The notes beneath the pieces were generated by a model. It was not told the DNA's origin. It saw only the letters and a program-made list of their open reading frames with translations, and searched no databases. A DNA stretch of 64,000 nucleotides from Pseudomonas sp. L5B5 (GTDB lineage Bacteria > Pseudomonadota > Gammaproteobacteria > Pseudomonadales > Pseudomonadaceae). Location: NCBI RefSeq assembly GCF_020520285.1, contig NZ_CP084742.1:992001-1056000 (forward strand), in the 5' to 3' direction. This document shows, piece by piece, positions 1 to 64,000 of the stretch (the stretch's first letter is position 1; the number at the start of each line of letters is the position of its first letter). The position numbers and the translations under genes are program-made.

Positions 1-1
1 G

Positions 2-550
2 CGCGCCGAAGCCCCGGGCATCGTGCTGGTGGTGCGCCGGGCCAACTACCTGCTGATGCCCTCGCTCCTGGCCTCGGGGGAGATTTCCATCGGCGTCAGC
101 TATACCGCCGACCTGCCGGCCAATGCCAAGCGCAAGGTCCTGCGACGCAGCATGCCCAAGCTATTGCGCGCCGACACCGTGCCCGGCCCCCTGAGCCTGG
201 ATGACTTCTGCGCCCGCCCTCACGCCCTGGTGTCGTTCGCCGGCGACCTGAGCGGCTTCATCGATGAAGAACTGGAAAAACTCGGACGCAAGCGCCACGT
301 CGTGCTGGCGGTCCCGCAGTTCAACGGTTTGAGCACCCTGCTGGCCGGCACCGACATCCTCGCCACCGTCCCCGACTACACCGCCGAGGCCCTCACCGCC
401 GCCGGCGGCGTACGCGCCGAGGACCCACCGCTGCCGGTGCGCAGCTTCGAAATGCACATGGCCTGGCGCGGTTCCCAGGACAACGACCCAGGCGAGCGCT
501 GGCTGCGCTCGCGGATCCAGATGTTCTTCGGCGACCCCGATAGCCTGTAA
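2..550 (+). CDS. LysR-family transcriptional regulator, C-terminal part (cut by window edge)
   Basis: The frame is already open at base 2 and ends with TAA at 550. The roughly 182 visible residues look like the effector-binding half of a LysR-type regulator: a stretch about a low-complexity test strip (TDILATVPDYTAEAL), the typical late LysR motif, is followed by PLPVRSFEMHMAWRG and a C-terminal WLRSRI helix. The helix-turn-helix must lie outside the window. The effector and target genes cannot be told from this part. It is the last chromosomal-type gene before the integrase and is not obviously truncated at its 3' end by the insertion. Confidence 0.8.
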   Translation, partial: RAEAPGIVLVVRRANYLLMPSLLASGEISIGVSYTADLPANAKRKVLRRSMPKLLRADTVPGPLSLDDFCARPHALVSFAGDLSGFIDEELEKLGRKRHVVLAVPQFNGLSTLLAGTDILATVPDYTAEALTAAGGVRAEDPPLPVRSFEMHMAWRGSQDNDPGERWLRSRIQMFFGDPDSL

Positions 551-661
551 TAGAATTCCACCAAATTCCATAAAATCGTTTTATAACAACAAGTTAATGA
601 CAATTTAAGTCCACTGCCGTCTGTCTAAATCCAATGGATTCCACGGCTCATGGGGGCATAA
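551..661. other. Gap between LysR tail and integrase; candidate left attachment region
   Basis: This is AT-rich DNA followed by a short repeat of GGGGGCA (about 652-657, 664-669 and again, inverted as TGCCCCC, at 693-699 and 704-710) around the integrase start. Such G-rich direct and inverted repeats are plausible integrase arm-binding sites. No tRNA or tmRNA 3' end can be recognised here, so the attachment core is not identified. Confidence 0.3.
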
Positions 662-1972
662 TTGGGGGCAAATTTCGGTTCCTTAAAAAGGATGCCCCCA
701 CCGATGCCCCCAGATAATGCGGTTGTCTTCAAACGAAAACTCAGCGATGCCTTGATCCGCTCACTGACCGAACCCGGCAAACACGCCGATGGCGAAGTCC
801 CTGGCCTCTACTTGGAGGTAAGGGCGTCGAGCAAGGTCGGCAAATCCCCTTCCAAGGTTTGGCGATTGAAGTATCGGCTGCATGGCAAGGAAAACCGCTT
901 CTCCATCGGCGCTTACCCCGACATCGGTCTCAAGGAGGCGCGCGACATTGCCCGCGGCGCACGCCGCGACGTGGCTAACCACACCGCTCCGCTCAAGGCC
1001 AAGACCGCCAAAATCGAGGCGCAGTTGCTCAATGAAGAGCGCACCTTCGCGTACGTGGCCGAGCAATGGTTGGTATTTAAGTCTGCCGAACTGGTGACCA
1101 AATCCATCGCGGGGTTTAGTGGCGCGCTGAATAACCACATTTTGCCTGCCATCGGTAATAAGCCGGTCAGCGAGATCAAGCTAGAGCACATCACCACAAT
1201 CATTACGGAGTTGCGCCGTCAGCGCACCATGGCCATGGCCCGGCGCGTGCGTACCATTATCCGTGCCGTCCTGGGCTTTGCCGAGGGGCGCGGATGGGTG
1301 GAACGTAATGTGGCGCTTAGCAACATTGAGGAGTTGAAGATCCGCCATGTCGTGATCAGCAACCCGGCAATCGAAAGGCCAGCCGACCTGGGCAGGTTTC
1401 TTATACGCCTTGATGACTGCAACGACGGCAGCGTTGCCGCCGCAATGCGCCTGCTGGTCATGTTGCCGGTCCGACCAGGCGAACTGGTGCAGATGCGCTG
1501 GGAAGATGTCGACTTGGTGGGCGCCGATTGGCGTTATGTGGTGAGCAAGACCAAGCACCTGGACAAGAGCAAACACATCGTGCCGTTACCTGAGCAAGCC
1601 TTGGTTCTGTTACGTAAACTACATAAAACTCGCGTGGTGGATGAAGAAGGCAAAGGCTGGGTGTTCGTCTCACCGGTTTATCCGGGACGTCCAATAAACC
1701 CGACCTCCATGCTCAAGTCCTTTCAGCGCATCTGGCCGGAGTACGACATCACAGCTCACGGCTTTCGCGCGACCTACAGAACCATTGCCCACGAGCACTT
1801 GGGTATCGATCCAATCGTGCTCGAACTTTCGTTATCTCACCGAATGCCAGGTGCGCTGGGGGCTGTGTATGCGCGCGCTCAACTGCTAGTGCAACGCAGG
1901 GACGCGGCTCAGCAATGGGCGAACTACTTAGACCAGTTGCGGCAAAACGCAGCGCGAACCACCACCGATTGA
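662..1972 (+). CDS. int: P4-type tyrosine site-specific integrase
   Basis: This is a tyrosine recombinase of the P4/DUF4102 type that would integrate and excise the mobile element. An N-terminal arm-binding domain (roughly residues 20-110, with the VWRLKYR and RFSIGAYPDIGLKEAR signatures) precedes a core-binding domain and a catalytic domain. Catalytic residues can be seen: Arg near 270 in LPVRPGELVQMRW, a HGFRATYRT box near 366 (H-x-x-R), a His in LSLSHRM near 393 and the nucleophile Tyr near 402 (GAVYARA). The open frame begins at a TTG at 662, but ATGs at 692 and 704 are more likely starts; the latter would begin MPPDNAVV. The length of about 420 residues is normal. The gene is intact. Its target site is unknown: the upstream neighbour is a LysR gene, not a tRNA. 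Confidence 0.9.
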   Translation: MGANFGSLKRMPPPMPPDNAVVFKRKLSDALIRSLTEPGKHADGEVPGLYLEVRASSKVGKSPSKVWRLKYRLHGKENRFSIGAYPDIGLKEARDIARGARRDVANHTAPLKAKTAKIEAQLLNEERTFAYVAEQWLVFKSAELVTKSIAGFSGALNNHILPAIGNKPVSEIKLEHITTIITELRRQRTMAMARRVRTIIRAVLGFAEGRGWVERNVALSNIEELKIRHVVISNPAIERPADLGRFLIRLDDCNDGSVAAAMRLLVMLPVRPGELVQMRWEDVDLVGADWRYVVSKTKHLDKSKHIVPLPEQALVLLRKLHKTRVVDEEGKGWVFVSPVYPGRPINPTSMLKSFQRIWPEYDITAHGFRATYRTIAHEHLGIDPIVLELSLSHRMPGALGAVYARAQLLVQRRDAAQQWANYLDQLRQNAARTTTD

Positions 1973-2242
1973 TGATACAGAGAAAACTATTAGAAAATTG
2001 GAGAGGGAAACGAGACTCGCATCTAGCGTCCGACCCATTAAAATCTAAGGGGTTTCTTTTCTTGCCGAAGCAGGGAAAGACTCAATTCTGGACTTGTTTT
2101 TGGAGTGTATCAAGGGCCAAGAAGGCGTGGCTTCGGCCTATGAGGTTTGATTCGACCCAGAGCCAACTTGGACGACAAGAAATCTCATGACTCCCGAGAA
2201 CACACCGACCGAGCAAGAGTTTTCCAGCACCCACCACTGCCG
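1973..2242. other. Non-coding stretch downstream of the integrase
   Basis: About 270 bases without a recognisable gene. A 30-codon frame starting at ATG 2187 reads MTPENTPTEQEF and ends at 2275 inside the 31-bp repeat; it matches nothing I know and is probably chance or a relic. Confidence 0.3.
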
Positions 2243-2273
2243 TAAGGCAAAGAGGTGTCTACGAAACCCGGGG
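2243..2273 (+). repeat. 31-bp inverted repeat, left copy
   Basis: The bases from TAAGGCAAAGAGG to CGAAACCCGGGG here are identical, on the opposite strand, to 45089-45119. After the 31 matching bases both copies also share ATTCA a few bases further on. The two copies bracket the ICE almost exactly (43 kb apart, inverted). Flanking DNA on the outer side is unrelated. This copy abuts the broken reductase fragment. Confidence 0.75.
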
Positions 2274-2610
2274 TGATTCAAACAATGCCGTCGAAATACC
2301 GTCATACCAGGCCGTCGACCTTGGTGGTCGCGCATCCAGCCGAGCACTGGCTGAGTGGGCACCTGGGGCTCGCGTCGTCAAAGCCTTCAACCATTTGGGA
2401 GCACCTGTGCTGGATGCCAATCCCGAAGCCGAGGGCGGGCGCCGCGTGCTATTTGTCTCGGGCGAAGATACCGATGCGAAGAAAACCGTCAGCGATCTCG
2501 CTGAGCTGTTGGGCTTTGCCGCTGTAGACCTGGGAGGCGAATCTGAAGGACGTCTCGTGCAGTTCCCGGGCGGCCCACTGGCCATTTTAAACTTGGTCAA
2601 GTTCGGCTAG
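2274..2610 (+). pseudogene. NADPH-dependent F420-reductase-like (COG2085) gene, 5'-truncated
   Basis: In the frame ending at the TAG of 2610 the translation from about 2276 reads like the C-terminal half of a small NAD(P)-binding reductase: SNNAVEIPSYQ, then GARVVKAFNHLGAPVL, RRVLFVSGED and RLVQFPGGPLA. The N-terminal Rossmann GxGxxG half is missing; the family signal begins immediately after the 31-bp repeat, which suggests that a rearrangement at the repeat cut the gene. A short frame could start at 2395 but would lack the nucleotide-binding fold, so I regard it as a relic. Confidence 0.75.
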
Positions 2611-2658
2611 AGCGCAGACGCTCAGTGCTTTGAGTCAGTCTCATGCAACTGTGAATTC

Positions 2659-2711
2659 AACGCTGGCTGGGAGGCAGGGGCTTCCTATTTTTCCAGCCAG
2701 CGTTTGGCTGG
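2659..2711. terminator. Competing inverted repeats between convergent genes
   Basis: AACGCTGGCTGG (2659-2670) pairs perfectly with CCAGCCAGCGTT (2693-2704), and the second arm can instead pair with TGGCTGG at 2705-2711. It lies between the end of the reductase relic and the end of the leftward LysR gene, where a bidirectional terminator would be expected. T-rich bases lie inside the loop, not after the stem, so termination is inferred only. Confidence 0.45.
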
Positions 2712-2747
2712 CTAAGCGACGATCCAGAGGTGCGCCCCCTTGCACAG

Positions 2748-3659
2748 CTACACATTCGCCGGGAATGTCTGCTCTTTCAGCTTCTCCATCACCAACTCGA
2801 TGAACGCCGAGACTGCCAAGGGCAAATGTTTGCGACTGGGGTAAAGCAAGTGCAGACCAAATCCAGTGCGATAGTAATGCGGGAGCACAGACACCAATCG
2901 GCCAGCCTGAAGATCGAGATTAGTTATGGTGGGCGGCAGCAACGCAATACCTAACCCAGCCAACGTAGCCTTACGCAATGCTTGAGCAGTGTTGCCATTG
3001 AAACGACTGGTAATCTGAATATCTTCCTCAACACCGTCGGGCCCCATAAGACGCCATGTGGTGAGTCCGCTGGGGTGAGCAAAACTCACGCAGTCGTGAT
3101 TGTCCAAATCCTGGAGCGTGGCAGGCACGCCGCGTTTATTGAGGTAATCAGAACTGGCGACCAACCCTTCATTGCCTGCTCCAAGCAGTTGACGACCGAC
3201 GTATCCCGAGTCCTGCAAAACGCCGCCTCGAAATGCAATGTCAATCCGTTCGGCGATCAAATCGGCCCGCGCATCGCTCAGCACGAAATCCAGCCGCACT
3301 TGTGGATGCTTGGCTAGAAAATCAGCCACCCACTCCATAGGGAAAAAGTCGAAAAAATCTGCCATCGCCGCAACGCGCACGGTGCCGCTGGGCTCCTGGC
3401 TACCTGTCATCAATTGCTGACCGGCATCGAGAAGGCCTTCTACTGCGCCAGAACACCGTTCATGAAACAGCTCCCCGGAATGGGTCAGTGTGAGTTTGCG
3501 CGTCGAGCGCTGTAGCAGCCGTGTGCCGAGCTGAGCCTCGAGTTGTTGAACTCGCCGGCTCAGGGTGTTGGACGGCATTCCAAGCTGCCGTGCCGCCTCG
3601 GCAAAGCTGCCGTTGCGCACCACATGTACAAACAAGGCGACGTCGTTCAGGTCGAGCAT
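2748..3659 (-). CDS. LysR-family transcriptional regulator of the neighbouring reductase operon
   Basis: A full-length LysR regulator of 303 residues. The N-terminal winged helix-turn-helix is clear (GSFAEAARQLGMPSNTLSRR, residues about 17-36), followed by the substrate-binding domain beginning near residue 90. It closely resembles the DmlR/PA2877 branch that often controls small redox enzymes. It is transcribed divergently from the doxX / FMN-reductase / pirin / ene-reductase operon, with a 137-bp shared intergenic region, so it probably regulates that operon and itself. The inducer is unknown; a quinone, electrophile or aromatic is inferred from the operon contents. ATG at 3659 is the first start and gives the standard length. 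Confidence 0.88.
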   Translation of the reverse strand: MLDLNDVALFVHVVRNGSFAEAARQLGMPSNTLSRRVQQLEAQLGTRLLQRSTRKLTLTHSGELFHERCSGAVEGLLDAGQQLMTGSQEPSGTVRVAAMADFFDFFPMEWVADFLAKHPQVRLDFVLSDARADLIAERIDIAFRGGVLQDSGYVGRQLLGAGNEGLVASSDYLNKRGVPATLQDLDNHDCVSFAHPSGLTTWRLMGPDGVEEDIQITSRFNGNTAQALRKATLAGLGIALLPPTITNLDLQAGRLVSVLPHYYRTGFGLHLLYPSRKHLPLAVSAFIELVMEKLKEQTFPANV

Positions 3660-3796
3660 CTTATCAGCACCACCTCGTTAAATGGATTGGTCCGCCCCAA
3701 TTATGCCATCCAATCAGGCAATGAATAGTCGCATATCTTACCGGCATGGCTGCTGTTAGCTCTCAACTGCTCCCCGAAGAAAGGACATCGCAATCC
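3660..3796. promoter_or_regulatory. Divergent promoter region between LysR gene and doxX operon
   Basis: A 137-bp divergent spacer. LysR proteins normally bind a T-N11-A site in such spacers; several ATnnnnAT-type stretches are present near 3700-3740, but I cannot single out one operator with confidence. Confidence 0.4.
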
Positions 3797-4180
3797 ATGA
3801 CCACATCCCCTTCTCGCTCTTCTACTCATCGCCGAATCGTTTGGGGCGTTCGTGCGTTCTTGATTCTGGCATTCGCTGTGGCTGGAGTCGCCAAGCTGGC
3901 CGGAGCACCGCAAATGATTCAAGTATTCGAAGCAATCGGCATAGGACAATGGTTCCGGTATCTGACCGGTGCCGTCGAGGTAATCGGCGCCTTGTTATTA
4001 CTGAAACCCGCCACGGGCTTTCTCGGAGGGCTGGCATTGGCAATGACGATGGTCTGCGGGGCGGCTACGCACCTTCTGCTGATTGGCGGCAACCCGGTAC
4101 CCGCGATGATTCTGGCCGCGTTGTCTGCATTTGTAGCCTGGCAGTTGCGCCCTCTCTCACGGCTCAGTGCGGCAAGCTAG
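3797..4180 (+). CDS. DoxX-family membrane protein
   Basis: A small four-helix inner-membrane protein (127 residues from ATG 3797). Hydrophobic segments correspond to about residues 14-34 (GVRAFLILAFAVAGVAKLAG), 47-66, 73-92 and 98-117. The family signature A-G-xx-K-L-A-G near residue 30 is visible. DoxX-like proteins are commonly found with quinone- or thiol-related redox genes; the biochemical role is poorly defined. An upstream ATG at 3746 would add 17 hydrophilic residues; I prefer 3797 because it leads directly into the typical N-terminus. It is the first gene of a four-gene operon; the next start lies 16 bp downstream. Confidence 0.8.
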   Translation: MTTSPSRSSTHRRIVWGVRAFLILAFAVAGVAKLAGAPQMIQVFEAIGIGQWFRYLTGAVEVIGALLLLKPATGFLGGLALAMTMVCGAATHLLLIGGNPVPAMILAALSAFVAWQLRPLSRLSAAS

Positions 4181-4195
4181 GCGGAGGTGTCTCTA

Positions 4196-4801
4196 ATGAA
4201 CTTGCCCAGTTTTTCAGCACAACCTATGACCTCGCCCCTCCCCCTCATCGGCATTGTCGTAGGTTCGGCCAGTGAAGCTCGCTTTGGTGAAAAGCACGAA
4301 CTCTGGATCCATGAAGTAGCAAAACAGCGCAACGATATCGCTATCGAATTAATTGACCTGCGTGAACACTCGCTGTCTTTTTTCTACGGTCCGCAATCAG
4401 TAACCCCTGCCGACCGCGGCCGCGCGGAAAAACGTTGGACTGACAGGCTCGCGTCGATCGATGGGCTGATCGTGGTCACTCCAGAGTACGACCAAGGGAC
4501 AAGCGCCGAACTGAAAATCGCCTTCGACATCGCCGGCCAGAAGCTCGGCCGCAAGCCGATCGGCTTCGTGGGTTATGGCGGTACTGGTCGCGCCATCGAA
4601 CAGCTGCAACTGGCGGCCATTGAATTGCAGATGGTCCCGGTACGCAATGCCAAGCACATCGGCATCGCTGAATTCATCGGCATCTGGCAGCAGGGAAAAA
4701 CTTTCAACGATTACCCGCGTCTGGCCCAGGCCGCCAAAGAGCTGCTCGATGACATCGCCTGGTGGGCCCATGCACTCAAGACCTCGAGGAATAACACATG
4801 A
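4196..4801 (+). CDS. NAD(P)H-dependent FMN reductase (flavodoxin-like fold)
   Basis: This belongs to the NADPH-dependent FMN reductase / chromate-reductase-like family (FMN_red), about 201 residues. The N-terminal strand LIGIVVGSASEARFGEK holds the phosphate-binding loop, and the flavin-contacting TPEYDQGTSAELKIAFD motif (usual form PEYNxGxSGxLKNA) lies near residue 96. It would reduce FMN, quinones or small oxidants with NAD(P)H in the cytoplasm. ATG 4196 is chosen because GGAGG sits at 4183-4187, an ideal distance upstream. The 3' end overlaps the pirin start (ATGA-type overlap at 4798), indicating translational coupling. Confidence 0.87.
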   Translation: MNLPSFSAQPMTSPLPLIGIVVGSASEARFGEKHELWIHEVAKQRNDIAIELIDLREHSLSFFYGPQSVTPADRGRAEKRWTDRLASIDGLIVVTPEYDQGTSAELKIAFDIAGQKLGRKPIGFVGYGGTGRAIEQLQLAAIELQMVPVRNAKHIGIAEFIGIWQQGKTFNDYPRLAQAAKELLDDIAWWAHALKTSRNNT

Positions 4802-5637
4802 CCGCCACAGCTGTCGTTCTGCCACGCGCCATCGTTCATCGCACCCAGGGCAGCACCCATGGCCCGATCACCCGGCTCATGAGCCCTAGCGATCTGGGAG
4901 AACACCTTAAGCCTTTCATTTTCCTTGATATTTTCAGCATGAACAGCAAACGCGGAAAGTCGAGTTTCGGCATGCACCCGCACTCCGGGATCGCGACGGT
5001 GACCTTCATGACCCAAGGCGAAGTGGCCTATGAAGACACCACCGGCGCGACAGGTGTATTGCTGGCCGGAGGTCTGGAGTGGATGCGCGCCGGCAACGGT
5101 GTCTGGCATGGCGCGACACTGACCAGCGCGTCCTTGATGCAGGGGTTCCAGCTCTGGGTGGCGCTGCCGCCGGAGTTGGAAAACGCCCCTGCGCTGAGCA
5201 CCTATCTTGCGCCCTCCCAAGTTCCGCAATCAGGCCCGGCACGCGTGCTCCTGGGTCGATACGGCGACGCGCATAGCTTGATTGAAGCGCCGAGTGACAT
5301 GAACTATCTCGCCGTTAATTTGAAAGACGGCGAGCGTTGGCGGTACTCCCCGCCGCCCGGTCACAACGTTGCCTGGCTTGCGGTAAGTACAGGACGCCTG
5401 GATGCGGGAGGCCAGATTAATGCCGGCGAACTCGCCATTTTCGAGGAGACCGAGCAACACATCGACTTCTTGGCGCAAGGCGACTGCTCATTCGTGATGG
5501 GCTCAGTGGTGAAGCACCCGCACGACCTGGTGACGGGGTACTACTCGGTGCACACAAGCGAGAAGGCGTTGGCCCAAGGCGAATCCGAAATACAGCGCAT
5601 TGGCGCACGCCTTCGGCAGCAAGGACGACTTAAATAG
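4798..5637 (+). CDS. Pirin-family protein
   Basis: A bicupin pirin of 279 residues. The N-terminal cupin carries the metal-binding pattern HPHSGIATVTFMTQGEV (residues about 61-77), with a later H in the WHGAT segment near residue 103. Pirins are iron-binding proteins; several act as quercetinases or as redox-dependent modulators. The context with FMN reductase and an ene-reductase argues for a role in handling quinones, flavonoids or electrophiles. The start overlaps the preceding stop by four bases. Length and domain order are normal. Confidence 0.88.
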   Translation: MTATAVVLPRAIVHRTQGSTHGPITRLMSPSDLGEHLKPFIFLDIFSMNSKRGKSSFGMHPHSGIATVTFMTQGEVAYEDTTGATGVLLAGGLEWMRAGNGVWHGATLTSASLMQGFQLWVALPPELENAPALSTYLAPSQVPQSGPARVLLGRYGDAHSLIEAPSDMNYLAVNLKDGERWRYSPPPGHNVAWLAVSTGRLDAGGQINAGELAIFEETEQHIDFLAQGDCSFVMGSVVKHPHDLVTGYYSVHTSEKALAQGESEIQRIGARLRQQGRLK

Positions 5638-5707
5638 CGGCTGATCGAATCCGAGCGAGACACTTTTCGACAATCACGACTCACATTCCAGACCTACGAG
5701 AGACATC

Positions 5708-6778
5708 ATGACCACGAGCAATTTCAACCTGCTCACGTCCCCTGCACAAATCGGCACCCTCTCCCTGAAAAACCATATGGTCATGGCCCCTTTAACGCGA
5801 AGCCGGGCCGGTGAAGGCGATGCTCCGACGCCCACCGTGGTCGAGTATTACCGGCAACGTGCGGGCGCCGGCCTTATCATCACCGAGGGGTCTCAGGTCT
5901 CAGCGCAAGGCAAAGGCTATATACGGACGCCGGGCATCTTTACTACCGAGCAAATCGAGGGTTGGAAACAAGTGACCGACGCTGTTCATGCAGAAGGTGG
6001 ACGGATTTTCCTGCAACTCTGGCATGTCGGGCGCCTGTCCCACTCCCTGGTACAGCTCAATAACGAGCTGCCGGTGGCCCCTTCAGCGATCAAGGCGGAT
6101 GGCGAGATTTACACGTCTGACGGACTGAAATCTTACGAGTTACCACGGGCTCTGACTCTGGATGAAATTCCTGACGTGATCGCTGACTTTCGCCAAGGTG
6201 CTGAGAACGCGAAACGCGCTGGATTCGACGGTGCGGAAATCCACGGGGCAAACGGTTACTTGATCGACCAGTTCCTGCGTGATGGCACCAATAGCCGCAC
6301 GGACGTCTACGGCGGTTCTGTAGAAAACCGCGCGCGTTTTCTCAAGGAGGTCGTGGAGTCGGTCATCGAAGTCTTTGGGATCAGCCGCGTGGGCGTTCGC
6401 CTGTCGCCAATCTTCAATTACTTCTCCATGAGCGACAGCGATCCCCAAGCGACTTTCAACTATGTGGCGAATATGCTCAGGCGCTATGGGCTGGCCTACG
6501 TTCACGTGGTGGAGCTTGGCGCAGGAGCGTTCAATTTCAGAGACCTTAAGCGTCGTTTCGGCGGCCGTTACATCGCCAATGGTGGCTACGCCGCGCAACG
6601 CGCTGAAAAGGCACTGAGTTCAGGGGATGCAGATCTGGTGTCGTTTGGCACGGCGTTCCTGGCCAACCCGGATCTGGTCGAGCGATTCAAACAGGGTTCA
6701 GCCCTGAACGAAGCCGACCCCGCGACGTTCTACCAAGGTGAAGAGCGCGGTTACACCGACTATCCAACTCTGGCGTAA
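5708..6778 (+). CDS. Old Yellow Enzyme family alkene reductase (N-ethylmaleimide-reductase-like)
   Basis: An FMN-dependent ene-reductase of 356 residues, with a TIM-barrel. The substrate-binding pair H-x-x-N is seen in GAEIHGANGYLIDQFLRDG (residues about 176-194), followed by the family box NSRTDVYGGSVENRARF. It reduces activated C=C bonds (enones, maleimides, possibly nitro-esters) using NAD(P)H. It closely resembles NemA/XenB enzymes of Pseudomonas; I leave out a symbol because the substrate is unknown. A possible AGAGACATC ribosome site precedes ATG 5708. It is the last gene of the divergent LysR-controlled operon, 70 bp after pirin. Confidence 0.9.
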   Translation: MTTSNFNLLTSPAQIGTLSLKNHMVMAPLTRSRAGEGDAPTPTVVEYYRQRAGAGLIITEGSQVSAQGKGYIRTPGIFTTEQIEGWKQVTDAVHAEGGRIFLQLWHVGRLSHSLVQLNNELPVAPSAIKADGEIYTSDGLKSYELPRALTLDEIPDVIADFRQGAENAKRAGFDGAEIHGANGYLIDQFLRDGTNSRTDVYGGSVENRARFLKEVVESVIEVFGISRVGVRLSPIFNYFSMSDSDPQATFNYVANMLRRYGLAYVHVVELGAGAFNFRDLKRRFGGRYIANGGYAAQRAEKALSSGDADLVSFGTAFLANPDLVERFKQGSALNEADPATFYQGEERGYTDYPTLA

Positions 6779-6811
6779 TCCCGGTAGCTGCCACGGGCAA
6801 CGTAACTCGGG

Positions 6812-7142
6812 CTAAGAAGCACCTCGGATAAACGCGTCGTGTGGATCCTGGGCTGACTCGGCCAAGCGAGCGACGTAATGACGGGGTGCGCACTTCATGA
6901 GGCGTTTGAAAGCAGTGCTGAAAGCGCTGTCCGATTCGTAGCCGACGGACAGCACGATAGCCGATATCGAGTCGTTGGTGTGGGCCAGTTTTTCAGCCGC
7001 GAGCAGCATTCGCCACTGACCCAAGTAATCCATCGGAGAGGCGCCGACCTTCGCCTTGAACTTGAGCGCAAAAACCGAGCGTGACAGGCCGGCATACTTG
7101 GCGAGCGCGTGTAGCGTCCAGCGCTGAGCGGGCGATTCATAG
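6812..7142 (-). pseudogene. AraC-family regulator, only the C-terminal DNA-binding domain remains
   Basis: Reading leftwards from 7142, one frame gives the whole AraC double helix-turn-helix (ALAKYAGLSRSVFALKFK, then VGASPMDYLGQWRM and a second helix in VGYESDSAFSTAFKR) and ends at 6812. The usual N-terminal cupin effector domain of about 200 residues is absent upstream, where the DNA shows no coding sense. A start at 7033 would leave half of one helix only. It is a relic left at the border of the cargo cassette. Confidence 0.75.
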
Positions 7143-7487
7143 ATAGCTACAAAGCGTTATCGATTTCAAACCAAATAAGAACTTGCTGCGCGACATTCGC
7201 TAAATCGCATTGGGACGTGAACGCATTACGAAAACGAAGGTCTTCACGTTAGATTCATTGTCGCGGTTTGCTGATAAACCAACCCGAGATGAGATCCCGC
7301 CCATCTGCCTGGGACGAAGCCATCAACAAAGAAAAATGCAATTTATTCAGTGCAGAGTAAATGGAATGACCTCATCGAGTAAAAAGTCCGAATAAAACAG
7401 CCACTGCCAGCAATTTTTCTAGCAGGTAGGCGATGTAGAGATGTTTCGCGAGAGGCCTATCCATCTGGAATGGAGGTCCGTTCGCAC
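7143..7487. other. Gene-free border between cargo cassette and ICE maintenance module
   Basis: About 345 bases of lower GC content with no gene I can support. It holds an ACGTGAA...TTCACGT imperfect inverted repeat (7213-7250) and probably the promoter of the next operon. The last 20 bases carry TGGAGG, the ribosome site of the gene at 7488. Confidence 0.35.
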
Positions 7488-8237
7488 ATGCATCAGAACA
7501 GCTTTAATCCGCAAGCTAAAACCTTCTATAGGCCCATTGACGCAGCATTGCGTTGGTGTAATCTCGTTTGTTTCGAAACGCAAATCCTGCAGACTGCTGC
7601 GCCCGGCCTTGAAAGACTCAGCGCTATATTTCCCCAGTGGCCATGCCTTCAAACCAATACCGAAAAAATCTATGACGCCATCCGCAATGGCGAATTACCC
7701 TATGGCTGCTTCGGTATTTCGGTGCCCTTGGGCACCCCCGTAGAGCCCGCTCTGCTGACGGTACGACACACTGATCTACGCCATTGGATGCAGATCTACT
7801 ACCCCGATCAAAGGCCAAGCTTTCTGTTCGAGTCGAACGACGACCCTCGAGACAAAATCAGCCTAGGTGTTTACTTTGCACTTCAGGCCGAGCGTGATGC
7901 CCTACTTCGAGAGCGCGATGCTCTGCAACGTCAGCTCCAAGATGTCGAAACTGACCTTCAGGCACTGGGGCTTGAACAGGAAAGCCTTAAAATGCTGGTT
8001 AAAACGCAGGGACAACTAAGCCAACGCAGTGAACACACCTATCTGCAGATCATCGGAGCCTTGGTTAACACAGTTTTGGACGTATCGCCCGCTGGAAAGC
8101 CTCTTTCCGTTTTCAAGAGTCAAGCCGCAATCGTCGATGCTTTGACCGCGCACTACAATGATATTCCCGGCCTCAGCAAACGAACGCTGGATGAAAAGTT
8201 CGCAGCAGCCAATCGCGCGCTCAAAAAAAACATCTGA
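7488..8237 (+). CDS. Conserved ICE-associated protein with central coiled coil, function unknown
   Basis: A protein of 249 residues from ATG 7488 (preceded by GGAGG at 7472-7476; the upstream ATG at 7470 overlaps the ribosome site). The N-terminal half contains an AALRWCNLV segment and PYGCFGI, the middle (about residues 130-185) is a heptad-rich coiled coil of Glu, Arg, Leu and Gln (ERDALLRERDALQRQLQD), and the C-terminus ends in a Lys run. I recognise it only as a type of protein found just ahead of the alpA-parA genes of this ICE class. A role in DNA binding or in element control is possible but not shown. The 3' end is followed by a strong hairpin. Confidence 0.65.
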   Translation: MHQNSFNPQAKTFYRPIDAALRWCNLVCFETQILQTAAPGLERLSAIFPQWPCLQTNTEKIYDAIRNGELPYGCFGISVPLGTPVEPALLTVRHTDLRHWMQIYYPDQRPSFLFESNDDPRDKISLGVYFALQAERDALLRERDALQRQLQDVETDLQALGLEQESLKMLVKTQGQLSQRSEHTYLQIIGALVNTVLDVSPAGKPLSVFKSQAAIVDALTAHYNDIPGLSKRTLDEKFAAANRALKKNI

Positions 8238-8244
8238 ACCCAAT

Positions 8245-8279
8245 CATTGCACTGCAATGCGCTCGATTGCGGTGCAATG
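8245..8279 (+). promoter_or_regulatory. 14-bp inverted repeat upstream of alpA-parA
   Basis: CATTGCACTGCAAT (8245-8258) pairs with ATTGCGGTGCAATG (8266-8279) with one G-T wobble and a 7-base loop. No T-run follows, so an operator or a ParB/centromere-like site is as likely as a terminator. It sits in the 106-bp spacer ahead of the alpA-parA-parB genes. Confidence 0.55.
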
Positions 8280-8352
8280 ACTCTACCCCATTTCTGCTAT
8301 TCACTTCAGGTCACATCCCATCACGCGCCAGGCGGCGCTAGGAGTGACCAGC

Positions 8353-8583
8353 ATGTCCAGCTCATCCGCTCAGCTCACTGATAACCCTCCACCAACGGTC
8401 GAGCGCCATATCATGCGCCGCGATGAAGTCGAGCGGAAAACCGGTTTTAAGCGTGCACACATCTACAATTTGATGAAGGAAGGCAAATTCCCTCAGGCCA
8501 AACGCATCGGAATGCGCGCGGTCGGCTGGGACTCGCTGGAGATCGAGCGGTGGATCGTTGAGCGCCTAGGTCAACAGGCCTAA
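8353..8583 (+). CDS. alpA: AlpA-family helix-turn-helix regulator
   Basis: A 76-residue MerR-like/AlpA DNA-binding protein. The helix-turn-helix is visible as RRDEVERKTGFKRAHIYNLM, followed by the typical wing KFPQAKRIGMRAVGWDSLEIERWI (residues about 48-71). AlpA-like proteins activate excision or integrase genes in P4-like elements; in this ICE class one is regularly placed just before parA. Translation starts at ATG 8353, with AGGAGT at 8339-8344 ahead. The stop is 4 bp before the parA start, so the two are co-transcribed. Confidence 0.82.
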   Translation: MSSSSAQLTDNPPPTVERHIMRRDEVERKTGFKRAHIYNLMKEGKFPQAKRIGMRAVGWDSLEIERWIVERLGQQA

Positions 8584-8587
8584 TGCC

Positions 8588-9415
8588 ATGCGTGTGGTAT
8601 CGGTAGTTTCCACCAAAGGTGGAGTAGGTAAAACCACTGTAGCCGCTAATCTTGGTGGTCTGCTGGCAGATGCTGGCTTGCGCGTTCTACTGCTCGATAT
8701 GGATAGCCAACCCACCCTCTCCAGCTACTACTCCTTTGGCCAGAGAGCAGTCGCTGGTGCCTACGAGCTCATTGCATTCAATGAAACAACACCTACGCAG
8801 ATTATTTCGCGTACTGTAATTACAAGGCTAGACCTGATCATCTCCAACGACGATCAAGGCCGACTGAGCACCTTGCTGCTACATGCCCCTGACGGACGTT
8901 TACGACTGCGCAATCTGGTCGACAATTTCCGTCTCAATTATGACGTGCTCTTAATCGACACTCAGGGCGCACGCAGCGTGTTGCTGGAGATGGCCATACT
9001 GGCTTCTGACCTCGCCCTCTCTCCCATCACTCCGGAAATGCTCGCCGCCCGCGAACTGCACCGCGGTACTTTGAAGCTGATGAGAGAACTCGAGCCGTTC
9101 CGTCACCTGGGCATTCCACTACCCTCTTTGCGATTGCTACTGAACCAGGTGAATACCATTCGATTGGACACACGGATGATCATCTGTGGTCTTCGCAATA
9201 CCCTCGCTGAGGCTACCAACACCTCGGTTTTAGACACTGTAATTCCCGACCGGGTGGCCTACCTCAATGCAGCCACGCTCAGCTTGCCCGTTCACCGGAT
9301 TGATTCGCGCCAGACACGTCAACGACGCTCACCATCAGCGCTGGAAACCATGCAGGCACTGGCCATCGAGTTGTTTCCGGAATGGCGCGAAGCGATCTCT
9401 AAGGTGACCGGGTGA
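8588..9415 (+). CDS. parA: ParA-type partition ATPase (Soj)
   Basis: A deviant Walker-type ParA/MinD ATPase of 275 residues. The P-loop STKGGVGKTTVAANLG spans residues 7-22, the LLLDMDSQPTLSSYY switch follows near 37, and LLIDTQGARS near 120 is the Walker B region. In PAPI-1-like elements the Soj homologue is needed to keep the excised circle stable. It is followed by a small gene and then by parB, an arrangement typical of the ICE. Intact and of usual length. Confidence 0.92.
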   Translation: MRVVSVVSTKGGVGKTTVAANLGGLLADAGLRVLLLDMDSQPTLSSYYSFGQRAVAGAYELIAFNETTPTQIISRTVITRLDLIISNDDQGRLSTLLLHAPDGRLRLRNLVDNFRLNYDVLLIDTQGARSVLLEMAILASDLALSPITPEMLAARELHRGTLKLMRELEPFRHLGIPLPSLRLLLNQVNTIRLDTRMIICGLRNTLAEATNTSVLDTVIPDRVAYLNAATLSLPVHRIDSRQTRQRRSPSALETMQALAIELFPEWREAISKVTG

Positions 9416-9514
9416 GAGGGGTTTGATGAAGCGAATCAACCAGCCAGCATTTCTCACTCAATCATTGGGTTTGATCAACCTTAAGGCCAACAGTCGTTGG
9501 CTAGGAGTCTTCTG

Positions 9515-9724
9515 ATGTTGGATCAACTGCCCATCATCGCTCCACGCTCTACTCAACCACACCACCCGCCTTGCGAGGAGTATTGCACCGTAGTCTTTCG
9601 CCTGCAGGGTGAGCGCTCAGCCATGGGGTGGTTCCTCGCGGAGCTTTCCCGACACTTCGAAAGCTCGGGTACTGCCGAGACCATCCAGTTCGAGGTCGGT
9701 GACCATTTGCGCAATCGGCGTTAA
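9515..9724 (+). CDS. Small conserved ICE protein between parA and parB
   Basis: A 69-residue protein from ATG 9515, preceded by TAGGAGT at 9502-9508. The sequence (MLDQLPIIAP, then EEYCTVVFRLQG and AMGWFLAELSRHFE) has no motif known to me. Its position between parA and parB, with 14 bp to the parB start, is the main reason to accept it. The function is unknown. Confidence 0.6.
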   Translation: MLDQLPIIAPRSTQPHHPPCEEYCTVVFRLQGERSAMGWFLAELSRHFESSGTAETIQFEVGDHLRNRR

Positions 9725-9738
9725 CGGGGGTTGTTCAG

Positions 9739-11307
9739 ATGAAGAAGCTCAGTCAGGAGCAGATCACCGACAAGCTGCACCAGGACCACTTTCCTCGAGG
9801 TCCAGAACTGGAGCGGTTGTCAGATCCACTTACTGACACGCCTATGTTGGTCACACTGGAGGAGCTGCGGCCCTACGAACACAACCCACGCTTCATTCGT
9901 AACCCGCTTTATGACGATATCAAGGCATCGATCCGTGAACGCGGGCTGGATCAACCACCGCCGATTACCCGTCGCCCGGGCGAAACCTATTTCATAATCC
10001 GCAATGGAGGTAACACGCGCTTGGCGATTCTCGGCGAACTGTGGCAGGAAACCCGCGACGAGCGCTTCTTTCGCATTCATTGCCTGTTCCGCCCCTGGAC
10101 CAATGAAGTCAACACCCTGCTCGGCCATCTGGCCGAAAGCGACCTGCACGGCCAACTCACCTTTATCGAACGAGCTCTGGCCGTGGCCAAACTCAAAACG
10201 ATGCTTGAACCGGATGGAGCTGCCCTATCGCAACGAGAGCTGGCAAGACGTCTTGCCGCCGGAGGCTATCCAATTTCGCAGACGCACATCAGCCGAATGC
10301 TCGACACCCTTGAACACCTACTGCCCGCCATTCCACAAGTCCTGTATGCCGGGTTGGGTAAGCCCCAGATCGAACGCCTGATCGCTCTGCGTAGCCAAGC
10401 GCAACGAACCTGGAACCGCTATCCAACCGACACCCTAGCGTTCGCCGAGTTTTGGGTAGAGACCCTGGGCAACTTCGATGCTGACCCTGAATCCTTAGAT
10501 CTTGAGCAGATCCAAGACGAACTGCTCGAGCGCATGAGCCGCTTGCTCGGACAGTCCTACCGTATGTTGGCCCTGGAACTGAACGATACCCAACGAGTGA
10601 TCTCGACGCCTGGCGTTGAGAACAGCCATCCGCCAAGCGTTGATGAAGCCGCGGCAGGCTCCCCTTCCTCCGAGCCCCGCCTCCAACCCACAGAGACCAG
10701 AACCCGGGCTGAAACTGCGCGGGAGGAACTGCTCACAGCACCCGAAGCGAATGCTGTATCAGCAATCAGTCCTCCGTCACGCATTCAACAGATTCGCGAA
10801 CAGATCAATCGCGAGACAGCCACCGAAGCAGCATCGCTCATCGAAGCCTGCACGACCGACGACATCTGGGTCATTGCACCAGCACTGGATAGCCCCGAAC
10901 AACTGCGTTTAGCCATCGCCAAACTGGCGCGGGAAATGGCGGCCTATGCCGGACATCCAGAGAGCATCATCGATCAGCCGCTTGGCCTGGGCTTCGCTCT
11001 GGACATCGAACGGCTTGATTTCGCTGCACCAAGAGCGACCGGCGTTCACCTAATGCTCCTGGCTCTGTTGCGCGCTCAAGATGACGTGAATTGGGACGAT
11101 CGCAAGCAACTACCCTCAGCCCTGTTCGGGCAACTGTTGCTGGGGGTTTACCAAGTCCCCCTGCTAGACCGTCCCGTCATCGATGTAGGTCTCGAACGAT
11201 TGCCCGACAGTTTGTTAATCAAACTGTATCGTCTCATCCGCTTGGCCCGCCGCTTGATCGACTTAACGCTTGCCCCTGAAGACAACTCACCGGAGGAGCT
11301 GCCATGA
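9739..11307 (+). CDS. parB: ParB-family protein of the ICE (TIGR03764 type)
   Basis: A large ParB-like protein of 522 residues. A ParB/Srx nuclease-type domain occupies roughly residues 35-140 (TLEELRPYEHNPRF, YDDIKASIRERGLDQPP, FIIRNGGNTRLAILGELW), followed by a helix-turn-helix region (QRELARRLAAGGYPISQTHISRML). Residues about 290-350 are low-complexity linker, and a helical C-terminal domain ends the protein. I infer that it pairs with ParA in partitioning of the excised element. Its stop overlaps the next start (ATGA at 11304), so the genes are translationally coupled. Confidence 0.9.
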   Translation: MKKLSQEQITDKLHQDHFPRGPELERLSDPLTDTPMLVTLEELRPYEHNPRFIRNPLYDDIKASIRERGLDQPPPITRRPGETYFIIRNGGNTRLAILGELWQETRDERFFRIHCLFRPWTNEVNTLLGHLAESDLHGQLTFIERALAVAKLKTMLEPDGAALSQRELARRLAAGGYPISQTHISRMLDTLEHLLPAIPQVLYAGLGKPQIERLIALRSQAQRTWNRYPTDTLAFAEFWVETLGNFDADPESLDLEQIQDELLERMSRLLGQSYRMLALELNDTQRVISTPGVENSHPPSVDEAAAGSPSSEPRLQPTETRTRAETAREELLTAPEANAVSAISPPSRIQQIREQINRETATEAASLIEACTTDDIWVIAPALDSPEQLRLAIAKLAREMAAYAGHPESIIDQPLGLGFALDIERLDFAAPRATGVHLMLLALLRAQDDVNWDDRKQLPSALFGQLLLGVYQVPLLDRPVIDVGLERLPDSLLIKLYRLIRLARRLIDLTLAPEDNSPEELP

Positions 11308-11852
11308 GCCTCTCCTTTAACGTCCTCAACCAGGCCATGCTGACCCAGGTGCTGCATGAGCTGCGCCTGGGTAACCTGCAACGCTGCAAGGCACTTGGAC
11401 TGAGTGAGGACGACATCTATCTGTTGCAATCCTTACCGCCCACCACGCTGTCACACCTGGCCCATGCCACTGTGTCTTGGGTCGAGATCAAGATCGACTC
11501 GCCGGTACTACATCGGCTGATCGAGCAAGCCGAACGCGACGAGCAGAACGAACGGTTGATCAACCGAGCGCTCAAACTGGGTGCCAGCAGCACCATCATG
11601 TATCAATGCTTCGGCTTGGCGCATTCGGAAACCGCCTTGCGTCGCCGTCTGCTCAAGATAGAAACCCGCAAGGGTCGGCCTCAGAACTTGAGTGAAGCCC
11701 AGGAACATGCACTCTGGCAGCGATGGTGCCAACTACGCGCTCAAGACGGTACCGAGGATCAGCTCGACGCCATGATGATGCTGGCCGAAGAACAACAGAT
11801 CAGCTTGACCATCGTGTGGCAGCAAGTTGACCAGTACAGCGATGGAACATGA
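11304..11852 (+). CDS. DUF2857 (STY4526-like) ICE protein
   Basis: A 182-residue protein. The N-terminal part, rich in Leu and His (QAMLTQVLHELRLGNLQRC), and the ALRRRLLKIETRKGRPQNLS segment look like the DUF2857 family that always sits between parB and the STY4528 replication gene in SPI-7/PFGI-1-like elements. The segment LGASSTIMYQCFGLAHSETA could form a helix-turn-helix, suggesting DNA binding. It overlaps both neighbours by four bases. The function is not established. Confidence 0.8.
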   Translation: MSLSFNVLNQAMLTQVLHELRLGNLQRCKALGLSEDDIYLLQSLPPTTLSHLAHATVSWVEIKIDSPVLHRLIEQAERDEQNERLINRALKLGASSTIMYQCFGLAHSETALRRRLLKIETRKGRPQNLSEAQEHALWQRWCQLRAQDGTEDQLDAMMMLAEEQQISLTIVWQQVDQYSDGT

Positions 11853-13039
11853 ACACCGCCCCTTCCTCTCGCTGGCAACGTGTCCTGCAGCAATGTACCC
11901 AGCAACTGAGTGAGCGTTGGCCCGCACGCCCCGCCACTGAACATCCCTCCAACCAGGCACTACAAGCTGGTTTTCTGTTCAGCGGCCAGTCACACGAAGT
12001 CGTGCCGCGTCGGTTGCTTTTGGATAATCGGCTGACGCCGCTGGAGCGTAATGCCTGGCAAGTGTTTCGACTGATGCTCCAGGGCCAGGGCATGGTCACG
12101 CCACGCTACGAGGATTTACAGCCTTACCTGTCGAGCGTGCCCTACAGCGTATCAGCCTCTCGTGAAACCATTGCTCGGGTGTTGACGATGCTCAGGTTGA
12201 CGCGTTGGCTCAGTTTGGTGAGTCGCGGGCGCGATCAGCTCAGCGGACGCCTTCAAGGTTCTCTGTACGTTCTGCACGATGAGCCGTTAACTCCCGCCGA
12301 GGCCATGGAACTGGATCAGGATTACCTAGAGCTGGTCGGACATGCCCTCGGTCATGCGACCAAGGCCGTGCGCATTGTTGCTCAGCACGCTGTGGAAGAA
12401 ATCCGTCGGGACACGAACATTGATCGGGATCGGTTACCGACTCGGCTCGACGGTTGGGGCGAACATTGGACACAGCAAGGATTGGATCAGGCCACGCATA
12501 CCACTCTGCACGATTCCGAACTGGGGGAGGATCACTGCGTTCGGAATCGTGCAGGCCCTCGTTCGGATTCCGAACCGGGACTGAACACCAATGTTTCCGG
12601 CACCGTTCGGAATCCGAACGCCGCCGGTACTGTATTAAAAGAAAGTATTTGTACTGTACCGCGCGCGACCCCAGCGGTGGATAACCTGCTCTGGCCCACT
12701 CAACTGCACCTGAGCCCAAGCGAGCGTCAGGCCGTCGCTGTGGCGCTGAATAAGCTCAAATCTGCAGATCGGCAGGCGGTGCTCAACGAAGCGGGGGCAC
12801 GCTGTACAGCAGGAAGTGTCCGCAAGCCCGCGGCCTATCTGATGGGACTGATCCAGCGGGCGCTGAAAGGCGACTTTCATCCTTGGGCAGGTCAGGCCGA
12901 ACCGGTATCCATTGCAGAATCACCCTCACCTCCCCCCTCGCGACCATCTCGACAACAGGGCGAACCCGCTTCTGCCGTTGCCCAAGCCTGCCTGAATGAG
13001 CTGCGTCAACTGCGCGGCAAGCGCGGTGGAAGTCAGTAG
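11849..13039 (+). CDS. STY4528-family pathogenicity-island replication protein
   Basis: A 396-residue protein of the STY4528 family. The N-terminal part carries LFSGQSHEVVPRRLLLDNRLTPLERNAWQ, split here as two family signatures, then a winged-helix-like region (SVSASRETIARVLTMLRLTRWLSLVSRGRD, residues about 107-136). The C-terminus has LSPSERQAVAVALNKL and GSVRKPAAYLMGLIQRALKG. It is thought to act in replication of the excised element. A hypervariable, repeat-rich middle (about residues 219-257) is encoded by a set of palindromes described separately. It starts by ATGA overlap with DUF2857. Confidence 0.88.
   Translation: MNTAPSSRWQRVLQQCTQQLSERWPARPATEHPSNQALQAGFLFSGQSHEVVPRRLLLDNRLTPLERNAWQVFRLMLQGQGMVTPRYEDLQPYLSSVPYSVSASRETIARVLTMLRLTRWLSLVSRGRDQLSGRLQGSLYVLHDEPLTPAEAMELDQDYLELVGHALGHATKAVRIVAQHAVEEIRRDTNIDRDRLPTRLDGWGEHWTQQGLDQATHTTLHDSELGEDHCVRNRAGPRSDSEPGLNTNVSGTVRNPNAAGTVLKESICTVPRATPAVDNLLWPTQLHLSPSERQAVAVALNKLKSADRQAVLNEAGARCTAGSVRKPAAYLMGLIQRALKGDFHPWAGQAEPVSIAESPSPPPSRPSRQQGEPASAVAQACLNELRQLRGKRGGSQ
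12506..12619 (+). repeat. Cluster of TTCGGAATCCGAA-type palindromes inside the replication gene
   Basis: CTGCACGATTCCGAAC (12506-12521) and GTTCGGAATCGTGCAG (12539-12554) form a perfect 16-bp inverted repeat with a 17-base loop. Two 15-base palindromes follow at 12561-12575 (GTTCGGATTCCGAAC) and 12605-12619 (GTTCGGAATCCGAAC). All share the core TTCGGA..TCCGAA. They could be binding sites of the replication protein, RNA hairpins or an origin. Confidence 0.8.
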
Positions 13040-13063
13040 ATTTGATGCCAGTGGCATCAAATC
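13039..13063. promoter_or_regulatory. 25-bp perfect palindrome just after the replication gene
   Basis: GATTTGATGCCA and TGGCATCAAATC are perfect complements around a single central G at 13051. It begins at the last base of the replication gene stop codon. There is no T-run, so an operator for the next operon or an mRNA-protecting hairpin are both possible. About 200 bp remain up to the next start. Confidence 0.55.
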
Positions 13064-13261
13064 CATGGAGTTCCAATCGACGAACACGTCGGACCAAACT
13101 ATGAAATTTTTAGGGAACAATAGGGGAATCCTTCCCATGAAGATAGACGTCAGTTATTAGCCCCTTTTCACCAAACCGAACAGGCCGCATTCAGCTTTTT
13201 GGCTGCCCCTAACCCTCTTCTGTCGCAACGTTCCCGTCCAAGCTTTTGCGAGGACAATACC

Positions 13262-14017
13262 GTGGCCGATCACTACCAACTCAACCTGGGCTCGTTGCGC
13301 AGCAGCATCAGCCTGACCCTGCACACGCACCACGCCGCCCGAATCTGGCAAGGTCGAACTGCACGCGAAGGCGCTCACTCAATCATGGGGATGGCGGGCT
13401 ACATCAGTGTCACCAACCTAATCAAACAAACCGCCGCCCAGGACGATCCCTATGCCGATTGGGCCATCGTACAGCTCGAAGAAAAACTGACGCAGGCCAA
13501 GAACGGGATGCTGGAACTGACCCAGCAGCTGGATCGAATCAGGCAGGACCTGCCGACCCAGATAGATATGAGTGACAACCTCAACATTCACCCCGTCACT
13601 TTGCCGTTGTACATCGGCAGCCAGCTGGGTTTTCTGGCGGTCTACCTGCTGACCGACTACGACACCCTGGTACGCCGGACCCTATTGGCCCATCACACCG
13701 CGTTGATCGGTCGCAGGGACATGGAAGCCTGGATCGACGACGGTGCTCACTTGCTGCGCAGCTTGTTCGGCCAGGCGCAGCGTTATCGAAATGCCGGCGT
13801 CACCCGCGATGACATGGCGACCAACAACGCACGCGCCCTGGCGGCCATCGAGAAATTTGGACTCCCCCCCACGGACATCCTTGAAGGACATCACCGCTCC
13901 CAGTTTGCGCCGCCGATCATTCGTCAGGGAGCGATACCAGTAGATGCCCCTAACGACTCAGCCGAAGACCAGGGAGAGTCCTTTGTAACAGTGGAAGTAC
14001 CGGAGGACGATGCATGA
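13262..14017 (+). CDS. TIGR03761-family ICE protein (PFL_4669-like)
   Basis: A 251-residue protein from GTG 13262, preceded by GCGAGGA at 13248-13254; upstream in-frame codons at 13199 have no ribosome site. Signatures include LNLGSLRSSISLTLHTHHA near the N-terminus, RIWQGR, YADWAIVQLEEKL and YIGSQLGFLAVYLLTDYD. The family is always found in the replication region of PFGI-1-class ICEs and has an unknown molecular role. The stop overlaps the next start by four bases. The C-terminal 30 residues are acidic. Confidence 0.83.
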   Translation: MADHYQLNLGSLRSSISLTLHTHHAARIWQGRTAREGAHSIMGMAGYISVTNLIKQTAAQDDPYADWAIVQLEEKLTQAKNGMLELTQQLDRIRQDLPTQIDMSDNLNIHPVTLPLYIGSQLGFLAVYLLTDYDTLVRRTLLAHHTALIGRRDMEAWIDDGAHLLRSLFGQAQRYRNAGVTRDDMATNNARALAAIEKFGLPPTDILEGHHRSQFAPPIIRQGAIPVDAPNDSAEDQGESFVTVEVPEDDA

Positions 14018-14526
14018 ATCCCCTGCTCCCAGTTCAACCCATCGCTTTCGAAGTGCTGACACAGGATGCCTATCGACAACTCGAACACGCTGCCTCCCTA
14101 AAAGGCCTTTTAAGGCCCTTTAAGGGTAAGGGGGAGTTGGAGTACCTGGCGCAAATAGCGAAGGAGATCGAGGCGCAGTTACGTCATCTGATGGAGGTTT
14201 CCGTGCGGCAGGCAGCCCAGCCCCCTTTCTCACTGCTGAACATTCGATTGGTGTTGCAGAACACCAGCGCAGGCAGCAGTTTTTTGCGTTGGCGCACCCG
14301 TGATTTTACCCGCATGGGGGTTACGGTCTGGGAGCGCCAAGTCTCCCACAAAGCCTTGTCACAGGCCGTACGCGAGGGATTGCAGCGAATCGAATGCGAC
14401 CGCATTGCTCTGAACTTACAGATGAGTGTGGTGCATTCACTTTACCGCCAGGCCACGACCTGCGCGATCAAAATGGGCAGTGCCGAGCAGCTACTGCGCC
14501 AGTTCAAAACAGCAGTGGAGGTATGA
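14014..14526 (+). CDS. DUF3158-family ICE protein
   Basis: A 170-residue protein. The stretch LKGLLRPFKGKGELEYLAQIAKEIEAQL (residues about 29-56) and SSFLRWRTRDFTRMGVTVWE look like the DUF3158 family, found next to ssb in this ICE class. The gene overlaps TIGR03761 upstream and ssb downstream (ATGA at 14523), forming a tight translation unit. The biochemical function is unknown; a role in single-strand DNA handling is only a guess from position. Confidence 0.78.
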   Translation: MNPLLPVQPIAFEVLTQDAYRQLEHAASLKGLLRPFKGKGELEYLAQIAKEIEAQLRHLMEVSVRQAAQPPFSLLNIRLVLQNTSAGSSFLRWRTRDFTRMGVTVWERQVSHKALSQAVREGLQRIECDRIALNLQMSVVHSLYRQATTCAIKMGSAEQLLRQFKTAVEV

Positions 14527-14942
14527 CAATGAGCACTTTTTTTGTCGGCGAAGGCAACATCGGCAGTGCGCCAGAATTCCAGGAGTTTGCCTCAGGCAAT
14601 GACGAACCTCGATGCTTGTTGAGGCTGAATGTGTACTTCGACAACCCAGTACCGCGTGATGGTAGCTATGAAGACCGAGGTGGTTACTGGGCGCCGGTCG
14701 AGCTCTGGCACCGGGACGCCGAACACTGGAGCACGCTGTACCAGAAAGGCATGCGAGTGCTGGTCGAGGGCCGCACGGTGCGGGATGAGTGGGAGGACAG
14801 TGAAGAAAACACAAGGGTGACCTTCAAGATCGAAGCGCGCCGAGTTGGAATCCTGCCTCACCGGGTGCTCAGCACGGTCATGAAGGAACGCCCTGTTAAA
14901 CAAACGAGCCCCGAAAAAACCGATGACCAAAGCACAGCTTGA
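14523..14942 (+). CDS. ssb: Single-stranded DNA-binding protein of the ICE
   Basis: An OB-fold protein of 139 residues (137 if ATG 14529 is used). MSTFFVGEGNIGSAPEF at the N-terminus, LLRLNVYFDNP and GYWAPVELWHRDAEHW correspond to the strands of an SSB fold, and VLVEGRTVRDEWEDSEENTR to the later hairpin. It lacks the classical acidic DDDIPF tail and ends in a charged Lys/Asp/Ser stretch. It would coat the single strand made during conjugation or replication of the element. It is the last gene of the run of overlapping genes. A CGGCATaaaaaATGCCG hairpin follows at 14953-14969. Confidence 0.83.
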   Translation: MTMSTFFVGEGNIGSAPEFQEFASGNDEPRCLLRLNVYFDNPVPRDGSYEDRGGYWAPVELWHRDAEHWSTLYQKGMRVLVEGRTVRDEWEDSEENTRVTFKIEARRVGILPHRVLSTVMKERPVKQTSPEKTDDQSTA

Positions 14943-15208
14943 CGCAATTTCGGCATAAAAAATGCCGCCTTTCGTGAACCTTCAGGACGGTGGTCACTTA
15001 CCTTTCGTGTTGATCCGTCCTGCCTCCCAAGCAACAACGTGAAGAACAAACAGCTCATTGCGTTTTTAGCCGATGCCGAAACGAAAACAACCTCTATTTA
15101 GGTACTTTAGGTTCCGAATCAATCTCTCCAATGAAAGTGCAGCTGTACGCTGCCTGGAGGACGTGCCAAATCACCGCTTCAGCGCCCAAAGACAACATTC
15201 AACCTCGG
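14943..15208. other. Spacer after ssb
   Basis: About 266 bases with a small hairpin (14953-14969) and no gene. Canonical ICEs of this class have topoisomerase III (topB) after ssb; nothing of it can be seen here. Confidence 0.4.
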
Positions 15209-15466
15209 TCAGTGCACCATCAGTGGCAACAGACCTCCCTCTAACTCGGTTAGGGGCTGTCCGACCTCTCGGGCCAAGGCAACGCCCGTCGCCATCCAGA
15301 TTTGCCCCAACTCATTGAAAGCCTGCAGGTGGGCTGGATGTTCGTTGAGCCAATGGACAAGGCTGTTGAAGTGCTCAGGATTTTCAGGGAAATCATGAAT
15401 GCTGATGAACAACTCCATTGTCCTGTCCCAAATCTCATCCGTACCGTTTTTACTCTTCTCTTCCAT
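15209..15466 (-). CDS. Small protein resembling a FecR/DUF4880 N-terminal domain
   Basis: An 85-residue protein. The segment NSLVHWLNEHPAHLQAFNELGQIWMATG (residues about 34-61) follows the pattern W-x-x-x-P-x-H-x-x-A-f-x-x-l typical of the DUF4880 domain at the N-terminus of FecR-like anti-sigma regulators. No membrane segment or FecR periplasmic domain follows, so this is a stand-alone cytoplasmic version. It diverges from the XRE gene at 15655, suggesting a two-gene regulatory pair. It is on the strand opposite to the rest of the module. Confidence 0.55.
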   Translation of the reverse strand: MEEKSKNGTDEIWDRTMELFISIHDFPENPEHFNSLVHWLNEHPAHLQAFNELGQIWMATGVALAREVGQPLTELEGGLLPLMVH

Positions 15467-15654
15467 GCGCAGCGTTTCCTCTGATTCACCTAATCAACTC
15501 ATCCATTCTCACTGACCATCCCGACCACTAAATCCCTGGGGAATCGAAGCAGCGTCGCGATGAACGGATATTTCAGTCATGATAACAACCCAAAGAGTCG
15601 ATACTCAACCTTAAAGGATGTTCATGTCAGCGAGTCTTTGCTCAACCATTCGGG

Positions 15655-16017
15655 TTGAACTGGAGAACTCAACCTTTGGCACATAGACATCCAACCCAAG
15701 TCCAAATCGGACGCATGATCGCGAAGCACCGAACCGAGCGTAATCTGACTCAGGAAGAAGTTGCGGAGCGGATGGGAATCGGCAGTGAAGCCATATCGCG
15801 ACTGGAGCGGGGTGTGGTGGAGTTGTCCGTTATCAAGCTGATGCAACTGGCGGAAATTTTCGACTGCCGAATGGACGAGCTGCTCACCGAGTCAAGCAAT
15901 CGCCCCATCGATCAAGCCAACATGATCTCCGGTCTGTTGAGTGACCTGAAGGAAAACGACCGTGCCTTTATCCTGGCCACGGTGGAGCAATTGGCCGCTC
16001 ATCTCGGCAGCAAGTAA
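15655..16017 (+). CDS. XRE-family helix-turn-helix regulator
   Basis: A Cro/CI-type regulator. The helix-turn-helix is clear: IGRMIAKHRTERNLTQEEVAERMGIG, then AISRLERGVVELSVIKLMQLAEIF. A C-terminal tail of about 40 residues (RAFILATVEQLAAHL) probably dimerises. The open frame begins at TTG 15655 (120 residues); ATG 15715 would clip the first helix, so the start is uncertain. In ICEs of this type, such XRE genes occur with a DUF4880-like partner; the targets are unknown. Confidence 0.8.
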   Translation: MNWRTQPLAHRHPTQVQIGRMIAKHRTERNLTQEEVAERMGIGSEAISRLERGVVELSVIKLMQLAEIFDCRMDELLTESSNRPIDQANMISGLLSDLKENDRAFILATVEQLAAHLGSK

Positions 16018-16570
16018 CCCTTTTTACTGCCATTTGATCCAGGGAGTGCTACGGGCTTCTTTACCTTGACGTCGCCCCGCCTTCCTTGCTGTAGTACCCT
16101 TGGATCATCGCCAACGGCGGCCCAAGACCGACTCGCTCCGGGTAGCTCGGTCGGACTCCCTGAGTTCGGAGCCCTCTCCTCTAGAGAGTTTTATTCCTAT
16201 TTGTGCTCGACCAGGTCGGGGTGGCGGATGACCCCTGTTGCCTCTAACAGGCAATAGCGGTCATCCGCTGCGGCGACCGCCTTCAGTCCCGGCGCCCACC
16301 GGGGAAACACTGGGCACCCTTTGTGCGCGGATGCGTGCCAGCAGCTTTCGATCCAGGCCACGACAAGGGTCGGTTGGTGACTCATGGCGCAGTTAAACCA
16401 AGTTTTACGAGGCACTTGTCGACTGCGTCTGACCACCAAAGGTGGCTGTTATCTTCCTCGCCTGGCTCACCGCCAGGCCCACTCTTCACTTTCTTCTGTC
16501 CACCAACTGCCATTGTATTCTGGCCATAAAAAATCGAGTTACAGCGCCTTGACGCCCCCCTGTGACGGGC
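16018..16570. other. Long gene-free region ahead of the structured leader
   Basis: About 550 bases without any convincing gene on either strand. It contains GACCGA...TCGGTC pairing near 16117-16146 and a block GCGCCCACCGGGGAAACACTGG (16293-16312, shown in part) that resembles the G/C block in front of other ICE genes here. It may be the eroded remains of a deleted gene with its leader (topB is missing from this position). Confidence 0.4.
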
Positions 16571-16725
16571 ATATACAAAGAGCATGGTTCGCTGTCGTTG
16601 ACAGCCCAGCCCAGGTAGCTTGAACCTTCAAGGCTACGCCACTTATGTGGTGGTTTACCCCAAGTACGACCAGCGTTCGGAAGCTCGTACGATTGCTGCT
16701 TCGGCGGTGATGAATGCCCCCTACT
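16571..16725 (+). ncRNA. Conserved structured leader, copy A (radC-RNA-like)
   Basis: About 155 bases match the stretch 40384-40540 with roughly three quarters identity, in blocks: GCTGT..GACAGC, GCCCAGGTAGC, AACCTT.AAGGCTACG.CACTT, AGCGTTCGG.AGCTCG.ACG and CGGTGATGAA.GCC. Predicted stems: GCTGTC/GACAGC (16591-16605) and GTAGCTTGAA/TTCAAgGCTAC (16615-16637). Differences often keep pairing (C-G in one copy, T-G in the other). It lies in the long 5' region of the STY4534 gene, with radC downstream. The name radC RNA is an inference from memory of that motif's habits. Confidence 0.6.
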
Positions 16726-16840
16726 CCAGACCTTCGGATCCATCGCAGACGCTCCTCTGCTGCGCTGCTATTCCCCAGACGCATCACGCTCATCATCACC
16801 GGCTTACCGGTGGTGAATAGTTCACTGCGCGTCTTCACCT

Positions 16841-16880
16841 TCCCCACCCTGACGGGGGCTCACCTCCCCGCCAGGGACCG
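16841..16880 (+). promoter_or_regulatory. GC-rich leader block of the STY4534 gene
   Basis: A CCCACC-n-GGGGG-n-CCCC-n-AGGG block that could fold by pairing of GGGG and CCCC, 37-76 bases before the start codon. Similar blocks precede radC (17857-17918), the gene at 40656 (40588-40627) and ardC (41049-41095). Confidence 0.45.
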
Positions 16881-16916
16881 TGCGTCACCGTTTTCCCTTG
16901 AAACAGGAGAACCACC

Positions 16917-17498
16917 ATGGCCCACGCTAACCAATCCCCAGAAGCGACCACTTACTTCAACCTGCACACCGTCGGCATCGGCTACCTCAACCGCGTTCGC
17001 GAGGTACAAGTGCGCCGCGGCCAGCCGTTCATGGCCTGTGATATCTCAGCCCTACACGGCGCTTCCAACGCCGTGGAATACACCCGCTTCGATTGCAAAG
17101 TCGCTGGGGGTGAAGCTGAACGCTTGATCCGACTCTACAAAGACGCCGTCAACGCCGAGAAAAAAGTCTTGTTGTCATTCCGTATCGGCGATCTGTGGAT
17201 CGATCCCTTTCTCTACGAGAAAGGCGATAAGCAAGGTCAGCCGGGCGCCGGCCTGAAGGGCCGTTTGCTGTTCATCGACTGGATCAAGGTCAATGGCACC
17301 TTCGAATACAAAGCGCCCGCCAGGCAGGAGGCAACAGCACCTGCTGAGCCAGCGCCCATCAGTGAGTCCTCTTCATCGTCGGCTAACACCGACGCTGAGG
17401 AGATCGAAACGCCAACACAGACTCGACTCGAGTCCGTCTCCCCACCCGTTGCAGGTACAACTTGCGGTGACGCTACACGTACCGTTCAGTCCGCCTGA
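16917..17498 (+). CDS. STY4534-family (DUF3577) ICE protein
   Basis: A 193-residue protein whose first 135 residues match the STY4534/DUF3577 family: YFNLHTVGIGYLNRVREVQ, FMACDISALHGASN, YTRFDCKVAGGEAERLI and VLLSFRIGDLWIDPF. The last 60 residues are a low-complexity Ala/Pro/Ser/Glu tail. The family is called ICE replication protein in annotations, and its fold may be OB-like; biochemistry is lacking. The start ATG 16917 has ACAGGAGAA before it. It is reached only after an 850-bp leader that contains the structured RNA, so it is probably regulated at the RNA level. Confidence 0.85.
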   Translation: MAHANQSPEATTYFNLHTVGIGYLNRVREVQVRRGQPFMACDISALHGASNAVEYTRFDCKVAGGEAERLIRLYKDAVNAEKKVLLSFRIGDLWIDPFLYEKGDKQGQPGAGLKGRLLFIDWIKVNGTFEYKAPARQEATAPAEPAPISESSSSSANTDAEEIETPTQTRLESVSPPVAGTTCGDATRTVQSA

Positions 17499-17520
17499 AC
17501 AGTTCACGATGTTCCTCAGC

Positions 17521-17545
17521 AAGGCGCTCCTTAGAGCGCCTTTTC
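17521..17545 (+). terminator. Rho-independent terminator after the STY4534 gene
   Basis: AAGGCGCTC (17521-17529) pairs with GAGCGCCTT (17534-17542) around CTTA, followed by TT. A good hairpin with a short T tract. Confidence 0.75.
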
Positions 17546-17567
17546 CAATCTACACTGGGGGCCCCTC

Positions 17568-17825
17568 ATGGAATCCTTCTGGCTTTGCGACGACTGCCTG
17601 TTCGGTGCCGCTTACGAGGATTACAGCACGTTATCGCTCTATCACTCGGAACATGAAATCGAGCAGCGCATTGCCGCGATACATCATGGCCTGATGCAGT
17701 TAATGCCCATCAGCGCCGACTTCAACTTAGACGCAGGCTGGGGCATAAAAGCCTTTTCCTCATTACCCTGCGATAGCTGTGGTTCGTTACTACATGGCCA
17801 ACGCCACCGTTTCACTCGCCTGTAA
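17568..17825 (+). CDS. Small ICE protein with two CxxC pairs
   Basis: An 85-residue protein from ATG 17568. Two cysteine pairs, CDDC near residue 7 and CDSC near residue 69, could bind one zinc ion; between them is a hydrophilic helical part ([18 protein letters not shown]). It lies between the STY4534 gene and radC, the place where many related ICEs carry a small gene of this type. No strong ribosome site is visible. The function is unknown. Confidence 0.6.
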
Positions 17826-17856
17826 ACAGAACGTCATCGGCTAACACGCACGACTC

Positions 17857-17918
17857 CACACCCACCCTGGGGGGACCACTCCCATCAGGGCGTGTACCCC
17901 TGATTTCCCCCATCAGAG
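17857..17918 (+). promoter_or_regulatory. GC-rich leader block of radC
   Basis: ACACCCACCCTGGGGGGACC, then CCCATCAGGG and ACCCCTGATT, with a late CCCCCATCAG. GGG and CCC runs can pair in two alternative ways (GGGGGG with CCCC/CCCCC; ATCAGGG with CCCCTGAT at 17884-17903, a perfect pair). Shares the pattern of the blocks before three other ICE genes. Confidence 0.5.
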
Positions 17919-17926
17919 GTACCACC

Positions 17927-18421
17927 ATGAGCTCCTCACACCCACAGATTGAGACCTCGGACTTCGAAGCTGATCGCATTACCCAAGAAAATGGACTGAT
18001 CGACGAAGCCCTGCATATTTTGGATCGTCGACTGTTTGCCCAAGGCCCAGACCTAACGTCACCCGACACGGTCGCTGCATATCTAAAACTGCAACTGGCA
18101 CCGCAGGAACATGAAGTGTTCGCGGTGATTTTCCTCGATGCCAAACACCGCGTCTCGGCGTTCGAAGTCCTCTTTCACGGCAGCATTGATAGCACCAGTG
18201 TTTACCCCCGCCAAGTCGTTAAACGCTCCCTGGTTCATAACGCCGCGGCCGCCATTCTTGTTCACAACCACCCTTCCGGTTGTACGGAGCCTAGCCTGGC
18301 AGATCGTGCTTTAACCGCACGGCTGAAAGACGCCTTGGCCTTGGTCGAAGTACGGGTGCTGGATCACTTCATCGTAGGCAAAGGTCGTCCGTTCTCCCTG
18401 GCCGAACATGGCTGGCTTTAA
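17927..18421 (+). CDS. radC: RadC-like JAB-domain protein
   Basis: A 164-residue JAMM/JAB protein of the mobile-element RadC type, lacking the N-terminal helix-hairpin-helix of chromosomal RadC. The metal site is complete: HNHPSG at about residues 111-116 followed by D near 124 ([12 protein letters not shown]), and an upstream Glu in [10 protein letters not shown]. RadC proteins on ICEs and prophages often travel with anti-restriction genes; the enzymatic role is unsettled. It is preceded by GC-rich leader hairpins and followed by a terminator. Confidence 0.9.
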
Positions 18422-18427
18422 CCCTCA

Positions 18428-18447
18428 AAGGCGCCGAATGGCGCCTT
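18428..18447 (+). terminator. Hairpin terminator after radC
   Basis: AAGGCGCC (18428-18435), GAAT loop, GGCGCCTT (18440-18447), then GTTCATTTTC. A perfect 8-bp stem. Confidence 0.7.
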
Positions 18448-19076
18448 GTTCATTTTCATTCTGGAGACTTCACATGAACCCTCTCCCGCAAGCAGTAACT
18501 CCGCAGCCAAGCTCAAACCCATTTGCACGCGGTTACGACCACTTTCAGATCGAACAGCTGTTACTGATCACCTATGAAAACGACTGCCCTCCCTGCTTTC
18601 GCCCCGTACACGACTCACAAGCCCATCTGCCTGATGATGCCCTGCAACAGTACACGTGCTTGTTTAATGACGATTTCGCCTTAATCAGTGAAGGCCAATC
18701 CATTCCGGATGAGTTGGATGAGCAGTGCGAATCTACGGGACTGGTACGGCAGGTGATCTACGCCGTGAGGGGCGAAATGTTCAACCAGTGGCATCACGTC
18801 GGCGACTTGTACTCCCTGGAAGAAGCCCAAGCCATGGTCCACCGCTTACGCTTCGAAACAGGTCACTACAGTCGAGCCTGGGAAATCAGCACCGCACACC
18901 TCACTGAAGAAACGGTGCGCTACTTGGGACGCCGGGCTGGCAGCTTGGGCAGCAGACCAACCGGCCTGCTGTTCGAGCCCTTTACCTTGAGCGACTGCCA
19001 TGGCGTCGGGTGTAAGTTGATCGGCACACCCTGGGCTGACGATAACCTGTTAACGATCGAGGGCCGCCCTTGTAAG

Positions 19077-20165
<1,089 letters not shown>

Positions 20166-20395
20166 AGTTCGACACGGTTGCTTACTCATGGCTGAGGCAA
20201 GAGCAACTCGACGCTGGCACACCAGAAGCCTTGGTCAACGTACTGTATCTCGCGGCACTGGCAGATGTGCGATTGTTGATCTTCGATCCTGATGCTGCTG
20301 TCTTGGATGGACTCGCCATTTTTGATGAGTAGTCACGTGTTCGGCGTAAACACGACCCGTCTTGAATCAACTTTCTCACTGATCCGCTCCATAAC

Positions 20396-20431
20396 CTCAT
20401 GTCAGGTTCTGCACTGAATCTGACATGAGGT
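20396..20431 (+). promoter_or_regulatory. 11-bp stem in the leader of the pilL operon
   Basis: CCTCATGTCAG (20396-20406) and CTGACATGAGG (20421-20431) are perfect complements, and TTC/GAA extend the stem inside the loop. It is followed by TTTGTT and then the pilL start at 20439. It could be a terminator separating the maintenance and conjugation modules or an attenuating leader; it occludes the ribosome-binding region. Confidence 0.6.
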
Positions 20432-20438
20432 TTGTTCC

Positions 20439-20981
20439 ATGGAGCGTTTTTTCACACTTATCTGCCTGCTGAGTTTGCTTAGCGCCTGCGCCGCGCAAAT
20501 CCCCACACCATTGCCGAGCGATCCGCAAATCGACACTGGCGCCAAGGGTGCCCGGCTCTCGGGAGACAATGGCAAAGCACATCACCCGGCAGAACTCCGC
20601 TATGGCCGCTACACGTTAGTCAGCACCGAGGCCACCCCGGAACAACGCGACCTTCTCTCTCAAATTATCGACGTCAGTGTGCCCTCCAACCTGAGTTCTT
20701 CAGTACAGGATGCAATGCACTACGTGTTGCAGCGCTCAGGTTATTCGCTCTGTCCTGCCGCCGGGACCGTGACAACGCTTTTTACTCGCCCCCTGCCTGC
20801 CGCTCACTACCGGCTTGGACCAATCCCATTACGCAGCGCGCTGCAAGTACTCGCAGGCCCCGCCTGGCAACTCACTACCGAAGACGTCAGCCGCTCAGTT
20901 TGCTTCGAACAACAGAAACCTGAGCACGGCATCGCATCGCCTGCCCCTGCTTCAACTCACCAGTCGGAGGCTCGCCGATGA
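20439..20981 (+). CDS. pilL: PilL-like lipoprotein of the ICE (TIGR03748 type)
   Basis: A 180-residue exported lipoprotein: signal peptide with lipobox LLSAC (Cys 17). The body has the RYGRYTLVSTEATPEQRDLL and PLRSALQVLAGPAW segments typical of the PilL N-terminal domain in SPI-7/ICEclc-type elements. No type IV pilus genes follow, so in this element the protein serves the conjugation system, perhaps as an outer-membrane partner. It is the first gene of the conjugation operon and overlaps the next gene by four bases. Confidence 0.82.
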   Translation: MERFFTLICLLSLLSACAAQIPTPLPSDPQIDTGAKGARLSGDNGKAHHPAELRYGRYTLVSTEATPEQRDLLSQIIDVSVPSNLSSSVQDAMHYVLQRSGYSLCPAAGTVTTLFTRPLPAAHYRLGPIPLRSALQVLAGPAWQLTTEDVSRSVCFEQQKPEHGIASPAPASTHQSEARR

Positions 20982-21655
20982 AGGCCTCAACCTTTCAAAC
21001 CCTCATCGTAGGATTGCTTTGCCTGGCAGTCGCCAGCCTGAGCGCTGGCGTGTTCAACCAGCATCGGCACATGACCGAGCTGCAGAGCACCGCCACGCAA
21101 TACCGACAGACCCTGGACACCCTGCAACATGATTCAAACACCCTAAAAGACGCCCAGGAGAAGCTGCAGTACGCGGTGAAAGACTTGAAACAAATGGTCG
21201 ATAGCGGCGAGCAACAGGCCAACACCCTCGATCCGATGCTGAATCAATGGGTCCAGGAAATACAGGAGCTGCGCGACGGTCTGACAACCCGTGCGACTGA
21301 GGCAGACCTGGCGGCATTAAGCACACGCGTTGAGCACGTCGAACTAAAACTCATCGACATCAAGCCTCAGCCATCGTCCCTACCACCAACACCGCTACCT
21401 GCGGAGATCAAACCCAGAAAAACAGATCGCACCAAGCCCGTCCCTCTATCACCTCCGTTCTCAGTGTTGAGTGTCGAGTCCCGCGGTGGCGAGAGCTTTC
21501 TAGCAGTTGCACCTCATCACTCTCGCTCGCTCACGGATGTTCGACTGCTCCATAGCGGCGAACAGCTCGGAACCTGGCAACTGAAAACACTGGAACCGAA
21601 CTCAGCCGTCTTCGCGGTGGCCGCTCAGCCAGACCAGACCGTGTATTGGCCTTGA
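20978..21655 (+). CDS. Membrane-anchored coiled-coil ICE protein
   Basis: A 225-residue protein. A single N-terminal transmembrane helix (residues about 7-25, LIVGLLCLAVASLSAGVF) is followed by a coiled coil (about 30-125, with NTLKDAQEKLQYAVKDLKQM), a Pro-rich linker and a small C-terminal domain. The topology suggests an envelope-spanning protein with its C-terminal end in the periplasm. It is found directly after pilL in related ICEs; its role is unknown. ATGA overlap with pilL. Confidence 0.7.
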   Translation: MKASTFQTLIVGLLCLAVASLSAGVFNQHRHMTELQSTATQYRQTLDTLQHDSNTLKDAQEKLQYAVKDLKQMVDSGEQQANTLDPMLNQWVQEIQELRDGLTTRATEADLAALSTRVEHVELKLIDIKPQPSSLPPTPLPAEIKPRKTDRTKPVPLSPPFSVLSVESRGGESFLAVAPHHSRSLTDVRLLHSGEQLGTWQLKTLEPNSAVFAVAAQPDQTVYWP

Positions 21656-21664
21656 GAGGCGATC

Positions 21665-22378
21665 ATGAACAGAGCGCCACTCCTCTCCATCGTCTGTCTC
21701 GTGTCGTTGTTGAGTGCAGGTGCTGCGGTAGGGAGTCCCCTCACGACACGGTCACAGTTCCAGGACACGCAGCCTGCCCCCCTGAGACGCTCTGACTCCA
21801 GGCAGGCCCCAAACTGGGGTCTAACTGAGCAGGAATGGACACGCTTCGAACAGATCCAAGCAGGCCCCCGCGGTTTTTGGAGCCCAAACCTCGATCCACT
21901 GACCACACTCGGAGTCGAGGCCGAGACTGACCAAGAGCGCCAGCGCTATGCCGAGTTGCAAGTAGCGTTAGAAGCCAAACGCGCCGAGCGCGAGTTTGCC
22001 TATCAGAACGCTTACACCGCGGCCTGGGCCAAGCTGTTTCCGGGACTGCTGCCGATTCAGGGCATGGCATCCCCGACCAGCTCGCCGGTCGTGCCACGCC
22101 AAGCACTGTTTGTGGAAGATCGCTGTTCAGCGTGCATTGCCAAAGCGCAGAGCTTGCAAAGCAGCAACACGGCTTTCGACATCTACCTGGTGGGCAGTCA
22201 AGGCGAGGATGAGCTCGTTCTCAGCTGGGCTCGGCAAGCAGACATTGATCCTGCCAAGGTTCAGCGCCGGCAAATAACCTTGAACCATGACCGTGGACGT
22301 TGGTTCAGCCTGGGTGCCCCGGGGCCCTTGCCAGCCACATTTCAACAGGTGAATGGCCAATGGCAACGACTCGACTGA
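21665..22378 (+). CDS. TIGR03759-family ICE periplasmic protein
   Basis: A 237-residue protein with signal peptide (first about 23 residues, SLLSAGAAVGS). LTEQEWTRFEQIQAGPRGFWSP and LDPLTTLGVEA near residue 80 are the family signature; ALFVEDRCSACIAKAQSL carries a C-x-x-C pair typical of a thioredoxin-like redox or structural site. It is part of the GI-type type IV secretion cluster. The start of the lytic transglycosylase gene lies inside its 3' end. Confidence 0.85.
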   Translation: MNRAPLLSIVCLVSLLSAGAAVGSPLTTRSQFQDTQPAPLRRSDSRQAPNWGLTEQEWTRFEQIQAGPRGFWSPNLDPLTTLGVEAETDQERQRYAELQVALEAKRAEREFAYQNAYTAAWAKLFPGLLPIQGMASPTSSPVVPRQALFVEDRCSACIAKAQSLQSSNTAFDIYLVGSQGEDELVLSWARQADIDPAKVQRRQITLNHDRGRWFSLGAPGPLPATFQQVNGQWQRLD

Positions 22379-22908
22379 ATGGGATTGCGCTGATGTTAGT
22401 GATGCTAGCGGTTCAGGCAGAGGAGCTCCCGCCGCCGGCCTACCAACTGGCGGCACATGAGGCCGGTATACCTTCGGCCGTACTGTTCGCGATTACCCTA
22501 CAGGAAAGCGGTACCCGGGTCCGTGACCAACTGCTGCCATGGCCGTGGACGCTGAACATTGCTGGAATGCCCTATCGCTTTACGACGCAACAAGCCGCCT
22601 GTCATGCACTGCTGCTGGCTCTCACGCAGTATGGCGCCAAGCGAGTCGATGCCGGACTTGGACAAACCAACCTGGGCTACCACGGACACCGCTTTTCCAG
22701 TCCTTGTGAGGCCCTAGACCCCTACCAAAATCTCGCCGTTACCGCTGCCCTGCTGCAGGAGCATCACGCCGCTACCGGTGACTGGGTATCCGCTGCAGGA
22801 CGCTATCACCGACCCGCAGGGGGAGCGCCAGCTGCGCGCTACCGCGCTGGTTTTTCCCGCCAACTTCAAAGGTTGTTGGTCTCCAGCAAACAGGGCACAC
22901 CGCCATGA
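22360..22908 (+). CDS. Lytic transglycosylase-like conjugation protein
   Basis: A 182-residue secreted SLT/lysozyme-like protein from ATG 22360, overlapping the preceding gene by 19 bases. A short hydrophobic N-terminus (MLVMLAVQAEE) is followed by PSAVLFAITLQESG (catalytic Glu near residue 45), VDAGLGQTNLGYHGHRF and a C-terminal RYHRPAGG...RYRAGF. Such VirB1-like enzymes open peptidoglycan for the conjugation channel. Confidence 0.85.
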   Translation: MATTRLNGIALMLVMLAVQAEELPPPAYQLAAHEAGIPSAVLFAITLQESGTRVRDQLLPWPWTLNIAGMPYRFTTQQAACHALLLALTQYGAKRVDAGLGQTNLGYHGHRFSSPCEALDPYQNLAVTAALLQEHHAATGDWVSAAGRYHRPAGGAPAARYRAGFSRQLQRLLVSSKQGTPP

Positions 22909-23420
22909 AGAGAATCCTCCTAACCTGTTGCTTCAGCCTCCTATCGGCACCTTTCGCCCAGGCGATGCCAATCGAGCCTGGGGATTCGGCTAGCCACCTC
23001 AGTCAACGCAATACTCCGGCAACAGCTTTGCCGACAGCTCACAAAGTTCCGGCTGATTTGCCCGCTAATGCGGACCTGTCCAAGTATGCCGATGATACTT
23101 GGGTATTGCCTGTTCACAGCGCCCTCCTGAGCCCCGGCCAGATCACATCTCGCGCCTTGAACATGCCGGGCTTGCAAGCATTTTTTCTGGTCGGTGACGA
23201 TCGCCAGTCACTGACTTGGTTGCGTGAACGCGCAGCTGAACTACACGAACTGGGTGCCGCAGGCTTCGCCGTCGAAGTGGCCGACGCAGAGGCTTTAGCC
23301 CGGATTCGAGCACTTGCCCCCGGCGTTACCATCCTCCCGGTCAATGGTAACGACATCGCCACACGCCTGCAGATTGAACACTACCCCGTCTTGATCACCA
23401 GTACCTCGCTGGAACAGTGA
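22905..23420 (+). CDS. TIGR03765-family ICE protein
   Basis: A 171-residue exported protein with signal peptide cleaved near AQAMP (residue 20). The C-terminal domain contains the family segments MPGLQAFFLVGDDRQSLTWL and HYPVLITSTSLEQ, resembling a TrbC/TraW-like Ftype domain. It overlaps the transglycosylase gene by four bases. Its exact role in the transfer apparatus is unknown. Confidence 0.83.
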   Translation: MKRILLTCCFSLLSAPFAQAMPIEPGDSASHLSQRNTPATALPTAHKVPADLPANADLSKYADDTWVLPVHSALLSPGQITSRALNMPGLQAFFLVGDDRQSLTWLRERAAELHELGAAGFAVEVADAEALARIRALAPGVTILPVNGNDIATRLQIEHYPVLITSTSLEQ

Positions 23421-23429
23421 GTCCATGTC

Positions 23430-25535
23430 ATGGCCGAGCATGCGATGGAATCAAAGCTTCGGCCAGCAGTGGAGCTGTACACCGTCGCGATCTGCCTTGC
23501 AGCCGCCGTGTTGTGCCTGTACTCGCCCTGGGCCGTGGCCCTGTCACCCGAAATCGGTTTGGTGGCCGCGTTAGCTTATGCCCTGTTTGGCTTCATACGC
23601 CTGCGACAAGGCTGGGAGGTAGTGCGCTATCGGCACAACATCCGGCGGCTGCCCCGCTACGAACTGACCAGCCGGCAGATTCCGGTCAGCCGTAAATATC
23701 TATTCATGGGGCGCGGCTTTCGCTGGACGCGCCTGCATACCCAGCGCTTGGTCGAGGCTCAGGATCCGGCTGTCGCTCACTACGTCGACCAACCGACGCA
23801 CTACCGCTTGGCCCGTGGACTCGAAAGACGCCTGGAACATGCGCCGTTTCCCCTGTCGACATTGGCGCGCGTCACCGCCTGGGATAACGCGTTCAACCCG
23901 TTGCGACCGTTACCACCGGTCGGTGGCTCAACGCTATTGCATGGGGTTGAGCCCGACGAAACGGTGGTCAGTCTGCCACTGGGCGAACGGGTCGGACACA
24001 CCTTGGTGCTGGGCACGACGCGTGTTGGCAAAACGCGGCTCGCCGAGGTGTACATCACCCAAGACATACACCGCGTCGAACACGAGGTCGTGATCGTCTT
24101 TGATCCGAAAGGCGATGCCGACCTGCTCAAACGGATGTACGTCGAAGCCAAACGCGCCGGTCGGGAAAAGGAGTTTTATGTTTTCCATCTGGGCTGGCCG
24201 GAGATCTCCGCTCGCTACAACGCCGTGGGACGCTTCGGGCGTATCTCGGAGGTAGCATCGCGCATCGCCGGGCAGCTCAGTGGTGAAGGCAATTCCGCAG
24301 CCTTCCGCGAGTTTGCCTGGCGCTTCGTCAACATCATCGCTCGAGCGCTGATCGAGCTGGGCCGACGTCCGGACTACCTGCAGATCCAACGTCATGTGGT
24401 CAACATCGATGCGCTGTTCATCGAATACGCACAACAGTTTTTCGCCAAGAACGACTCGAAGGCCTGGGAAGTGATCGTCCAACTCGAGGGCAAGCTCACC
24501 GAGAAGAACATTCCCCGGCATATGGTTGGCCGTGAGCGGCGCGTGGTAGCCATCGAGCAATACTTGGCGGCGAAAAGAGTATTCGATCCAGTGCTGGATG
24601 GGCTGCGCTCTGCGGTACGGTATGACCGCACCTACTTCGACAAAATCGTCGCCTCGCTGCTGCCACTGCTGGAGAAACTCACCACCGGCAAAACCGCCCA
24701 GTTGCTGGCCCCCAACTACACCGACCTGGATGACCCGCGGCCGATCTTCGACTGGATGCAGATCATCCGCAAACGCGGCATTGTGTATGTCGGTCTGGAC
24801 GCGCTGACCGATGCCGAGGTAGCCGCCGCGGTGGGCAACTCCATGTTCGCCGACTTGGTCTCCGTCGCAGGCCATATCTACAAACATGGCGTCGACCATG
24901 GACTGCCCCAATCAAGCAGCAACAGTGACAAGGTGCCGATCAACCTGCATGCCGATGAGTTCAACGAGTTGATGGGTGATGAATTCATCCCATTGATCAA
25001 CAAAGGTGGCGGTGTCGGCATCCAGGTGACGGCTTACACCCAGACGCTTAGCGATATCGAAGCGCGCATTGGTAGCCGTGCCAAGGCCGGCCAGGTGATC
25101 GGTAATTTCAACACGCTGCAGATGCTCCGCGTGCGCGAGACCGCCACCGCGGAGCTGCTCACTCAGCAGTTACCGAAGGTGAACGTGCTCACCAGAACCC
25201 TGGTATCGGGCGCAACTGACACCTCTGACCCCGAAGCCAATACAGACTTCACGTCCTCCTCCCAGGACCGCGTCAGCAGCACCAGCGTGCCGTTGATTGA
25301 GCCCGCTCACATCGTCAGCTTGCCCAAGGGGCAAATGTTCTCCTTCCAGTCCGGTGGGCAGCTCTGGAAAGTCCGCATGCCCTTGCCTAAGCCGTCCAAC
25401 GACGATGCCATGCCCAAAAACCTGCAGGAGCTCGCACACCGTATGCGCGCCACCTACAACGCGCAGGTGGGACAGTGGTGGACGGTCAACGGAGGCGGGC
25501 CAACAGAAAACTTCGATCTGGATCAGGTGGGGTAG
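23430..25535 (+). CDS. traD: TraD-type conjugative coupling ATPase
   Basis: The 701-residue coupling protein that hands the relaxase-DNA complex to the secretion channel (SXT_TraD type). Two N-terminal transmembrane helices (about residues 15-33 and 38-55) are followed by the ATPase domain with Walker A LVLGTTRVGKTRLAE (about 191-205), VIVFDPKGDADLL, and a strand GIVYVGLDALTDAEVAA; the later EFNELMGDEFIPLINKGGG contains the Walker B-like acidic residues. ATG 23430 is 9 bp after the preceding stop. Full length. Long open frames on the reverse strand are GC artefacts. Confidence 0.92.
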   Translation: MAEHAMESKLRPAVELYTVAICLAAAVLCLYSPWAVALSPEIGLVAALAYALFGFIRLRQGWEVVRYRHNIRRLPRYELTSRQIPVSRKYLFMGRGFRWTRLHTQRLVEAQDPAVAHYVDQPTHYRLARGLERRLEHAPFPLSTLARVTAWDNAFNPLRPLPPVGGSTLLHGVEPDETVVSLPLGERVGHTLVLGTTRVGKTRLAEVYITQDIHRVEHEVVIVFDPKGDADLLKRMYVEAKRAGREKEFYVFHLGWPEISARYNAVGRFGRISEVASRIAGQLSGEGNSAAFREFAWRFVNIIARALIELGRRPDYLQIQRHVVNIDALFIEYAQQFFAKNDSKAWEVIVQLEGKLTEKNIPRHMVGRERRVVAIEQYLAAKRVFDPVLDGLRSAVRYDRTYFDKIVASLLPLLEKLTTGKTAQLLAPNYTDLDDPRPIFDWMQIIRKRGIVYVGLDALTDAEVAAAVGNSMFADLVSVAGHIYKHGVDHGLPQSSSNSDKVPINLHADEFNELMGDEFIPLINKGGGVGIQVTAYTQTLSDIEARIGSRAKAGQVIGNFNTLQMLRVRETATAELLTQQLPKVNVLTRTLVSGATDTSDPEANTDFTSSSQDRVSSTSVPLIEPAHIVSLPKGQMFSFQSGGQLWKVRMPLPKPSNDDAMPKNLQELAHRMRATYNAQVGQWWTVNGGGPTENFDLDQVG

Positions 25536-25625
25536 CCCACCCCGCGATATTTTTTTTATTCAGTAGTACACGATCCAGAAAACGTCGTGACCACACGAAT
25601 TCCGCTGCGCGCATGGAGGTGAACA

Positions 25626-26357
25626 ATGGCGACACCCGCTCAGCACACCGTGCAACAGCCGATCCAGCGTCCAGGGTTGATCATCTCGGCGATCCGCTTA
25701 GTCCTACGCGTCATCGGCTTGTTGATGGCCTCATTGTTGTTCTCGATCCTGATCGAGTTCGCTGGCCTGCTGCTTTTCTGGGGAGACCAGGGCTGGCGGC
25801 ATAGTCAGGCCATGCTGAGAAGTGAATTAAGTTGGCTTAGCGAGCACTTTAAATCTTCACTTCTTATCCAACAGCCTGGGCAAACAATTACCCACTGGCT
25901 GGATTTCCTCTATCAGTGGGTGCTGGTCAAAACAGGCTTTGCGGATTTTGCCCAGCAGGCGCGGGTTTCGAGCCAGGGCAACGGCTTCTGGAGCTGGATC
26001 AACCAGTTCTACGTACATATCGAGGACTTTGTACTGTCGGCGGTGTGTGTCACTTTCACCTTCGTGGTGCGCCTGACCATTCTGGTCCTGTCCGCCCCTC
26101 TGTTTCTGTTGGCCATGTTGACCGGTTTTGTTGATGGACTGATGCGCCGGGATCTACGTAAATTTGGCGCAGGGCGAGAAAGTAGCTTTGTCTACCATCG
26201 AGCGAAACGAGCCGTAATACCACTGCTGATCGTGCCGTGGGTTATTTACTTGTCCTTGCCCTTTTCGCTCAATCCCATGGCTGTGTTTGTTCCTTGTGCT
26301 GTGATGCTCGGCATCACTACGGCAATCACGGCAACCACATTCAAGAAGTATCTCTGA
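25626..26357 (+). CDS. TIGR03747-family ICE membrane protein
   Basis: A 243-residue polytopic protein with about four transmembrane segments (residues about 23-50, 125-160, 195-210, 220-238). FAGLLLFWGDQGWRHS and LTGFVDGLMRRDLRKFGAGRES are typical of the family directly downstream of TraD. It resembles TraM/TrbP-like assembly proteins only in topology. GGAGGTG precedes ATG 25626. Confidence 0.85.
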   Translation: MATPAQHTVQQPIQRPGLIISAIRLVLRVIGLLMASLLFSILIEFAGLLLFWGDQGWRHSQAMLRSELSWLSEHFKSSLLIQQPGQTITHWLDFLYQWVLVKTGFADFAQQARVSSQGNGFWSWINQFYVHIEDFVLSAVCVTFTFVVRLTILVLSAPLFLLAMLTGFVDGLMRRDLRKFGAGRESSFVYHRAKRAVIPLLIVPWVIYLSLPFSLNPMAVFVPCAVMLGITTAITATTFKKYL

Positions 26358-26592
26358 TTCGGAAAAAATCCCTTTAAACATTCTGATGCCAGGATAGCGA
26401 TCCAACGACCGAAAACTGATATTCCATATGAGTGCAAAAACTGCTAGAGATCATCCACTACTCCCACTATGAGCTAGAACATTAGGTGAAATGCAGTCGC
26501 CCAAGATTGCGGGAACATCAAGGATCTAAACACCAATTGAAACTGTTGCAGGATGGGCTCAAGACTTGCACCCTAGATGTATCATTCCCACC
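26358..26592. other. AT-rich spacer after TIGR03747
   Basis: About 235 bases of AT-rich sequence, no gene seen. It marks the left border of the inserted MvaT-like gene. Confidence 0.4.
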
Positions 26593-26618
26593 GAAAAAAG
26601 GACCTTTACAGGCCCTTT
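26593..26618 (-). terminator. Terminator of the leftward mvaT-like gene
   Basis: On the minus strand AAAGGGCC, loop TGTAAA, GGTCCTTT followed by TTTCGG; the stem includes one G-T pair. It lies 16 bp beyond the mvaT-like stop. Confidence 0.65.
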
Positions 26619-26633
26619 GTCATCAAACCGATC

Positions 26634-27005
26634 TTACTGAGTACGCCAGGAGTCGACAACATCCGCGCCAAACTCGACTTTCCATTCTTTCAGTTGCCGA
26701 TGATTTCCGCCCTTGGTTTCGATTACCTCACCCGAGTTTGGATTCTTGTAGATCTTCACGTCTCTAGTCTTGCGGACTGCTTTTACGGGAAAAACTGCCG
26801 TGCCTGAGGTACGACGGCCAGCTTCCGGATCCAGAATGCTAATGATGTTCTTCAAGCTGAAGCCGTACTCACCAAGCAACGTCCGCAATTTACTCTCAAA
26901 CTCCATCTCTTTTTTCAGGCCGGAATCACTTTTCATCGACTCAAGCTCTGCGAGCTGTTCAGCCAGTTGTTGCTCAAGCTTGCGAAATTCAGCCAAACGA
27001 GACAT
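26634..27005 (-). CDS. MvaT/MvaU-family H-NS-like xenogeneic silencer
   Basis: A 123-residue MvaT-family protein. The N-terminal half is an oligomerisation coiled coil (SRLAEFRKLEQQLAEQLAELE), and LKKEMEFESKLRTLLGEYGFSL is the conserved junction. The C-terminal DNA-binding domain has KIYKNPNSGEVIETKGGNHRQLKEWK, containing the GGN AT-hook-like motif that inserts into the minor groove. Such proteins silence AT-rich foreign DNA; ICE- and plasmid-borne versions tune element genes and may prevent titration of the host protein. It is inserted between TIGR03747 and RAQPRD genes, on the opposite strand, in a locally AT-rich patch. Confidence 0.9.
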   Translation of the reverse strand: MSRLAEFRKLEQQLAEQLAELESMKSDSGLKKEMEFESKLRTLLGEYGFSLKNIISILDPEAGRRTSGTAVFPVKAVRKTRDVKIYKNPNSGEVIETKGGNHRQLKEWKVEFGADVVDSWRTQ

Positions 27006-27307
27006 CTGAAATTTCCTTCAGGTTAGCGTAATTAAGAATGAACATTCTAATGCTAGGCGATGATTAGCTCCTCGTCACCTATGCTGGCCCTGAATTAACT
27101 TACGCACACATTGTCGTATGAACAACACACTATGATTGAGCTCAAAATTTTCTTCTGAGCATTTTTCTAACCAAATCGACTACTGATGTATGTGAGCAGA
27201 CCTATTCGGCTCTCCCCAAAAAAAGCGATAGGTCCCACCTCGCGTTTAATGCTGAGTCATTCGACCTCTGACTTGATTCTGTTCCCATATCTTCACGGGC
27301 CAGTATC
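27006..27307. promoter_or_regulatory. AT-rich divergent region between mvaT-like and RAQPRD genes
   Basis: About 300 bases, clearly richer in A and T than its surroundings. It should contain the mvaT-like promoter (leftward) and the promoter of the second half of the transfer operon (rightward). The AT bias makes it a natural target for MvaT binding; no precise element can be named. Confidence 0.4.
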
Positions 27308-27643
27308 ATGCCAACTACCGCCTTTCGCTTCTTGTTGCTTTTCTCGCTGGCTATCGCCAAGGGCAGCAGTTATGCCGCATCTGCTCATGAGCAGGATCAG
27401 CTCAGCCGAGTCCAGCAGCAGCTCGAAATTATCGAGCGCCTTACGGCGCGAGCTATGACAGACAACACGGCGGCTCCCGACGATCGCTATCGCTTCGACT
27501 ATCCCCGCCTGTCCAGGGACATCCAACACATACGGGACGGCATACAGGGTTATCTATCCCCTTCCCGCGCACAACCTCGCGACCCTGGTGAGCTGGTGGG
27601 TGATTACCGCCTCGACACTCCGCCTGCGGAGCCCTTGCCATGA
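27308..27643 (+). CDS. RAQPRD-family ICE protein
   Basis: A 111-residue exported protein with signal peptide (FLLLFSLAIAKGSSYA) and the eponymous SRAQPRDPGEL motif at about residues 88-98. A helical middle part (EQDQLSRVQQQLEIIERL) precedes it. It belongs to the GI-type T4SS cluster; its role is unknown. It overlaps the next gene by four bases. Confidence 0.9.
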   Translation: MPTTAFRFLLLFSLAIAKGSSYAASAHEQDQLSRVQQQLEIIERLTARAMTDNTAAPDDRYRFDYPRLSRDIQHIRDGIQGYLSPSRAQPRDPGELVGDYRLDTPPAEPLP

Positions 27644-27879
27644 GCATGACTGAAACTCAGAGCGCTGCGTTTCAAAACGCCTCCGGTTTTTCATCGCAGA
27701 GCAGTTCGACGCTCTGGATATCCCTGGTTCTGATTCTGACCTTGCTGTGGTGCGCATGGGTGATGTGGACGGCTTACCGCGGCTGGGCCGCCGGCAGCGT
27801 GCGCTTCGGCGCGTTTGGCGGTAGTGCTGCACGCGTGTTGCTCGCGTTGTTGGTTCTGATGTTCTTCACCCTGTCTTAA
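27640..27879 (+). CDS. TIGR03758-family small membrane protein (DUF3262)
   Basis: A 79-residue protein with two hydrophobic helices (about residues 24-45 and 60-78) separated by a Gly-rich loop AYRGWAAGSVRFGAFGG. It has pilin/TraA-like size and topology. It is the typical gene after RAQPRD. Confidence 0.87.
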   Translation: MSMTETQSAAFQNASGFSSQSSSTLWISLVLILTLLWCAWVMWTAYRGWAAGSVRFGAFGGSAARVLLALLVLMFFTLS

Positions 27880-27896
27880 CACCGGAGATCACCATC

Positions 27897-28268
27897 ATGC
27901 TTAAGTGCCTTGTCCCTCTGAAAAACAACTTGCGTGATCGTGCCAGTCAGCGCCTGTTCGGCCTGCTGCTGGTGCTCGGTCCAAGCCTGGCTTTTGCCGA
28001 ACTCCCCACCATGGAGGCCCCTTCGCGTGGCGAAGGATCTGGGTTAATCGAGACGATCAAAAACTATGCCTACGACGGCGGCATCCTGCTCGGTCTGCTG
28101 ATTGCCCTACTCGCTTTCTTGGGGGTGGCGTGGCACTCGTTGACCGTATACGCCGACGTACAGAACCAACGCAAGACCTGGAAGGATCTCGGCGCTGTGG
28201 TCGGTATCGGCGCCCTGTTGGTGGTGATCATTATCTGGTTTTTGACCAAGGCTGCCGCGATTCTGTGA
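27897..28268 (+). CDS. TIGR03745-family pilin-like membrane protein (DUF2976)
   Basis: A 123-residue protein with a cleavable signal region (FGLLLVLGPSLAFAELP) and two transmembrane helices (about 62-85 and 100-120). GSGLIETIKNYAYDGGILLGLL is the family segment. Its TrbC/VirB2-like layout makes it a candidate pilus subunit. Confidence 0.87.
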   Translation: MLKCLVPLKNNLRDRASQRLFGLLLVLGPSLAFAELPTMEAPSRGEGSGLIETIKNYAYDGGILLGLLIALLAFLGVAWHSLTVYADVQNQRKTWKDLGAVVGIGALLVVIIIWFLTKAAAIL

Positions 28269-28275
28269 GGTAGGC

Positions 28276-28689
28276 ATGAACGACACTATCGAACGCCTTT
28301 CCGACGGCACCTTGGTTTTTCTGCCGGAGCGGCTCAACCGTGATCCCGCCGTATTGCGTGGCTTGACCAATGATGAGATGTGGGTAGCGCTCGGCACCGG
28401 TGCGGTCATTGGCCTGCTGCTAGGCGTTCCGCTGGCGATCGCCACCGCCTCCATTGCCGTGGCGCCGACCAGCATGATCGCAGGCATGGCGGTGGTGTTA
28501 TTTGCCGGTGGCACACTACTGCGTCGGGCCAAACGGGCTCGCCCCGAGACCTGGTTGTACCGCAAGCTCGAATGGATGCTTGCCAGCCGTTGGCGTCTGG
28601 GTCGCGGAAGTTTGATTCTGCACTCCGGTGCCTGGACGGTTCGCCGCTCAAGCCGTCTCCGTCCTGCCCTGTCCCGGTGGCTACCATGA
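28276..28689 (+). CDS. TIGR03750-family ICE protein (DUF3487, TraL/VirB3-like)
   Basis: A 137-residue protein. The cytoplasmic N-terminus (LPERLNRDPAVLRGLTNDEM) is followed by two closely spaced transmembrane helices (about 38-80) and a basic tail (RAKRARPETWLYRKLEW). The topology matches VirB3/TraL-like proteins. Overlaps TIGR03746 by four bases. Confidence 0.87.
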   Translation: MNDTIERLSDGTLVFLPERLNRDPAVLRGLTNDEMWVALGTGAVIGLLLGVPLAIATASIAVAPTSMIAGMAVVLFAGGTLLRRAKRARPETWLYRKLEWMLASRWRLGRGSLILHSGAWTVRRSSRLRPALSRWLP

Positions 28690-29327
28690 GCCGATTTCGG
28701 AACAAGGTCGATGCCCAACAGGCCCACATCTTCAGCCTGCGTCTGGCGGTAGTGATCGGTGCCCTAGTCTGTGCCGGACTTTGGTACGGCTGGCGCTCGG
28801 CACCGACCGATCTGACTGTGCATGTCCCCCCAGACCTACGCTCGGGCAGCACGCGCAAGTGGTGGGATATCCCCTCGGAGAATGTCTATGCCTTTGCCCT
28901 GTATATCTTTGGCCAACTCAACCGTTGGCCCTCGGATGGCGAGCAGGATTATCGCCGCGCCATCTATGGCTTGCAGCCCTACCTGACACCCGCCTGCAAG
29001 GCCTTCTTCGACGGCGATTACGAGTACCGCAAGGCCGCTGGCGAACTGCGCCAGCGGGTGCGTGGCGTCTACGAAATCCTGGGACGAGGTTACAGCGAGG
29101 ATCCGGAACTCAGGGTCAAGCAACTCGACCGCGACAGCTGGTTGGTCAAGCTCGACCTCAATGCCGATGAGTATTACGCCGCCGAACCGGTGAAACGGGT
29201 GGTGGTGCGTTATCCATTACGCGTAGTGCGTTTCGACCAGGATCCCGAGCGCAACAAGTGGGGGCTGGCACTGGATTGCTATCAGGGCACGCCGCAAAAA
29301 ATCGCTCTGCCTGGAGGTGAGCCATGA
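28686..29327 (+). CDS. TIGR03746-family ICE protein (DUF2895, TraE/VirB5-8-like)
   Basis: A 213-residue bitopic inner-membrane protein; ATG 28686 is chosen by overlap with the upstream stop. A transmembrane helix at about residues 20-38 (LRLAVVIGALVCAGLWYG) is followed by a periplasmic domain with RKWWDIPSENVYAFALYIF and YLTPACKAFFDGDYE. Similar to TraE of F-like systems. Confidence 0.88.
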   Translation: MSRFRNKVDAQQAHIFSLRLAVVIGALVCAGLWYGWRSAPTDLTVHVPPDLRSGSTRKWWDIPSENVYAFALYIFGQLNRWPSDGEQDYRRAIYGLQPYLTPACKAFFDGDYEYRKAAGELRQRVRGVYEILGRGYSEDPELRVKQLDRDSWLVKLDLNADEYYAAEPVKRVVVRYPLRVVRFDQDPERNKWGLALDCYQGTPQKIALPGGEP

Positions 29328-30136
29328 CGCGGATTTCTACCCTGGGGCTCACCATCGCACTGATGCTATGGGGAGTTGCTGCGCAGGCCGTCGAGCTGAT
29401 GCATTGGGAACGCCTCCCCCTCGCGGTCCCGCTGGTGATCAATCATGAACGAGTGGTCTTTGTCGATGAGGCTGTTCGCGTCGGCGTGCCCTCGACCCTG
29501 ACGGGCAAGCTGCGCGTGCAATCAACTGGCGGCACGCTGTACCTGCGCGCGTCGGAAGCCATTGCCCCGACCCGCCTGCAACTGCAGTCGGTCGCGACGG
29601 GCGAGATCATCCTCCTGGACATCGCGGCCACTCCCGGTGATCAACCGCTGGAGCCTGTGCGTATTCTTAAGAATGCTCAGATGCAAGCTACCGAGGCAGA
29701 ATCTAGCACCGTCCCTGTTCCGGAACGCACACCGATCCCAGTCGCTTTGACGCGCTACGCCGCGCAAAGCCTGTACGCGCCGCTGCGCACCGTGGAGTCC
29801 CTGCCCGGTGTACGCCGCGTCCCGCTCAAGCTGCGCACTGAACTGCCGACCCTGCTGCCCACCGAAAACGTGTCCAGTACGCCTATCGCCGCCTGGCGAC
29901 TCGGTGATTACTGGGTGACGGCGGTGAAGTTACGCAACCGTGGTTCAGCGACGGTGCAACTCGATCCGCGCTGGCTTCAGGCCAAGCTGTTCGCCGCGGC
30001 CTTCCAGCATGCTTTCCTCGGGCCTGTCGGCAGCGCTGAAGACACCACGATCGCCTACCTTGTCACCCGCGGTGCCAGCCTCGAGCAAGCCGTGCTGCTC
30101 CTGCCCGTTGCGCGAGGTGCTGGCGATGAAGGCTAA
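29324..30136 (+). CDS. TIGR03749-family ICE protein (DUF3438, TraK-like)
   Basis: A 270-residue exported secretin-like protein of the TraK type. The signal peptide ends near AQAVE (residue 22); HWERLPLAVPLVINHERVVF and LYLRASEAIAPTRLQLQ form the N-terminal domain, and WRLGDYWVTAVKLRN the C-terminal domain. It should sit in the periplasm or outer membrane with the TraB- and TraV-like partners. It overlaps the next gene by 11 bases. Confidence 0.88.
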   Translation: MTRISTLGLTIALMLWGVAAQAVELMHWERLPLAVPLVINHERVVFVDEAVRVGVPSTLTGKLRVQSTGGTLYLRASEAIAPTRLQLQSVATGEIILLDIAATPGDQPLEPVRILKNAQMQATEAESSTVPVPERTPIPVALTRYAAQSLYAPLRTVESLPGVRRVPLKLRTELPTLLPTENVSSTPIAAWRLGDYWVTAVKLRNRGSATVQLDPRWLQAKLFAAAFQHAFLGPVGSAEDTTIAYLVTRGASLEQAVLLLPVARGAGDEG

Positions 30137-31643
30137 TGCATTGCTCAAATGGCTGGTACCGGCTGCGCTGCTGGCCGTGGTGCTGATCATCCTGAAAACC
30201 TGGGTTGCGGGTGACAGCAGTTCCTCTCCTGAGAAGCCGGTTGATCAGGGCAACCTTCAGTTATCCGCCGAGCAAGCCAAGTCGCTCGGCATTGCGGGCG
30301 ATACCCCACGCGACACGGTCGCCACCCTGGTCGGCCAGGTGAAGGCCATGCGCAGTGACATGCTCAGTTTGAAGAAACACAACGATTCGCTGTTGACGGA
30401 AAACAACCGCCTACGCGAGCGGGAAAGCAGTGTCGATTCGCGTATCCAGACCGCGCTTGGCAGTGTGACCCAGCAGGTCGACGAAGGCCGCCGCCAAGCC
30501 AACGAGGCCCGACTCAAAGCGGAACAAGACAGTCGTCAGGCTCGCGGCCTGCTGACGCAATTACAGGAGCAGTTGTCGGGGCTGGCTGGCAAAAGCAAGG
30601 ACATGCCGATCGGATTGGGGCTTGAGCCCGGCGACGGCACTCAGTTCGAAGGGCGGCACTCTACCAATGATGCGCTACAGTGGATTGAGCCCTCGGATGC
30701 TCCGCCCACCGATGCCCGAGGCAAAACCACGACCTCCTCCTCACTGAGTCTGCCGACTGCCTTCAACTCACTGGAAGGCTTGAAAGATAACGCCATTGAT
30801 CGTAGCCAGAAACAGCTACGTGCAGCCACCCAGGGTGAACGTGACCTGACGCGATACGCTGATCGTACCGAAGGCGCGAAGCCGGTCTACACCATTCCCG
30901 AAAACGCGACATTGATGGGCTCGGTCGCCATGACCGCGCTGATCGGCCGAGTCCCGGTGGATGGCACAGTGAATGATCCCTATCCCTTCAAGGTGTTGGT
31001 CGGTCCGGAGAATCTGACTGCCAACGGCATCGACCTGCCGGACGTCGCAGGTGCCGTGATGAGTGGCACGGCGTCCGGGGACTGGACCCTGTCCTGCGTA
31101 CGCGGACAGGTCGAGTCAATCACCTTTGTGTTTACCGATGGCACCATCCGCACGGTGCCTCAGCCGAAGGCGGTAGCCAGCCGCACTGCCTCCACCACCC
31201 AGAGCTCGAACACCGACAAGATCCGTGGCGGACTCGGTTACCTGTCCGACCCGTATGGCATCCCGTGCATCGCCGGCGAGCGCCGCTCGAACGCCCAGCA
31301 GTACCTCGGCAGCCAGAGTCTGATCACTGCGGCCGGTGCGAGTGTCGCCGCCTTGCTCGGGGATGAGCAGAACAACAACAGCTTGATCAGTTCGGGCGGC
31401 AGTGCCTTCGGGGTCACCAACAGCAAGGGCAACAGCGCGCTGAATTCAATTCTCAGTGGCGGGGTCAGCGATATCCGCGAGTGGGTCAACAAGCTCTATG
31501 GCGAGGCCTTTGCGGCCGTGTACGTGCCACCGGCCGCACAGGTCGCGCTGCACCTCGACCATGAGATCACCATCGACTACGAGCCCAAGGGCCGGAGCGT
31601 TCGCCATGAAAAAGACCATGCCTCTCTGCCTGACCTGGATTAG
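30126..31643 (+). CDS. TIGR03752-family ICE protein (TraB/VirB10-like)
   Basis: A 505-residue inner-membrane protein spanning the periplasm. A transmembrane helix at residues 6-24 is followed by a coiled coil (about 75-155, ESSVDSRIQTALGSVTQQV), linker, and a beta-rich VirB10-like domain (TIPENATLMGSVAMTALIGR, about 256-275). Near the C-terminus, PAAQVALHLDHEITIDYEP is typical. ATG 30126 lies inside the TraK-like gene. Confidence 0.9.
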   Translation: MKANALLKWLVPAALLAVVLIILKTWVAGDSSSSPEKPVDQGNLQLSAEQAKSLGIAGDTPRDTVATLVGQVKAMRSDMLSLKKHNDSLLTENNRLRERESSVDSRIQTALGSVTQQVDEGRRQANEARLKAEQDSRQARGLLTQLQEQLSGLAGKSKDMPIGLGLEPGDGTQFEGRHSTNDALQWIEPSDAPPTDARGKTTTSSSLSLPTAFNSLEGLKDNAIDRSQKQLRAATQGERDLTRYADRTEGAKPVYTIPENATLMGSVAMTALIGRVPVDGTVNDPYPFKVLVGPENLTANGIDLPDVAGAVMSGTASGDWTLSCVRGQVESITFVFTDGTIRTVPQPKAVASRTASTTQSSNTDKIRGGLGYLSDPYGIPCIAGERRSNAQQYLGSQSLITAAGASVAALLGDEQNNNSLISSGGSAFGVTNSKGNSALNSILSGGVSDIREWVNKLYGEAFAAVYVPPAAQVALHLDHEITIDYEPKGRSVRHEKDHASLPDLD

Positions 31644-32022
31644 CGTGCTCTGCTGGGTTCTGGCGGGGTGTTCCACCGACAAGGACATGCTGCTGCCCCA
31701 TGGCGAGCAAACCATGCTGGACATCTGGAACGGCGCCGGTTCGCAAGGCACTCAGCAGCAACTGCTGGAGGCTCGACAGCAGTTACGCCGCCCGTTGGCT
31801 CCAGCAGATTTCTCCGCGTCTCTCCAGGAGCCGTACACGCGCACTGCGGCGAACGAGATCCGCAACCTGTTCCCGCGCCTGCCCAATCCCGATCTGGTGC
31901 TGTACGTGTACCCACATTTGAGTGGGACAGAGCAGGCACCAGTTCCGGGTTACTCGACCGTCTTTCCGTTCTACCAACGGGTGCAGTACGCATTGCCGGG
32001 TGAACGTCAGGAAGACTTGTAG
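31606..32022 (+). CDS. TIGR03751-family conjugative-transfer lipoprotein (TraV-like)
   Basis: A 138-residue lipoprotein with lipobox VLAGC (Cys 21 or so). The family signature RLPNPDLVLYVYPHL is followed by PVPGYSTVFPFYQRVQYALPGE at the C-terminus. It overlaps TIGR03752 by 38 bases and traC by one base. Confidence 0.9.
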   Translation: MKKTMPLCLTWISVLCWVLAGCSTDKDMLLPHGEQTMLDIWNGAGSQGTQQQLLEARQQLRRPLAPADFSASLQEPYTRTAANEIRNLFPRLPNPDLVLYVYPHLSGTEQAPVPGYSTVFPFYQRVQYALPGERQEDL

Positions 32023-34775
32023 TGCGTAGCGGCGACTCGGGGAACCGCACTTCTGCATGGAAAGCCTGGCGCAACCCATCGCGTCCTCACGCCACCTTGG
32101 CCGATGAAGCTGCACTCTATGCGCACAACCCCAGCTTCACCGATCACCTGCCTTGGGTCGAGTACCTCGACACCGAGCAGTGTTTTCTGCTGGATGACAA
32201 TCGCTCGGTGGGCGCGGTGTTCGAGTTGTTGCCCATCGGTACCGAAGGGCGCGAACCCGATTGGTTGATGGCGGCCCGCGATGCACTTGAGGATGCCCTG
32301 CAGGATAGCTTTGACGAGCTGGATCAAGCGCCTTGGGTGGCGCAGTTTTTCTGCCAGGACGACAACGACTTCACCCCCTGCCTGACCCGGCTCACCGATT
32401 ATATTCAGGACAGCGCGCGAGGCACGGTCTTCACCGGAGCGTACCTGGAACTTACTCGCCGCCATCTGCAGGCCATCGCCAAGCCCGGTGGTCTGTTTGA
32501 AGATAAGGTAGTGACGCGCCTACCCTGGCGCGGTAACGACCGCCGGGTGCGCCTGGTAGTCTATCGCTGGCTTGAGTCTGACGCGGAGGAGAAGGGTCTC
32601 ACCCCCGTGCAATCCCTGCATCAGGCTGGCGAACGTATCGTGGCTTCGTTGCAAGCTTGCGGGGTGCAATCGACGCGAGTCGATGGCCGAGGTCTGTATG
32701 CCTGGTTATTGCCCTGGTTCAATCCGGCACCCACGCTCACCGATGAGGCACCCGAGGATTTCTACCGCCGCGTGGCCTACCCGGAGTGTGGCGACGGTGA
32801 GTCGCTGGCACTGCCCTTCGACCACGACTTTGCCGAGCGACTGTTCTTCAACGAACCGCGTTCAGATGTGCAGCATGGACTCTGGTTTTTTGACGATCAG
32901 CCCCATCGAGTCATGGTAGTGGACAAGCTGCGCCGAGCGCCCTTGATTGGTCAACTCACTGGCGAAACCCGCAAAGGCGACGCGGTGAATGCCCTGTTCG
33001 ACCAGTTACCCGAAGGTACGGTGATGAGTCTGACTTTAGTGGTCAAACCACAGGATGTACTCGAGGATCAGTTGAACCGCCTGACGCGCAAAGCCATCGG
33101 TGAAAACCTGGCCTCGACCCAGACCCGCCAAGATGTTGAAGAGGCTCGCGCGATCATTGGTCGCCAGCACAAGCTGTACCGCGGAACGCTGGCGTTCTAC
33201 GTGCGCGGTCACGAGGAGCAGCAACTGCACCAGCGCTCGGTCAGCCTGGCCAACGCTCTGCTGGGTGCTGGGCTGCAGCCGGTACGCGAAGGCGATGAAG
33301 TCGCCGCCTGCAACAGCTACCTACGCTGGTTGCCGATGGCTTACAACCCGGCCCGAGACATGCGCAACTGGTACACGCGCCTGATGTTCGCACAGCACCT
33401 GGCAAACCTCCTTCCGGTGTGGGGCCGCAGCACGGGCACAGGTCACCCGGGCATCACTCTGTTCAACCGCGGCGGTTCGCCATTGAGCTTCGACCCTCTG
33501 TCACGCCTGGATCGGGCCATGAACGGTCATCTGCTGTTGTTCGGCCCCACCGGTGCAGGCAAGTCGGCGACCCTGGTCACCCTGCTGATGCAGGTCATGG
33601 CGGTGTACCGCCCTCGTCTGTTTGTCGTCGAGGCCGGAAACTCCTTCGGGTTACAGGGCGACTACTTTGCGAGACAGGGCCTGTCGGTCAACAAGGTCCA
33701 ATTGAAACCTGGCGCCTCGGTCAGTCTCGCACCGTTCGCCGACGCTTGGCGCCTGGTCGAGCAGCCGGACCAGGTAGCCAGTCTGTCGATCGATGAGCTG
33801 GACGATGAGGTCGTAACCAGTCGCGAAGACCAGCGCGACATTCTCGGTGAATTGGAAATCACCGCTCGACTGATGATCACCGGCGGCGAGCCCAAGGAAG
33901 AAGCCCGCCTGAGTCGAGCCGACCGCAGCCTGATCCGCGAGTGCATCCTGGATGCGGCGCAGACCTGCGTCAATGCGGGCCGCCAGGTGCTGACTCGCGA
34001 CGTGCGCGACGCCTTGCTGCGCGTCGCCGCCGACCCGCATTTACCGGAGAAACGTCGTGAGCGCGCCCAGGAAATGGGCGAGTCCATCGACCTGTTTTGC
34101 CAGGGTTTCGAAGGGGAACTGTTCGATCGCGAAGGCACGCCTTGGCCTGAAAGCGATGTGACCATTGTCGACCTGGCCACTTATGCCCGCGAAGGCTACG
34201 AGGCACAGATGTCCATCAGCTACATCAGCCTGATGAACACTGTGAATAACATCGCCGAGCGCGATCAGTATCTGGGACGGCCGATCATCATGGTCACCGA
34301 CGAGGGCCATATCATCACCAAAAACCCTCTGCTGGCGCCATTCGTGGTCAAGGGCACGAAGATGTGGCGTAAGCTCGGCGCATGGTTCTGGCTAGCGACG
34401 CAAAACCTTGCTGACTTTCCCACGGCTGCGCAGACCATGCTCAACATGATCGAATGGTGGATTTGTTTGAACATGCCGCCCGCGGAAATCGAAGAGATCG
34501 CCCGTTTCAAAAAGCTTTCACCAGCGCAGAAAGCCTTGCTGCTCTCCGCCAGTAAGGAGCCGGGGAAATACACCGAGGGAGTGGTGCTGTCGAAAAAGCT
34601 CGAGACGCTGTTTCGAGCCGTACCGCCCAGCCTCTATCTCGCCCTGGCCATGACGGAGCCCGAGGAAAAAGCTGAGCGCTGGACACTGATGCAGGAGAAC
34701 GGCTGCTCTGAGTTGGAAGCGGCGTATCGGGTAGCTGAACGGATCGATAGAGCGCGAGGAATAGAACCCGCATAG
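32022..34775 (+). CDS. traC: TraC/VirB4-type conjugation ATPase (TIGR03744)
   Basis: A 917-residue ATPase that powers assembly of the transfer pilus. Walker A FGPTGAGKSATLV is at about residues 507-519, Walker B RPIIMVTDEGHII at about 750-762. The N-terminal region has the YLDTEQCFLLDDNRSVG signature. The start is a GTG overlapping the previous stop (32020-32022); the next ATG would cut into the conserved N-terminus. Full length. A small stem loop (34794-34809) follows. Confidence 0.92.
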   Translation: MRSGDSGNRTSAWKAWRNPSRPHATLADEAALYAHNPSFTDHLPWVEYLDTEQCFLLDDNRSVGAVFELLPIGTEGREPDWLMAARDALEDALQDSFDELDQAPWVAQFFCQDDNDFTPCLTRLTDYIQDSARGTVFTGAYLELTRRHLQAIAKPGGLFEDKVVTRLPWRGNDRRVRLVVYRWLESDAEEKGLTPVQSLHQAGERIVASLQACGVQSTRVDGRGLYAWLLPWFNPAPTLTDEAPEDFYRRVAYPECGDGESLALPFDHDFAERLFFNEPRSDVQHGLWFFDDQPHRVMVVDKLRRAPLIGQLTGETRKGDAVNALFDQLPEGTVMSLTLVVKPQDVLEDQLNRLTRKAIGENLASTQTRQDVEEARAIIGRQHKLYRGTLAFYVRGHEEQQLHQRSVSLANALLGAGLQPVREGDEVAACNSYLRWLPMAYNPARDMRNWYTRLMFAQHLANLLPVWGRSTGTGHPGITLFNRGGSPLSFDPLSRLDRAMNGHLLLFGPTGAGKSATLVTLLMQVMAVYRPRLFVVEAGNSFGLQGDYFARQGLSVNKVQLKPGASVSLAPFADAWRLVEQPDQVASLSIDELDDEVVTSREDQRDILGELEITARLMITGGEPKEEARLSRADRSLIRECILDAAQTCVNAGRQVLTRDVRDALLRVAADPHLPEKRRERAQEMGESIDLFCQGFEGELFDREGTPWPESDVTIVDLATYAREGYEAQMSISYISLMNTVNNIAERDQYLGRPIIMVTDEGHIITKNPLLAPFVVKGTKMWRKLGAWFWLATQNLADFPTAAQTMLNMIEWWICLNMPPAEIEEIARFKKLSPAQKALLLSASKEPGKYTEGVVLSKKLETLFRAVPPSLYLALAMTEPEEKAERWTLMQENGCSELEAAYRVAERIDRARGIEPA

Positions 34776-34816
34776 GGGAATCTATTCAGGCCTCTCGCTC
34801 TAAAGCGAGTGATCGG

Positions 34817-35074
34817 TTATTGCGATACGCTCCGGAGCCGCTGCTGAATCCTCAACAAGAATCCGGCTTCGAAGGCATCCTGGCAGTCACCGACAGGAAA
34901 GGTCTTGCGGGTTTGCGCCAGCTCCCACCACAGGGGAATCTCACCGGGCGTATCAAGCCAAGCCTGAGCGCATTGCACGCCACGCTCGATCATCGGGGCA
35001 AACTCGTTGCCCCAGGGTGTCAGAAGGCCCGAGCAACCATCCGCCGCCGGAATTGAAATGTAGATTTCGTCCAT
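34817..35074 (-). CDS. Small uncharacterised protein opposite to the transfer operon
   Basis: An 85-residue protein from ATG 35074 (GTG 35080 is an alternative). It reads MDEIYISIPAADGCSG, WGNEFAPMIERGVQCAQAWLD, FEAGFLLRIQQRL and shows no known motif; the even, acidic, aromatic composition looks like a real protein. It sits with the XRE gene where TIGR03757 is normally found. Function unknown. Confidence 0.5.
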   Translation of the reverse strand: MDEIYISIPAADGCSGLLTPWGNEFAPMIERGVQCAQAWLDTPGEIPLWWELAQTRKTFPVGDCQDAFEAGFLLRIQQRLRSVSQ

Positions 35075-35080
35075 ACACAC

Positions 35081-35243
35081 CCTAGATTTCTGATTTATTG
35101 TTAGACGTTGGGGCCAACTTTGACAAGCTTAACCACGCCAAATGAACGCTCGATAACAGGCATGAGCATCAAATGGCCTAGATCAATGCCAATGTAGACT
35201 ATATCCCGTGGATTGAGAGTCCCTCAAGGCGCAATTTGCGCGC
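35081..35243. promoter_or_regulatory. Divergent promoter region between the small gene and XRE gene
   Basis: 163 bp, AT-rich, between two divergent genes. A TTGACA-like TTGACAAG lies at 35119-35126; no -10 can be assigned with confidence. Confidence 0.35.
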
Positions 35244-35498
35244 ATGGCTCAAGACTACGAACACCTTCGTCTGCAACTGGCGGAAAACATCCGCTTGATG
35301 CGACGCGTGAAAAACCTTACCCAAGAGCAGCTCGCGCTCATGGCCGAGGTGGATCGCACCTACGTCAGTCAAATCGAACGATGCACGGGCAATCCGTCGC
35401 TGTTGGTCCTGTGCAAGCTCGCCAATATTCTCGAAATCACCACAGATCAGCTACTTGCAGAACCCGATACTCTGCGCAGCGCCCTTCACGTCAAATAA
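35244..35498 (+). CDS. XRE-family helix-turn-helix regulator in the transfer operon
   Basis: An 84-residue Cro/CI-type protein, essentially a lone helix-turn-helix domain: LAENIRLMRRVKNLTQEQLA, then VDRTYVSQIERCTGNPSL. Similar to small controller proteins (C proteins of restriction-modification systems), though no such system is present. It is followed 105 bp later by the TraU-like gene, so it may control the distal transfer genes. Confidence 0.83.
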   Translation: MAQDYEHLRLQLAENIRLMRRVKNLTQEQLALMAEVDRTYVSQIERCTGNPSLLVLCKLANILEITTDQLLAEPDTLRSALHVK

Positions 35499-35603
35499 TA
35501 GTCTCACGGCTCACAAATCCGATAGATCCGCCTTCATAATTTCCCCTGACAATCTTCAGTCCGTAATCGAACCTGCCCAGGCCATACACCGAGAGCCTGG
35601 ATC

Positions 35604-36560
35604 ATGCCTGTTGCCTGCTCGTCAATCTCGCCCACAAAGCTACGGCCCCTGGCGCTGAGCATCCTGCTGGCGTGCGGCCCAAGCGTGGCGCTGGACACCG
35701 TCAGCATCACGTCTTCCGTGCTTTCGCCAAACTGTCTCGACTACAGGGTCGTCGGCATTTGTTTCTGGCTCCTCTGCACGCCCTTCGGCTGCACAGTCAA
35801 AACCTCGACCAAGGTTCGTCATTTCATTCCTGAACTGGTGGTCTCGAGCTACGCCACCACCGGCAATAACCCTTGGGCCGAGATGGCTACCCTCTCCTCT
35901 CCCATCAGTGGTGCGGAAGGTGGCGGCAACCTGATCACGCCGAACACCCAGCGTGACAACCTACCCCGCTTCAAGAACGTTGATGGCATCGGCCACCCCG
36001 GAGGTTGGGCCGCCACACAACTGGCTTCGCAATCCGGCTATGCCTGCGCTAGTGTTGCAACTGCATTCATGCCTTACTACCTGAGCACCTTGGACTCACT
36101 GGCCTGGCGCCATGGCATCCCAGAAAGTCTTTACCCCGAGTCGCTCATGCCGGGGCTCCGTGAAATTGGTCGTCAGGCTTCGGGAAACATGTGGGGCAAC
36201 GTTTATCCCCGGCAGGGCTTTCTGGTACAGCCCGACGACTTCAAGGCGGCCGCCGTCATGGCGCAACGGGCCGGCGATGTGATTACCCGCAATTGGCAGC
36301 CGCATGTGTACGTACCACTGACGCCTGCCAAACGCGACGGCTACTGGCCGCCGGGCCCGACCGTTGAAAACGACACTTCGACTCACAAATGGCAATTGCT
36401 TTACCCTCAGGTGCAGCCCACGTGCGCCATCTTCCCCAGCGAACCGGTACAGAGCGCGGATGGCGGCTACGCCTGGTCGCTATGGCGCCCCTATAGCTGC
36501 TGCAAACGTGAAGGACAAACCTTCCTGTTCGCCATCGACTTCGAAGGCGGTGCTTCATGA
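35604..36560 (+). CDS. TIGR03756-family TraU-like protein
   Basis: A 318-residue exported protein with signal sequence (LALSILLACGPSVALD). Cysteine-rich N-terminal part (SPNCLDYRVVGICFWLLC) and HPGGWAATQLASQSGYACA are TraU-type signatures; SLWRPYSCCKREGQTFLFA is near the end. Disulfide-bonded TraU-like proteins act in pilus assembly or mating-pair stabilisation. Overlaps the next gene by four bases. Normally TIGR03757 (TraW-like thioredoxin) precedes it but is absent. Confidence 0.88.
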   Translation: MPVACSSISPTKLRPLALSILLACGPSVALDTVSITSSVLSPNCLDYRVVGICFWLLCTPFGCTVKTSTKVRHFIPELVVSSYATTGNNPWAEMATLSSPISGAEGGGNLITPNTQRDNLPRFKNVDGIGHPGGWAATQLASQSGYACASVATAFMPYYLSTLDSLAWRHGIPESLYPESLMPGLREIGRQASGNMWGNVYPRQGFLVQPDDFKAAAVMAQRAGDVITRNWQPHVYVPLTPAKRDGYWPPGPTVENDTSTHKWQLLYPQVQPTCAIFPSEPVQSADGGYAWSLWRPYSCCKREGQTFLFAIDFEGGAS

Positions 36561-37939
36561 ACCGGCTTCTCGCGCGACCATGGCTTGCCGTGAAGAGCCT
36601 GCTGCTCTGTGGACTGCTCGCGATGGCCACGCATGCCCACGCCGCCGAGGGCGTTTACCGCCTGGGTACTCAAGGCGAAGTACTTGACGACCGAGTCATG
36701 TACACCATTGGTGGCGGCTCGGCAGTCGGCTCACCGAGTTCGCTCTACCGACCCAGTGGTCTCGGTGTCGGCGGGTCTTGGCGAGCGAACATGATGTGCG
36801 GAAACATGAGTCTCACCAACACCCTGCAAAACCAGCTGAACGGCGCCACCGAAGGTTTCCAGCAGATCATGAGCAGCATCGTGCAGAACGCGACCCAAGC
36901 GGTAATGTCGCTGCCAGCGTTGATCATCCAGCGCGCCAATCCCGGCCTCTATGAGTTGCTGAGTAACGGCGTTATGCAGGGTCGCATCGACTTCGACCGA
37001 TCCAAGCTGACCTGCCAGGCCATGGCCGAGAAGATGGCGGACAAGGTCGGTCAAGCCGGCTGGGGCGCGCTGGCCAAGAACCAGGAGATGCAGGGCAACC
37101 TGGAGCAAACCGGTGGCGATGCGGTGGCTGCGGTGAAAAACACCGAGGCCCGCAACGGCAACAATGGCGTGTCCTGGGTCGGCGGCTCGAAGGCTGGAGG
37201 TAATGGGCAGATGCCCATACGAGTGACTTCCGACGTGGTGCGCGCGGGCTATAACCTGCTGCATAACCGTTCGGTGGATGACAGTGCCTCGATCAGTGTT
37301 AACGATTGCCTGGGTGGGGCTATTTGCCAGACCTGGGCTTCGCCCCAGGAGGAATCCGAGTGGGCCGTTCGGGTGTTGGGCGAGAGCGAAGTTACGACCT
37401 GCGACGCCTGCGAAACCCTGCGTGCTACCGCTGGCAGTGGGTTAACGCCGCTGATCCAGGAGGCCTACAGCGAACGTCTCAAGGCCCTGCAAGGGCTGTT
37501 GTCGGGCTTACTGCGGCCTACCCCTGACAACCTGGCGAAAGCCTCCAGCCCGATGCTGCCGGTGACCCGTGGCGTGATTGAAGCCCTGCGCGACGATCCT
37601 GACCAAGATCTGTTGGCACGCCGCCTGGCCAGTGAGACAGCCTTGTCCAGCGTGCTCGACAAAGCGTTGCTGCTACTGCGCACCCTGCTGGCGGGCAGTC
37701 ACGAACCGAACATCGCTTCAGCCGAGCCGGCCGAGACAGCCTTGACGAAAAATATCGACGCCCTGGAGCGCGAAATACGTCTGCTACAAACCGAGCTGCA
37801 GGTCCGGCAGATGCTCGCAACCAATACCGCCAGCCTGGTGCTCGATCGGCATGCCGGTGGTGCCGATGCTTCGCGTACCGTCGAGCAAGGCGACCCTGAG
37901 CCGGGCCGACTCAATGATGCTGACGCTAGGCGCAAGTGA
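36557..37939 (+). CDS. TIGR03755-family TraH-like protein
   Basis: A 460-residue exported protein with signal peptide (LLLCGLLAMATHAHAAE). Segments YTIGGGSAVGSPSSLY, QRANPGLYELLSNGVMQ and MAEKMADKVGQAGWGALAK are family signatures; the C-terminal third (about 370-440) is a coiled coil with EREIRLLQTELQVRQML. It resembles TraH and sits directly after the TraU-like gene. Confidence 0.88.
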   Translation: MNRLLARPWLAVKSLLLCGLLAMATHAHAAEGVYRLGTQGEVLDDRVMYTIGGGSAVGSPSSLYRPSGLGVGGSWRANMMCGNMSLTNTLQNQLNGATEGFQQIMSSIVQNATQAVMSLPALIIQRANPGLYELLSNGVMQGRIDFDRSKLTCQAMAEKMADKVGQAGWGALAKNQEMQGNLEQTGGDAVAAVKNTEARNGNNGVSWVGGSKAGGNGQMPIRVTSDVVRAGYNLLHNRSVDDSASISVNDCLGGAICQTWASPQEESEWAVRVLGESEVTTCDACETLRATAGSGLTPLIQEAYSERLKALQGLLSGLLRPTPDNLAKASSPMLPVTRGVIEALRDDPDQDLLARRLASETALSSVLDKALLLLRTLLAGSHEPNIASAEPAETALTKNIDALEREIRLLQTELQVRQMLATNTASLVLDRHAGGADASRTVEQGDPEPGRLNDADARRK

Positions 37940-37942
37940 GCC

Positions 37943-38251
37943 ATGAAACGCTCACCGCTATTCACTCTGCTTTCAGGTCTGGGGATTGCCGCGGTGATGA
38001 TCCTCACCGCCGCACTGGTCGCCTGGATCGGCCACACTGCGCTGGGTAGTTTCGAGGTCTGGCAGCAGGCAATCGAATCCGTACGACCTTATCTGCGGTG
38101 GTGGCGCGCCCTGCTCTACGCCGCCCTCTTTGCGCTCTGGTGGGATCTGCTTCGGCGCTACCGACATCGACCACAGCATCGACTGCGCGTGAAACGCATT
38201 GGAGTATTAGGGCTCGTGCTCTTTACCTGCGTCGAACTCACCCGAGTGTGA
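37943..38251 (+). CDS. Small ICE membrane protein between TraH- and TraG-like genes
   Basis: A 102-residue protein with two to three hydrophobic helices (about residues 7-29, 52-68 and 82-100) and a basic loop (RRYRHRPQHRLRVKRIG). It is a regular but unnamed member of this cluster; role unknown. Confidence 0.75.
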   Translation: MKRSPLFTLLSGLGIAAVMILTAALVAWIGHTALGSFEVWQQAIESVRPYLRWWRALLYAALFALWWDLLRRYRHRPQHRLRVKRIGVLGLVLFTCVELTRV

Positions 38252-38261
38252 GGTCACCACC

Positions 38262-39800
38262 ATGCTCATGAGCACCAACAGCTACCTGGAGTTTTACCTC
38301 TCTCTGCTGGCCTGGATCATCAACAACGGGCTCTGGAGTGCCCTGTCCGACACCGGGCTATTCGCCGCGCCCTTTGGCGCAATTATCTTGCAGGAATGGT
38401 TGTCTGCCCGTCAGCAAGGCGCGGATGAAGGCAACAAGGGACTGCTCTCGGTGCCGCGGATCGAGAACCGGTTGTGGCTGGCCTACATCGTCGTGCTATT
38501 TGGCTGCGCCCCCGTCTTTCCGTTGAGCCTCGCCTCAATGGCGTTCGATGATGCGGCGAGCCAGCGCTGCGGCGTGAGTGTCGCCAAGCCGGCGGAAACC
38601 GCCTGGGGGACCACCTTCAATACCATCGGCGAACGCTCCGCCAATGTGCCGATCTGGTGGTTTTTGGTGCATGCCTTGAGCAAAGGCGTGACCGCGGCGG
38701 CTACCGCCTCCATCCCTTGCGCACCAGATATCCGACAAATGCGCATGGAGATCGACAGTTCGCGCATCGACAGCCAGGTACTGCTGCAGGAAGTCGCCGA
38801 TTTCACTCGCGACTGCTATGGCTTTTCCCGTTCTCGGTTGTTCACCAACCGTCCGCAGTTGGATAAGGTACAGAGTCACGACGCGTCCTGGATCGGTTCA
38901 AGCTATTTTCTCGACACGCCCGGCTACTACGACACCGATCGTTCACGCACACCGCGAGTCAGTTGGCCGTATGACGACAGCCGCGATGTTTCCTTGCCGC
39001 GGCTGGAGAATGGCGCGGGCTACCCCACCTGCAAGCAGTGGTGGAGTGATAGCGGTGTTGGGTTGCGCGAGCGCTTGATCCAGCAGGTCGATCCCTCGCT
39101 GCTGACTCAGCTGAAAGGTTGGTTGACTGGTCGTTCGAGCAACGAGATCGAGGATGCCACCCTGCGTGAGCTGGTCAGTCCGCGCCAGCAATCGATGTCC
39201 ATGTCGCCTGGACAGGTGTATCAGGACTATGGCTCCAGTGCCCGAGGCGGCTCGATCAATCAGGGGCTCAATAACCTGGCCACCAATACCGGGTTGGCCC
39301 TCGGCTCCTTCAGCAACTTCCCGGCGATGAATGCGCTACGCGCTGCCCTGCCCATGGTGCAGGCCTTCCTGATCATGGGCGTCATCATCAGCTTGCCGCT
39401 GATTCTGTTGGTGAGTACCTATCAGCTGAAGACCGTCATGACCGTGACGTTTGCGCTGTTCACGCTGCACATGTTGAGCTTCTGGTGGGAACTGGCTCGT
39501 TGGGTCGACTCCAGCATGCTCGATACCTTGTACAACCAGGTCTCGGCGTCCAATCAAGTGCTGTTATCGCTGCCCACATCCGGGTTTATGGATGGGACTG
39601 TCACCGCGCAGGTGATCGAGTATGTGATGGGGGCGATGTTCTTGGTGCTGCCTGGACTGTTTTTGGTCGCCATGAGCTGGGCTGGCTACTCAATCGGCAA
39701 CAGCCTTGAGGGGATGCTAGGTGGTGCAAGCAAAGCCGCGCATGGTGCCGCGGGCAAAGGAACGGATCAGTTGATTGGTGCTACGAAGAAGCTTACCTGA
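38262..39800 (+). CDS. traG: TraG-like mating-pair stabilisation membrane protein
   Basis: A 512-residue TraG N-terminal-type protein. N-terminal YLEFYLSLLAWIINNGLW and TGLFAAPFGAIILQEW, a membrane pair at about 60-85, a long periplasmic part with several Cys, and C-terminal helices (about 360-410 and 450-480). It is shorter than F-plasmid TraG and lacks the large C-terminal entry-exclusion region, as usual in ICEs. Its stop overlaps the stop of the convergent DUF3742 gene by eight bases. Confidence 0.88.
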   Translation: MLMSTNSYLEFYLSLLAWIINNGLWSALSDTGLFAAPFGAIILQEWLSARQQGADEGNKGLLSVPRIENRLWLAYIVVLFGCAPVFPLSLASMAFDDAASQRCGVSVAKPAETAWGTTFNTIGERSANVPIWWFLVHALSKGVTAAATASIPCAPDIRQMRMEIDSSRIDSQVLLQEVADFTRDCYGFSRSRLFTNRPQLDKVQSHDASWIGSSYFLDTPGYYDTDRSRTPRVSWPYDDSRDVSLPRLENGAGYPTCKQWWSDSGVGLRERLIQQVDPSLLTQLKGWLTGRSSNEIEDATLRELVSPRQQSMSMSPGQVYQDYGSSARGGSINQGLNNLATNTGLALGSFSNFPAMNALRAALPMVQAFLIMGVIISLPLILLVSTYQLKTVMTVTFALFTLHMLSFWWELARWVDSSMLDTLYNQVSASNQVLLSLPTSGFMDGTVTAQVIEYVMGAMFLVLPGLFLVAMSWAGYSIGNSLEGMLGGASKAAHGAAGKGTDQLIGATKKLT

Positions 39801-40200
39801 CGTTATCAGATGATTTGAAATGACCTATGTAATGGCCATTGTCATCGTAGTTGCCAAGATAGGAGTTAGCCCCAAGGTAGTCAGGACCTGGATTGCCCTC
39901 TTCAAAATCCGTGTCGATGACAGCCTTGGACTGCAGAAGGGCAATCACAGCGATCACCACCACAACAGAAGCGGCCAGCCAGAAACAGATAAAGAGCAGC
40001 CCTCCGATCATTGCCATTTTGGCAATCAGAAAGCTCCCGCGAACAAGTAATTTACCCGCGGGCAATCCTGCCGTCACCGCACACTCAGCCACGCGGGACT
40101 CAAACGCTTTCAAATTGCGATACACGCGCTTTATCGACATGCCACAGGTATATGCCCAGCGGTGGGCACGTGAATTCTGAATAGGGTTCTGAGTCGGCAT
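39793..40200 (-). CDS. DUF3742-family ICE membrane protein
   Basis: A 135-residue protein with a transmembrane hairpin at about residues 58-90 (MIGGLLFICFWLAASVVVVIAVI) and an aromatic/Asp/Gly-rich C-terminal tail (PDYLGANSYLGNYDDNGHYIG). It closes the transfer cluster in this ICE class and may protect recipient cells or act in exclusion, which is unproven. It is convergent with traG. Confidence 0.8.
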   Translation of the reverse strand: MPTQNPIQNSRAHRWAYTCGMSIKRVYRNLKAFESRVAECAVTAGLPAGKLLVRGSFLIAKMAMIGGLLFICFWLAASVVVVIAVIALLQSKAVIDTDFEEGNPGPDYLGANSYLGNYDDNGHYIGHFKSSDNVR

Positions 40201-40383
40201 GGTCTCGCCCTCTGCTGAGCGTTTTCATGGTTGAGACAGGAGTAACAGCCTACTACTGAAAACGGTCCGTACCTGACCGTTTATCAGTTTGCCCAGCCGA
40301 AAAATCTTGACTGGAAGACAGAAGACAAGCCCCGTGAAACAGCGTCTCTTTGGAGGTTGACCCGTATAAATCGTCCGGCTAAA
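40201..40383. other. Start of a 455-bp gene-free leader region
   Basis: Contains the DUF3742 promoter region and no gene. The rest of the region (40384-40655) holds the structured leader and a GC-rich block listed separately. Confidence 0.35.
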
Positions 40384-40540
40384 TACAAGGTACGGATCGC
40401 TGTTATCGACAGCACCCCGCCCAGGTAGCCAGAACCTTAAAGGCTACGTCACTTCGATGATGGTTCTCCCCTAGTGCGATTAGCGTTCGGTAGCTCGCAC
40501 GGTGACCGTTTCTACGGTGATGAACGCCTACTGCACTCCT
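40384..40540 (+). ncRNA. Conserved structured leader, copy B (radC-RNA-like)
   Basis: The second copy of the leader at 16571-16725. Stems seen: GCTGT/ACAGC (40399-40413), GTAGCC/GGCTAC (40425-40447), plus conserved AGCGTTCGG, AGCTCG and CGGTGATGAA blocks at about 40482-40525. It precedes the small gene at 40656 and the ArdC-like anti-restriction gene. The naming as radC RNA is inferred from resemblance and from this gene context. Confidence 0.6.
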
Positions 40541-40587
40541 GAGCGCCTTTCGAGCTCTGCTCGTCAGGGAAATCCTCTTGATTTTCT

Positions 40588-40627
40588 TCAACCCACTGCG
40601 GGGAAATCTTTTCCCCCACGGGACAGG
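40588..40627 (+). promoter_or_regulatory. GC-rich leader block of the gene at 40656
   Basis: ACCCACTGCGGGGAAATC followed by TTTTCCCCCACGGG; GGGG pairs with CCCC. Same layout as the blocks upstream of STY4534, radC and ardC. Confidence 0.45.
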
Positions 40628-40655
40628 TTTCTTCACGTTTCAACGGAGACATACC

Positions 40656-40985
40656 ATGCCCGACACACTTACACCGGAAACACTGAACACCCTTCGGTTG
40701 CCCATCGTGTTCACCCCTGGCGCGTGGCAACGCGCAGTACTGCTCGAGCAATCCGATCACGCTGAGAAGCTGCAGGTCGATCGGTTGAGCCACGTACTGC
40801 GCGCAGCCTTCGAAGCCCATCTGGCCTATCCAAACAAGCCCTACGTGCTGTTCGAGATAATCCACATTGAACCAACCGATCACTTAGACCACGACCCGTT
40901 GCTGCAATTGAGTCTGAGCCTACTCCAAGAGCCGGGTCAGCCTGGCGCCTTGCTGATAGCGCTTGCAGGAGACCACAAGCGCTAA
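40656..40985 (+). CDS. Uncharacterised small ICE protein upstream of ardC
   Basis: A 109-residue protein from ATG 40656, preceded by AACGGAGAC. The text VFTPGAWQRAVLLEQSDHAEKLQVDRLSHVL, quoted here only in part as WQRAVLLEQSDHAEKL, has no motif I recognise; the acidic C-terminal half (DHLDHDPLLQLSLSLLQE) is Leu- and Asp-rich. Acidic small proteins in ICE leading regions can be DNA-mimic anti-defence proteins, but this is speculation. It has the structured leader in front and ardC behind, so all three may be one early-expressed unit. Confidence 0.6.
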   Translation: MPDTLTPETLNTLRLPIVFTPGAWQRAVLLEQSDHAEKLQVDRLSHVLRAAFEAHLAYPNKPYVLFEIIHIEPTDHLDHDPLLQLSLSLLQEPGQPGALLIALAGDHKR

Positions 40986-41048
40986 GCGCAATTGGCGGCG
41001 CCCACCTCCACACTCGGACGGCATGCAAGACCTGCATCAATCCAGCAC

Positions 41049-41095
41049 ATCACCCAATCGGGGAACCCTCCCCGACGGGCACGGCGTTCCTCCGT
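41049..41095 (+). promoter_or_regulatory. GC-rich leader block of ardC
   Basis: ACATCACCCAATCGGGGAAC then CCTCCCCGACGGGC; GGGGA pairs with TCCCC (41059-41073). Fourth instance of the layout. Confidence 0.45.
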
Positions 41096-41116
41096 TTTTC
41101 TCTCGAGGAAATAGCC

Positions 41117-42079
41117 ATGCGCGATATCTACCAAGACGTGACTGACAAGATCGTTACCGCATTAGACCAAGGCGTTGCTCCCTGGATCAAACCCTGGTCC
41201 TCAAGTGGCTCAGCTGACGTCGGTCATCATCACCCCTACCCCATCAACGCCATCACGCGGCGTCCCTATTCTGGGATCAATTTACCGTTGCTCTGGGCCG
41301 AGGCCAGGTTGCAGGGGTTTACTCAAGATCATTGGCTGACTTTCAATCAAGCCAAAAAGGCTGGCGGGCACATCCGTAAGGGTGAGCACAGCACACTGGC
41401 GGTGCTCTACAAGCCGATGGAGCGCGAGGAACAGACCGAGTTAGGCCAACCCGTACTCGATGAAAACGGTCAGCCCAAGGTCACTCACTTCGGCATTCTC
41501 AGGACACATTTTCTGTTCAACATCGAGCAAACGGAGGGGCTCGAAATGCTCAATGAAACCCTGTTCGAGACGGAACAGAGTGATCCCTTCCAGCCCAACA
41601 GCGCCGCGGAAAATTTGCTGTTAAGTTCAGGTGCACACATCGTTCATCGGCCGACCGACGAAGCCTTTTACCACCCGATCAGGGATCTCATCCAACTGCC
41701 GACAAAAGCACAATTTCATGAGGAAGGCGGGTACTACGCCACCGCACTTCATGAGCTGACGCACTGGACCGGGCATCACGCTCGGTTACAGCGCGAAGGC
41801 GTGACGTCAGCCTGTCCGTACGGATCACCAGGCTACGCGTTTGAAGAGTTGATCGCCGAAATGGGCGCTGCGTTTTTATGTGCCTACACCGGCATACCGG
41901 GAGAGCTCCGGCACGAGGGCTACATCGACTCCTGGCTCGGCCTGCTCAAGGCTGACAAACGTGCGATCTTCCGCGCAAGTGGTCACGCCCGCAGCGCCTC
42001 GGAGTATGTACTCAACCTGGAGCAGCAACTGAAGCAAGCGGTCTTGGATGACTCGCCTTGCATGAACGATGGAGCTTAA
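41117..42079 (+). CDS. ardC: ArdC-like anti-restriction protein with zincin domain
   Basis: A 320-residue protein: ArdC-type N-terminal ssDNA-binding domain (residues about 1-140; YQDVTDKIVTALDQGVAPWIKPW, NAITRRPYSGINLPLLW, FNQAKKAGGHIRKGE), then a polyvalent metallopeptidase domain with HELTHWTGH (about 212-220) and the third ligand region EELIAEMGAAF. ArdC of IncW plasmids protects entering DNA from restriction. The gene lies close to the relaxase, where early-entry genes are expected. ATG 41117 has CGAGGAA upstream. Confidence 0.88.
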   Translation: MRDIYQDVTDKIVTALDQGVAPWIKPWSSSGSADVGHHHPYPINAITRRPYSGINLPLLWAEARLQGFTQDHWLTFNQAKKAGGHIRKGEHSTLAVLYKPMEREEQTELGQPVLDENGQPKVTHFGILRTHFLFNIEQTEGLEMLNETLFETEQSDPFQPNSAAENLLLSSGAHIVHRPTDEAFYHPIRDLIQLPTKAQFHEEGGYYATALHELTHWTGHHARLQREGVTSACPYGSPGYAFEELIAEMGAAFLCAYTGIPGELRHEGYIDSWLGLLKADKRAIFRASGHARSASEYVLNLEQQLKQAVLDDSPCMNDGA

Positions 42080-42110
42080 TCGATATCTCACCGTTGCAAA
42101 CGCGACACAA

Positions 42111-42136
42111 GGCCCAACGCGAGTTGGGCCCTTTTT
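42111..42136 (+). terminator. Rho-independent terminator after ardC
   Basis: GGCCCAAC (42111-42118) pairs with GTTGGGCC (42123-42130), followed by CTTTTT (42131-42136). A classical intrinsic terminator. Confidence 0.85.
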
Positions 42137-42210
42137 ATGCTCAGAAGAAAAGCTCCATGCCGCGGGATCCTGACGCAAAGAACAAGAGAGGCGCACACAC
42201 CATCAGCCTG

Positions 42211-42408
42211 TCATTCCGCATCCAGGTTCTGCGCCAGAAAATCCAGCAGCTCGAGGGGACTCCGGCTGTCGATCACCTTGTAGATCAGATCGCGCTTACT
42301 GCGCGGCAACTTCTTGACCACGCTCTTCGCCGAGGCTCTGACGGCTTCGTCTGTCCCATGGATACGTGCCGCAAGCAGCAAAACCAGCGTGGCGTCTGTC
42401 AGGTTCAT
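42211..42408 (-). CDS. Small uncharacterised protein opposite to ardC and mobH
   Basis: A 65-residue protein from ATG 42408 (a GTG at 42525 would add 39 residues). It reads MNLTDATLVLLLAARIHG, then SAKSVVKKLPRSKRDLIYK and SPLELLDFLAQNLD; basic in the middle and helical throughout. No family recognised. Accepted with caution because the codons look natural and a convergent terminator precedes it. Confidence 0.45.
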   Translation of the reverse strand: MNLTDATLVLLLAARIHGTDEAVRASAKSVVKKLPRSKRDLIYKVIDSRSPLELLDFLAQNLDAE

Positions 42409-42632
42409 GGCAAGCCCCGAGAAAATTCGCACCGCAGTGTACCGACTCTTGTCTTTTCCGTACCAGCCCTCCAACAAGACGATGTCTAGCCGTATCAATA
42501 TTCCGATTGCCGCACAAAAGGACACGCACCAAAAGGATGGGTAAGGGTCGGAAGGGAATGGGGATTCAAGGGTAAGAGCCCTACCCGAAAAGGCTAAAAG
42601 GCCACTGATCCAGTCACTTCCCGGAGGTCACG

Positions 42633-44363
42633 ATGCTCAGTCTGTTTCGCCACAAAAGGCAGAAGCCCCTTCCGCCACCGACCGTGAGCGTCGCCGAAGG
42701 TTACCTGCCCATCGAGTCGGCCCACAGCTTGTTAGCAGCGGAGCATCGCCGCCAGTTGCTCGATCGCATCTGGCAGTACACCGCCCTCTCCCACGCCCAA
42801 TTCACCCAGCTCTATTTAAATCCAATCCATCGCTACGCCGAACAGGTCCAGCTACTCCCGGCCAGCGAGACGCACCACCATGCGTACCTCGGTGGCATGC
42901 TCGACCATGGCCTGGAGCTGGTCGCTTGCAGTTTGAAACTGCGTCAGTCATATCTACTGCCCACCGGCGCCGCGCCCGAAGACCAAGCCGCCCAGACCGA
43001 TGCCTGGTCGGCAGGCATCGCCTATGGCGCCCTGCTGCATGACATCGGCAAGATCGCCGTGGACGTGCGGGTCGAACGCCAGGATGGCCGTGTTTGGCAT
43101 CCTTGGCAGGGCTCCCTGGATCAGCCCTACCGTTTTCGTTACATCAAGGGTCGTGACTATCACTTGCACGGCGCCGCTGCAGGTTTGCTCTACACACAGA
43201 TTCTCGACCGTCCGATTCTGGACTGGCTCAGTGGATTTCCGCCACTGTGGGCCAGCCTGCTGTATGTCCTGGCGGGCCAGTACGAACGTGCCGGCGTGCT
43301 CGGTGAGTTGGTGATGCAGGCAGACCGTGTTTCCACCGCACAGAACATCGGTGGTAACCCGAGCAAGGCGCTGCAAGCGCCGATTCATTCGCTGCAACAT
43401 CACTTGATCAGCGGACTGCGTCATCTGGTTCTGCACGAGCTGAAACTCAACCAGCCGGGTGCGGCTGCTTGGTTGACTCAAGACGCACTCTGGCTCGTGA
43501 GCAAGACGGTCACGGACAAGCTGCGAGCCTATTTGCTGTCGCAATCAATTGAGGGCATTCCCTCGTCCAACCTCGCGGTGTTCGACGAGCTGCAATCGTA
43601 TGGACTGGTCGAGTCCACCCCGGAAGGTAAAGCCATCTGGAACGCGCTTGTGACACAGGGAACCTGGCAGCAGAGTTTCACTTTTCTGCGCCTTCAGCCG
43701 GCACTGATTTGGGGAGACGAAGACCGGCCTATGTCGTTCAGCGGAACGGTGAACATTGTGGCTCATGACCACTCATCTGACACCCCGCTACCAACACCAG
43801 CGCCCGAGACAGTCGGTGCAGAATCAGGTCAAAGCCAACCGCAACCGGATCCCATGGCGATAGAGGATGCTGATTACCTCGGCACGTTGCTGGACAGGTT
43901 CGAGTTGGAAGAGCCTGAGGCCCGTGACGTACCGCCAGAAAGTGCTGTCCAAACCTTAACGCATCAATCGCATAGACCAGGCCAGGCGTTCCTGAATTGG
44001 GTCAAGGAAGGCATTCTCAGCCACAAGCTGATCATCAACGACAGCAAGGCTAAAATCCACACGGTGGCTGGGAGCGTATTTCTGGTCACGCCTGGTCTCT
44101 TTCAACGCTATACGCAGGAATTCCCCGGTATCTCGCAGGGCGCCTGTCAGGAAATCGAAGAATGGCGCTGGGTGCAGAAGCAGTTTGAGAAACTGAAGGT
44201 CCACAGGAAACGCGACAATGGTTTAAATATTTGGGTCTGTCAGGTGGAAGGTCCTCGGAAGAAAGGAAAACTCCAGGGCTATTTGCTAGAAAAACCAAAA
44301 CTATTATTCGAAGCTACGCCGGTGCCTCCAGACAATATTTTTTTAAAAATTGAAAAATCTTAA
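42633..44363 (+). CDS. traI: MobH-family conjugative relaxase (TraI, TIGR03760)
   Basis: A 576-residue HD-type relaxase that nicks the origin of transfer. The DUF1527-type relaxase part occupies about residues 1-310, with the metal-binding motifs SETHHHAYLGGMLDHGLE (about 77-94) and ALLHDIGKIAVD (about 132-143), followed by HLHGAAAGLLYTQIL. A variable linker (about 380-450) precedes the C-terminal DUF1528 domain (LNWVKEGILSHKLIINDSKA). GGAGGT is placed 6 bp before ATG 42633. Intact; the last residues are Phe/Lys rich. Confidence 0.92.
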   Translation: MLSLFRHKRQKPLPPPTVSVAEGYLPIESAHSLLAAEHRRQLLDRIWQYTALSHAQFTQLYLNPIHRYAEQVQLLPASETHHHAYLGGMLDHGLELVACSLKLRQSYLLPTGAAPEDQAAQTDAWSAGIAYGALLHDIGKIAVDVRVERQDGRVWHPWQGSLDQPYRFRYIKGRDYHLHGAAAGLLYTQILDRPILDWLSGFPPLWASLLYVLAGQYERAGVLGELVMQADRVSTAQNIGGNPSKALQAPIHSLQHHLISGLRHLVLHELKLNQPGAAAWLTQDALWLVSKTVTDKLRAYLLSQSIEGIPSSNLAVFDELQSYGLVESTPEGKAIWNALVTQGTWQQSFTFLRLQPALIWGDEDRPMSFSGTVNIVAHDHSSDTPLPTPAPETVGAESGQSQPQPDPMAIEDADYLGTLLDRFELEEPEARDVPPESAVQTLTHQSHRPGQAFLNWVKEGILSHKLIINDSKAKIHTVAGSVFLVTPGLFQRYTQEFPGISQGACQEIEEWRWVQKQFEKLKVHRKRDNGLNIWVCQVEGPRKKGKLQGYLLEKPKLLFEATPVPPDNIFLKIEKS

Positions 44364-44531
44364 AGGTCCGTAACATCCCAGACTCGACTCAGGCAACCAG
44401 GCGAAGGATTGCGCACTGCGCGTCAGTCCCTATTGCCAGCTCAACGATTTAAATACATCTCACAGGGCACAAGTCGAAGCCGAACGCACCACTCTTTGAC
44501 CCTGCAGATGCTCCCTGCCAGCGCCTTAGAG
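44364..44531. other. Spacer after the relaxase gene
   Basis: 168 bases with no gene or clear terminator. Confidence 0.3.
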
Positions 44532-45107
44532 CTACATCTCGGCAATCGCCCATTTCATAATACTTCGCTCAAACGGGGACAGCTGCATCCCATCCAGGCG
44601 GATCGCCAAGTGTCGTAACTTGTTCAGCAGGTCATTCAAGTTGTCAGATGGAAGAATTGAACTCTTAATACGCGTCGAGACCTGCGTGGGAATCCCATAT
44701 TCGTCCAGCGCCGTCAGTAAGGGATCGTGAAAAAGGTTCTCCATCTGCTCAGAGAAGAAGCTGAAGCCTCCTGGCTCAATATTGCGCTGGGTGAAGACAT
44801 CCGCCTGGATCTTGCTTATGGCCATAAAATCACGAGGAAGGCGATAGCACAGGACGTTACGGATAAACTTGAGACGAAGGTTGAGCGCTTCGCTCGCAGT
44901 GGTGCCCGTTCGGTTAGTGTCGATTGCGTTCTGCAGATACGCCGAGAAATCTTTCTCCATTCGGACAGAGTTGATATGAAAGGCGAGCTGAGGGCCTGAA
45001 GTGATTCCATAATCCATCAGTTTGGTCTGAAGGTGATCACAGACTAAGGTGCACACGTATTCGAGCTGGTTTTGTTCAGGGTGAATAGCCCCGGGTTTCG
45101 TAGACAC
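44532..45107 (-). CDS. Uncharacterised protein at the right border of the ICE
   Basis: A frame of 191 residues starting at GTG 45107 inside the 31-bp repeat. It has a helical, mixed-charge composition (YVCTLVCDHLQTKLMDYGI, ALNLRLKFIRNVLCYRLPRD, IMKWAIAEM) and no known motif. The start is doubtful: AGAGG is immediately adjacent to the GTG, too close for a ribosome site, so the true start may be internal or the gene may have lost its original 5' end at the repeat. Its lower GC content supports foreign origin. Confidence 0.5.
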   Translation of the reverse strand: MSTKPGAIHPEQNQLEYVCTLVCDHLQTKLMDYGITSGPQLAFHINSVRMEKDFSAYLQNAIDTNRTGTTASEALNLRLKFIRNVLCYRLPRDFMAISKIQADVFTQRNIEPGGFSFFSEQMENLFHDPLLTALDEYGIPTQVSTRIKSSILPSDNLNDLLNKLRHLAIRLDGMQLSPFERSIMKWAIAEM

Positions 45108-45119
45108 CTCTTTGCCTTA
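45089..45119 (-). repeat. 31-bp inverted repeat, right copy
   Basis: Exact reverse complement of 2243-2273. On this strand it begins CCCCGGGTTTCG and ends CTCTTTGCCTTA. It is the last recognisable ICE-side sequence before the antiporter gene, 34 bp away. Confidence 0.75.
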
Positions 45120-45153
45120 AATGGACTGCCCTGGCACATTTCAGTTGCAGCCA

Positions 45154-46497
45154 TCAGGAGATCCTCTCCTTCGACGCTTCGTATCTGGCAAGGAGCGGCT
45201 GGACACTCAACCCATGCAGCATAATGCTCAACGCCACCACTGACAGCACCAGGTTGATGCTTTGCTCGGCCAAGGTAGGAAGCAGGCCATGATTCAGGGC
45301 ATAGAACAGGTAGTAGAAGCTGCCGATACCTCGGATGCCAAACCACCCTAAAAGCCTTCGCTGGCGGATATCTAGCATTCCTCGAGCCGGGAACAGCAAG
45401 ATGCTGATGGGGCGAATGACAAAAAACAAGGCGCCGGCAACCAGCACTGCCCACCAGTCCCAATGCTCAATGAGCACTACCCCGAGCAGGGTCACCAGAA
45501 ATACTTCCATTGCCCGTTCGATCAGGCTACCGAAAGCCAGCATGTCACCCAACATGATCCCCGCTGCTACCTGCGAGTCGTCGAGCCCTTTCACATCGCC
45601 TTTGACGGCTAGCTCCGGTGCCACGTGCTGGTGCCCCACCACAGGCTGTACCAAATGTTCAGCAGCCGGCTCTTCTGGACTATTGGCGGTCTGAACCTCC
45701 GCCTGCCGCAAACCCAGGCCCGCAGCGAACACTGCGAGGAACCCATAAGCCTGTATCGACTCGGCGCTCACGTATGCCAACGCTATCAGGGCAAGGGCCA
45801 GATAGTCATTGGGCGAGACGGTGCTGTCGTCGTTGCGCAGACGCAAGAACAGCGTGAGCTTGCCCAGGCCGCGCCCCATCCAGTAGCCAAGCAACAGGCC
45901 TGCGGTTACTGCCCACAGCATGTCCTTGAGCAACCAGTCACTGAACCAGGCCTGTCCATTGTCCTGTTGCAGGAACAGTCCAAGCATGACGAAGGGAAAC
46001 GCCACGCCGTCGTTGAGCCCTGCCTCACCCGACAAGCTGAAACGGACAAGATCATCGTCCTGTGCATCAACCACCTGCACCAGGGTTGCCAGAACGGGGT
46101 CAGTGGGTGCGAGGATCGCCCCGATCAGTAGCGAGACTCCCCAACCCAAGTTCAGGCCGTAATGCAGCACCAGCGTTACCCCAGCAATGCACGTCAACAT
46201 CACCGGCCCCGCTAGAAAAAAGGCGCTGCACCAACGGCGGTTGTGCAAAGGCAGGCGCAATTTCAAACCATTGAAGAATAGCGAAAATAACACCGCGACC
46301 TCTGTGAGGTGCTCCATCCACCCGCTCGACTTGCTCAAATCCAGCTGAAGAAAACCCAGCCCCGATGTACCCAGGCCGATACCCAGGGCAAGGCACACTA
46401 CAGACGAGGTCACAGGGATCCAGCGCAGGTAGGAGGATGAGAGTGCGAGCAGCAGCAAGACTGCGCCCAGCATGGCGAACCAGACGATGAAGGTCAT
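45154..46497 (-). CDS. CPA1-type Na+/H+ antiporter
   Basis: A 447-residue polytopic cation:proton antiporter with about 12 transmembrane helices. Family features: LGIGLGTSGLGFLQLDL, GAILAPTDPVLATLVQV (the TDP motif near 130) and SGEAGLNDGVAFPFVMLGLFLQ (the catalytic ND pair near 160). It exchanges Na+ or K+ for H+ at the inner membrane. A hydrophilic insertion (about 270-310) sits in the middle. ATG 46497. It is convergent with nothing of the ICE and marks the chromosomal side of the right border. Confidence 0.88.
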   Translation of the reverse strand: MTFIVWFAMLGAVLLLLALSSSYLRWIPVTSSVVCLALGIGLGTSGLGFLQLDLSKSSGWMEHLTEVAVLFSLFFNGLKLRLPLHNRRWCSAFFLAGPVMLTCIAGVTLVLHYGLNLGWGVSLLIGAILAPTDPVLATLVQVVDAQDDDLVRFSLSGEAGLNDGVAFPFVMLGLFLQQDNGQAWFSDWLLKDMLWAVTAGLLLGYWMGRGLGKLTLFLRLRNDDSTVSPNDYLALALIALAYVSAESIQAYGFLAVFAAGLGLRQAEVQTANSPEEPAAEHLVQPVVGHQHVAPELAVKGDVKGLDDSQVAAGIMLGDMLAFGSLIERAMEVFLVTLLGVVLIEHWDWWAVLVAGALFFVIRPISILLFPARGMLDIRQRRLLGWFGIRGIGSFYYLFYALNHGLLPTLAEQSINLVLSVVALSIMLHGLSVQPLLARYEASKERIS

Positions 46498-46661
46498 CTG
46501 CGCAGAAGCCTAGGGAAAGTTTTCGAGTATTTTTTTGACTTTCCGGCACGCAACGGCGTTCCGCTGCACTTAGTGAATTCACCCAATACCTCGGGAAATG
46601 TAAAAAAAATTTCAGCACTCCGCTGCCGTCAAACCCTCTAGATCGCAGTGGAGATTACGTC

Positions 46662-46990
46662 ATGAAATTCGCCCAGTTTTGCCAATGGCTCGCCAACCAC
46701 GCCGGTAAACCGAACACCTTTTTGATCGCCGTGGTGTTGATTGCCATGTGGGCTGCATCTGGGTCTTGGTTTCACTACAAAGATACGTGGCAACTTATCG
46801 TCAACACGTGGACCACCGTCATCACATTCCTGATGGTTTTTCTGATTCAGAACACCTAAAACCGGGATAACGACATCATCCACGTGAAGCTCGACGAACT
46901 GATCCGCGCTACGGGCAGGCGGCTGCGGATGCCATTGATATTGAAGGTGGCGATCTTCAGCGCTTTCATGCGTCAGGGTCACTCACGTGA
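46662..46990 (+). pseudogene. Low-affinity iron permease family gene, copy 1, broken
   Basis: ATG 46662 opens a protein beginning FCQWLANHAGKPNTFLIA with two membrane segments ([31 protein letters not shown]). A TAA at 46857-46859 stands where the paralogue at 48.3 kb has CAG (QNTQNRD), and the frame goes on readably as NRDNDIIHVKLDELIRAT. A second lesion, a frameshift near 46913, precedes the last helical part. The family is a small membrane protein of unsettled function despite its name. Confidence 0.8.
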
Positions 46991-47208
46991 GCCTGCACGG
47001 CATCTTCCAGTGCCCGAATATCTGCCTCGTCGGCCAACGCCTTCAGCGCCAACCAGTCATCCCAGTCAATGGAACCATCGTCCCGCAGCGCCTCGGCGGT
47101 GCAAACCAGTTCATGGTAGTAAGCATCCGGCGATTCGCGCCGGTAGCTGATGTCGTCGTACTGCGCGTACCAGGCTTCAAGTTCAGGAATGCTGCGTTCG
47201 ATGCTCAT
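46966..47208 (-). CDS. Conserved hypothetical acidic protein
   Basis: An 80-residue acidic protein from ATG 47208 (GAGG 8 bases upstream). It reads SIPELEAWYAQYDDISYRR, SPDAYYHELVCTAEAL, SIDWDDWLALKALADEAD. No known motif; likely a Pseudomonas hypothetical. Its 3' end overlaps the relic of the iron permease gene by about 25 bases. Confidence 0.6.
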   Translation of the reverse strand: MSIERSIPELEAWYAQYDDISYRRESPDAYYHELVCTAEALRDDGSIDWDDWLALKALADEADIRALEDAVQAHVSDPDA

Positions 47209-47374
47209 GACGGCCACCTCGTTCTATCCCTGCTAGTGAGAGCCCAAGCGCTGCGCAATGTTCAACCGCAACTGTCAGTCGGTCAGCCTCCCTACCGCTG
47301 AAGTAGTGCATTGGAACTTCTCACCCCTTCCGAGACGTCCCACATCCACACCTGGCGAAAATGGAGATTGAACG

Positions 47375-47913
47375 ATGAGTGCAAAACTGAGTGGCAAGCG
47401 CGTAGCCTTTCTGGTCACCGATGGCTTCGAACAAGTGGAGTTGACCGGACCTCGTGAAGCCTTGCAGAAAAACGGGGCCGTGGTCGACATTCTGAGTGAC
47501 AAGGAAGGCACTGTCCGCGGCTGGAACCATGACAAGCCGGCCGACTAGTTTGCGGTGGACGCGACATTCGACAGCGCCCCCTCGACCTTTACGATGCCAT
47601 CGTACTACCGGGTGGGGTACAAAATTCCGTCACCATCCGCCTGATACCTGGCGCCCAGAAACTGGTCAACAGCCACAACTCGCCCAGCAAGCCACTGGCG
47701 GTAATCTGCCACGGTGCCTGGCTGCTGGTATCGAGTGGATTGGCCAAGGGCAAACGGATGACCAGTTACAAGACCTTGGAGGATGATATCCGCAATGCAG
47801 GTGGCCACTAGGTAGATGAAGAGGTAGTGGTGGACGGCAACCTGATCAGCAGCCGCAAGCCGGATGACATCCCCGCCTTCAGCGAGCAATTGATCAAAGC
47901 CCTTGCTGGCTAG
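47375..47913 (+). pseudogene. DJ-1/PfpI-family glutamine-amidotransferase-like gene, broken
   Basis: The 5' part (GKRVAFLVTDGFEQVELTGP) and the later PLAVICHGAWLLVSSGL (catalytic Cys elbow) and [19 protein letters not shown] identify a PfpI/YhbO-like protein. Inactivation is triple: TAG at 47546-47548 (between ADxFAVDA), a one-base frameshift near 47580 in a C-rich run, and TAG at 47809-47811 (GGHxVDEE, Trp expected). The original would be about 180 residues. PfpI proteins act as deglycase or general stress proteins. Confidence 0.85.
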
Positions 47914-48066
47914 CTTCCTGCCCCATGAACTGGCAAACAACTAGTTTGCCAGTTCAACAAGCCCGCGCCGTTTGCCCCGGAATGGCAGGCATGTCAAGCT
48001 GGGGAAGACGAGCCGGGGCAACAGATGGATGCAGGTGCGGCAGGCATTCGTCCACGGTAGTCAGGC

Positions 48067-48231
48067 TTACACTTTTTTTTCCACGTCCCTGGGTGGTTTC
48101 GCGGGGCCTTGCGGGTCCACTTGAGGGTCATCCAGCTCCGGAGAGTCCGGATCGAACCCCAGGTCCTGATCCGTCGTTGAATGATCGGAAGAATGGGGGC
48201 CTTTCTGCCGCTGATCGTCGGGTTTGTTCAT
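48067..48231 (-). CDS. Small charged hypothetical protein
   Basis: A 54-residue hydrophilic protein from ATG 48231: NKPDDQRQKGPHSSDHSTTD, LGFDPDSPELDDPQVDP, ending RDVEKKV. It is disordered in character and resembles small Pseudomonas proteins of unknown function. A longer reading starts at 48396 but overlaps the permease pseudogene. Confidence 0.45.
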   Translation of the reverse strand: MNKPDDQRQKGPHSSDHSTTDQDLGFDPDSPELDDPQVDPQGPAKPPRDVEKKV

Positions 48232-48322
48232 CATCCAGTCTCCGAAGTGTGAGAAGTGTGGTTTGTTCACCGTCACGGCCTTGCCCATATCTGAACAACG
48301 CCATGGCTTGATCTTGACCACG

Positions 48323-48701
48323 TCAATGGGAGTCCTCCCTGTCCGGCCCCGCTTCGTCGTGTTCCCCCAGTTGCTGGTATCGCTTTCGAAGCGCATCGAG
48401 TTCAGCAGACCCTATATCCTCAAGGTCGAGCAACGCCTTGTGCGCCCGCTGGGTAGTGCGCAATAGTTCGTCAAGTTTTATGTGCAACTCGTCGCTATCA
48501 CGGTTTTGGGTATTCTGGATCAGGAACACCATCAGGAATGTGATGATCGTGGTCGACGTATTGATAACCAGCTGCCATGTGTCGTTGAAATGAAATAGAG
48601 GCCCGCTTACGCCCAAGAACGATCAACATCAAGGCAATAACGAAGGTCAACGGCCGCCCGCTGTGGTTGGCTAGCCATTGTGCAAACCGATCAAACTTCA
48701 T
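48323..48701 (-). pseudogene. Low-affinity iron permease family gene, copy 2, frameshifted
   Basis: ATG 48701 begins KFDRFAQWLANHSGRPLTFV and runs into the wrong frame at a run of three C (48612-48614 on the plus strand). Removing one base joins it to [34 protein letters not shown] and the C-terminal helix [18 protein letters not shown] ending at 48323. The reconstructed protein is about 126 residues, a typical length, paralogous to the broken copy at 46.66 kb. Confidence 0.85.
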
Positions 48702-48866
48702 GGCTGAGCCTCCTTCATGGTGTACCTCAGTGGAACCCTGGCATCCGGTGGAAGATTGCAACTACGGTAAAGTTCCCCTTTTTGCATGGCATCCACTCGT
48801 CAATCCCGCTGAACAATCTGGTCCAGCTGCCTGTCGCTACTGTTAAGTACAGGAGCGCAGGGGGCT

Positions 48867-49787
48867 ATGGTGAGTGAGATCCGCATTGGAATTTCCGGTT
48901 GGCGCTATGGCCCATGGCGCAAGAATTTCTACCCCGAGGGGCTGCGCCAGGACGACGAGCTGGCATTTGCCTCGCGGGCAGTCAACAGTATCGAAATCAA
49001 CGGTTCGTTCTACGCACTGCAAACCCCCGAGCGCTATGGCAAGTGGCGTGACGAGACACCGCAGGGATTCGTGTTCTCGGTCAAGGCGCCGCGCTACATC
49101 ACCCACGTATGCAGGCTCCGCGAAATCGACGAGGCGCTTGCCAACTTCTTCGCATCGGGCCCCTTGCTGCTGGGTGACAAGCTGGGCCCCTTCCTGTGGC
49201 AGTTTCCCCCAAACCTGAAATTCGACGCACAGCGCTTCAGCGACTTTCTGGCCAAGCTGCCACGCGACCGCAAAGCCGCTCGCAGCTTTGCGCGCCACGC
49301 CGCCGAACGCCTGCAAGGCAACGGGAGCACTGCCGTGCCGGGTAATGCGCGCCTGCGCCACGCCGTGGAAATCCGCCACCCCAGCTTCCTCTGCGACACC
49401 TTCATCAACCTGCTATGCAAGCACAAGGTTGCCCTGGTGGTCGCCGACACCGCCGGCAAATGGCCCTATGTGGAAGAGATCACGGCCAATTTCGTGTACC
49501 TGCGCCTGCATGGCGATGTCGAACTGTACAGCAGCGGCTACACGGCCAGGGCGCTGCGCCGCTGGCGCCTGCGCATCCAAGCCTGGGCTGCGGGCAGCCA
49601 GCCTGAGGATGCTCAGCGTGTGGTGCGCCGCGCCCCGGCAAAACGCAACTCCCGTGACGTTTACTGCTACTTCGACAACGACCAGAAAGTCCATGCCCCC
49701 TACGATGCCCGCCGCCTGCTGGACAAGCTAGGCCTTGACGGCGAGCTGGTGACCGAACTAGGCGTCGAGCCGCAGGAGCCGCTATGA
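48867..49787 (+). CDS. DUF72-family protein
   Basis: A 306-residue TIM-barrel protein of the DUF72/YecE family: IRIGISGWRYGPWRKNFYP, FASRAVNSIEINGSFYALQ, FVFSVKAPRYITH, FLWQFPPNLKFDA and DVYCYFDNDQKVHAPYDA. The activity is unknown; metal or phosphate binding has been proposed for the family. First gene of a four-gene overlapping operon with EEP, clsB and ybhN-like genes. Confidence 0.9.
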   Translation: MVSEIRIGISGWRYGPWRKNFYPEGLRQDDELAFASRAVNSIEINGSFYALQTPERYGKWRDETPQGFVFSVKAPRYITHVCRLREIDEALANFFASGPLLLGDKLGPFLWQFPPNLKFDAQRFSDFLAKLPRDRKAARSFARHAAERLQGNGSTAVPGNARLRHAVEIRHPSFLCDTFINLLCKHKVALVVADTAGKWPYVEEITANFVYLRLHGDVELYSSGYTARALRRWRLRIQAWAAGSQPEDAQRVVRRAPAKRNSRDVYCYFDNDQKVHAPYDARRLLDKLGLDGELVTELGVEPQEPL

Positions 49788-50557
49788 ACCCGACACTGCC
49801 CGCCCCCCGCTGCATCATTGACAAGGTCACCGCCGTACATCGCCTGACGGTACTGACCCTCAATGTGCACAAAGGCTTCACCCTGTTCAACCGCCGCTTC
49901 ATTTTACCCGAGCTGCGCGAGGCGGTACGCTCGACCGGCGCCGACCTGGTGTTTCTTCAGGAGGTGCATGGCAGTCATCAACACCATGCCGAGCGCTATC
50001 CTAAGTGGCCACAGACACCCCAATACGAATTCCTCGCCGGCAGCATGTGGCCGCAATTCGCCTATGGCTGCAATGCGGTCTACCCCCATGGCGACCATGG
50101 CAACGCCCTGCTGTCCAAGTTCCCCATCCGTGCCCATGACAACCTGGATGTTTCGGTCCGTGGCAACGAAGAACGGGGCCTGCTGCATTGCCAGCTGGAA
50201 GTGCCGGGCCATGAACAGGTGCACACAGTCTGCGTACACCTGGGCCTGCGTGAAGAGCATCGTCAGCGTCAGGTCGGCCTGCTGCTGGCATTGCTTGACA
50301 GCCTGCCGCCGGATAAGCCCGTGATCGTCGCCGGCGACTTCAACGACTGGCGCCTGAAAGCAGATGCGCGGCTGTCGGGACACCTGGTGGAGGCTTTCGG
50401 CAAGCCGGCACGCAGCTTTCCAGCGCGCTTGCCGATGCTGCGGCTGGACCGCATCTACCTGCGTAACGCACAAGCTTGCGAAGCACGGGTGTTGTCCAGA
50501 TACCCATGGTCCCACCTCTCCGACCATGCCCCGCTGGTGGCGCAGGTGACGCTATGA
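49784..50557 (+). CDS. Endonuclease/exonuclease/phosphatase (EEP) family protein, YbhP-like
   Basis: A 257-residue EEP-fold metal-dependent phosphoesterase. Active-site motifs: TLNVHKGF (N near 27), FLQEVHG (E near 56), VIVAGDFNDWRL (D/N near 186) and SDHAPLVAQV (H near 249). In E. coli the homologue ybhP lies just before clsB and ybhN, the order seen here. Substrate unknown, perhaps a lipid phosphodiester. Overlaps both neighbours by four bases. Confidence 0.87.
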   Translation: MNPTLPAPRCIIDKVTAVHRLTVLTLNVHKGFTLFNRRFILPELREAVRSTGADLVFLQEVHGSHQHHAERYPKWPQTPQYEFLAGSMWPQFAYGCNAVYPHGDHGNALLSKFPIRAHDNLDVSVRGNEERGLLHCQLEVPGHEQVHTVCVHLGLREEHRQRQVGLLLALLDSLPPDKPVIVAGDFNDWRLKADARLSGHLVEAFGKPARSFPARLPMLRLDRIYLRNAQACEARVLSRYPWSHLSDHAPLVAQVTL

Positions 50558-51756
50558 AGCAGCCTTGGTGCGACGACAACCGCGTCGAGTTGCTAATAAA
50601 CGGCGAGCAGTATTACTCCCGCGTATTCGAGGCCATGGCCCAGGCACGCCAGGAAATCCTCCTGGAAACCTTCATCATTTACGACGACAAGGTCGGTCAA
50701 CCCTTGCGCCAAGCCCTGATCGATGCCGCGCGGCGCGGGGTGCGGGTCGAGGTGGCGGTGGACGGCTACGGCACCGCCGACCTGCCTGACGAGTTCATCT
50801 CGTCGATGACCGAGGCCGGGGTGCGGGTCCATTCGTTCGATCCGCAACCACGGCTGGTGGGCATGCGCACCAACCTGTTTCGCCGCTTGCACCGCAAGAT
50901 CCTGGTGATCGACGGGCAACGCGCCTTCATCGGCGGCATCAATTACAGTGCCGACCACCTGGGTGACTTCGGTCCACAGGCCAAGCAGGACTACGCCGTG
51001 GAGGTCGTCGGCCCGGTGGTGGCCCAGGTGCATGCTTCTTCCTGCCGCATGCTCGCACCGGTGCTGGATGCCGCCAGCAGGGTTCAGCCGGGCGGCATCG
51101 CTTCAGGCACGGCCAGCGCCGTGCTGGTGGAACGCGACAACCAGCGCCATCGCAACGATATCGAAGCCTGCTACCTGCAAGTTTTCCGTGAAGCAAGGCA
51201 ACGAATCGTCGTGGCCAACGCCTATTTCTTCCCCGGCTACCTCTTGCTGCGCGAATTGCGCAACGCCGCCCGGCGCGGGGTCGAGGTGACGCTGATCCTC
51301 CAGGGGCAACCGGACATGCGCTGGGTGCGTGCGCTCTCGCGGCTGCTCTACAACTACCTGTTGCGCGACGACGTGCGCATCCATGAGTACTGCCAGCGGC
51401 CGCTCCATGGCAAGGTTGCGTTGGTGGACAACGACTGGTCCACCGTTGGCTCAAGCAACCTCGACCCACTGAGCCTGTCGTTCAACCTTGAGGCCAACCT
51501 GCTGATCCGCGACCCCGCGTTCAACGAACAGCTGTACCAGCACTTGACCGAACTTAGCCGGGAGTACTGCGAAACCGTGACGCTGGAGCGCATGGTGCGC
51601 GGCTACTGGTGGCGTGCTCCGCTGATCTTTCTGGGCTTCCACATCACGCGCTATTTCCCGCGGATCGCCGGCTGGTTTCCGGCGCACCGGCAGCGCCTGC
51701 AGTCGCTGCAAGCCGACGGCGAGGCCCCCGCCGACTACCAGGGGGGCAAGACCTGA
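50554..51756 (+). CDS. clsB: Cardiolipin synthase B (phospholipase D family)
   Basis: A 400-residue phospholipase-D-type transphosphatidylase making cardiolipin from phosphatidylglycerol. Two HKD motifs: LHRKILVIDGQRAFIGGIN (about 111-129) and LHGKVALVDNDWSTVGSSN (about 284-302). The C-terminus has a membrane-associating WWRAPLIFLGF segment. ATG 50554 overlaps the EEP stop and excludes 26 residues of an upstream extension; the stop overlaps the next start by one base. Confidence 0.92.
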   Translation: MKQPWCDDNRVELLINGEQYYSRVFEAMAQARQEILLETFIIYDDKVGQPLRQALIDAARRGVRVEVAVDGYGTADLPDEFISSMTEAGVRVHSFDPQPRLVGMRTNLFRRLHRKILVIDGQRAFIGGINYSADHLGDFGPQAKQDYAVEVVGPVVAQVHASSCRMLAPVLDAASRVQPGGIASGTASAVLVERDNQRHRNDIEACYLQVFREARQRIVVANAYFFPGYLLLRELRNAARRGVEVTLILQGQPDMRWVRALSRLLYNYLLRDDVRIHEYCQRPLHGKVALVDNDWSTVGSSNLDPLSLSFNLEANLLIRDPAFNEQLYQHLTELSREYCETVTLERMVRGYWWRAPLIFLGFHITRYFPRIAGWFPAHRQRLQSLQADGEAPADYQGGKT

Positions 51757-52714
51757 TGGCCACTTCACGCTGGAAGACCTGGGGCAAACGCTTGCTGACC
51801 GTGCTGTTCCTGGTATTGATACCCGCACTGCTGTTCACTCTGGCGCGTAACCTGGACTGGAACGAAGTCCGCCAGTCGCTGGTGGCGTACCGGCCCTCGA
51901 CCCTGGCCTTGGGGTTGCTGCTGGCCCTGTGCAGCTACCTGGTATTCGCCGGTTACGACCTGCTCGCCCGCGCCTATACCGGCCACCGTCTGCCAGCCCG
52001 GCAGGTGCTGCCGGTAGCGTTCGTCTGCTATGCGTTCAACCTTAACTTCACCACTTGGGTCGGTGGCGTTGCCCTGCGTTATCGCCTGTACAGCCGGCTG
52101 AGCCTGGATAACCCAACCATCACCCGCATTCTCACCTTGGGGCTGTTGACCAACTGGATGGGCTACCTGCTGGTGGCCGGCACGGTATTCGCCCTAGGCT
52201 TCGTCAAGCTGCCGGAAAGCTGGGGGTGGGTGCCAGCGGCCTGCGCCTGATCGGCGTTTTGATGGTAGCGGTGGCGTTGGCTTACCTGTGCGCCTGCGCC
52301 TTCGCCAAGCGGCGCACGTGGGCGCTGCGCGGGCACGAAATCACCCTGCCGAGCCTGCGTATGGCGCTATGCCAGGTGGCGCTGGGTGCAAGCAACTGGG
52401 CGCTGATGGCAGCGCTGATTCACCTGCTGTTGCCGCCTGAGCTGTTCTATCCCTCGGTGCTGGGTGTGTTGCTGATCAGTTGCGTCGCCGGGGTGGTCGC
52501 GCACATTCCCGCCGGGCTCGGCGTACTGGAAGCCGTATTCCTGGCGCTGCTCCACGGCCAGCTAGGCCAAGGCACCCTGGTTGCCGCACTGCTCGGCTAT
52601 CGGACGTTATACTACCTGATCCCGCTGCTGTTGGCGGTGGTGACCTACCTGATCCTCGAAAAGCGTGCAAAGGCCTTGCGCAGACAGGCCGGGGCAGCCC
52701 TCGACAAGCGCTGA
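51756..52714 (+). pseudogene. YbhN-like membrane protein (LPG-synthase TM domain) with a frameshift
   Basis: The frame from ATG 51756 encodes half of a UPF0104/YbhN-like integral membrane protein (LLALCSYLVFAGYDLLAR, NLNFTTWVGGVALRYRLYS) and falls out of frame at a run of five G (52223-52229, around TGGGGGTGGG). The other frame continues exactly with VGASGLRLIGVL, CVAGVVAHIPAGLGVLEAVF and a C-terminal basic tail ending at 52714. One missing G explains it. The original would be about 319 residues with 8 membrane segments. A sequencing error in the G run cannot be excluded. Confidence 0.85.
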
Positions 52715-52741
52715 CGGGCCCTGGTGCCCGGGAGGTATATC

Positions 52742-53170
52742 ATGCGATTCGCTCTGTACATAGAAATGCTGGGCACCCTGAGCAGCGGGCAGGTGTTAGC
52801 CTAAGGTTGCGACGTGGTCGCCCGCTCATCCAGCGAGGCGGTCAAACCGGTGCCGCAACACACCTGTTACAGCTACAGCAACATGCCCGCTGAGGCGATT
52901 GCCTGGTCGTGCAGTAATGAAAGCAAGGAGATGTTGAACAGCGAGAAGCGTCGGGTGGAACGTTGCCCCGACGGCAGCGTTGGCAGCTGTATCGCGCCAC
53001 TGACGCAGGAGACACTGGCCAACCCCGATGCCGCTGGGCGTGATGAACCCGCTACCCGACCTGCTCTACCCAAGGATGCGCGGATCATCACCTACTACTA
53101 CGACCCCCCCAGCCTGGGCCAGGCCCGCAGCGACTGCGAACGCAACAACGGGATCTGGCAGACCCATTGA
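52742..53170 (+). pseudogene. Small exported Pseudomonas protein with premature stop
   Basis: ATG 52742 (GGGAGGTA upstream) encodes a signal peptide (MLGTLSSGQVLA) that ends at TAA 52802-52804, exactly at the expected cleavage site. The frame continues as GCDVVARSSSEAVKPVPQ, IAWSCSNESKEML, GSCIAPLTQETLA, ITYYYDPPSLGQARSDCE. The mature part has several Cys and resembles small secreted Pseudomonas proteins of unknown function. A start at GTG 52814 is unlikely to be used. Confidence 0.75.
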
Positions 53171-53267
53171 GGGCGTAACCCAAACCAGATGCGTGACGGG
53201 TGAGTTTCTACATGATCTGAACGACGTCCTGTCGCCCTCCCGTCTCACATCTGTAAGCCACTGGGCC

Positions 53268-53488
53268 TCACGGCGAAATCGGGTCACTCGCCGGGAATGC
53301 TTCATCCAGTGCATTATCGACATTGGGCTCTTTCGACTGAGCCAACTCACCATACTTGCAGTCGCTCATCCGACAGAGCTCGCCGTTGCGATGGCCCGTC
53401 GCACAGGCTTCGCAGCAATAGGCTTTACCATTCTGGACAATAACACGGTGCGAAAACAATGGTTGCAGGAACAGCATTGCTCGTTCAT
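53268..53488 (-). pseudogene. Metallothionein-like gene with a frameshift
   Basis: The 3' frame carries VQNGKAYCCEACATGHRNG and LCRMSDCKYGELAQ, the core of Pseudomonas metallothioneins (BmtA/PmtA), then a VDNALDEAFPASDPISP tail. The 5' end of the protein, MNEQCCSCNHC from ATG 53488, is in another frame; a one-base slip near 53445-53455 separates them. If the C in GELC and K-Y in DCKY are compared with relatives, one metal-binding Cys (K-C) also seems lost. Metallothioneins bind zinc, cadmium or copper. Confidence 0.75.
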
Positions 53489-53946
53489 TTCGGCTCTCTC
53501 CCTTCGTCATCGGGTACAACATCATCGGTCCACGGCTCGCCGTCCAGCGGCGCGGAGCGGGCCAATTTGGCCTCGTACAGGCCGAAACCGCCACCGATCT
53601 CGTGGGCCTCCACCTGGCGCAAGGCCTTGTCCGCCGGGCAGCCGCTGCCAGGCTCATCCGGCTCGCGGGCACCGGTCTCATCGAGCAACGTATCGGGGCT
53701 CAGGTCATCGAGGGTGACATTGTCCTCGTGCAGGCTGTCACTCAACGCCTCGCCGCCGGTCATGCCGCTTTCGGCGACACGTCGGGGCGGGTAGTACTCG
53801 GCAAGCTCCCGCGCCGGACGTTCGTCGCCGACATACCCCTGGCGTTCATCGCGGCGTTCGCTGAAATCCAGCTCGTGGACGCTGCCCATGCGGTCCTCGG
53901 TGTCGTCGAACTCAATAGGCAGTCTTGGGTCATCAGGTGTGGACAT
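53485..53946 (-). CDS. Conserved acidic Pseudomonas protein (HPr-related / serine kinase-like annotation)
   Basis: A 153-residue hydrophilic, acidic protein: PIEFDDTEDRMGSVHELDF, ERPARELAEYYPPRRVAES, GMTGGEALSDSLHEDNVTL. I recognise it as a type of Pseudomonas protein variously annotated as HPr-related or serine kinase/phosphatase without evidence. No enzymatic motif can be seen and it is probably mostly disordered. It overlaps the metallothionein start by four bases, thus the same leftward operon, and is divergent from ligD. Confidence 0.65.
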   Translation of the reverse strand: MSTPDDPRLPIEFDDTEDRMGSVHELDFSERRDERQGYVGDERPARELAEYYPPRRVAESGMTGGEALSDSLHEDNVTLDDLSPDTLLDETGAREPDEPGSGCPADKALRQVEAHEIGGGFGLYEAKLARSAPLDGEPWTDDVVPDDEGREPK

Positions 53947-54098
53947 GAACGTTCTCCATCTGTGGACACCCGGTCGACCCTGCCCGGCGGCAAATGATTC
54001 AGAGTTTCTGCCAGCCCCCCACCTCTCGCATTTTTTGAACTCCTAGCGCCACCGCCGCCTCCCAATCCTGAGACCCGCGACCTCTTCCGGAGCCCGTC

Positions 54099-56567
54099 AT
54101 GGCCAAGCCCCTGCAGGAGTACCAGCGCAAGCGCGATTTCAATGCCACGCCCGAGCCGGCAGGCAAGCGCGCCCGCCCCCGCTCAACCCATGCGTTGCAG
54201 TACTGCATCCAGAAGCACGATGCCAGCCACCTGCACTATGATTTTCGTCTGGAACTCGACGGTACCCTCAAGAGCTGGGCCATTCCCAAGGGCCCCTCAC
54301 TGGATCCCAAGGTTCGGCGCCTGGCAGTGCACGTGGAGGATCACCCGCTGGACTACGCCAACTTCGAAGGGCGCATCCCCGAAGGCCACTACGGCGCCGG
54401 CGATGTGATCGTCTGGGACCGGGGTGTCTGGGAGCCCGAGAGCGACCCACGCGAAGCCTATGCAAAGGGCAAGCTGCGCTTTCGCCTGCAGGGCGAAAAG
54501 CTGTCGGGGGTCTGGAACCTGTTCCGCACCCACCTAGCCGGCAAGAAAGAGCAGTGGATGCTGGTCAAGTCCCATGACGGACAGGCGCGCAGTGAAACGG
54601 ACTACAGCATTGTCGAGGCCCTGCCCGACAGCGTGCTGAGCGAACGCACCCTGCCCCCGCGCAGTCCGGCCAAGGCGAACACCGTCAGGCACAAGCGAAA
54701 AATCGGCCGCAAAGCCCTGCCGCATACGCTCCAGCCGCAACTGGCCACGTTGGTCGACTCACCGCCAAGCGGCGATTGGCGTTACGAAGTCAAGTTCGAC
54801 GGCTACCGCATCCTGGCGCGTATCGACGGAGACGACGTACGCCTGTTAACCCGTAATGGCCACGACTGGAGTGCGAAGATGCCACGGCAGGTCGAGGCGC
54901 TCCAGGCACTGGGCCTCGACTCGGCATGGCTCGACGGCGAGATGGTGGTGGTCGACGACAACGGCGTGGCCGACTTCCAGGCCTTGCAGAACGCCTTCGA
55001 CATCGAGCATGACGAGCGCATCACCTACTACCTGTTCGACCTACCCTGGCTGGGCGGTGAGGACCTGCGGGCACTGCCGCTGCAACAGCGCCGTGCAACC
55101 CTGGCCCGGTTGCTGGAAGGCAATGCATCGCAGGTACTCAGGTATTCCGCCGATTTTGAGGAGCCCGTCGAGTCACTGCTCGACAGCGCCTGCCGGCTGG
55201 AACTCGAAGGTCTGATCGGCAAGCGTGCCGACAGCCCCTACGTTGGCCGGCGCAGTAGCGACTGGGTCAAGCTCAAGTGCAAGCAGCGACAGGAATTCGT
55301 GATCGTCGGCTATACCGACCCCGAAGGCTGCCGCAACGGCTTCGGCGCCCTGGTGCTGGCCCTGCACGACCACGGCAGCGGCCAGCTGCGTTACGCCGGC
55401 AAGGTCGGCACCGGTTTCAACGCTGCCACCCTGGATAGCATTCACGCCCGCCTCAAGCCGCTGCGGACCGACGAATCGCCCTTGCCCAAACCACCCACCG
55501 GTGCCGAAACCCGCGACGTGCATTGGCTCAAGCCACAGCTGCTGGCAGAAGTCGCATATGCGCAAATAACCCGCGAGGGCATCGTACGCCACTCGGTGTT
55601 CCACGGCCTGCGTGACGATAAACCTGCCACCGCCATTGACCTGGAGCGAGCAATGCCCACCAAGCGCGCAGCACAGACCGAATCCGAAGCCCTGGGCACC
55701 CTGCGCCTGACCCACCCCGACCGCGTGGTCGACGCAACCACAGGCGCCACCAAGCGCGAGGTCGCACAGTATTACGCTCAGGTCGCCGAGTGGCTGCTGC
55801 CACAGCTCAAGGATCGGCCTGTAGCCCTGGTACGGGCGCCGGATGGCCTGGGCGGCGAGCTCTTTTTCCAAAAAAATGCCGGCCAGTTGCATATCCCCAA
55901 GGTGCTCAGCTACAGCAAGGCACAGGCCGGCCAGGCGGCTATGGTGCTCAACCGCGCCGACAGCCTGCTGGGCGCGGTGCAGATGAACACGCTTGAACTG
56001 CACACCTGGAACGCCACCACCAAGGATTTCGATAAACCCGACCGCTTTGTCCTCGACCTGGACCCTGACCCGGCGCTGCCCTGGAAAGCCATGCTAGAGG
56101 CCACCCAGCTGACCCTTACCCTGCTCGACGAACTGGGCCTGAAGGTGTTTCTGAAGACCAGCGGCGGCAAGGGCATGCACCTCGTCGTACCGTTGACCCG
56201 ACGCGCTGGCTGGGACGAGGTGAAGGACTTTAGCCATGCCTTGGTCAAACACATGGCCGGGCTGTTTCCTGATCGTCTCAGCGCCGTGTCCGGGCCGAAG
56301 AACCGGGTCGGGCGGATCTTTATCGATTATCTGCGTAACGGCAAGGGTGCCACCACCGTCGCCGCCTACTCGCTGCGGGCCCGCGAGAGCCTGCCGGTGT
56401 CGGTGCCGATCTGGCGTGAGGAACTGAGCCAGCTCAAGGGTTCCAACCAGTGGAACATCGGCAACCTTCACACGCGGCTTGCACAGGTCGACGATCCGTG
56501 GGCCGAAATGGGCAAGACCCGCCAGTCGATAACGTTACGTATGCGCAAGCAGTTGGGTATTGCATGA
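54099..56567 (+). CDS. ligD: Multifunctional NHEJ DNA ligase LigD (PE-LIG-POL)
   Basis: An 822-residue ATP-dependent ligase D that repairs double-strand breaks with Ku. Phosphoesterase domain about 35-190 (HDASHLHYDFRLELDG, with H and D metal ligands), ligase domain about 210-520 with the adenylation lysine in YEVKFDGYRILARI (near 231) and WVKLKCKQRQEFVIVGY, polymerase/primase domain about 535-822 with DLDPDPALPWK and FLKTSGGKGMHLVVPL. Order and length are those of Pseudomonas LigD. Intact, in contrast to neighbours. The next gene starts inside its stop (ATGATG). Confidence 0.95.
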   Translation: MAKPLQEYQRKRDFNATPEPAGKRARPRSTHALQYCIQKHDASHLHYDFRLELDGTLKSWAIPKGPSLDPKVRRLAVHVEDHPLDYANFEGRIPEGHYGAGDVIVWDRGVWEPESDPREAYAKGKLRFRLQGEKLSGVWNLFRTHLAGKKEQWMLVKSHDGQARSETDYSIVEALPDSVLSERTLPPRSPAKANTVRHKRKIGRKALPHTLQPQLATLVDSPPSGDWRYEVKFDGYRILARIDGDDVRLLTRNGHDWSAKMPRQVEALQALGLDSAWLDGEMVVVDDNGVADFQALQNAFDIEHDERITYYLFDLPWLGGEDLRALPLQQRRATLARLLEGNASQVLRYSADFEEPVESLLDSACRLELEGLIGKRADSPYVGRRSSDWVKLKCKQRQEFVIVGYTDPEGCRNGFGALVLALHDHGSGQLRYAGKVGTGFNAATLDSIHARLKPLRTDESPLPKPPTGAETRDVHWLKPQLLAEVAYAQITREGIVRHSVFHGLRDDKPATAIDLERAMPTKRAAQTESEALGTLRLTHPDRVVDATTGATKREVAQYYAQVAEWLLPQLKDRPVALVRAPDGLGGELFFQKNAGQLHIPKVLSYSKAQAGQAAMVLNRADSLLGAVQMNTLELHTWNATTKDFDKPDRFVLDLDPDPALPWKAMLEATQLTLTLLDELGLKVFLKTSGGKGMHLVVPLTRRAGWDEVKDFSHALVKHMAGLFPDRLSAVSGPKNRVGRIFIDYLRNGKGATTVAAYSLRARESLPVSVPIWREELSQLKGSNQWNIGNLHTRLAQVDDPWAEMGKTRQSITLRMRKQLGIA

Positions 56568-57579
56568 TGGAACTGACCCAATTCGATTCGTTGTTACACC
56601 GCTTCGCTCACCGTTCGCAGGCCATCGAACGCGACGCTTCGCTAATAGAACTGATGCAGGCCTTGCAGGGCGAACGGCTCGACGTACTCCCGTCGCCCGG
56701 CCAGGGCTGCACCATGGAGCGATAGCGGGCCTTGGCGCGAGTCGCCGGTTGCGATCTCAGCCTGGCCAAACTTTATGAAGGCCATACCGACGCCTTGGCA
56801 ATCCTCGCAGAATGCGGTGCCGCCCAGCAGGCCGGCAACGGCATCTGGGGCGTGTGGGCCGCCGAGCCGCCGGATGCCCGTGCCTATATCGTCGAGCGGC
56901 GAGGTGAACGCGTACGCCTGCAAGGCCTGGTGCTCGGGCGCGCTGCAGATCGACCATGCCCTGCTGACCGCCTGGGAGGGCGACCAGCCTCAACTGGTGG
57001 TCATCGAACTGCATCACCCCAGCCAGCGCATCCTGGCCGAACACTGGCAGGCCGTGGGCATGGCCGCCACCAGCAGTGTCGTCATCGAATTCGGATACTC
57101 GCCAGGGCTGGCCATCGGTTCGCCCGGCCAGTACCTGTCCCGGCCTGGCTTCTGGCAAGGCGGCGCGAGTATCGCCGCTTGCTGGTATGGCGCCGCCGAG
57201 GCCCTGGCGGACCACCTTCGCGAACAGTGCCGCAAACCCCGGCGCGACCCGCATGCCGATGCGCATCTGGGCGCAGTCAATGCGGCCTTGTACGTTGCCC
57301 GTGCCACCCTGCGCGAATGCGCCACGTGGATCGACCTCCACCCTCAGGATGACGCAAGCTTAGAGGTGCGACGCACCCGCGCCCAGGTCGAGCGGGCGGT
57401 CGAGCAGGTCATCCAGCATGTGGGCCGGGCGCTGGGCGCCGCACCGTTCTGTCGCAGCAGCCATTTCGCAAGGCTCAGTGCCGACCTGCCGGCGTACCTG
57501 CGCCAGAGCCACGCGAGCGCGACCTGGACGAGTTGGGCCGACAACTGACCGGCTTGCCGACGGGAGCATGGCAACTATG
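56564..57579 (+). pseudogene. Acyl-CoA-dehydrogenase-like gene, broken
   Basis: From ATG 56564 or 56567 the frame reads ELTQFDSLLHRFAHRSQ and stops at TAG 56723-56725, resumes with CDLSLAKLYEGHTDALAIL, shifts frame near 56930 to KAWCSGALQIDHALLTAW and SPGQYLSRPGFWQGGASIAACW, and shifts again near 57515 to reach ERDLDELGRQLTGL before ending at TGA 57577-57579. The rebuilt protein (about 335 residues) looks like the short acyl-CoA-dehydrogenase-like protein found with PIG-L, methyltransferase and glycosyltransferase genes next to ligD in P. putida-type genomes. Three lesions make it non-functional. Confidence 0.8.
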
Positions 57580-58347
57580 AGCCAGAATTTGATACAGGCT
57601 GCGCAAGGGCCGCCGTGGAGCGCCTGGCAGCAAGCTGCTCAGCTGGCCCGCGCCAGCTGGATGCTGCTTGAGCAGTTGTGCTCACCCGGAAGGCGCCTGG
57701 TCATACTGGCGCCGCACCCGGACGACGAAATCCTCATGGCCGGCGGGGTGCTGGCCAGCTTCCACGGACGAGAACAGGACGTGCTGCTGATCTCTGCCTC
57801 CAATGGCGAGGGCAGCCACCCGCATTCCTCGCAATGGCCCGAGCGCCGCCTGCGTCATCAGCGTCCACTGGAAAGCCGCCACGCCCTGCAACTGCTTGGC
57901 CTGGACGTCAACCGCCTCGACTGGCGGCGCCTCAATCTCAAGGATGGCAACCTGCCCAATGATGAGGCCTTCCTCGTCAACCACCTGAACCAGTTGCTCA
58001 AACCTGGCGACCTGCTGCTGACCACATGGCGCGGCGACGGCCATTGCGACCACGAAGCAGCAGGGCGCGCCGGTGTCCAGGCGGCACAAGCCAGGCGTGT
58101 ACAACTGCCCGAGGTCCCGGTCTGGGCCTGGCACTGGGCAAGCCCCGATGACCCTCGCTTGCCCTGGCCGCGGGCCCACCGTCTGCAGCTGCGCGATGCG
58201 CATCTGGCGCTCAAGCGCCAAGCCCTTGCCGCCCATGCCAGCCAGTTGCAGCCCGATGGTGATCGCCCACCGGTTGTGCCAGTACAGCTTCAAGCCTGCA
58301 TGATGCAACCCTTCGAGTTGATCTTCCTATCAGTGGAGTCGCCATGA
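57577..58347 (+). CDS. PIG-L family deacetylase
   Basis: A 256-residue LmbE-like zinc hydrolase, probably an N-acetylglucosamine-type deacetylase. Zinc motifs: LAPHPDDEILMAGGVL (HPDD near 46-49) and GDGHCDHEAAGR (HCDHE near 150). ATG 57577 overlaps the preceding stop. Its stop overlaps the methyltransferase start by four bases. The context suggests modification of a small sugar-containing molecule or a glycolipid. Confidence 0.88.
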   Translation: MSQNLIQAAQGPPWSAWQQAAQLARASWMLLEQLCSPGRRLVILAPHPDDEILMAGGVLASFHGREQDVLLISASNGEGSHPHSSQWPERRLRHQRPLESRHALQLLGLDVNRLDWRRLNLKDGNLPNDEAFLVNHLNQLLKPGDLLLTTWRGDGHCDHEAAGRAGVQAAQARRVQLPEVPVWAWHWASPDDPRLPWPRAHRLQLRDAHLALKRQALAAHASQLQPDGDRPPVVPVQLQACMMQPFELIFLSVESP

Positions 58348-58931
58348 GCCTTGATGCGCAGTACTTCGCCGACCTGTATGCCGGCAGCGATGCCCCCTGG
58401 GCTTTTCGTACCCGCTGGTACGAACGGCGCAAGCGCGACCTGGCCAGCCTGCCGCGGCAATGTTATGAACGCATATTCGAAGCGGCCTGTGCCAACGGCG
58501 AACTGAGCCTCTTGCTGGCCGAGCGCTGTGCCGACCGGCTGTGCCAGGACATCGACGCAACGGCCGTGGTCTTGGCCCGCCAGCGTCTGGCAGGCGTAGG
58601 CCATGCCTACGTCGAACAGGGTCACCTGCCGGGCGACTGGCTAGGTGGGCAGTTCGACCTCGTGCTCAGCGAGATCGGCTACTACCTGAACCCAACCGAC
58701 TGGCTGCAGGTGATCGAGCAATCGGTGGCCAGCCTGGCGTATGACGGCGGTTTACTGGCCTGCCACTGGCGCCATCCCATCGCCGGTTGCCCGCAGGATG
58801 GCCGCGAGGTGCACGCCCTGCTGGCCCGGCATCTGTCGCTATATCCGTTGCTGCGCCACGAGGAGGCAGACTTCCTGCTCGAGTACCTGGTCATGTCAGC
58901 CCAGTGTCGTCGGCCTCGACGAGACCTGCCC
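58344..58931 (+). CDS. SAM-dependent methyltransferase (NodS-like), fused in frame to the next gene
   Basis: Residues 1-196 of a longer frame form a NodS/SAM-methyltransferase-like protein: YFADLYAGSDAPWAFRTRWY, ERIFEAACANGELSLLLAERC (motif I), VVLARQRL, and LVLSEIGYYLNP (post-motif). The usual G-x-G of motif I is ACANGELS here. No stop codon separates it from the glycosyltransferase start ATG at 58932, so the two are read as one frame. It would transfer a methyl group to an unknown substrate. Confidence 0.8.
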
Positions 58932-59594
58932 ATGATCGCCGTCATAATTCCCGCTCACACTGAAGCCCGTCGGCTTGGGCACTGCCTTACCGCCGTCAAG
59001 CAGGCGGTGGCCCAAGCCGAAACGGCGGGCATTGCAATCGAGGTACTGGTGGTGCTCGATCGCTGTGTCGACGCCAGCGCGCGCATCGCCCGCCGTCTTG
59101 GCGTGCATACCCTGGAACTGGAGGCTGGCAATGTCGGCATTGCCCGGCGCCTGGGCGCGGCGTGGATGATCGAGCGCGGCGCCCAGTGACTGGCCTTCAC
59201 CGACGCCGACAGTCGAGTGCCCGGGCATTGGCTGGTGTCACAGCTGCAATGGCACGCGGACGCGGTGTGCGGCACGGTGCACATCGAACGCTGGCAGCCC
59301 TGGCAGAACGCAGCGTTACGCCAGTTGTATCGCAGCCGTTATCAGGCACGTGACGGGCATCGGCATATCCATGGCGCCAGCCTCGGCGTATGCGCCAAGG
59401 CCTACGAGCGCGTGGGCGGCTTCCAGCCATTGCCGGTGCATGAAGATGTGCAACTGGTGCTGGCCCTCGAAGCCAGCGGCGCACAGATTGTCTGGACCGC
59501 GGCGCACAGCGTGGCCATCAGCAGCCGGGTGGACAGCCGTGCTCGCCACGGCTTCTGGGACTATCTGAAGGGGCTGGAGGGGCCGCTTGCGTAA
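58932..59594 (+). pseudogene. Family-2 glycosyltransferase with premature stop
   Basis: From ATG 58932 the protein IAVIIPAHTEARRLGHCL, EVLVVLDRCVDASARIA is a GT-A glycosyltransferase, but TGA at 59187-59189 replaces the expected Trp (GAQxLAFTDADSRVP, containing the DAD metal motif). The same frame goes on to GFWDYLKGLEGPLA and stops at 59594. The upstream 85 residues alone cannot form the enzyme. The fused methyltransferase may still be made. Confidence 0.85.
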
Positions 59595-59595
59595 C

Positions 59596-60432
59596 TCATG
59601 AAGCCTTGCGCGGTCGCTTGGCCGCCGTTTTTTTCGCTTTGGTCTTGCCGCCGAGGCTACGCTTGAGCAGTTCGGTGAGGTCGATGATGTCGGCGCCCTT
59701 CTCTGCCGTCGCACCCTCGCCTTTGTCCACGGTCTCAATCTTGCCTTTGCTGGCCTTCTCCTCCACCAGGTCGAGGATGGTCTGGCGAAACGCATCATGG
59801 TAATCATCCGGCGTCCATTGCCCGCTCATGTCCTCCACCAGGCGCCTGGCCATTTCCAGCTCACGCTTGTCGACCTTGCTCTCGGTCACGCTCTTGTCCA
59901 GCTCCAGCGTATCCAGCCCGCGCACCTCTTCCGGCCAGCGCAGAGTGATCAATACCAGTGCATCTTCCAGCGGGCGCAGCAGGGCCAGGTGCTGGCGGGT
60001 GTGCAGCACCACGGTGGCCAAGGCCACCTTGCCGGTGCTGTGCAGGGTCTCGCGCAGCAAGGCATAGACCTTGCCGCCACGATGGTCGGGGCTCAGGTAG
60101 TAGGGGGTGTCAAACTGTTGCAGTGGGATGTCGCCGGCATCGACGAACGAGAAGATGTCGATGGTCTGGGTCGCCTCGGGCCTGGCCTTGCGGATTTCTT
60201 CCTCGCTGATCACCACGTAGCGGCCCTTTTCGTACTCCACCCCTTTGACGATGTGCTCTTTGTTGATGTCCTTGCCGGTCACCTTGTTCACCCGCTTGTA
60301 GCCAACCGGTTCCATGCTGCGCTTGTCCAGCCAGTCGAAGTCCACACGCTCGCTGCGCACTGCGGTGTTCAGAGAGACGGGGATGTGCACCAAGCCAAAG
60401 CTGATCGCGCCTTTCCAGATTGACCGGGCCAT
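59596..60432 (-). CDS. ku: Non-homologous end-joining protein Ku
   Basis: A 278-residue bacterial Ku. Ku core: RSIWKGAISFGLVHIPVSL at the N-terminus, FDWLDKRSMEPVGYKRVNK, YYLSPDHRGGKVYALL and WPEEVRGLDTLELD. The Lys/Ala-rich C-terminal tail (KTKAKKTAAKRPRKAS) binds DNA or LigD. It rings DNA ends and recruits LigD encoded 3 kb away on the other strand. Intact; converges with the glycosyltransferase. Confidence 0.95.
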   Translation of the reverse strand: MARSIWKGAISFGLVHIPVSLNTAVRSERVDFDWLDKRSMEPVGYKRVNKVTGKDINKEHIVKGVEYEKGRYVVISEEEIRKARPEATQTIDIFSFVDAGDIPLQQFDTPYYLSPDHRGGKVYALLRETLHSTGKVALATVVLHTRQHLALLRPLEDALVLITLRWPEEVRGLDTLELDKSVTESKVDKRELEMARRLVEDMSGQWTPDDYHDAFRQTILDLVEEKASKGKIETVDKGEGATAEKGADIIDLTELLKRSLGGKTKAKKTAAKRPRKAS

Positions 60433-60441
60433 GGTCCGCTC

Positions 60442-60579
60442 CTACACGTTGAAAGGTTGACCGAGCTGGCTGTAGCGCAGCGCGCCACATAGTTCGCAAC
60501 ACTGGCAGTGAAGCCCGGCGACTTCACACACCACCAGGCTGCGCCATTGGCAGCCCCGCAGCAGACAGAAAAGTTTCAT
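60442..60579 (-). CDS. Small Cys-rich protein (PSPA7_2676-like), just upstream of ku
   Basis: A 45-residue protein from ATG 60579 ending at TAG 60442: FCLLRGCQWRSLVVCEVAG, then LHCQCCELCGALRYSQLG. Seven Cys in a pattern like the short Pseudomonas Cys-rich small protein family near ku. GGAGGTGG lies just before the start. Probably zinc binding; function unknown. It precedes ku by nine bases, so they are co-transcribed. Confidence 0.75.
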   Translation of the reverse strand: MKLFCLLRGCQWRSLVVCEVAGLHCQCCELCGALRYSQLGQPFNV

Positions 60580-60599
60580 CAGCCACCTCCCTGGCCCTC

Positions 60600-61229
60600 T
60601 TGAGTATCCGGGCCCCTTACTGAAACTGACTGCGCAGCGCCGCGAAGGTTTATCCGGATTTCCAAGTCAGGCCGTCAGAGCAGCGGCTCGCCACCGGCCC
60701 TACCGATAGGCTAGAAGCCCATGGTGGGACGGTCAGTGTAGAGTCTCCCGGAATAGGCCAGGGTTGTAGGTTCATCATCACACTACCTTTGTGCGCGTAC
60801 GCCCAGCAACCCCAAGTGCAGGGCGAAGTGCTGCCATCAGAAGGTCGGCTGAAAGGGGTTCGCATCCTGCTGGTGGATGACTCAGTCGATGTGCTGGAAG
60901 TGATGGAACAATTGCTGTTGATGGAAGATGCCGACATCGATGCCTACAGCGACCCGAAACTGGCGCTGCAGTCGGCGGCAGATGCGCGTTACGACGTGAT
61001 CATTTCCGACATCGGCATGCCTGGCATGGATGGCCATGCACTGATCCGGGCGCTGCGCGGCCTGGAGCATCTGCGCTACATCCCTGCCATCGCGTTGACA
61101 GGCTATGGCGCAAGCGCTGACCAATACAAGTCTCGCCAGTCCGGGTTTGACCGCCACTTGAACAAGCCGGTGGGTTATGACGACTTGATTGATGCGATCG
61201 AGCGGCTTAATGGCTCAGCGTCGGTCTGA
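60600..61229 (+). pseudogene. Hybrid sensor kinase remnant, receiver domain still open
   Basis: The frame from about 60705 reads EAHGGTVSVESPGIGQGC and FIITLPLCAYA, the end of a histidine-kinase ATPase domain, then a response-regulator domain: ILLVDDSVDVLEVMEQLL (acidic pair near start), IISDIGMPGMDGHAL (phosphorylated Asp), ALTGYGA and LNKPVGYD. Upstream of about 60700 the kinase, including the H box and N-box, is gone. A start at TTG/ATG near 60789 would give a 146-residue free receiver, which might still be translated. It resembles the C-terminal end of CheB/CheR-PAS-type hybrid kinases of P. putida. Confidence 0.75.
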
Positions 61230-61269
61230 ATAGGAAAAGATGGGCTTTACCGGGGGCGACTCACGCCTC

Positions 61270-61785
61270 TCAGTGCTTCCTGCCCTCCTCCTTCTTTTTT
61301 TCTTCGTCCTGCCCTTCAACCTTGTCCACCAGCAAAGGCATAGTGCCCAGCACCAACAGCGCCAGCACCGTGCTGACCAGCGCCGTGGCTTCGCGTCCCA
61401 TCCCCGCTGCCGTACCGATGGCAGCCGTCATCCATAACCCGGCAGCTGTGGTCAGGCCTTTGACATGACTGGTGTCCTGGCCATTGCCTTTGAGAATGGT
61501 GCCCGCACCCAGAAAGCCGATACCAGCAACGATGCCCTGAATCACCCGGCTGAGCGCCTGCGCATCGGCACCTGCCATGCTCGGTGCCAGCACGAACAGC
61601 GCCGCGCCCAACGAAACCAGCATGTGCGTGCGCACCCCGGCGGACTTGCCCTTGTGCTCGCGCTCGAAACCCAGAACGGCGCCCAGCACGGCAGCCATCA
61701 CCAAGCGTACGAGGATTCGCACGATTTCGCGCTCATCACCAATATCGGCAAATTCGGCCTGGATTGTTTGCCAGATCCTATCCAT
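61270..61785 (-). CDS. MgtC/SapB family membrane protein
   Basis: A 171-residue protein with four to five transmembrane helices. Family features: VLGFEREHKGKSAGVRTHML (about residues 38-57), GIVAGIGFLGAGTILK and GLTTAAGLWMTAAIGTAAGMG. MgtC-like proteins support growth at low magnesium or in hosts by acting on the ATP synthase or on transport. The C-terminus is a charged tail (DEEKKKEEGRKH). Confidence 0.92.
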   Translation of the reverse strand: MDRIWQTIQAEFADIGDEREIVRILVRLVMAAVLGAVLGFEREHKGKSAGVRTHMLVSLGAALFVLAPSMAGADAQALSRVIQGIVAGIGFLGAGTILKGNGQDTSHVKGLTTAAGLWMTAAIGTAAGMGREATALVSTVLALLVLGTMPLLVDKVEGQDEEKKKEEGRKH

Positions 61786-62401
61786 GGACAGGTTCCAGCC
61801 TGACGAGGCTCTCTGCCAGCGCGGCGCTCCTCACAGGCTCGTGTTGGTTCGATCTCGATGGGCATGGTAGCGTTTTCCGAGGACGGTTAAAGCGTATGAC
61901 TGCCAGCACTGCAAGGTTGTTGCATCGGACTGCTTGGCAGGTAGGGTGCAAGCCGCCTGGCCTGACTTTGACAGTTGTCAGAAATCGACATTCTCGATCG
62001 CGCATTCTGCTGGGGGTATCGCGGGTATTTTTGGGGGTATATTTCCACTTCTTAAGACCAGAAATTCCGTCCTAGAGCCATGTCCAGATGTTTTTCGGAA
62101 AGTTCTGAAAACATGTGACGTGGCAAGCTGCAGCTTTCGGAAGATTCTGTTGAAAACAGTCGGATTTTCCGCTCGCCTAAACTTACTCAACATATCTAGT
62201 GGTTTTTCGGACCTTCATTGACCGTTATTCCTGAGTTAGGGGGCTCAGCTTGAGGTTTTTTGTTTATTGCAAGCCGACCTGTCCTAGGACCGGTGGGCCC
62301 TGAGGTGGAAACTTGGCCAGCCAGCGCAGGTACACCGAAGCGGCCAACGTGAATTCATCTGGTCGCACCGCTCATACCACGTGGTCACTTCAGTTAAGTC
62401 C
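61786..62401. other. Gene-free region upstream of mgtC
   Basis: About 615 bases. The first 150 bases should hold the mgtC promoter and leader (leftward); a magnesium-sensing leader is possible but I see no clear stems. Otherwise only a weak CTCAGCTTGAGG-TTTTTT hairpin (about 62245-62263) and no gene. Confidence 0.35.
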
Positions 62402-62779
62402 TTAACTCACATCATTCAGCGCCTCGATCAGTTCGGTCTTACGCATAGTCGAACGGCCAGCTATTCGGTATTTACGAGCTCGCTCCATAAGCTCATTTTT
62501 GCTCATATCCTCTAATCGCTGATCAGTACGCAGGGCACGTTTTCGCGTTGCTACAGCTTGCCGGGCTGATGACTCTCAGGCTTTAGCCTTTTTTGCCTCG
62601 GTGGTTTTCTGTCCAGAGCCACCCTTCCGTTCGCCGCCACCTGACTGTTTATTAACTGTTCCCCAAGCACGACTTGCTGCTTCAGCTTCGGGCCCCCCTT
62701 TAGCCTCGTAGCTATCTTCGATATGTTTCGCTTTCCGCTTTTGGTTATTGGTGTACTTATCTTTATCCCCACGCGGCAT
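62402..62779 (-). pseudogene. Plasmid-stabilisation/Rho-N-like protein with premature stop
   Basis: ATG 62779 begins PRGDKDKYTNNQKRKAKHIE, goes on with ASRAWGTVNKQSGGGERKGG and stops at TGA 62576-62578. The frame then continues as SARQAVATRKRALRTDQRL, ELMERARKYRIAGRSTMRK and TELIEALNDVS, ending at TAA 62402. This is a basic protein with a C-terminal Rho-N/SAP-like helix-loop-helix, known in Pseudomonas as plasmid stabilisation protein. The TGA removes the DNA- or RNA-binding end; the shorter N-terminal product might still be made. Confidence 0.75.
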
Positions 62780-63406
62780 GATCGCATCCTCTTAGTTGCT
62801 GAGCACATTGCCTACACGTGTGGATTATCCAAACCCCACCACGTTCGGGCCGACCGATGAACGGCTTCCGGAAAATCATCGCCAAGGCTAGCCGTTTTCG
62901 CGGTAAAACCAGCTCATTCTTAGCAAGGACACATCAAGAGCTGGGCAGCGCCCATACAAATCAGGCAATCAACCTGAATCACCATTCTATTGTCATAGAA
63001 GGATTTTGGCCCAGCGGTTCACCACTGCCTGGGCCATCAATTATTGCCTGCTCTCGCCGGCCTTTCCTTCCTGCATCTGTACAGAGGACTTGGTACCACT
63101 GGAGTTGTCTTTCGTTGCATTATCGGCGCTGTCAGAAAATCCATGAAGCATGAATACACTGCAAAAGCCCAAGCACATACTCAACTTTTTCATAATCGTT
63201 TACCTACTGACGAGTGATTCAAATACAGCGCGAGATCTCAAAACCGATCGTCACACCGCTCTAAACCTACGTTATTAAATCCATCTTCAAGCGCGAGCCT
63301 GCATACGTCCGGGCGCTCTACTCTTTTTGCACCACCGCTGCGGTGCCAGAGAACTCCTGTTAACGCACTCCCCCGAAGAGCATTAGACTTTCCTTCAGAA
63401 GAGGAC
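62780..63406. other. Gene-free region before the alcohol-dehydrogenase-like gene
   Basis: About 630 bases; open frames here have no family resemblance and poor codon use. Nothing further can be said, apart from the terminator at its right end. Confidence 0.35.
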
Positions 63407-63427
63407 GCCGGCCCGATGCGGGCCGGC
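63407..63427 (-). terminator. Hairpin after the alcohol-dehydrogenase-like gene
   Basis: On the minus strand GCCGGCCCGCATCGGGCCGGC: the 9-bp stem is perfect, followed by GTCCTCTTCT, a weak T tract. It lies 20 bp beyond the stop at 63447. Confidence 0.65.
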
Positions 63428-63446
63428 AAAAAGTTGGCTGTTCATT

Positions 63447-64000
63447 TTATGCTGCTGGCTTGAGTACGACCTTCGTCCAGCCATCGTCACGTGCGTCGAA
63501 GTGCTTATAGGCACCTGGGCCCTCGGCGAGCTTGAGGCGATGAGAAATGATCTGAGAAGGTTTTGCGCGACCATGATGGATAAGCTCGGCCAAGCGACGG
63601 TTGTAGACTTTGACGTTAGCCTGCCCAGTTCGAATCTGCTGCCCCTTGAACCAGAAAGCGCCGAAATCGAAGGCCATCTTGCCTTCTTTGGCGAGTTCAT
63701 TTTTAGCGCCGGGATCCTGAGGTACGAACACACCAACGACTCCGATACCCCCAGTCGCTTTTGTCGAGGCAACAAGGTTATTCATAGTGAGGTGATTGGC
63801 TTCATGACCGTGGCGGTCGCAGCATTGATAACCAACACACTCACATCCTCGATCGGTGCCTTTGCCGTGAGTCAGATTTAAGATTTGGTCCACTGCCTCT
63901 TTCTCAAGCGAGTTAATGGGCGTAGCACCCATCTGAGCGGCGAGCTTTAAGCGGTCGGGATGATTGTCGACCACGAACACCTGAGAGGCGCCCTTGATCA
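63447..64000 (-). CDS. Zinc-dependent alcohol/formaldehyde dehydrogenase, C-terminal part (cut by window edge)
   Basis: About 184 visible residues of a medium-chain zinc dehydrogenase: VFVVDNHPDRLKLAAQMGA (the end of the Rossmann strand and the next helix), DRGCECVGYQ, NLVASTKATGGIGVVGVFVP and the C-terminal KVYNRRLAELIHHGRAKPS. It resembles glutathione-independent formaldehyde dehydrogenase (FdhA) of Pseudomonas. The catalytic domain lies outside the window. The frame is open to the edge. Confidence 0.85.
   Translation of the reverse strand, partial: IKGASQVFVVDNHPDRLKLAAQMGATPINSLEKEAVDQILNLTHGKGTDRGCECVGYQCCDRHGHEANHLTMNNLVASTKATGGIGVVGVFVPQDPGAKNELAKEGKMAFDFGAFWFKGQQIRTGQANVKVYNRRLAELIHHGRAKPSQIISHRLKLAEGPGAYKHFDARDDGWTKVVLKPAA

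Follow-up and report, generated by a model that had tools for sequence, protein, structure and literature searches.

A radC RNA copy as a candidate 5′ leader in a Pseudomonas integrative conjugative element, with a conserved structured element upstream

radC RNAs lie upstream of genes for DNA-handling proteins. The motif was described in 2010 (Weinberg; excerpts of PMC2864571), and no functional report on it from after 2010 was found in the literature searched. The authors of another motif in the same excerpts, STAXI, discuss a role in single-stranded DNA. ICEclc has two transfer origins, oriT1 and oriT2 (excerpts of PMC6561031), and its transcripts have been mapped (excerpts of PMC2892462); the word radC was not found in PMC2892462.

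The window analyzed here is the whole 64-kb stretch of DNA from Pseudomonas sp. L5B5. An Rfam scan of the window at gathering scores returned two matches to radC RNA (RF01754) and nothing beyond them. Copy A was matched at 16574-16717 on the plus strand (86.8 bits, E 8e-15) and copy B at 40383-40527 on the plus strand (83.4 bits, E 5e-14), the gathering score being 40; a third copy lies elsewhere in the L5B5 genome (64 bits). A first-pass annotation had proposed a structured leader at 16571-16725 that resembled the radC RNA motif, with a second copy in the same integrative conjugative element (ICE). The resemblance proved to be a strong family match in both intervals, and copy A had been located to within 8 bases. 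The shared blocks that the annotation named were found at their places in both copies, and both matches lie inside one element. The copies and the genes near them are as follows, R1 being the covariance model built in this analysis for radC RNA.

16573 to 16717, plus strand: radC RNA copy A, double pseudoknot (RF01754 86.8 bits; R1 121 bits; pair counts)
16917 to 17498, plus strand: STY4534-family gene (PF12101, DUF3577; Pfam 7.7e-50)
17927 to 18421, plus strand: RadC-like JAB gene (Pfam 3.7e-43)
40381 to 40527, plus strand: radC RNA copy B (RF01754 83.4 bits; R1 114.5 bits)
40656 to 40985, plus strand: 109-aa ORF led by copy B, no Pfam match (its cluster stands downstream of 16 of 147 copies)
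41117 to 42079, plus strand: ardC anti-restriction gene (ArdcN 2.4e-34)

In gene context, copy A precedes the STY4534 gene, with the RadC-family gene after it, and copy B precedes a small ORF followed by ardC. Around the copies, Pfam identified genes for AcaB (13199), SSB (14394), STY4534/DUF3577 (16917), RadC (17927), an IS110 transposase (19224), a coupling protein (23430), TraC/TraU/TraG_N proteins of a T4SS (32022-39800), ArdC (41117), and a TraI_2 relaxase (42633). These surrounding genes indicate that the element is an ICE. The IS110-family transposase gene (19224-20165, plus strand) lies inside the element, after the RadC gene and ahead of the T4SS genes, and LigD and Ku genes of non-homologous end joining occupy 54099-60432, beyond the relaxase gene. 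A search of 15000-17000 for tRNA and tmRNA found none.

Copies A and B are identical at 108 of 146 alignment columns, and of the 47 consensus pairs with letters in both, 44 are formed in copy A and 43 in copy B. Of the changes between them that affect pairs, 11 of 17 changed pairs stay paired in both copies (three by two-sided change, eight by one-sided change through G-U), and the other six do not. Our alignment A1 contains 37 copies from 48 loci (L001-L049, with L004 kept apart), after the exclusion of an exact duplicate, of nine copies nearly identical to others, and of L038, whose copy is aberrant. Eight helices were named on these 37 copies, and two of them cross others (one joins the P2 loop to the stretch behind P3, the other is P5, which crosses P6), giving a double pseudoknot. 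Covariation among homologs, which the annotation had proposed as a check, was found in all eight helices, including the two crossing ones: 94.4% of 1722 cells are paired, 36 of 48 pairs are changed on both sides, and 0 of 500 shuffles reached any of the five pairing measures. The weakest helix is P1a (79.4% paired), and pairing falls to 24–47% when the partner is slid by 1–3 columns. GU combinations outnumber AC combinations on the message strand in this alignment (134 vs. 17), which indicates that the structure was selected on that strand. Besides its length and two pseudoknots, radC RNA has many conserved unpaired bases. The RF01754 model as printed leaves the segments of the two crossing helices unpaired; these helices may not be new, since CaCoFold already lists radC among the families whose database structure lacks some covarying pairs (excerpts of PMC7657543).

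The annotation had also considered that the conserved blocks might encode a peptide. Among 19 close relatives, each reading frame is open throughout in 8 at most, so the blocks do not look like conserved peptide, and in 18 of the 19 the lengths differ by a non-multiple of three (mostly one shared base). By the scores of both copies above the gathering score, the covariation of the consensus helices, and the position upstream of DNA-handling genes (STY4534, RadC, and ArdC nearby), copy A is, as judged from its sequence, a genuine copy of the known, functionally unexplained radC RNA family, which Rfam annotates as cis-regulatory.

radC RNA was found in 97 of 293 relatives, with up to ten matches per genome, in 2 of 369 genomes of a class sample, and in 6 of 398 genomes of a phylum sample, the window's own genome being included in both samples. 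R1 reported 145 copies on 100 fetched loci. A pattern search of viral contigs gave four stretches, in one of which (L092) R1 finds radC RNA; loci L050-L090 are chance pattern matches and are excluded from all counts. A PF12101 match is present in 42 of the 97 radC-positive genomes and absent from the other 55, which rules out STY4534 as an obligatory partner of radC RNA. Among 49 STY4534 genomes, seven had no radC match, and in the loci of these seven R1 finds a single weak copy (30 bits); radC RNA is therefore dispensable outside the genus, which counts against the explanation of the RNA as a cis leader.

Up to five radC copies occur in one element, before different genes. When nine divergent elements were compared, copies heading different genes within the same element were 0.602 alike (22 pairs) vs. 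0.521 for copies of different elements (222 pairs), and 0 of 1000 label shuffles reached the within-element value; at matched GC, the values were 0.616 (9 pairs) and 0.537 (54 pairs). In closely related elements (protein identity at least 75%), copies before the same gene were always more alike, the within-element likeness being higher in 0 of 94 pairs. Duplication ancestry and adaptation to a shared partner both explain the within-element likeness. The likeness speaks for the cis-leader explanation, and its possible origin by duplication against it. A Stutzerimonas plasmid (L004, NZ_CP091175), typed as non-mobilizable, carries three radC RNAs and the upstream core described below within approximately 6 kb.

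Promoters are predicted at the 5′ edges of copies A and B.

16549 to 16577, plus strand: predicted sigma70-like promoter of copy A, TTGACG (16549-16554), 17-base spacer, TATACA (16572-16577)
40357 to 40385, plus strand: predicted promoter of copy B, TTGACC, 17 bases, TAAATA (from sequence and consensus)

From the former, transcription of copy A would be expected to start near 16584. In total, 151 copies were collected and one exact duplicate was removed; 93 of the 150 upstream regions were kept after an 80% identity filter. In these 93 non-redundant copies, the first base of the model is A in 83%, and a TTGAC block stands at -24 to -20. Phased TTGAC with at most one mismatch occurs in 58 of the 93 copies vs. 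5 of 93 in an equal-size scan 30 bases further up. This phasing makes the first bases of the model the -10 box, so the transcript of promoter-bearing copies should begin at stem P1. The TTGAC-like box is scarce in the class before RadC genes (1 of 8) and absent from the class termed C6 (0 of 5), which counts against the explanation of the RNA as a cis leader.

Two hairpins, H1 and H2, stand between the RNA and the gene, and the second pairs the Shine-Dalgarno (SD) sequence. Similar pairs were found at other starts in the element.

16847 to 16876, plus strand: H1 hairpin of the STY4534 leader (fold; own vs. swapped strands over 63 leaders, 0/2000)
16879 to 16913, plus strand: H2 hairpin pairing the STY4534 SD (fold, z-score -2.2 for the whole leader end; strand swap 0/2000)
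17865 to 17925, plus strand: H1-H2 pair of the RadC-family gene, not directly preceded by radC RNA (noisy fold scan)
40592 to 40655, plus strand: H1 (40592-40622) and H2 with the SD (40626-40655) of the copy B ORF (fold; missed by a stricter scan)
41053 to 41116, plus strand: H1-H2 pair before ardC, no radC RNA between (fold and noisy scan)

In most class I copies, H1 typically reads CGGGGA...CCCCG, and the 3′ strand of H2 is the SD. Filtering by start score, distance, and 80% identity left a non-redundant set of 68 leaders. In these, upstream bases pair the SD with a mean probability of 0.91 (above 0.5 in 66 of 68), compared with 0.61 for 403 further genes from these loci (p 7e-20), some of which carry the H1-H2 module themselves. 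In the minimum-energy fold of 63 of the 68 leaders, one hairpin extends to the SD and a further one precedes it, and over these 63, the strands of H1 and of H2 fit their own partners better than swapped partners (0 of 2000 each). RNAalifold on a MAFFT alignment of 44 H1-H2 leaders (A3) gave no consensus pair; per-sequence folds and strand swaps were used because of this and because hairpin lengths vary. The 5′ strand of H1 also fits its own anti-SD strand better than swapped ones (0 of 2000), and this modeled pairing might be an opening switch. We hold this idea lightly, since one of three control pairings, that of the H1 5′ strand with the SD strand, also reaches 5 of 2000 (the other two, 1937 and 1752).

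A fold scan of the window reported H1-H2 at 13 of 113 starts vs. 8 of 113 shuffled starts and missed the copy B leader; as this barely exceeds the shuffles, H1-H2 in the window rests on the few pairs that fit the consensus. The buried-SD pairs before the RadC gene (17865-17925) and ardC (41053-41116) possibly form a leader family of their own. Rfam at E<=1 gave nothing but radC in 15900-17000 and 40300-41200. In none of 28 segment tests did pairing of the radC domain with H1 or H2 reach 0/300 (best 3/300). This counts against the cis-leader explanation, in which the radC domain would act on H2.

A start was assigned to 147 copies, close relatives counted, and 3 of 150 had none. The largest downstream clusters are STY4534 (44 copies), the family of the copy B ORF (16), C3 (14), RadC (11), C5 (10), and C6 (8); the members tried of the three families with 14, 10, and 8 copies gave no Pfam match. 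The distance from the RNA to the start codon, as given by the automatic finder for the 147 copies with class II included, has a median of 95 nt. A second architecture, class II, comprises 25 copies in 24 loci, in which approximately 500 nt of conserved noncoding sequence follow the RNA with no close gene. The third copy of the L5B5 genome belongs to it. Upstream, likeness to one member (L177) runs through a tyrosine integrase gene in 11 of 25; downstream, the members read have an integrase-like or DUF3987 gene, L177 itself being an exception. Rfam gave nothing but radC in the noncoding stretch. In L177, the class II stretch lies at 2747-3400. A 16-bp hairpin is present in the consensus of 22 aligned class II copies, and the predicted pairs of these 22 include 297 GU and 92 AC. 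Having no gene close after the RNA, class II counts against the cis-leader explanation.

The stretch before copy A (16057-16570) is also kept in relatives. A candidate structured RNA gene or oriT-like element lies in this region at 16066-16480 on the plus strand, upstream of the first radC RNA.

16066 to 16095, plus strand: candidate promoter, TTGACG, 18 bases, TGTAGT (by eye in the window, L207, and L180)
16121 to 16172, plus strand: another radC match, limited to the 3′ pseudoknot domain (R1 16.6 bits, model 93-151)
16214 to 16278, plus strand: long hairpin 5′ of the core (folds in 22/22 sequences examined)
16288 to 16373, plus strand: core with its own pseudoknot (our model R2, 103.9 bits; no Rfam match)

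The core lies approximately 290 bp upstream of copy A. For the whole element, Rfam at E<=1 gave none besides radC and sub-threshold MIR398 and sR47. The R1 E-values of 16121-16172 are rough, at 0.014 and, with filters off, 0.006, and the domain is kept in 22 aligned relatives. The core was found in 48 of 119 loci searched (many of those without it are class II, cut, or unrelated, and L165 and L205 overlap), with one match per locus, on the same strand as the nearest radC RNA; it stands 215–300 bp before the RNA in 38 and further off or otherwise in 10. In 22 non-redundant sequences, 98.5% of 462 cells are paired and 8 of 21 pairs are changed on both sides. Shuffles reached these values in 0 of 500 cases for pairing and two-sided change and in 12 of 500 for pair types, and 440 cells include 57 GU and 1 AC.

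In ten aligned loci the element has a longer form, with a 5′ domain that is conserved and a candidate promoter resembling TTGCAT/CATAAT. The predicted consensus in nine of these loci gives GU 141 and AC 18 on the plus strand vs. 72 and 46 on the minus strand. A radC-like pseudoknot was seen in this 5′ domain by eye, where R1 reports none at E<=0.01, and terminator-like hairpins were seen by eye in L207 and L180. R2 reports the core from 40 of 293 relatives, and STY4534 is present in 39 of these 40; in one genome (G016), a further, weak copy (35 bits) lies close to the first. Among 339 phylum genomes, 4 have the core, all already in the first set. A genome of another family (G277) has the element (59 bits), a weak radC RNA (30 bits), and STY4534 in the same order. 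The upstream element is thus a candidate RNA gene, transfer origin, or both. We favor the RNA reading because of the wobble asymmetry, the candidate promoter, and the terminator-like hairpins. The excerpts of PMC9960961, PMC10732049, and PMC13413775 contain no oriT sequence.

On balance, we lean with modest confidence towards copy A as a 5′-terminal cis leader that controls the translation of ICE establishment genes, with a shared trans factor being probable. The annotation had proposed a trans- or cis-acting regulatory RNA, which appears right in outline, and the cis leader fits the sequence data better than a trans-acting small RNA, since TTGAC is phased in 58 of 93 copies, the SD hairpin occurs in 63 of 68 leaders, and up to five copies precede different genes. 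In this reading, the STY4534 message of the ICE would begin with copy A as its structured 5′ end. The sequences show a compact double pseudoknot selected on the message strand, with the -10 box of a predicted promoter overlapping its 5′ edge in most non-redundant copies. A separate two-hairpin module follows just before the gene, its second hairpin pairing the SD, and the same cassette is repeated within one element before different genes. We infer that the message would be translationally shut by default. The radC domain would be where a trans factor binds; this factor, probably a protein, would set the translation or stability of all cassette messages together during transfer or establishment. 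It would belong to the host or be otherwise widely available, because many radC RNA genomes lack STY4534.

A wider reading would join the radC leaders and the upstream element into one RNA control system of ICEs, in which a structured noncoding RNA acts in trans and thereby opens the establishment genes jointly once the element has been transferred. This RNA might, for example, titrate or deliver the factor bound by the radC leaders. At approximately 300–600 nt, it would be unmatched in Rfam 15, have a promoter and a pseudoknot of its own, and carry a pseudoknot of the radC type in its 5′ portion. We regard this system, taken as a whole, as doubtful.

Other explanations were weighed against the cis leader. 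The knotted end might be a passive 5′ stabilizer that shields the message from RNase E/RppH, with H2 unrelated and constitutive. This would agree with the expected start of the RNA at the first stem in promoter-bearing copies and with the missing pairing link between the radC domain and H1/H2; however, the length, the conserved unpaired bases, and the two pseudoknots exceed the needs of a shield, and the copies of one element resemble each other. We consider it unlikely. Decidedly unlikely is a trans-acting small RNA that would be processed out of the leader to act elsewhere. Against it, a start codon with a paired SD comes after most copies, at the median of 95 nt over 147 copies with class II included; in its favor, the class II copies have no ORF close behind them and the radC 3′ domain occurs alone inside another candidate transcript.

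The conserved loops of a pseudoknotted domain before an SD-sequestering hairpin recall a small-molecule riboswitch with H1/H2 as its expression platform, and the fit of the H1 5′ strand to its own anti-SD strand (0/2000) would suit one. We nevertheless find a riboswitch very unlikely, given that the spacing to the start varies from 23 to 408 nt (automatic finder, with misassigned and class II starts included), that no pairing coupling was found, that ardC and the RadC gene are preceded by H1-H2 but have no radC RNA there, and that the control pairing of the H1 5′ strand with the SD strand likewise outperforms most shuffles (5/2000). Direct pairing of an aptamer with the platform was rejected on the segment tests (0/28 at 0/300, best 3/300). 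Frpo promoters work on the template strand, which is the transferred one. A single-stranded DNA element of the leading region, either an Frpo-like promoter or a replication start, might act on the entering strand here, and the clustering beside single-stranded DNA, anti-restriction, and RadC genes and the structured element upstream are consistent with it. Such an element is highly improbable, since the pairs tolerate GU, but not its complement, on the sense strand (GU 134, AC 17) and an ordinary double-strand promoter is predicted. The same sense-strand count disfavors an Frpo-like single-stranded DNA promoter in particular, for which selection on the template strand would be expected.

Copy A is new only as a member of its family; what is new is the anatomy and the neighboring element. 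The anatomy, with its start at the first stem, double pseudoknot, SD-burying module, and repeated cassettes, turns "function unknown" into testable reporter questions. If the proposed control is true, it would place a group of ICE establishment genes, among them anti-restriction, under post-transcriptional control. The upstream element has a conserved nucleic-acid structure without an Rfam match and merits its own description, be it an RNA gene or a transfer origin.

Copies A and B share sequence, structure, and DNA-handling neighborhood with the radC RNA motif; the promoter overlap and the SD module seen here are absent from its description in the excerpts of PMC2864571. The STAXI motif in these excerpts is, like radC RNA, a pseudoknot RNA near single-stranded-DNA-binding, integrase, and anti-restriction genes. 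In contrast to radC RNA, STAXI consists of 2-3 tandem pseudoknots, and its covariance model had no match at the gathering score in the 64-kb window. ICEclc resembles the element here in being an ICE with a T4SS, SSB, and a topoisomerase gene (excerpts of PMC2892462). Like the Frpo promoters of plasmid leading regions, the radC copies are like-oriented and stand before establishment and anti-defense genes; unlike Frpo, radC RNA carries the signature of a sense-strand RNA and is predicted to have an ordinary double-strand promoter.
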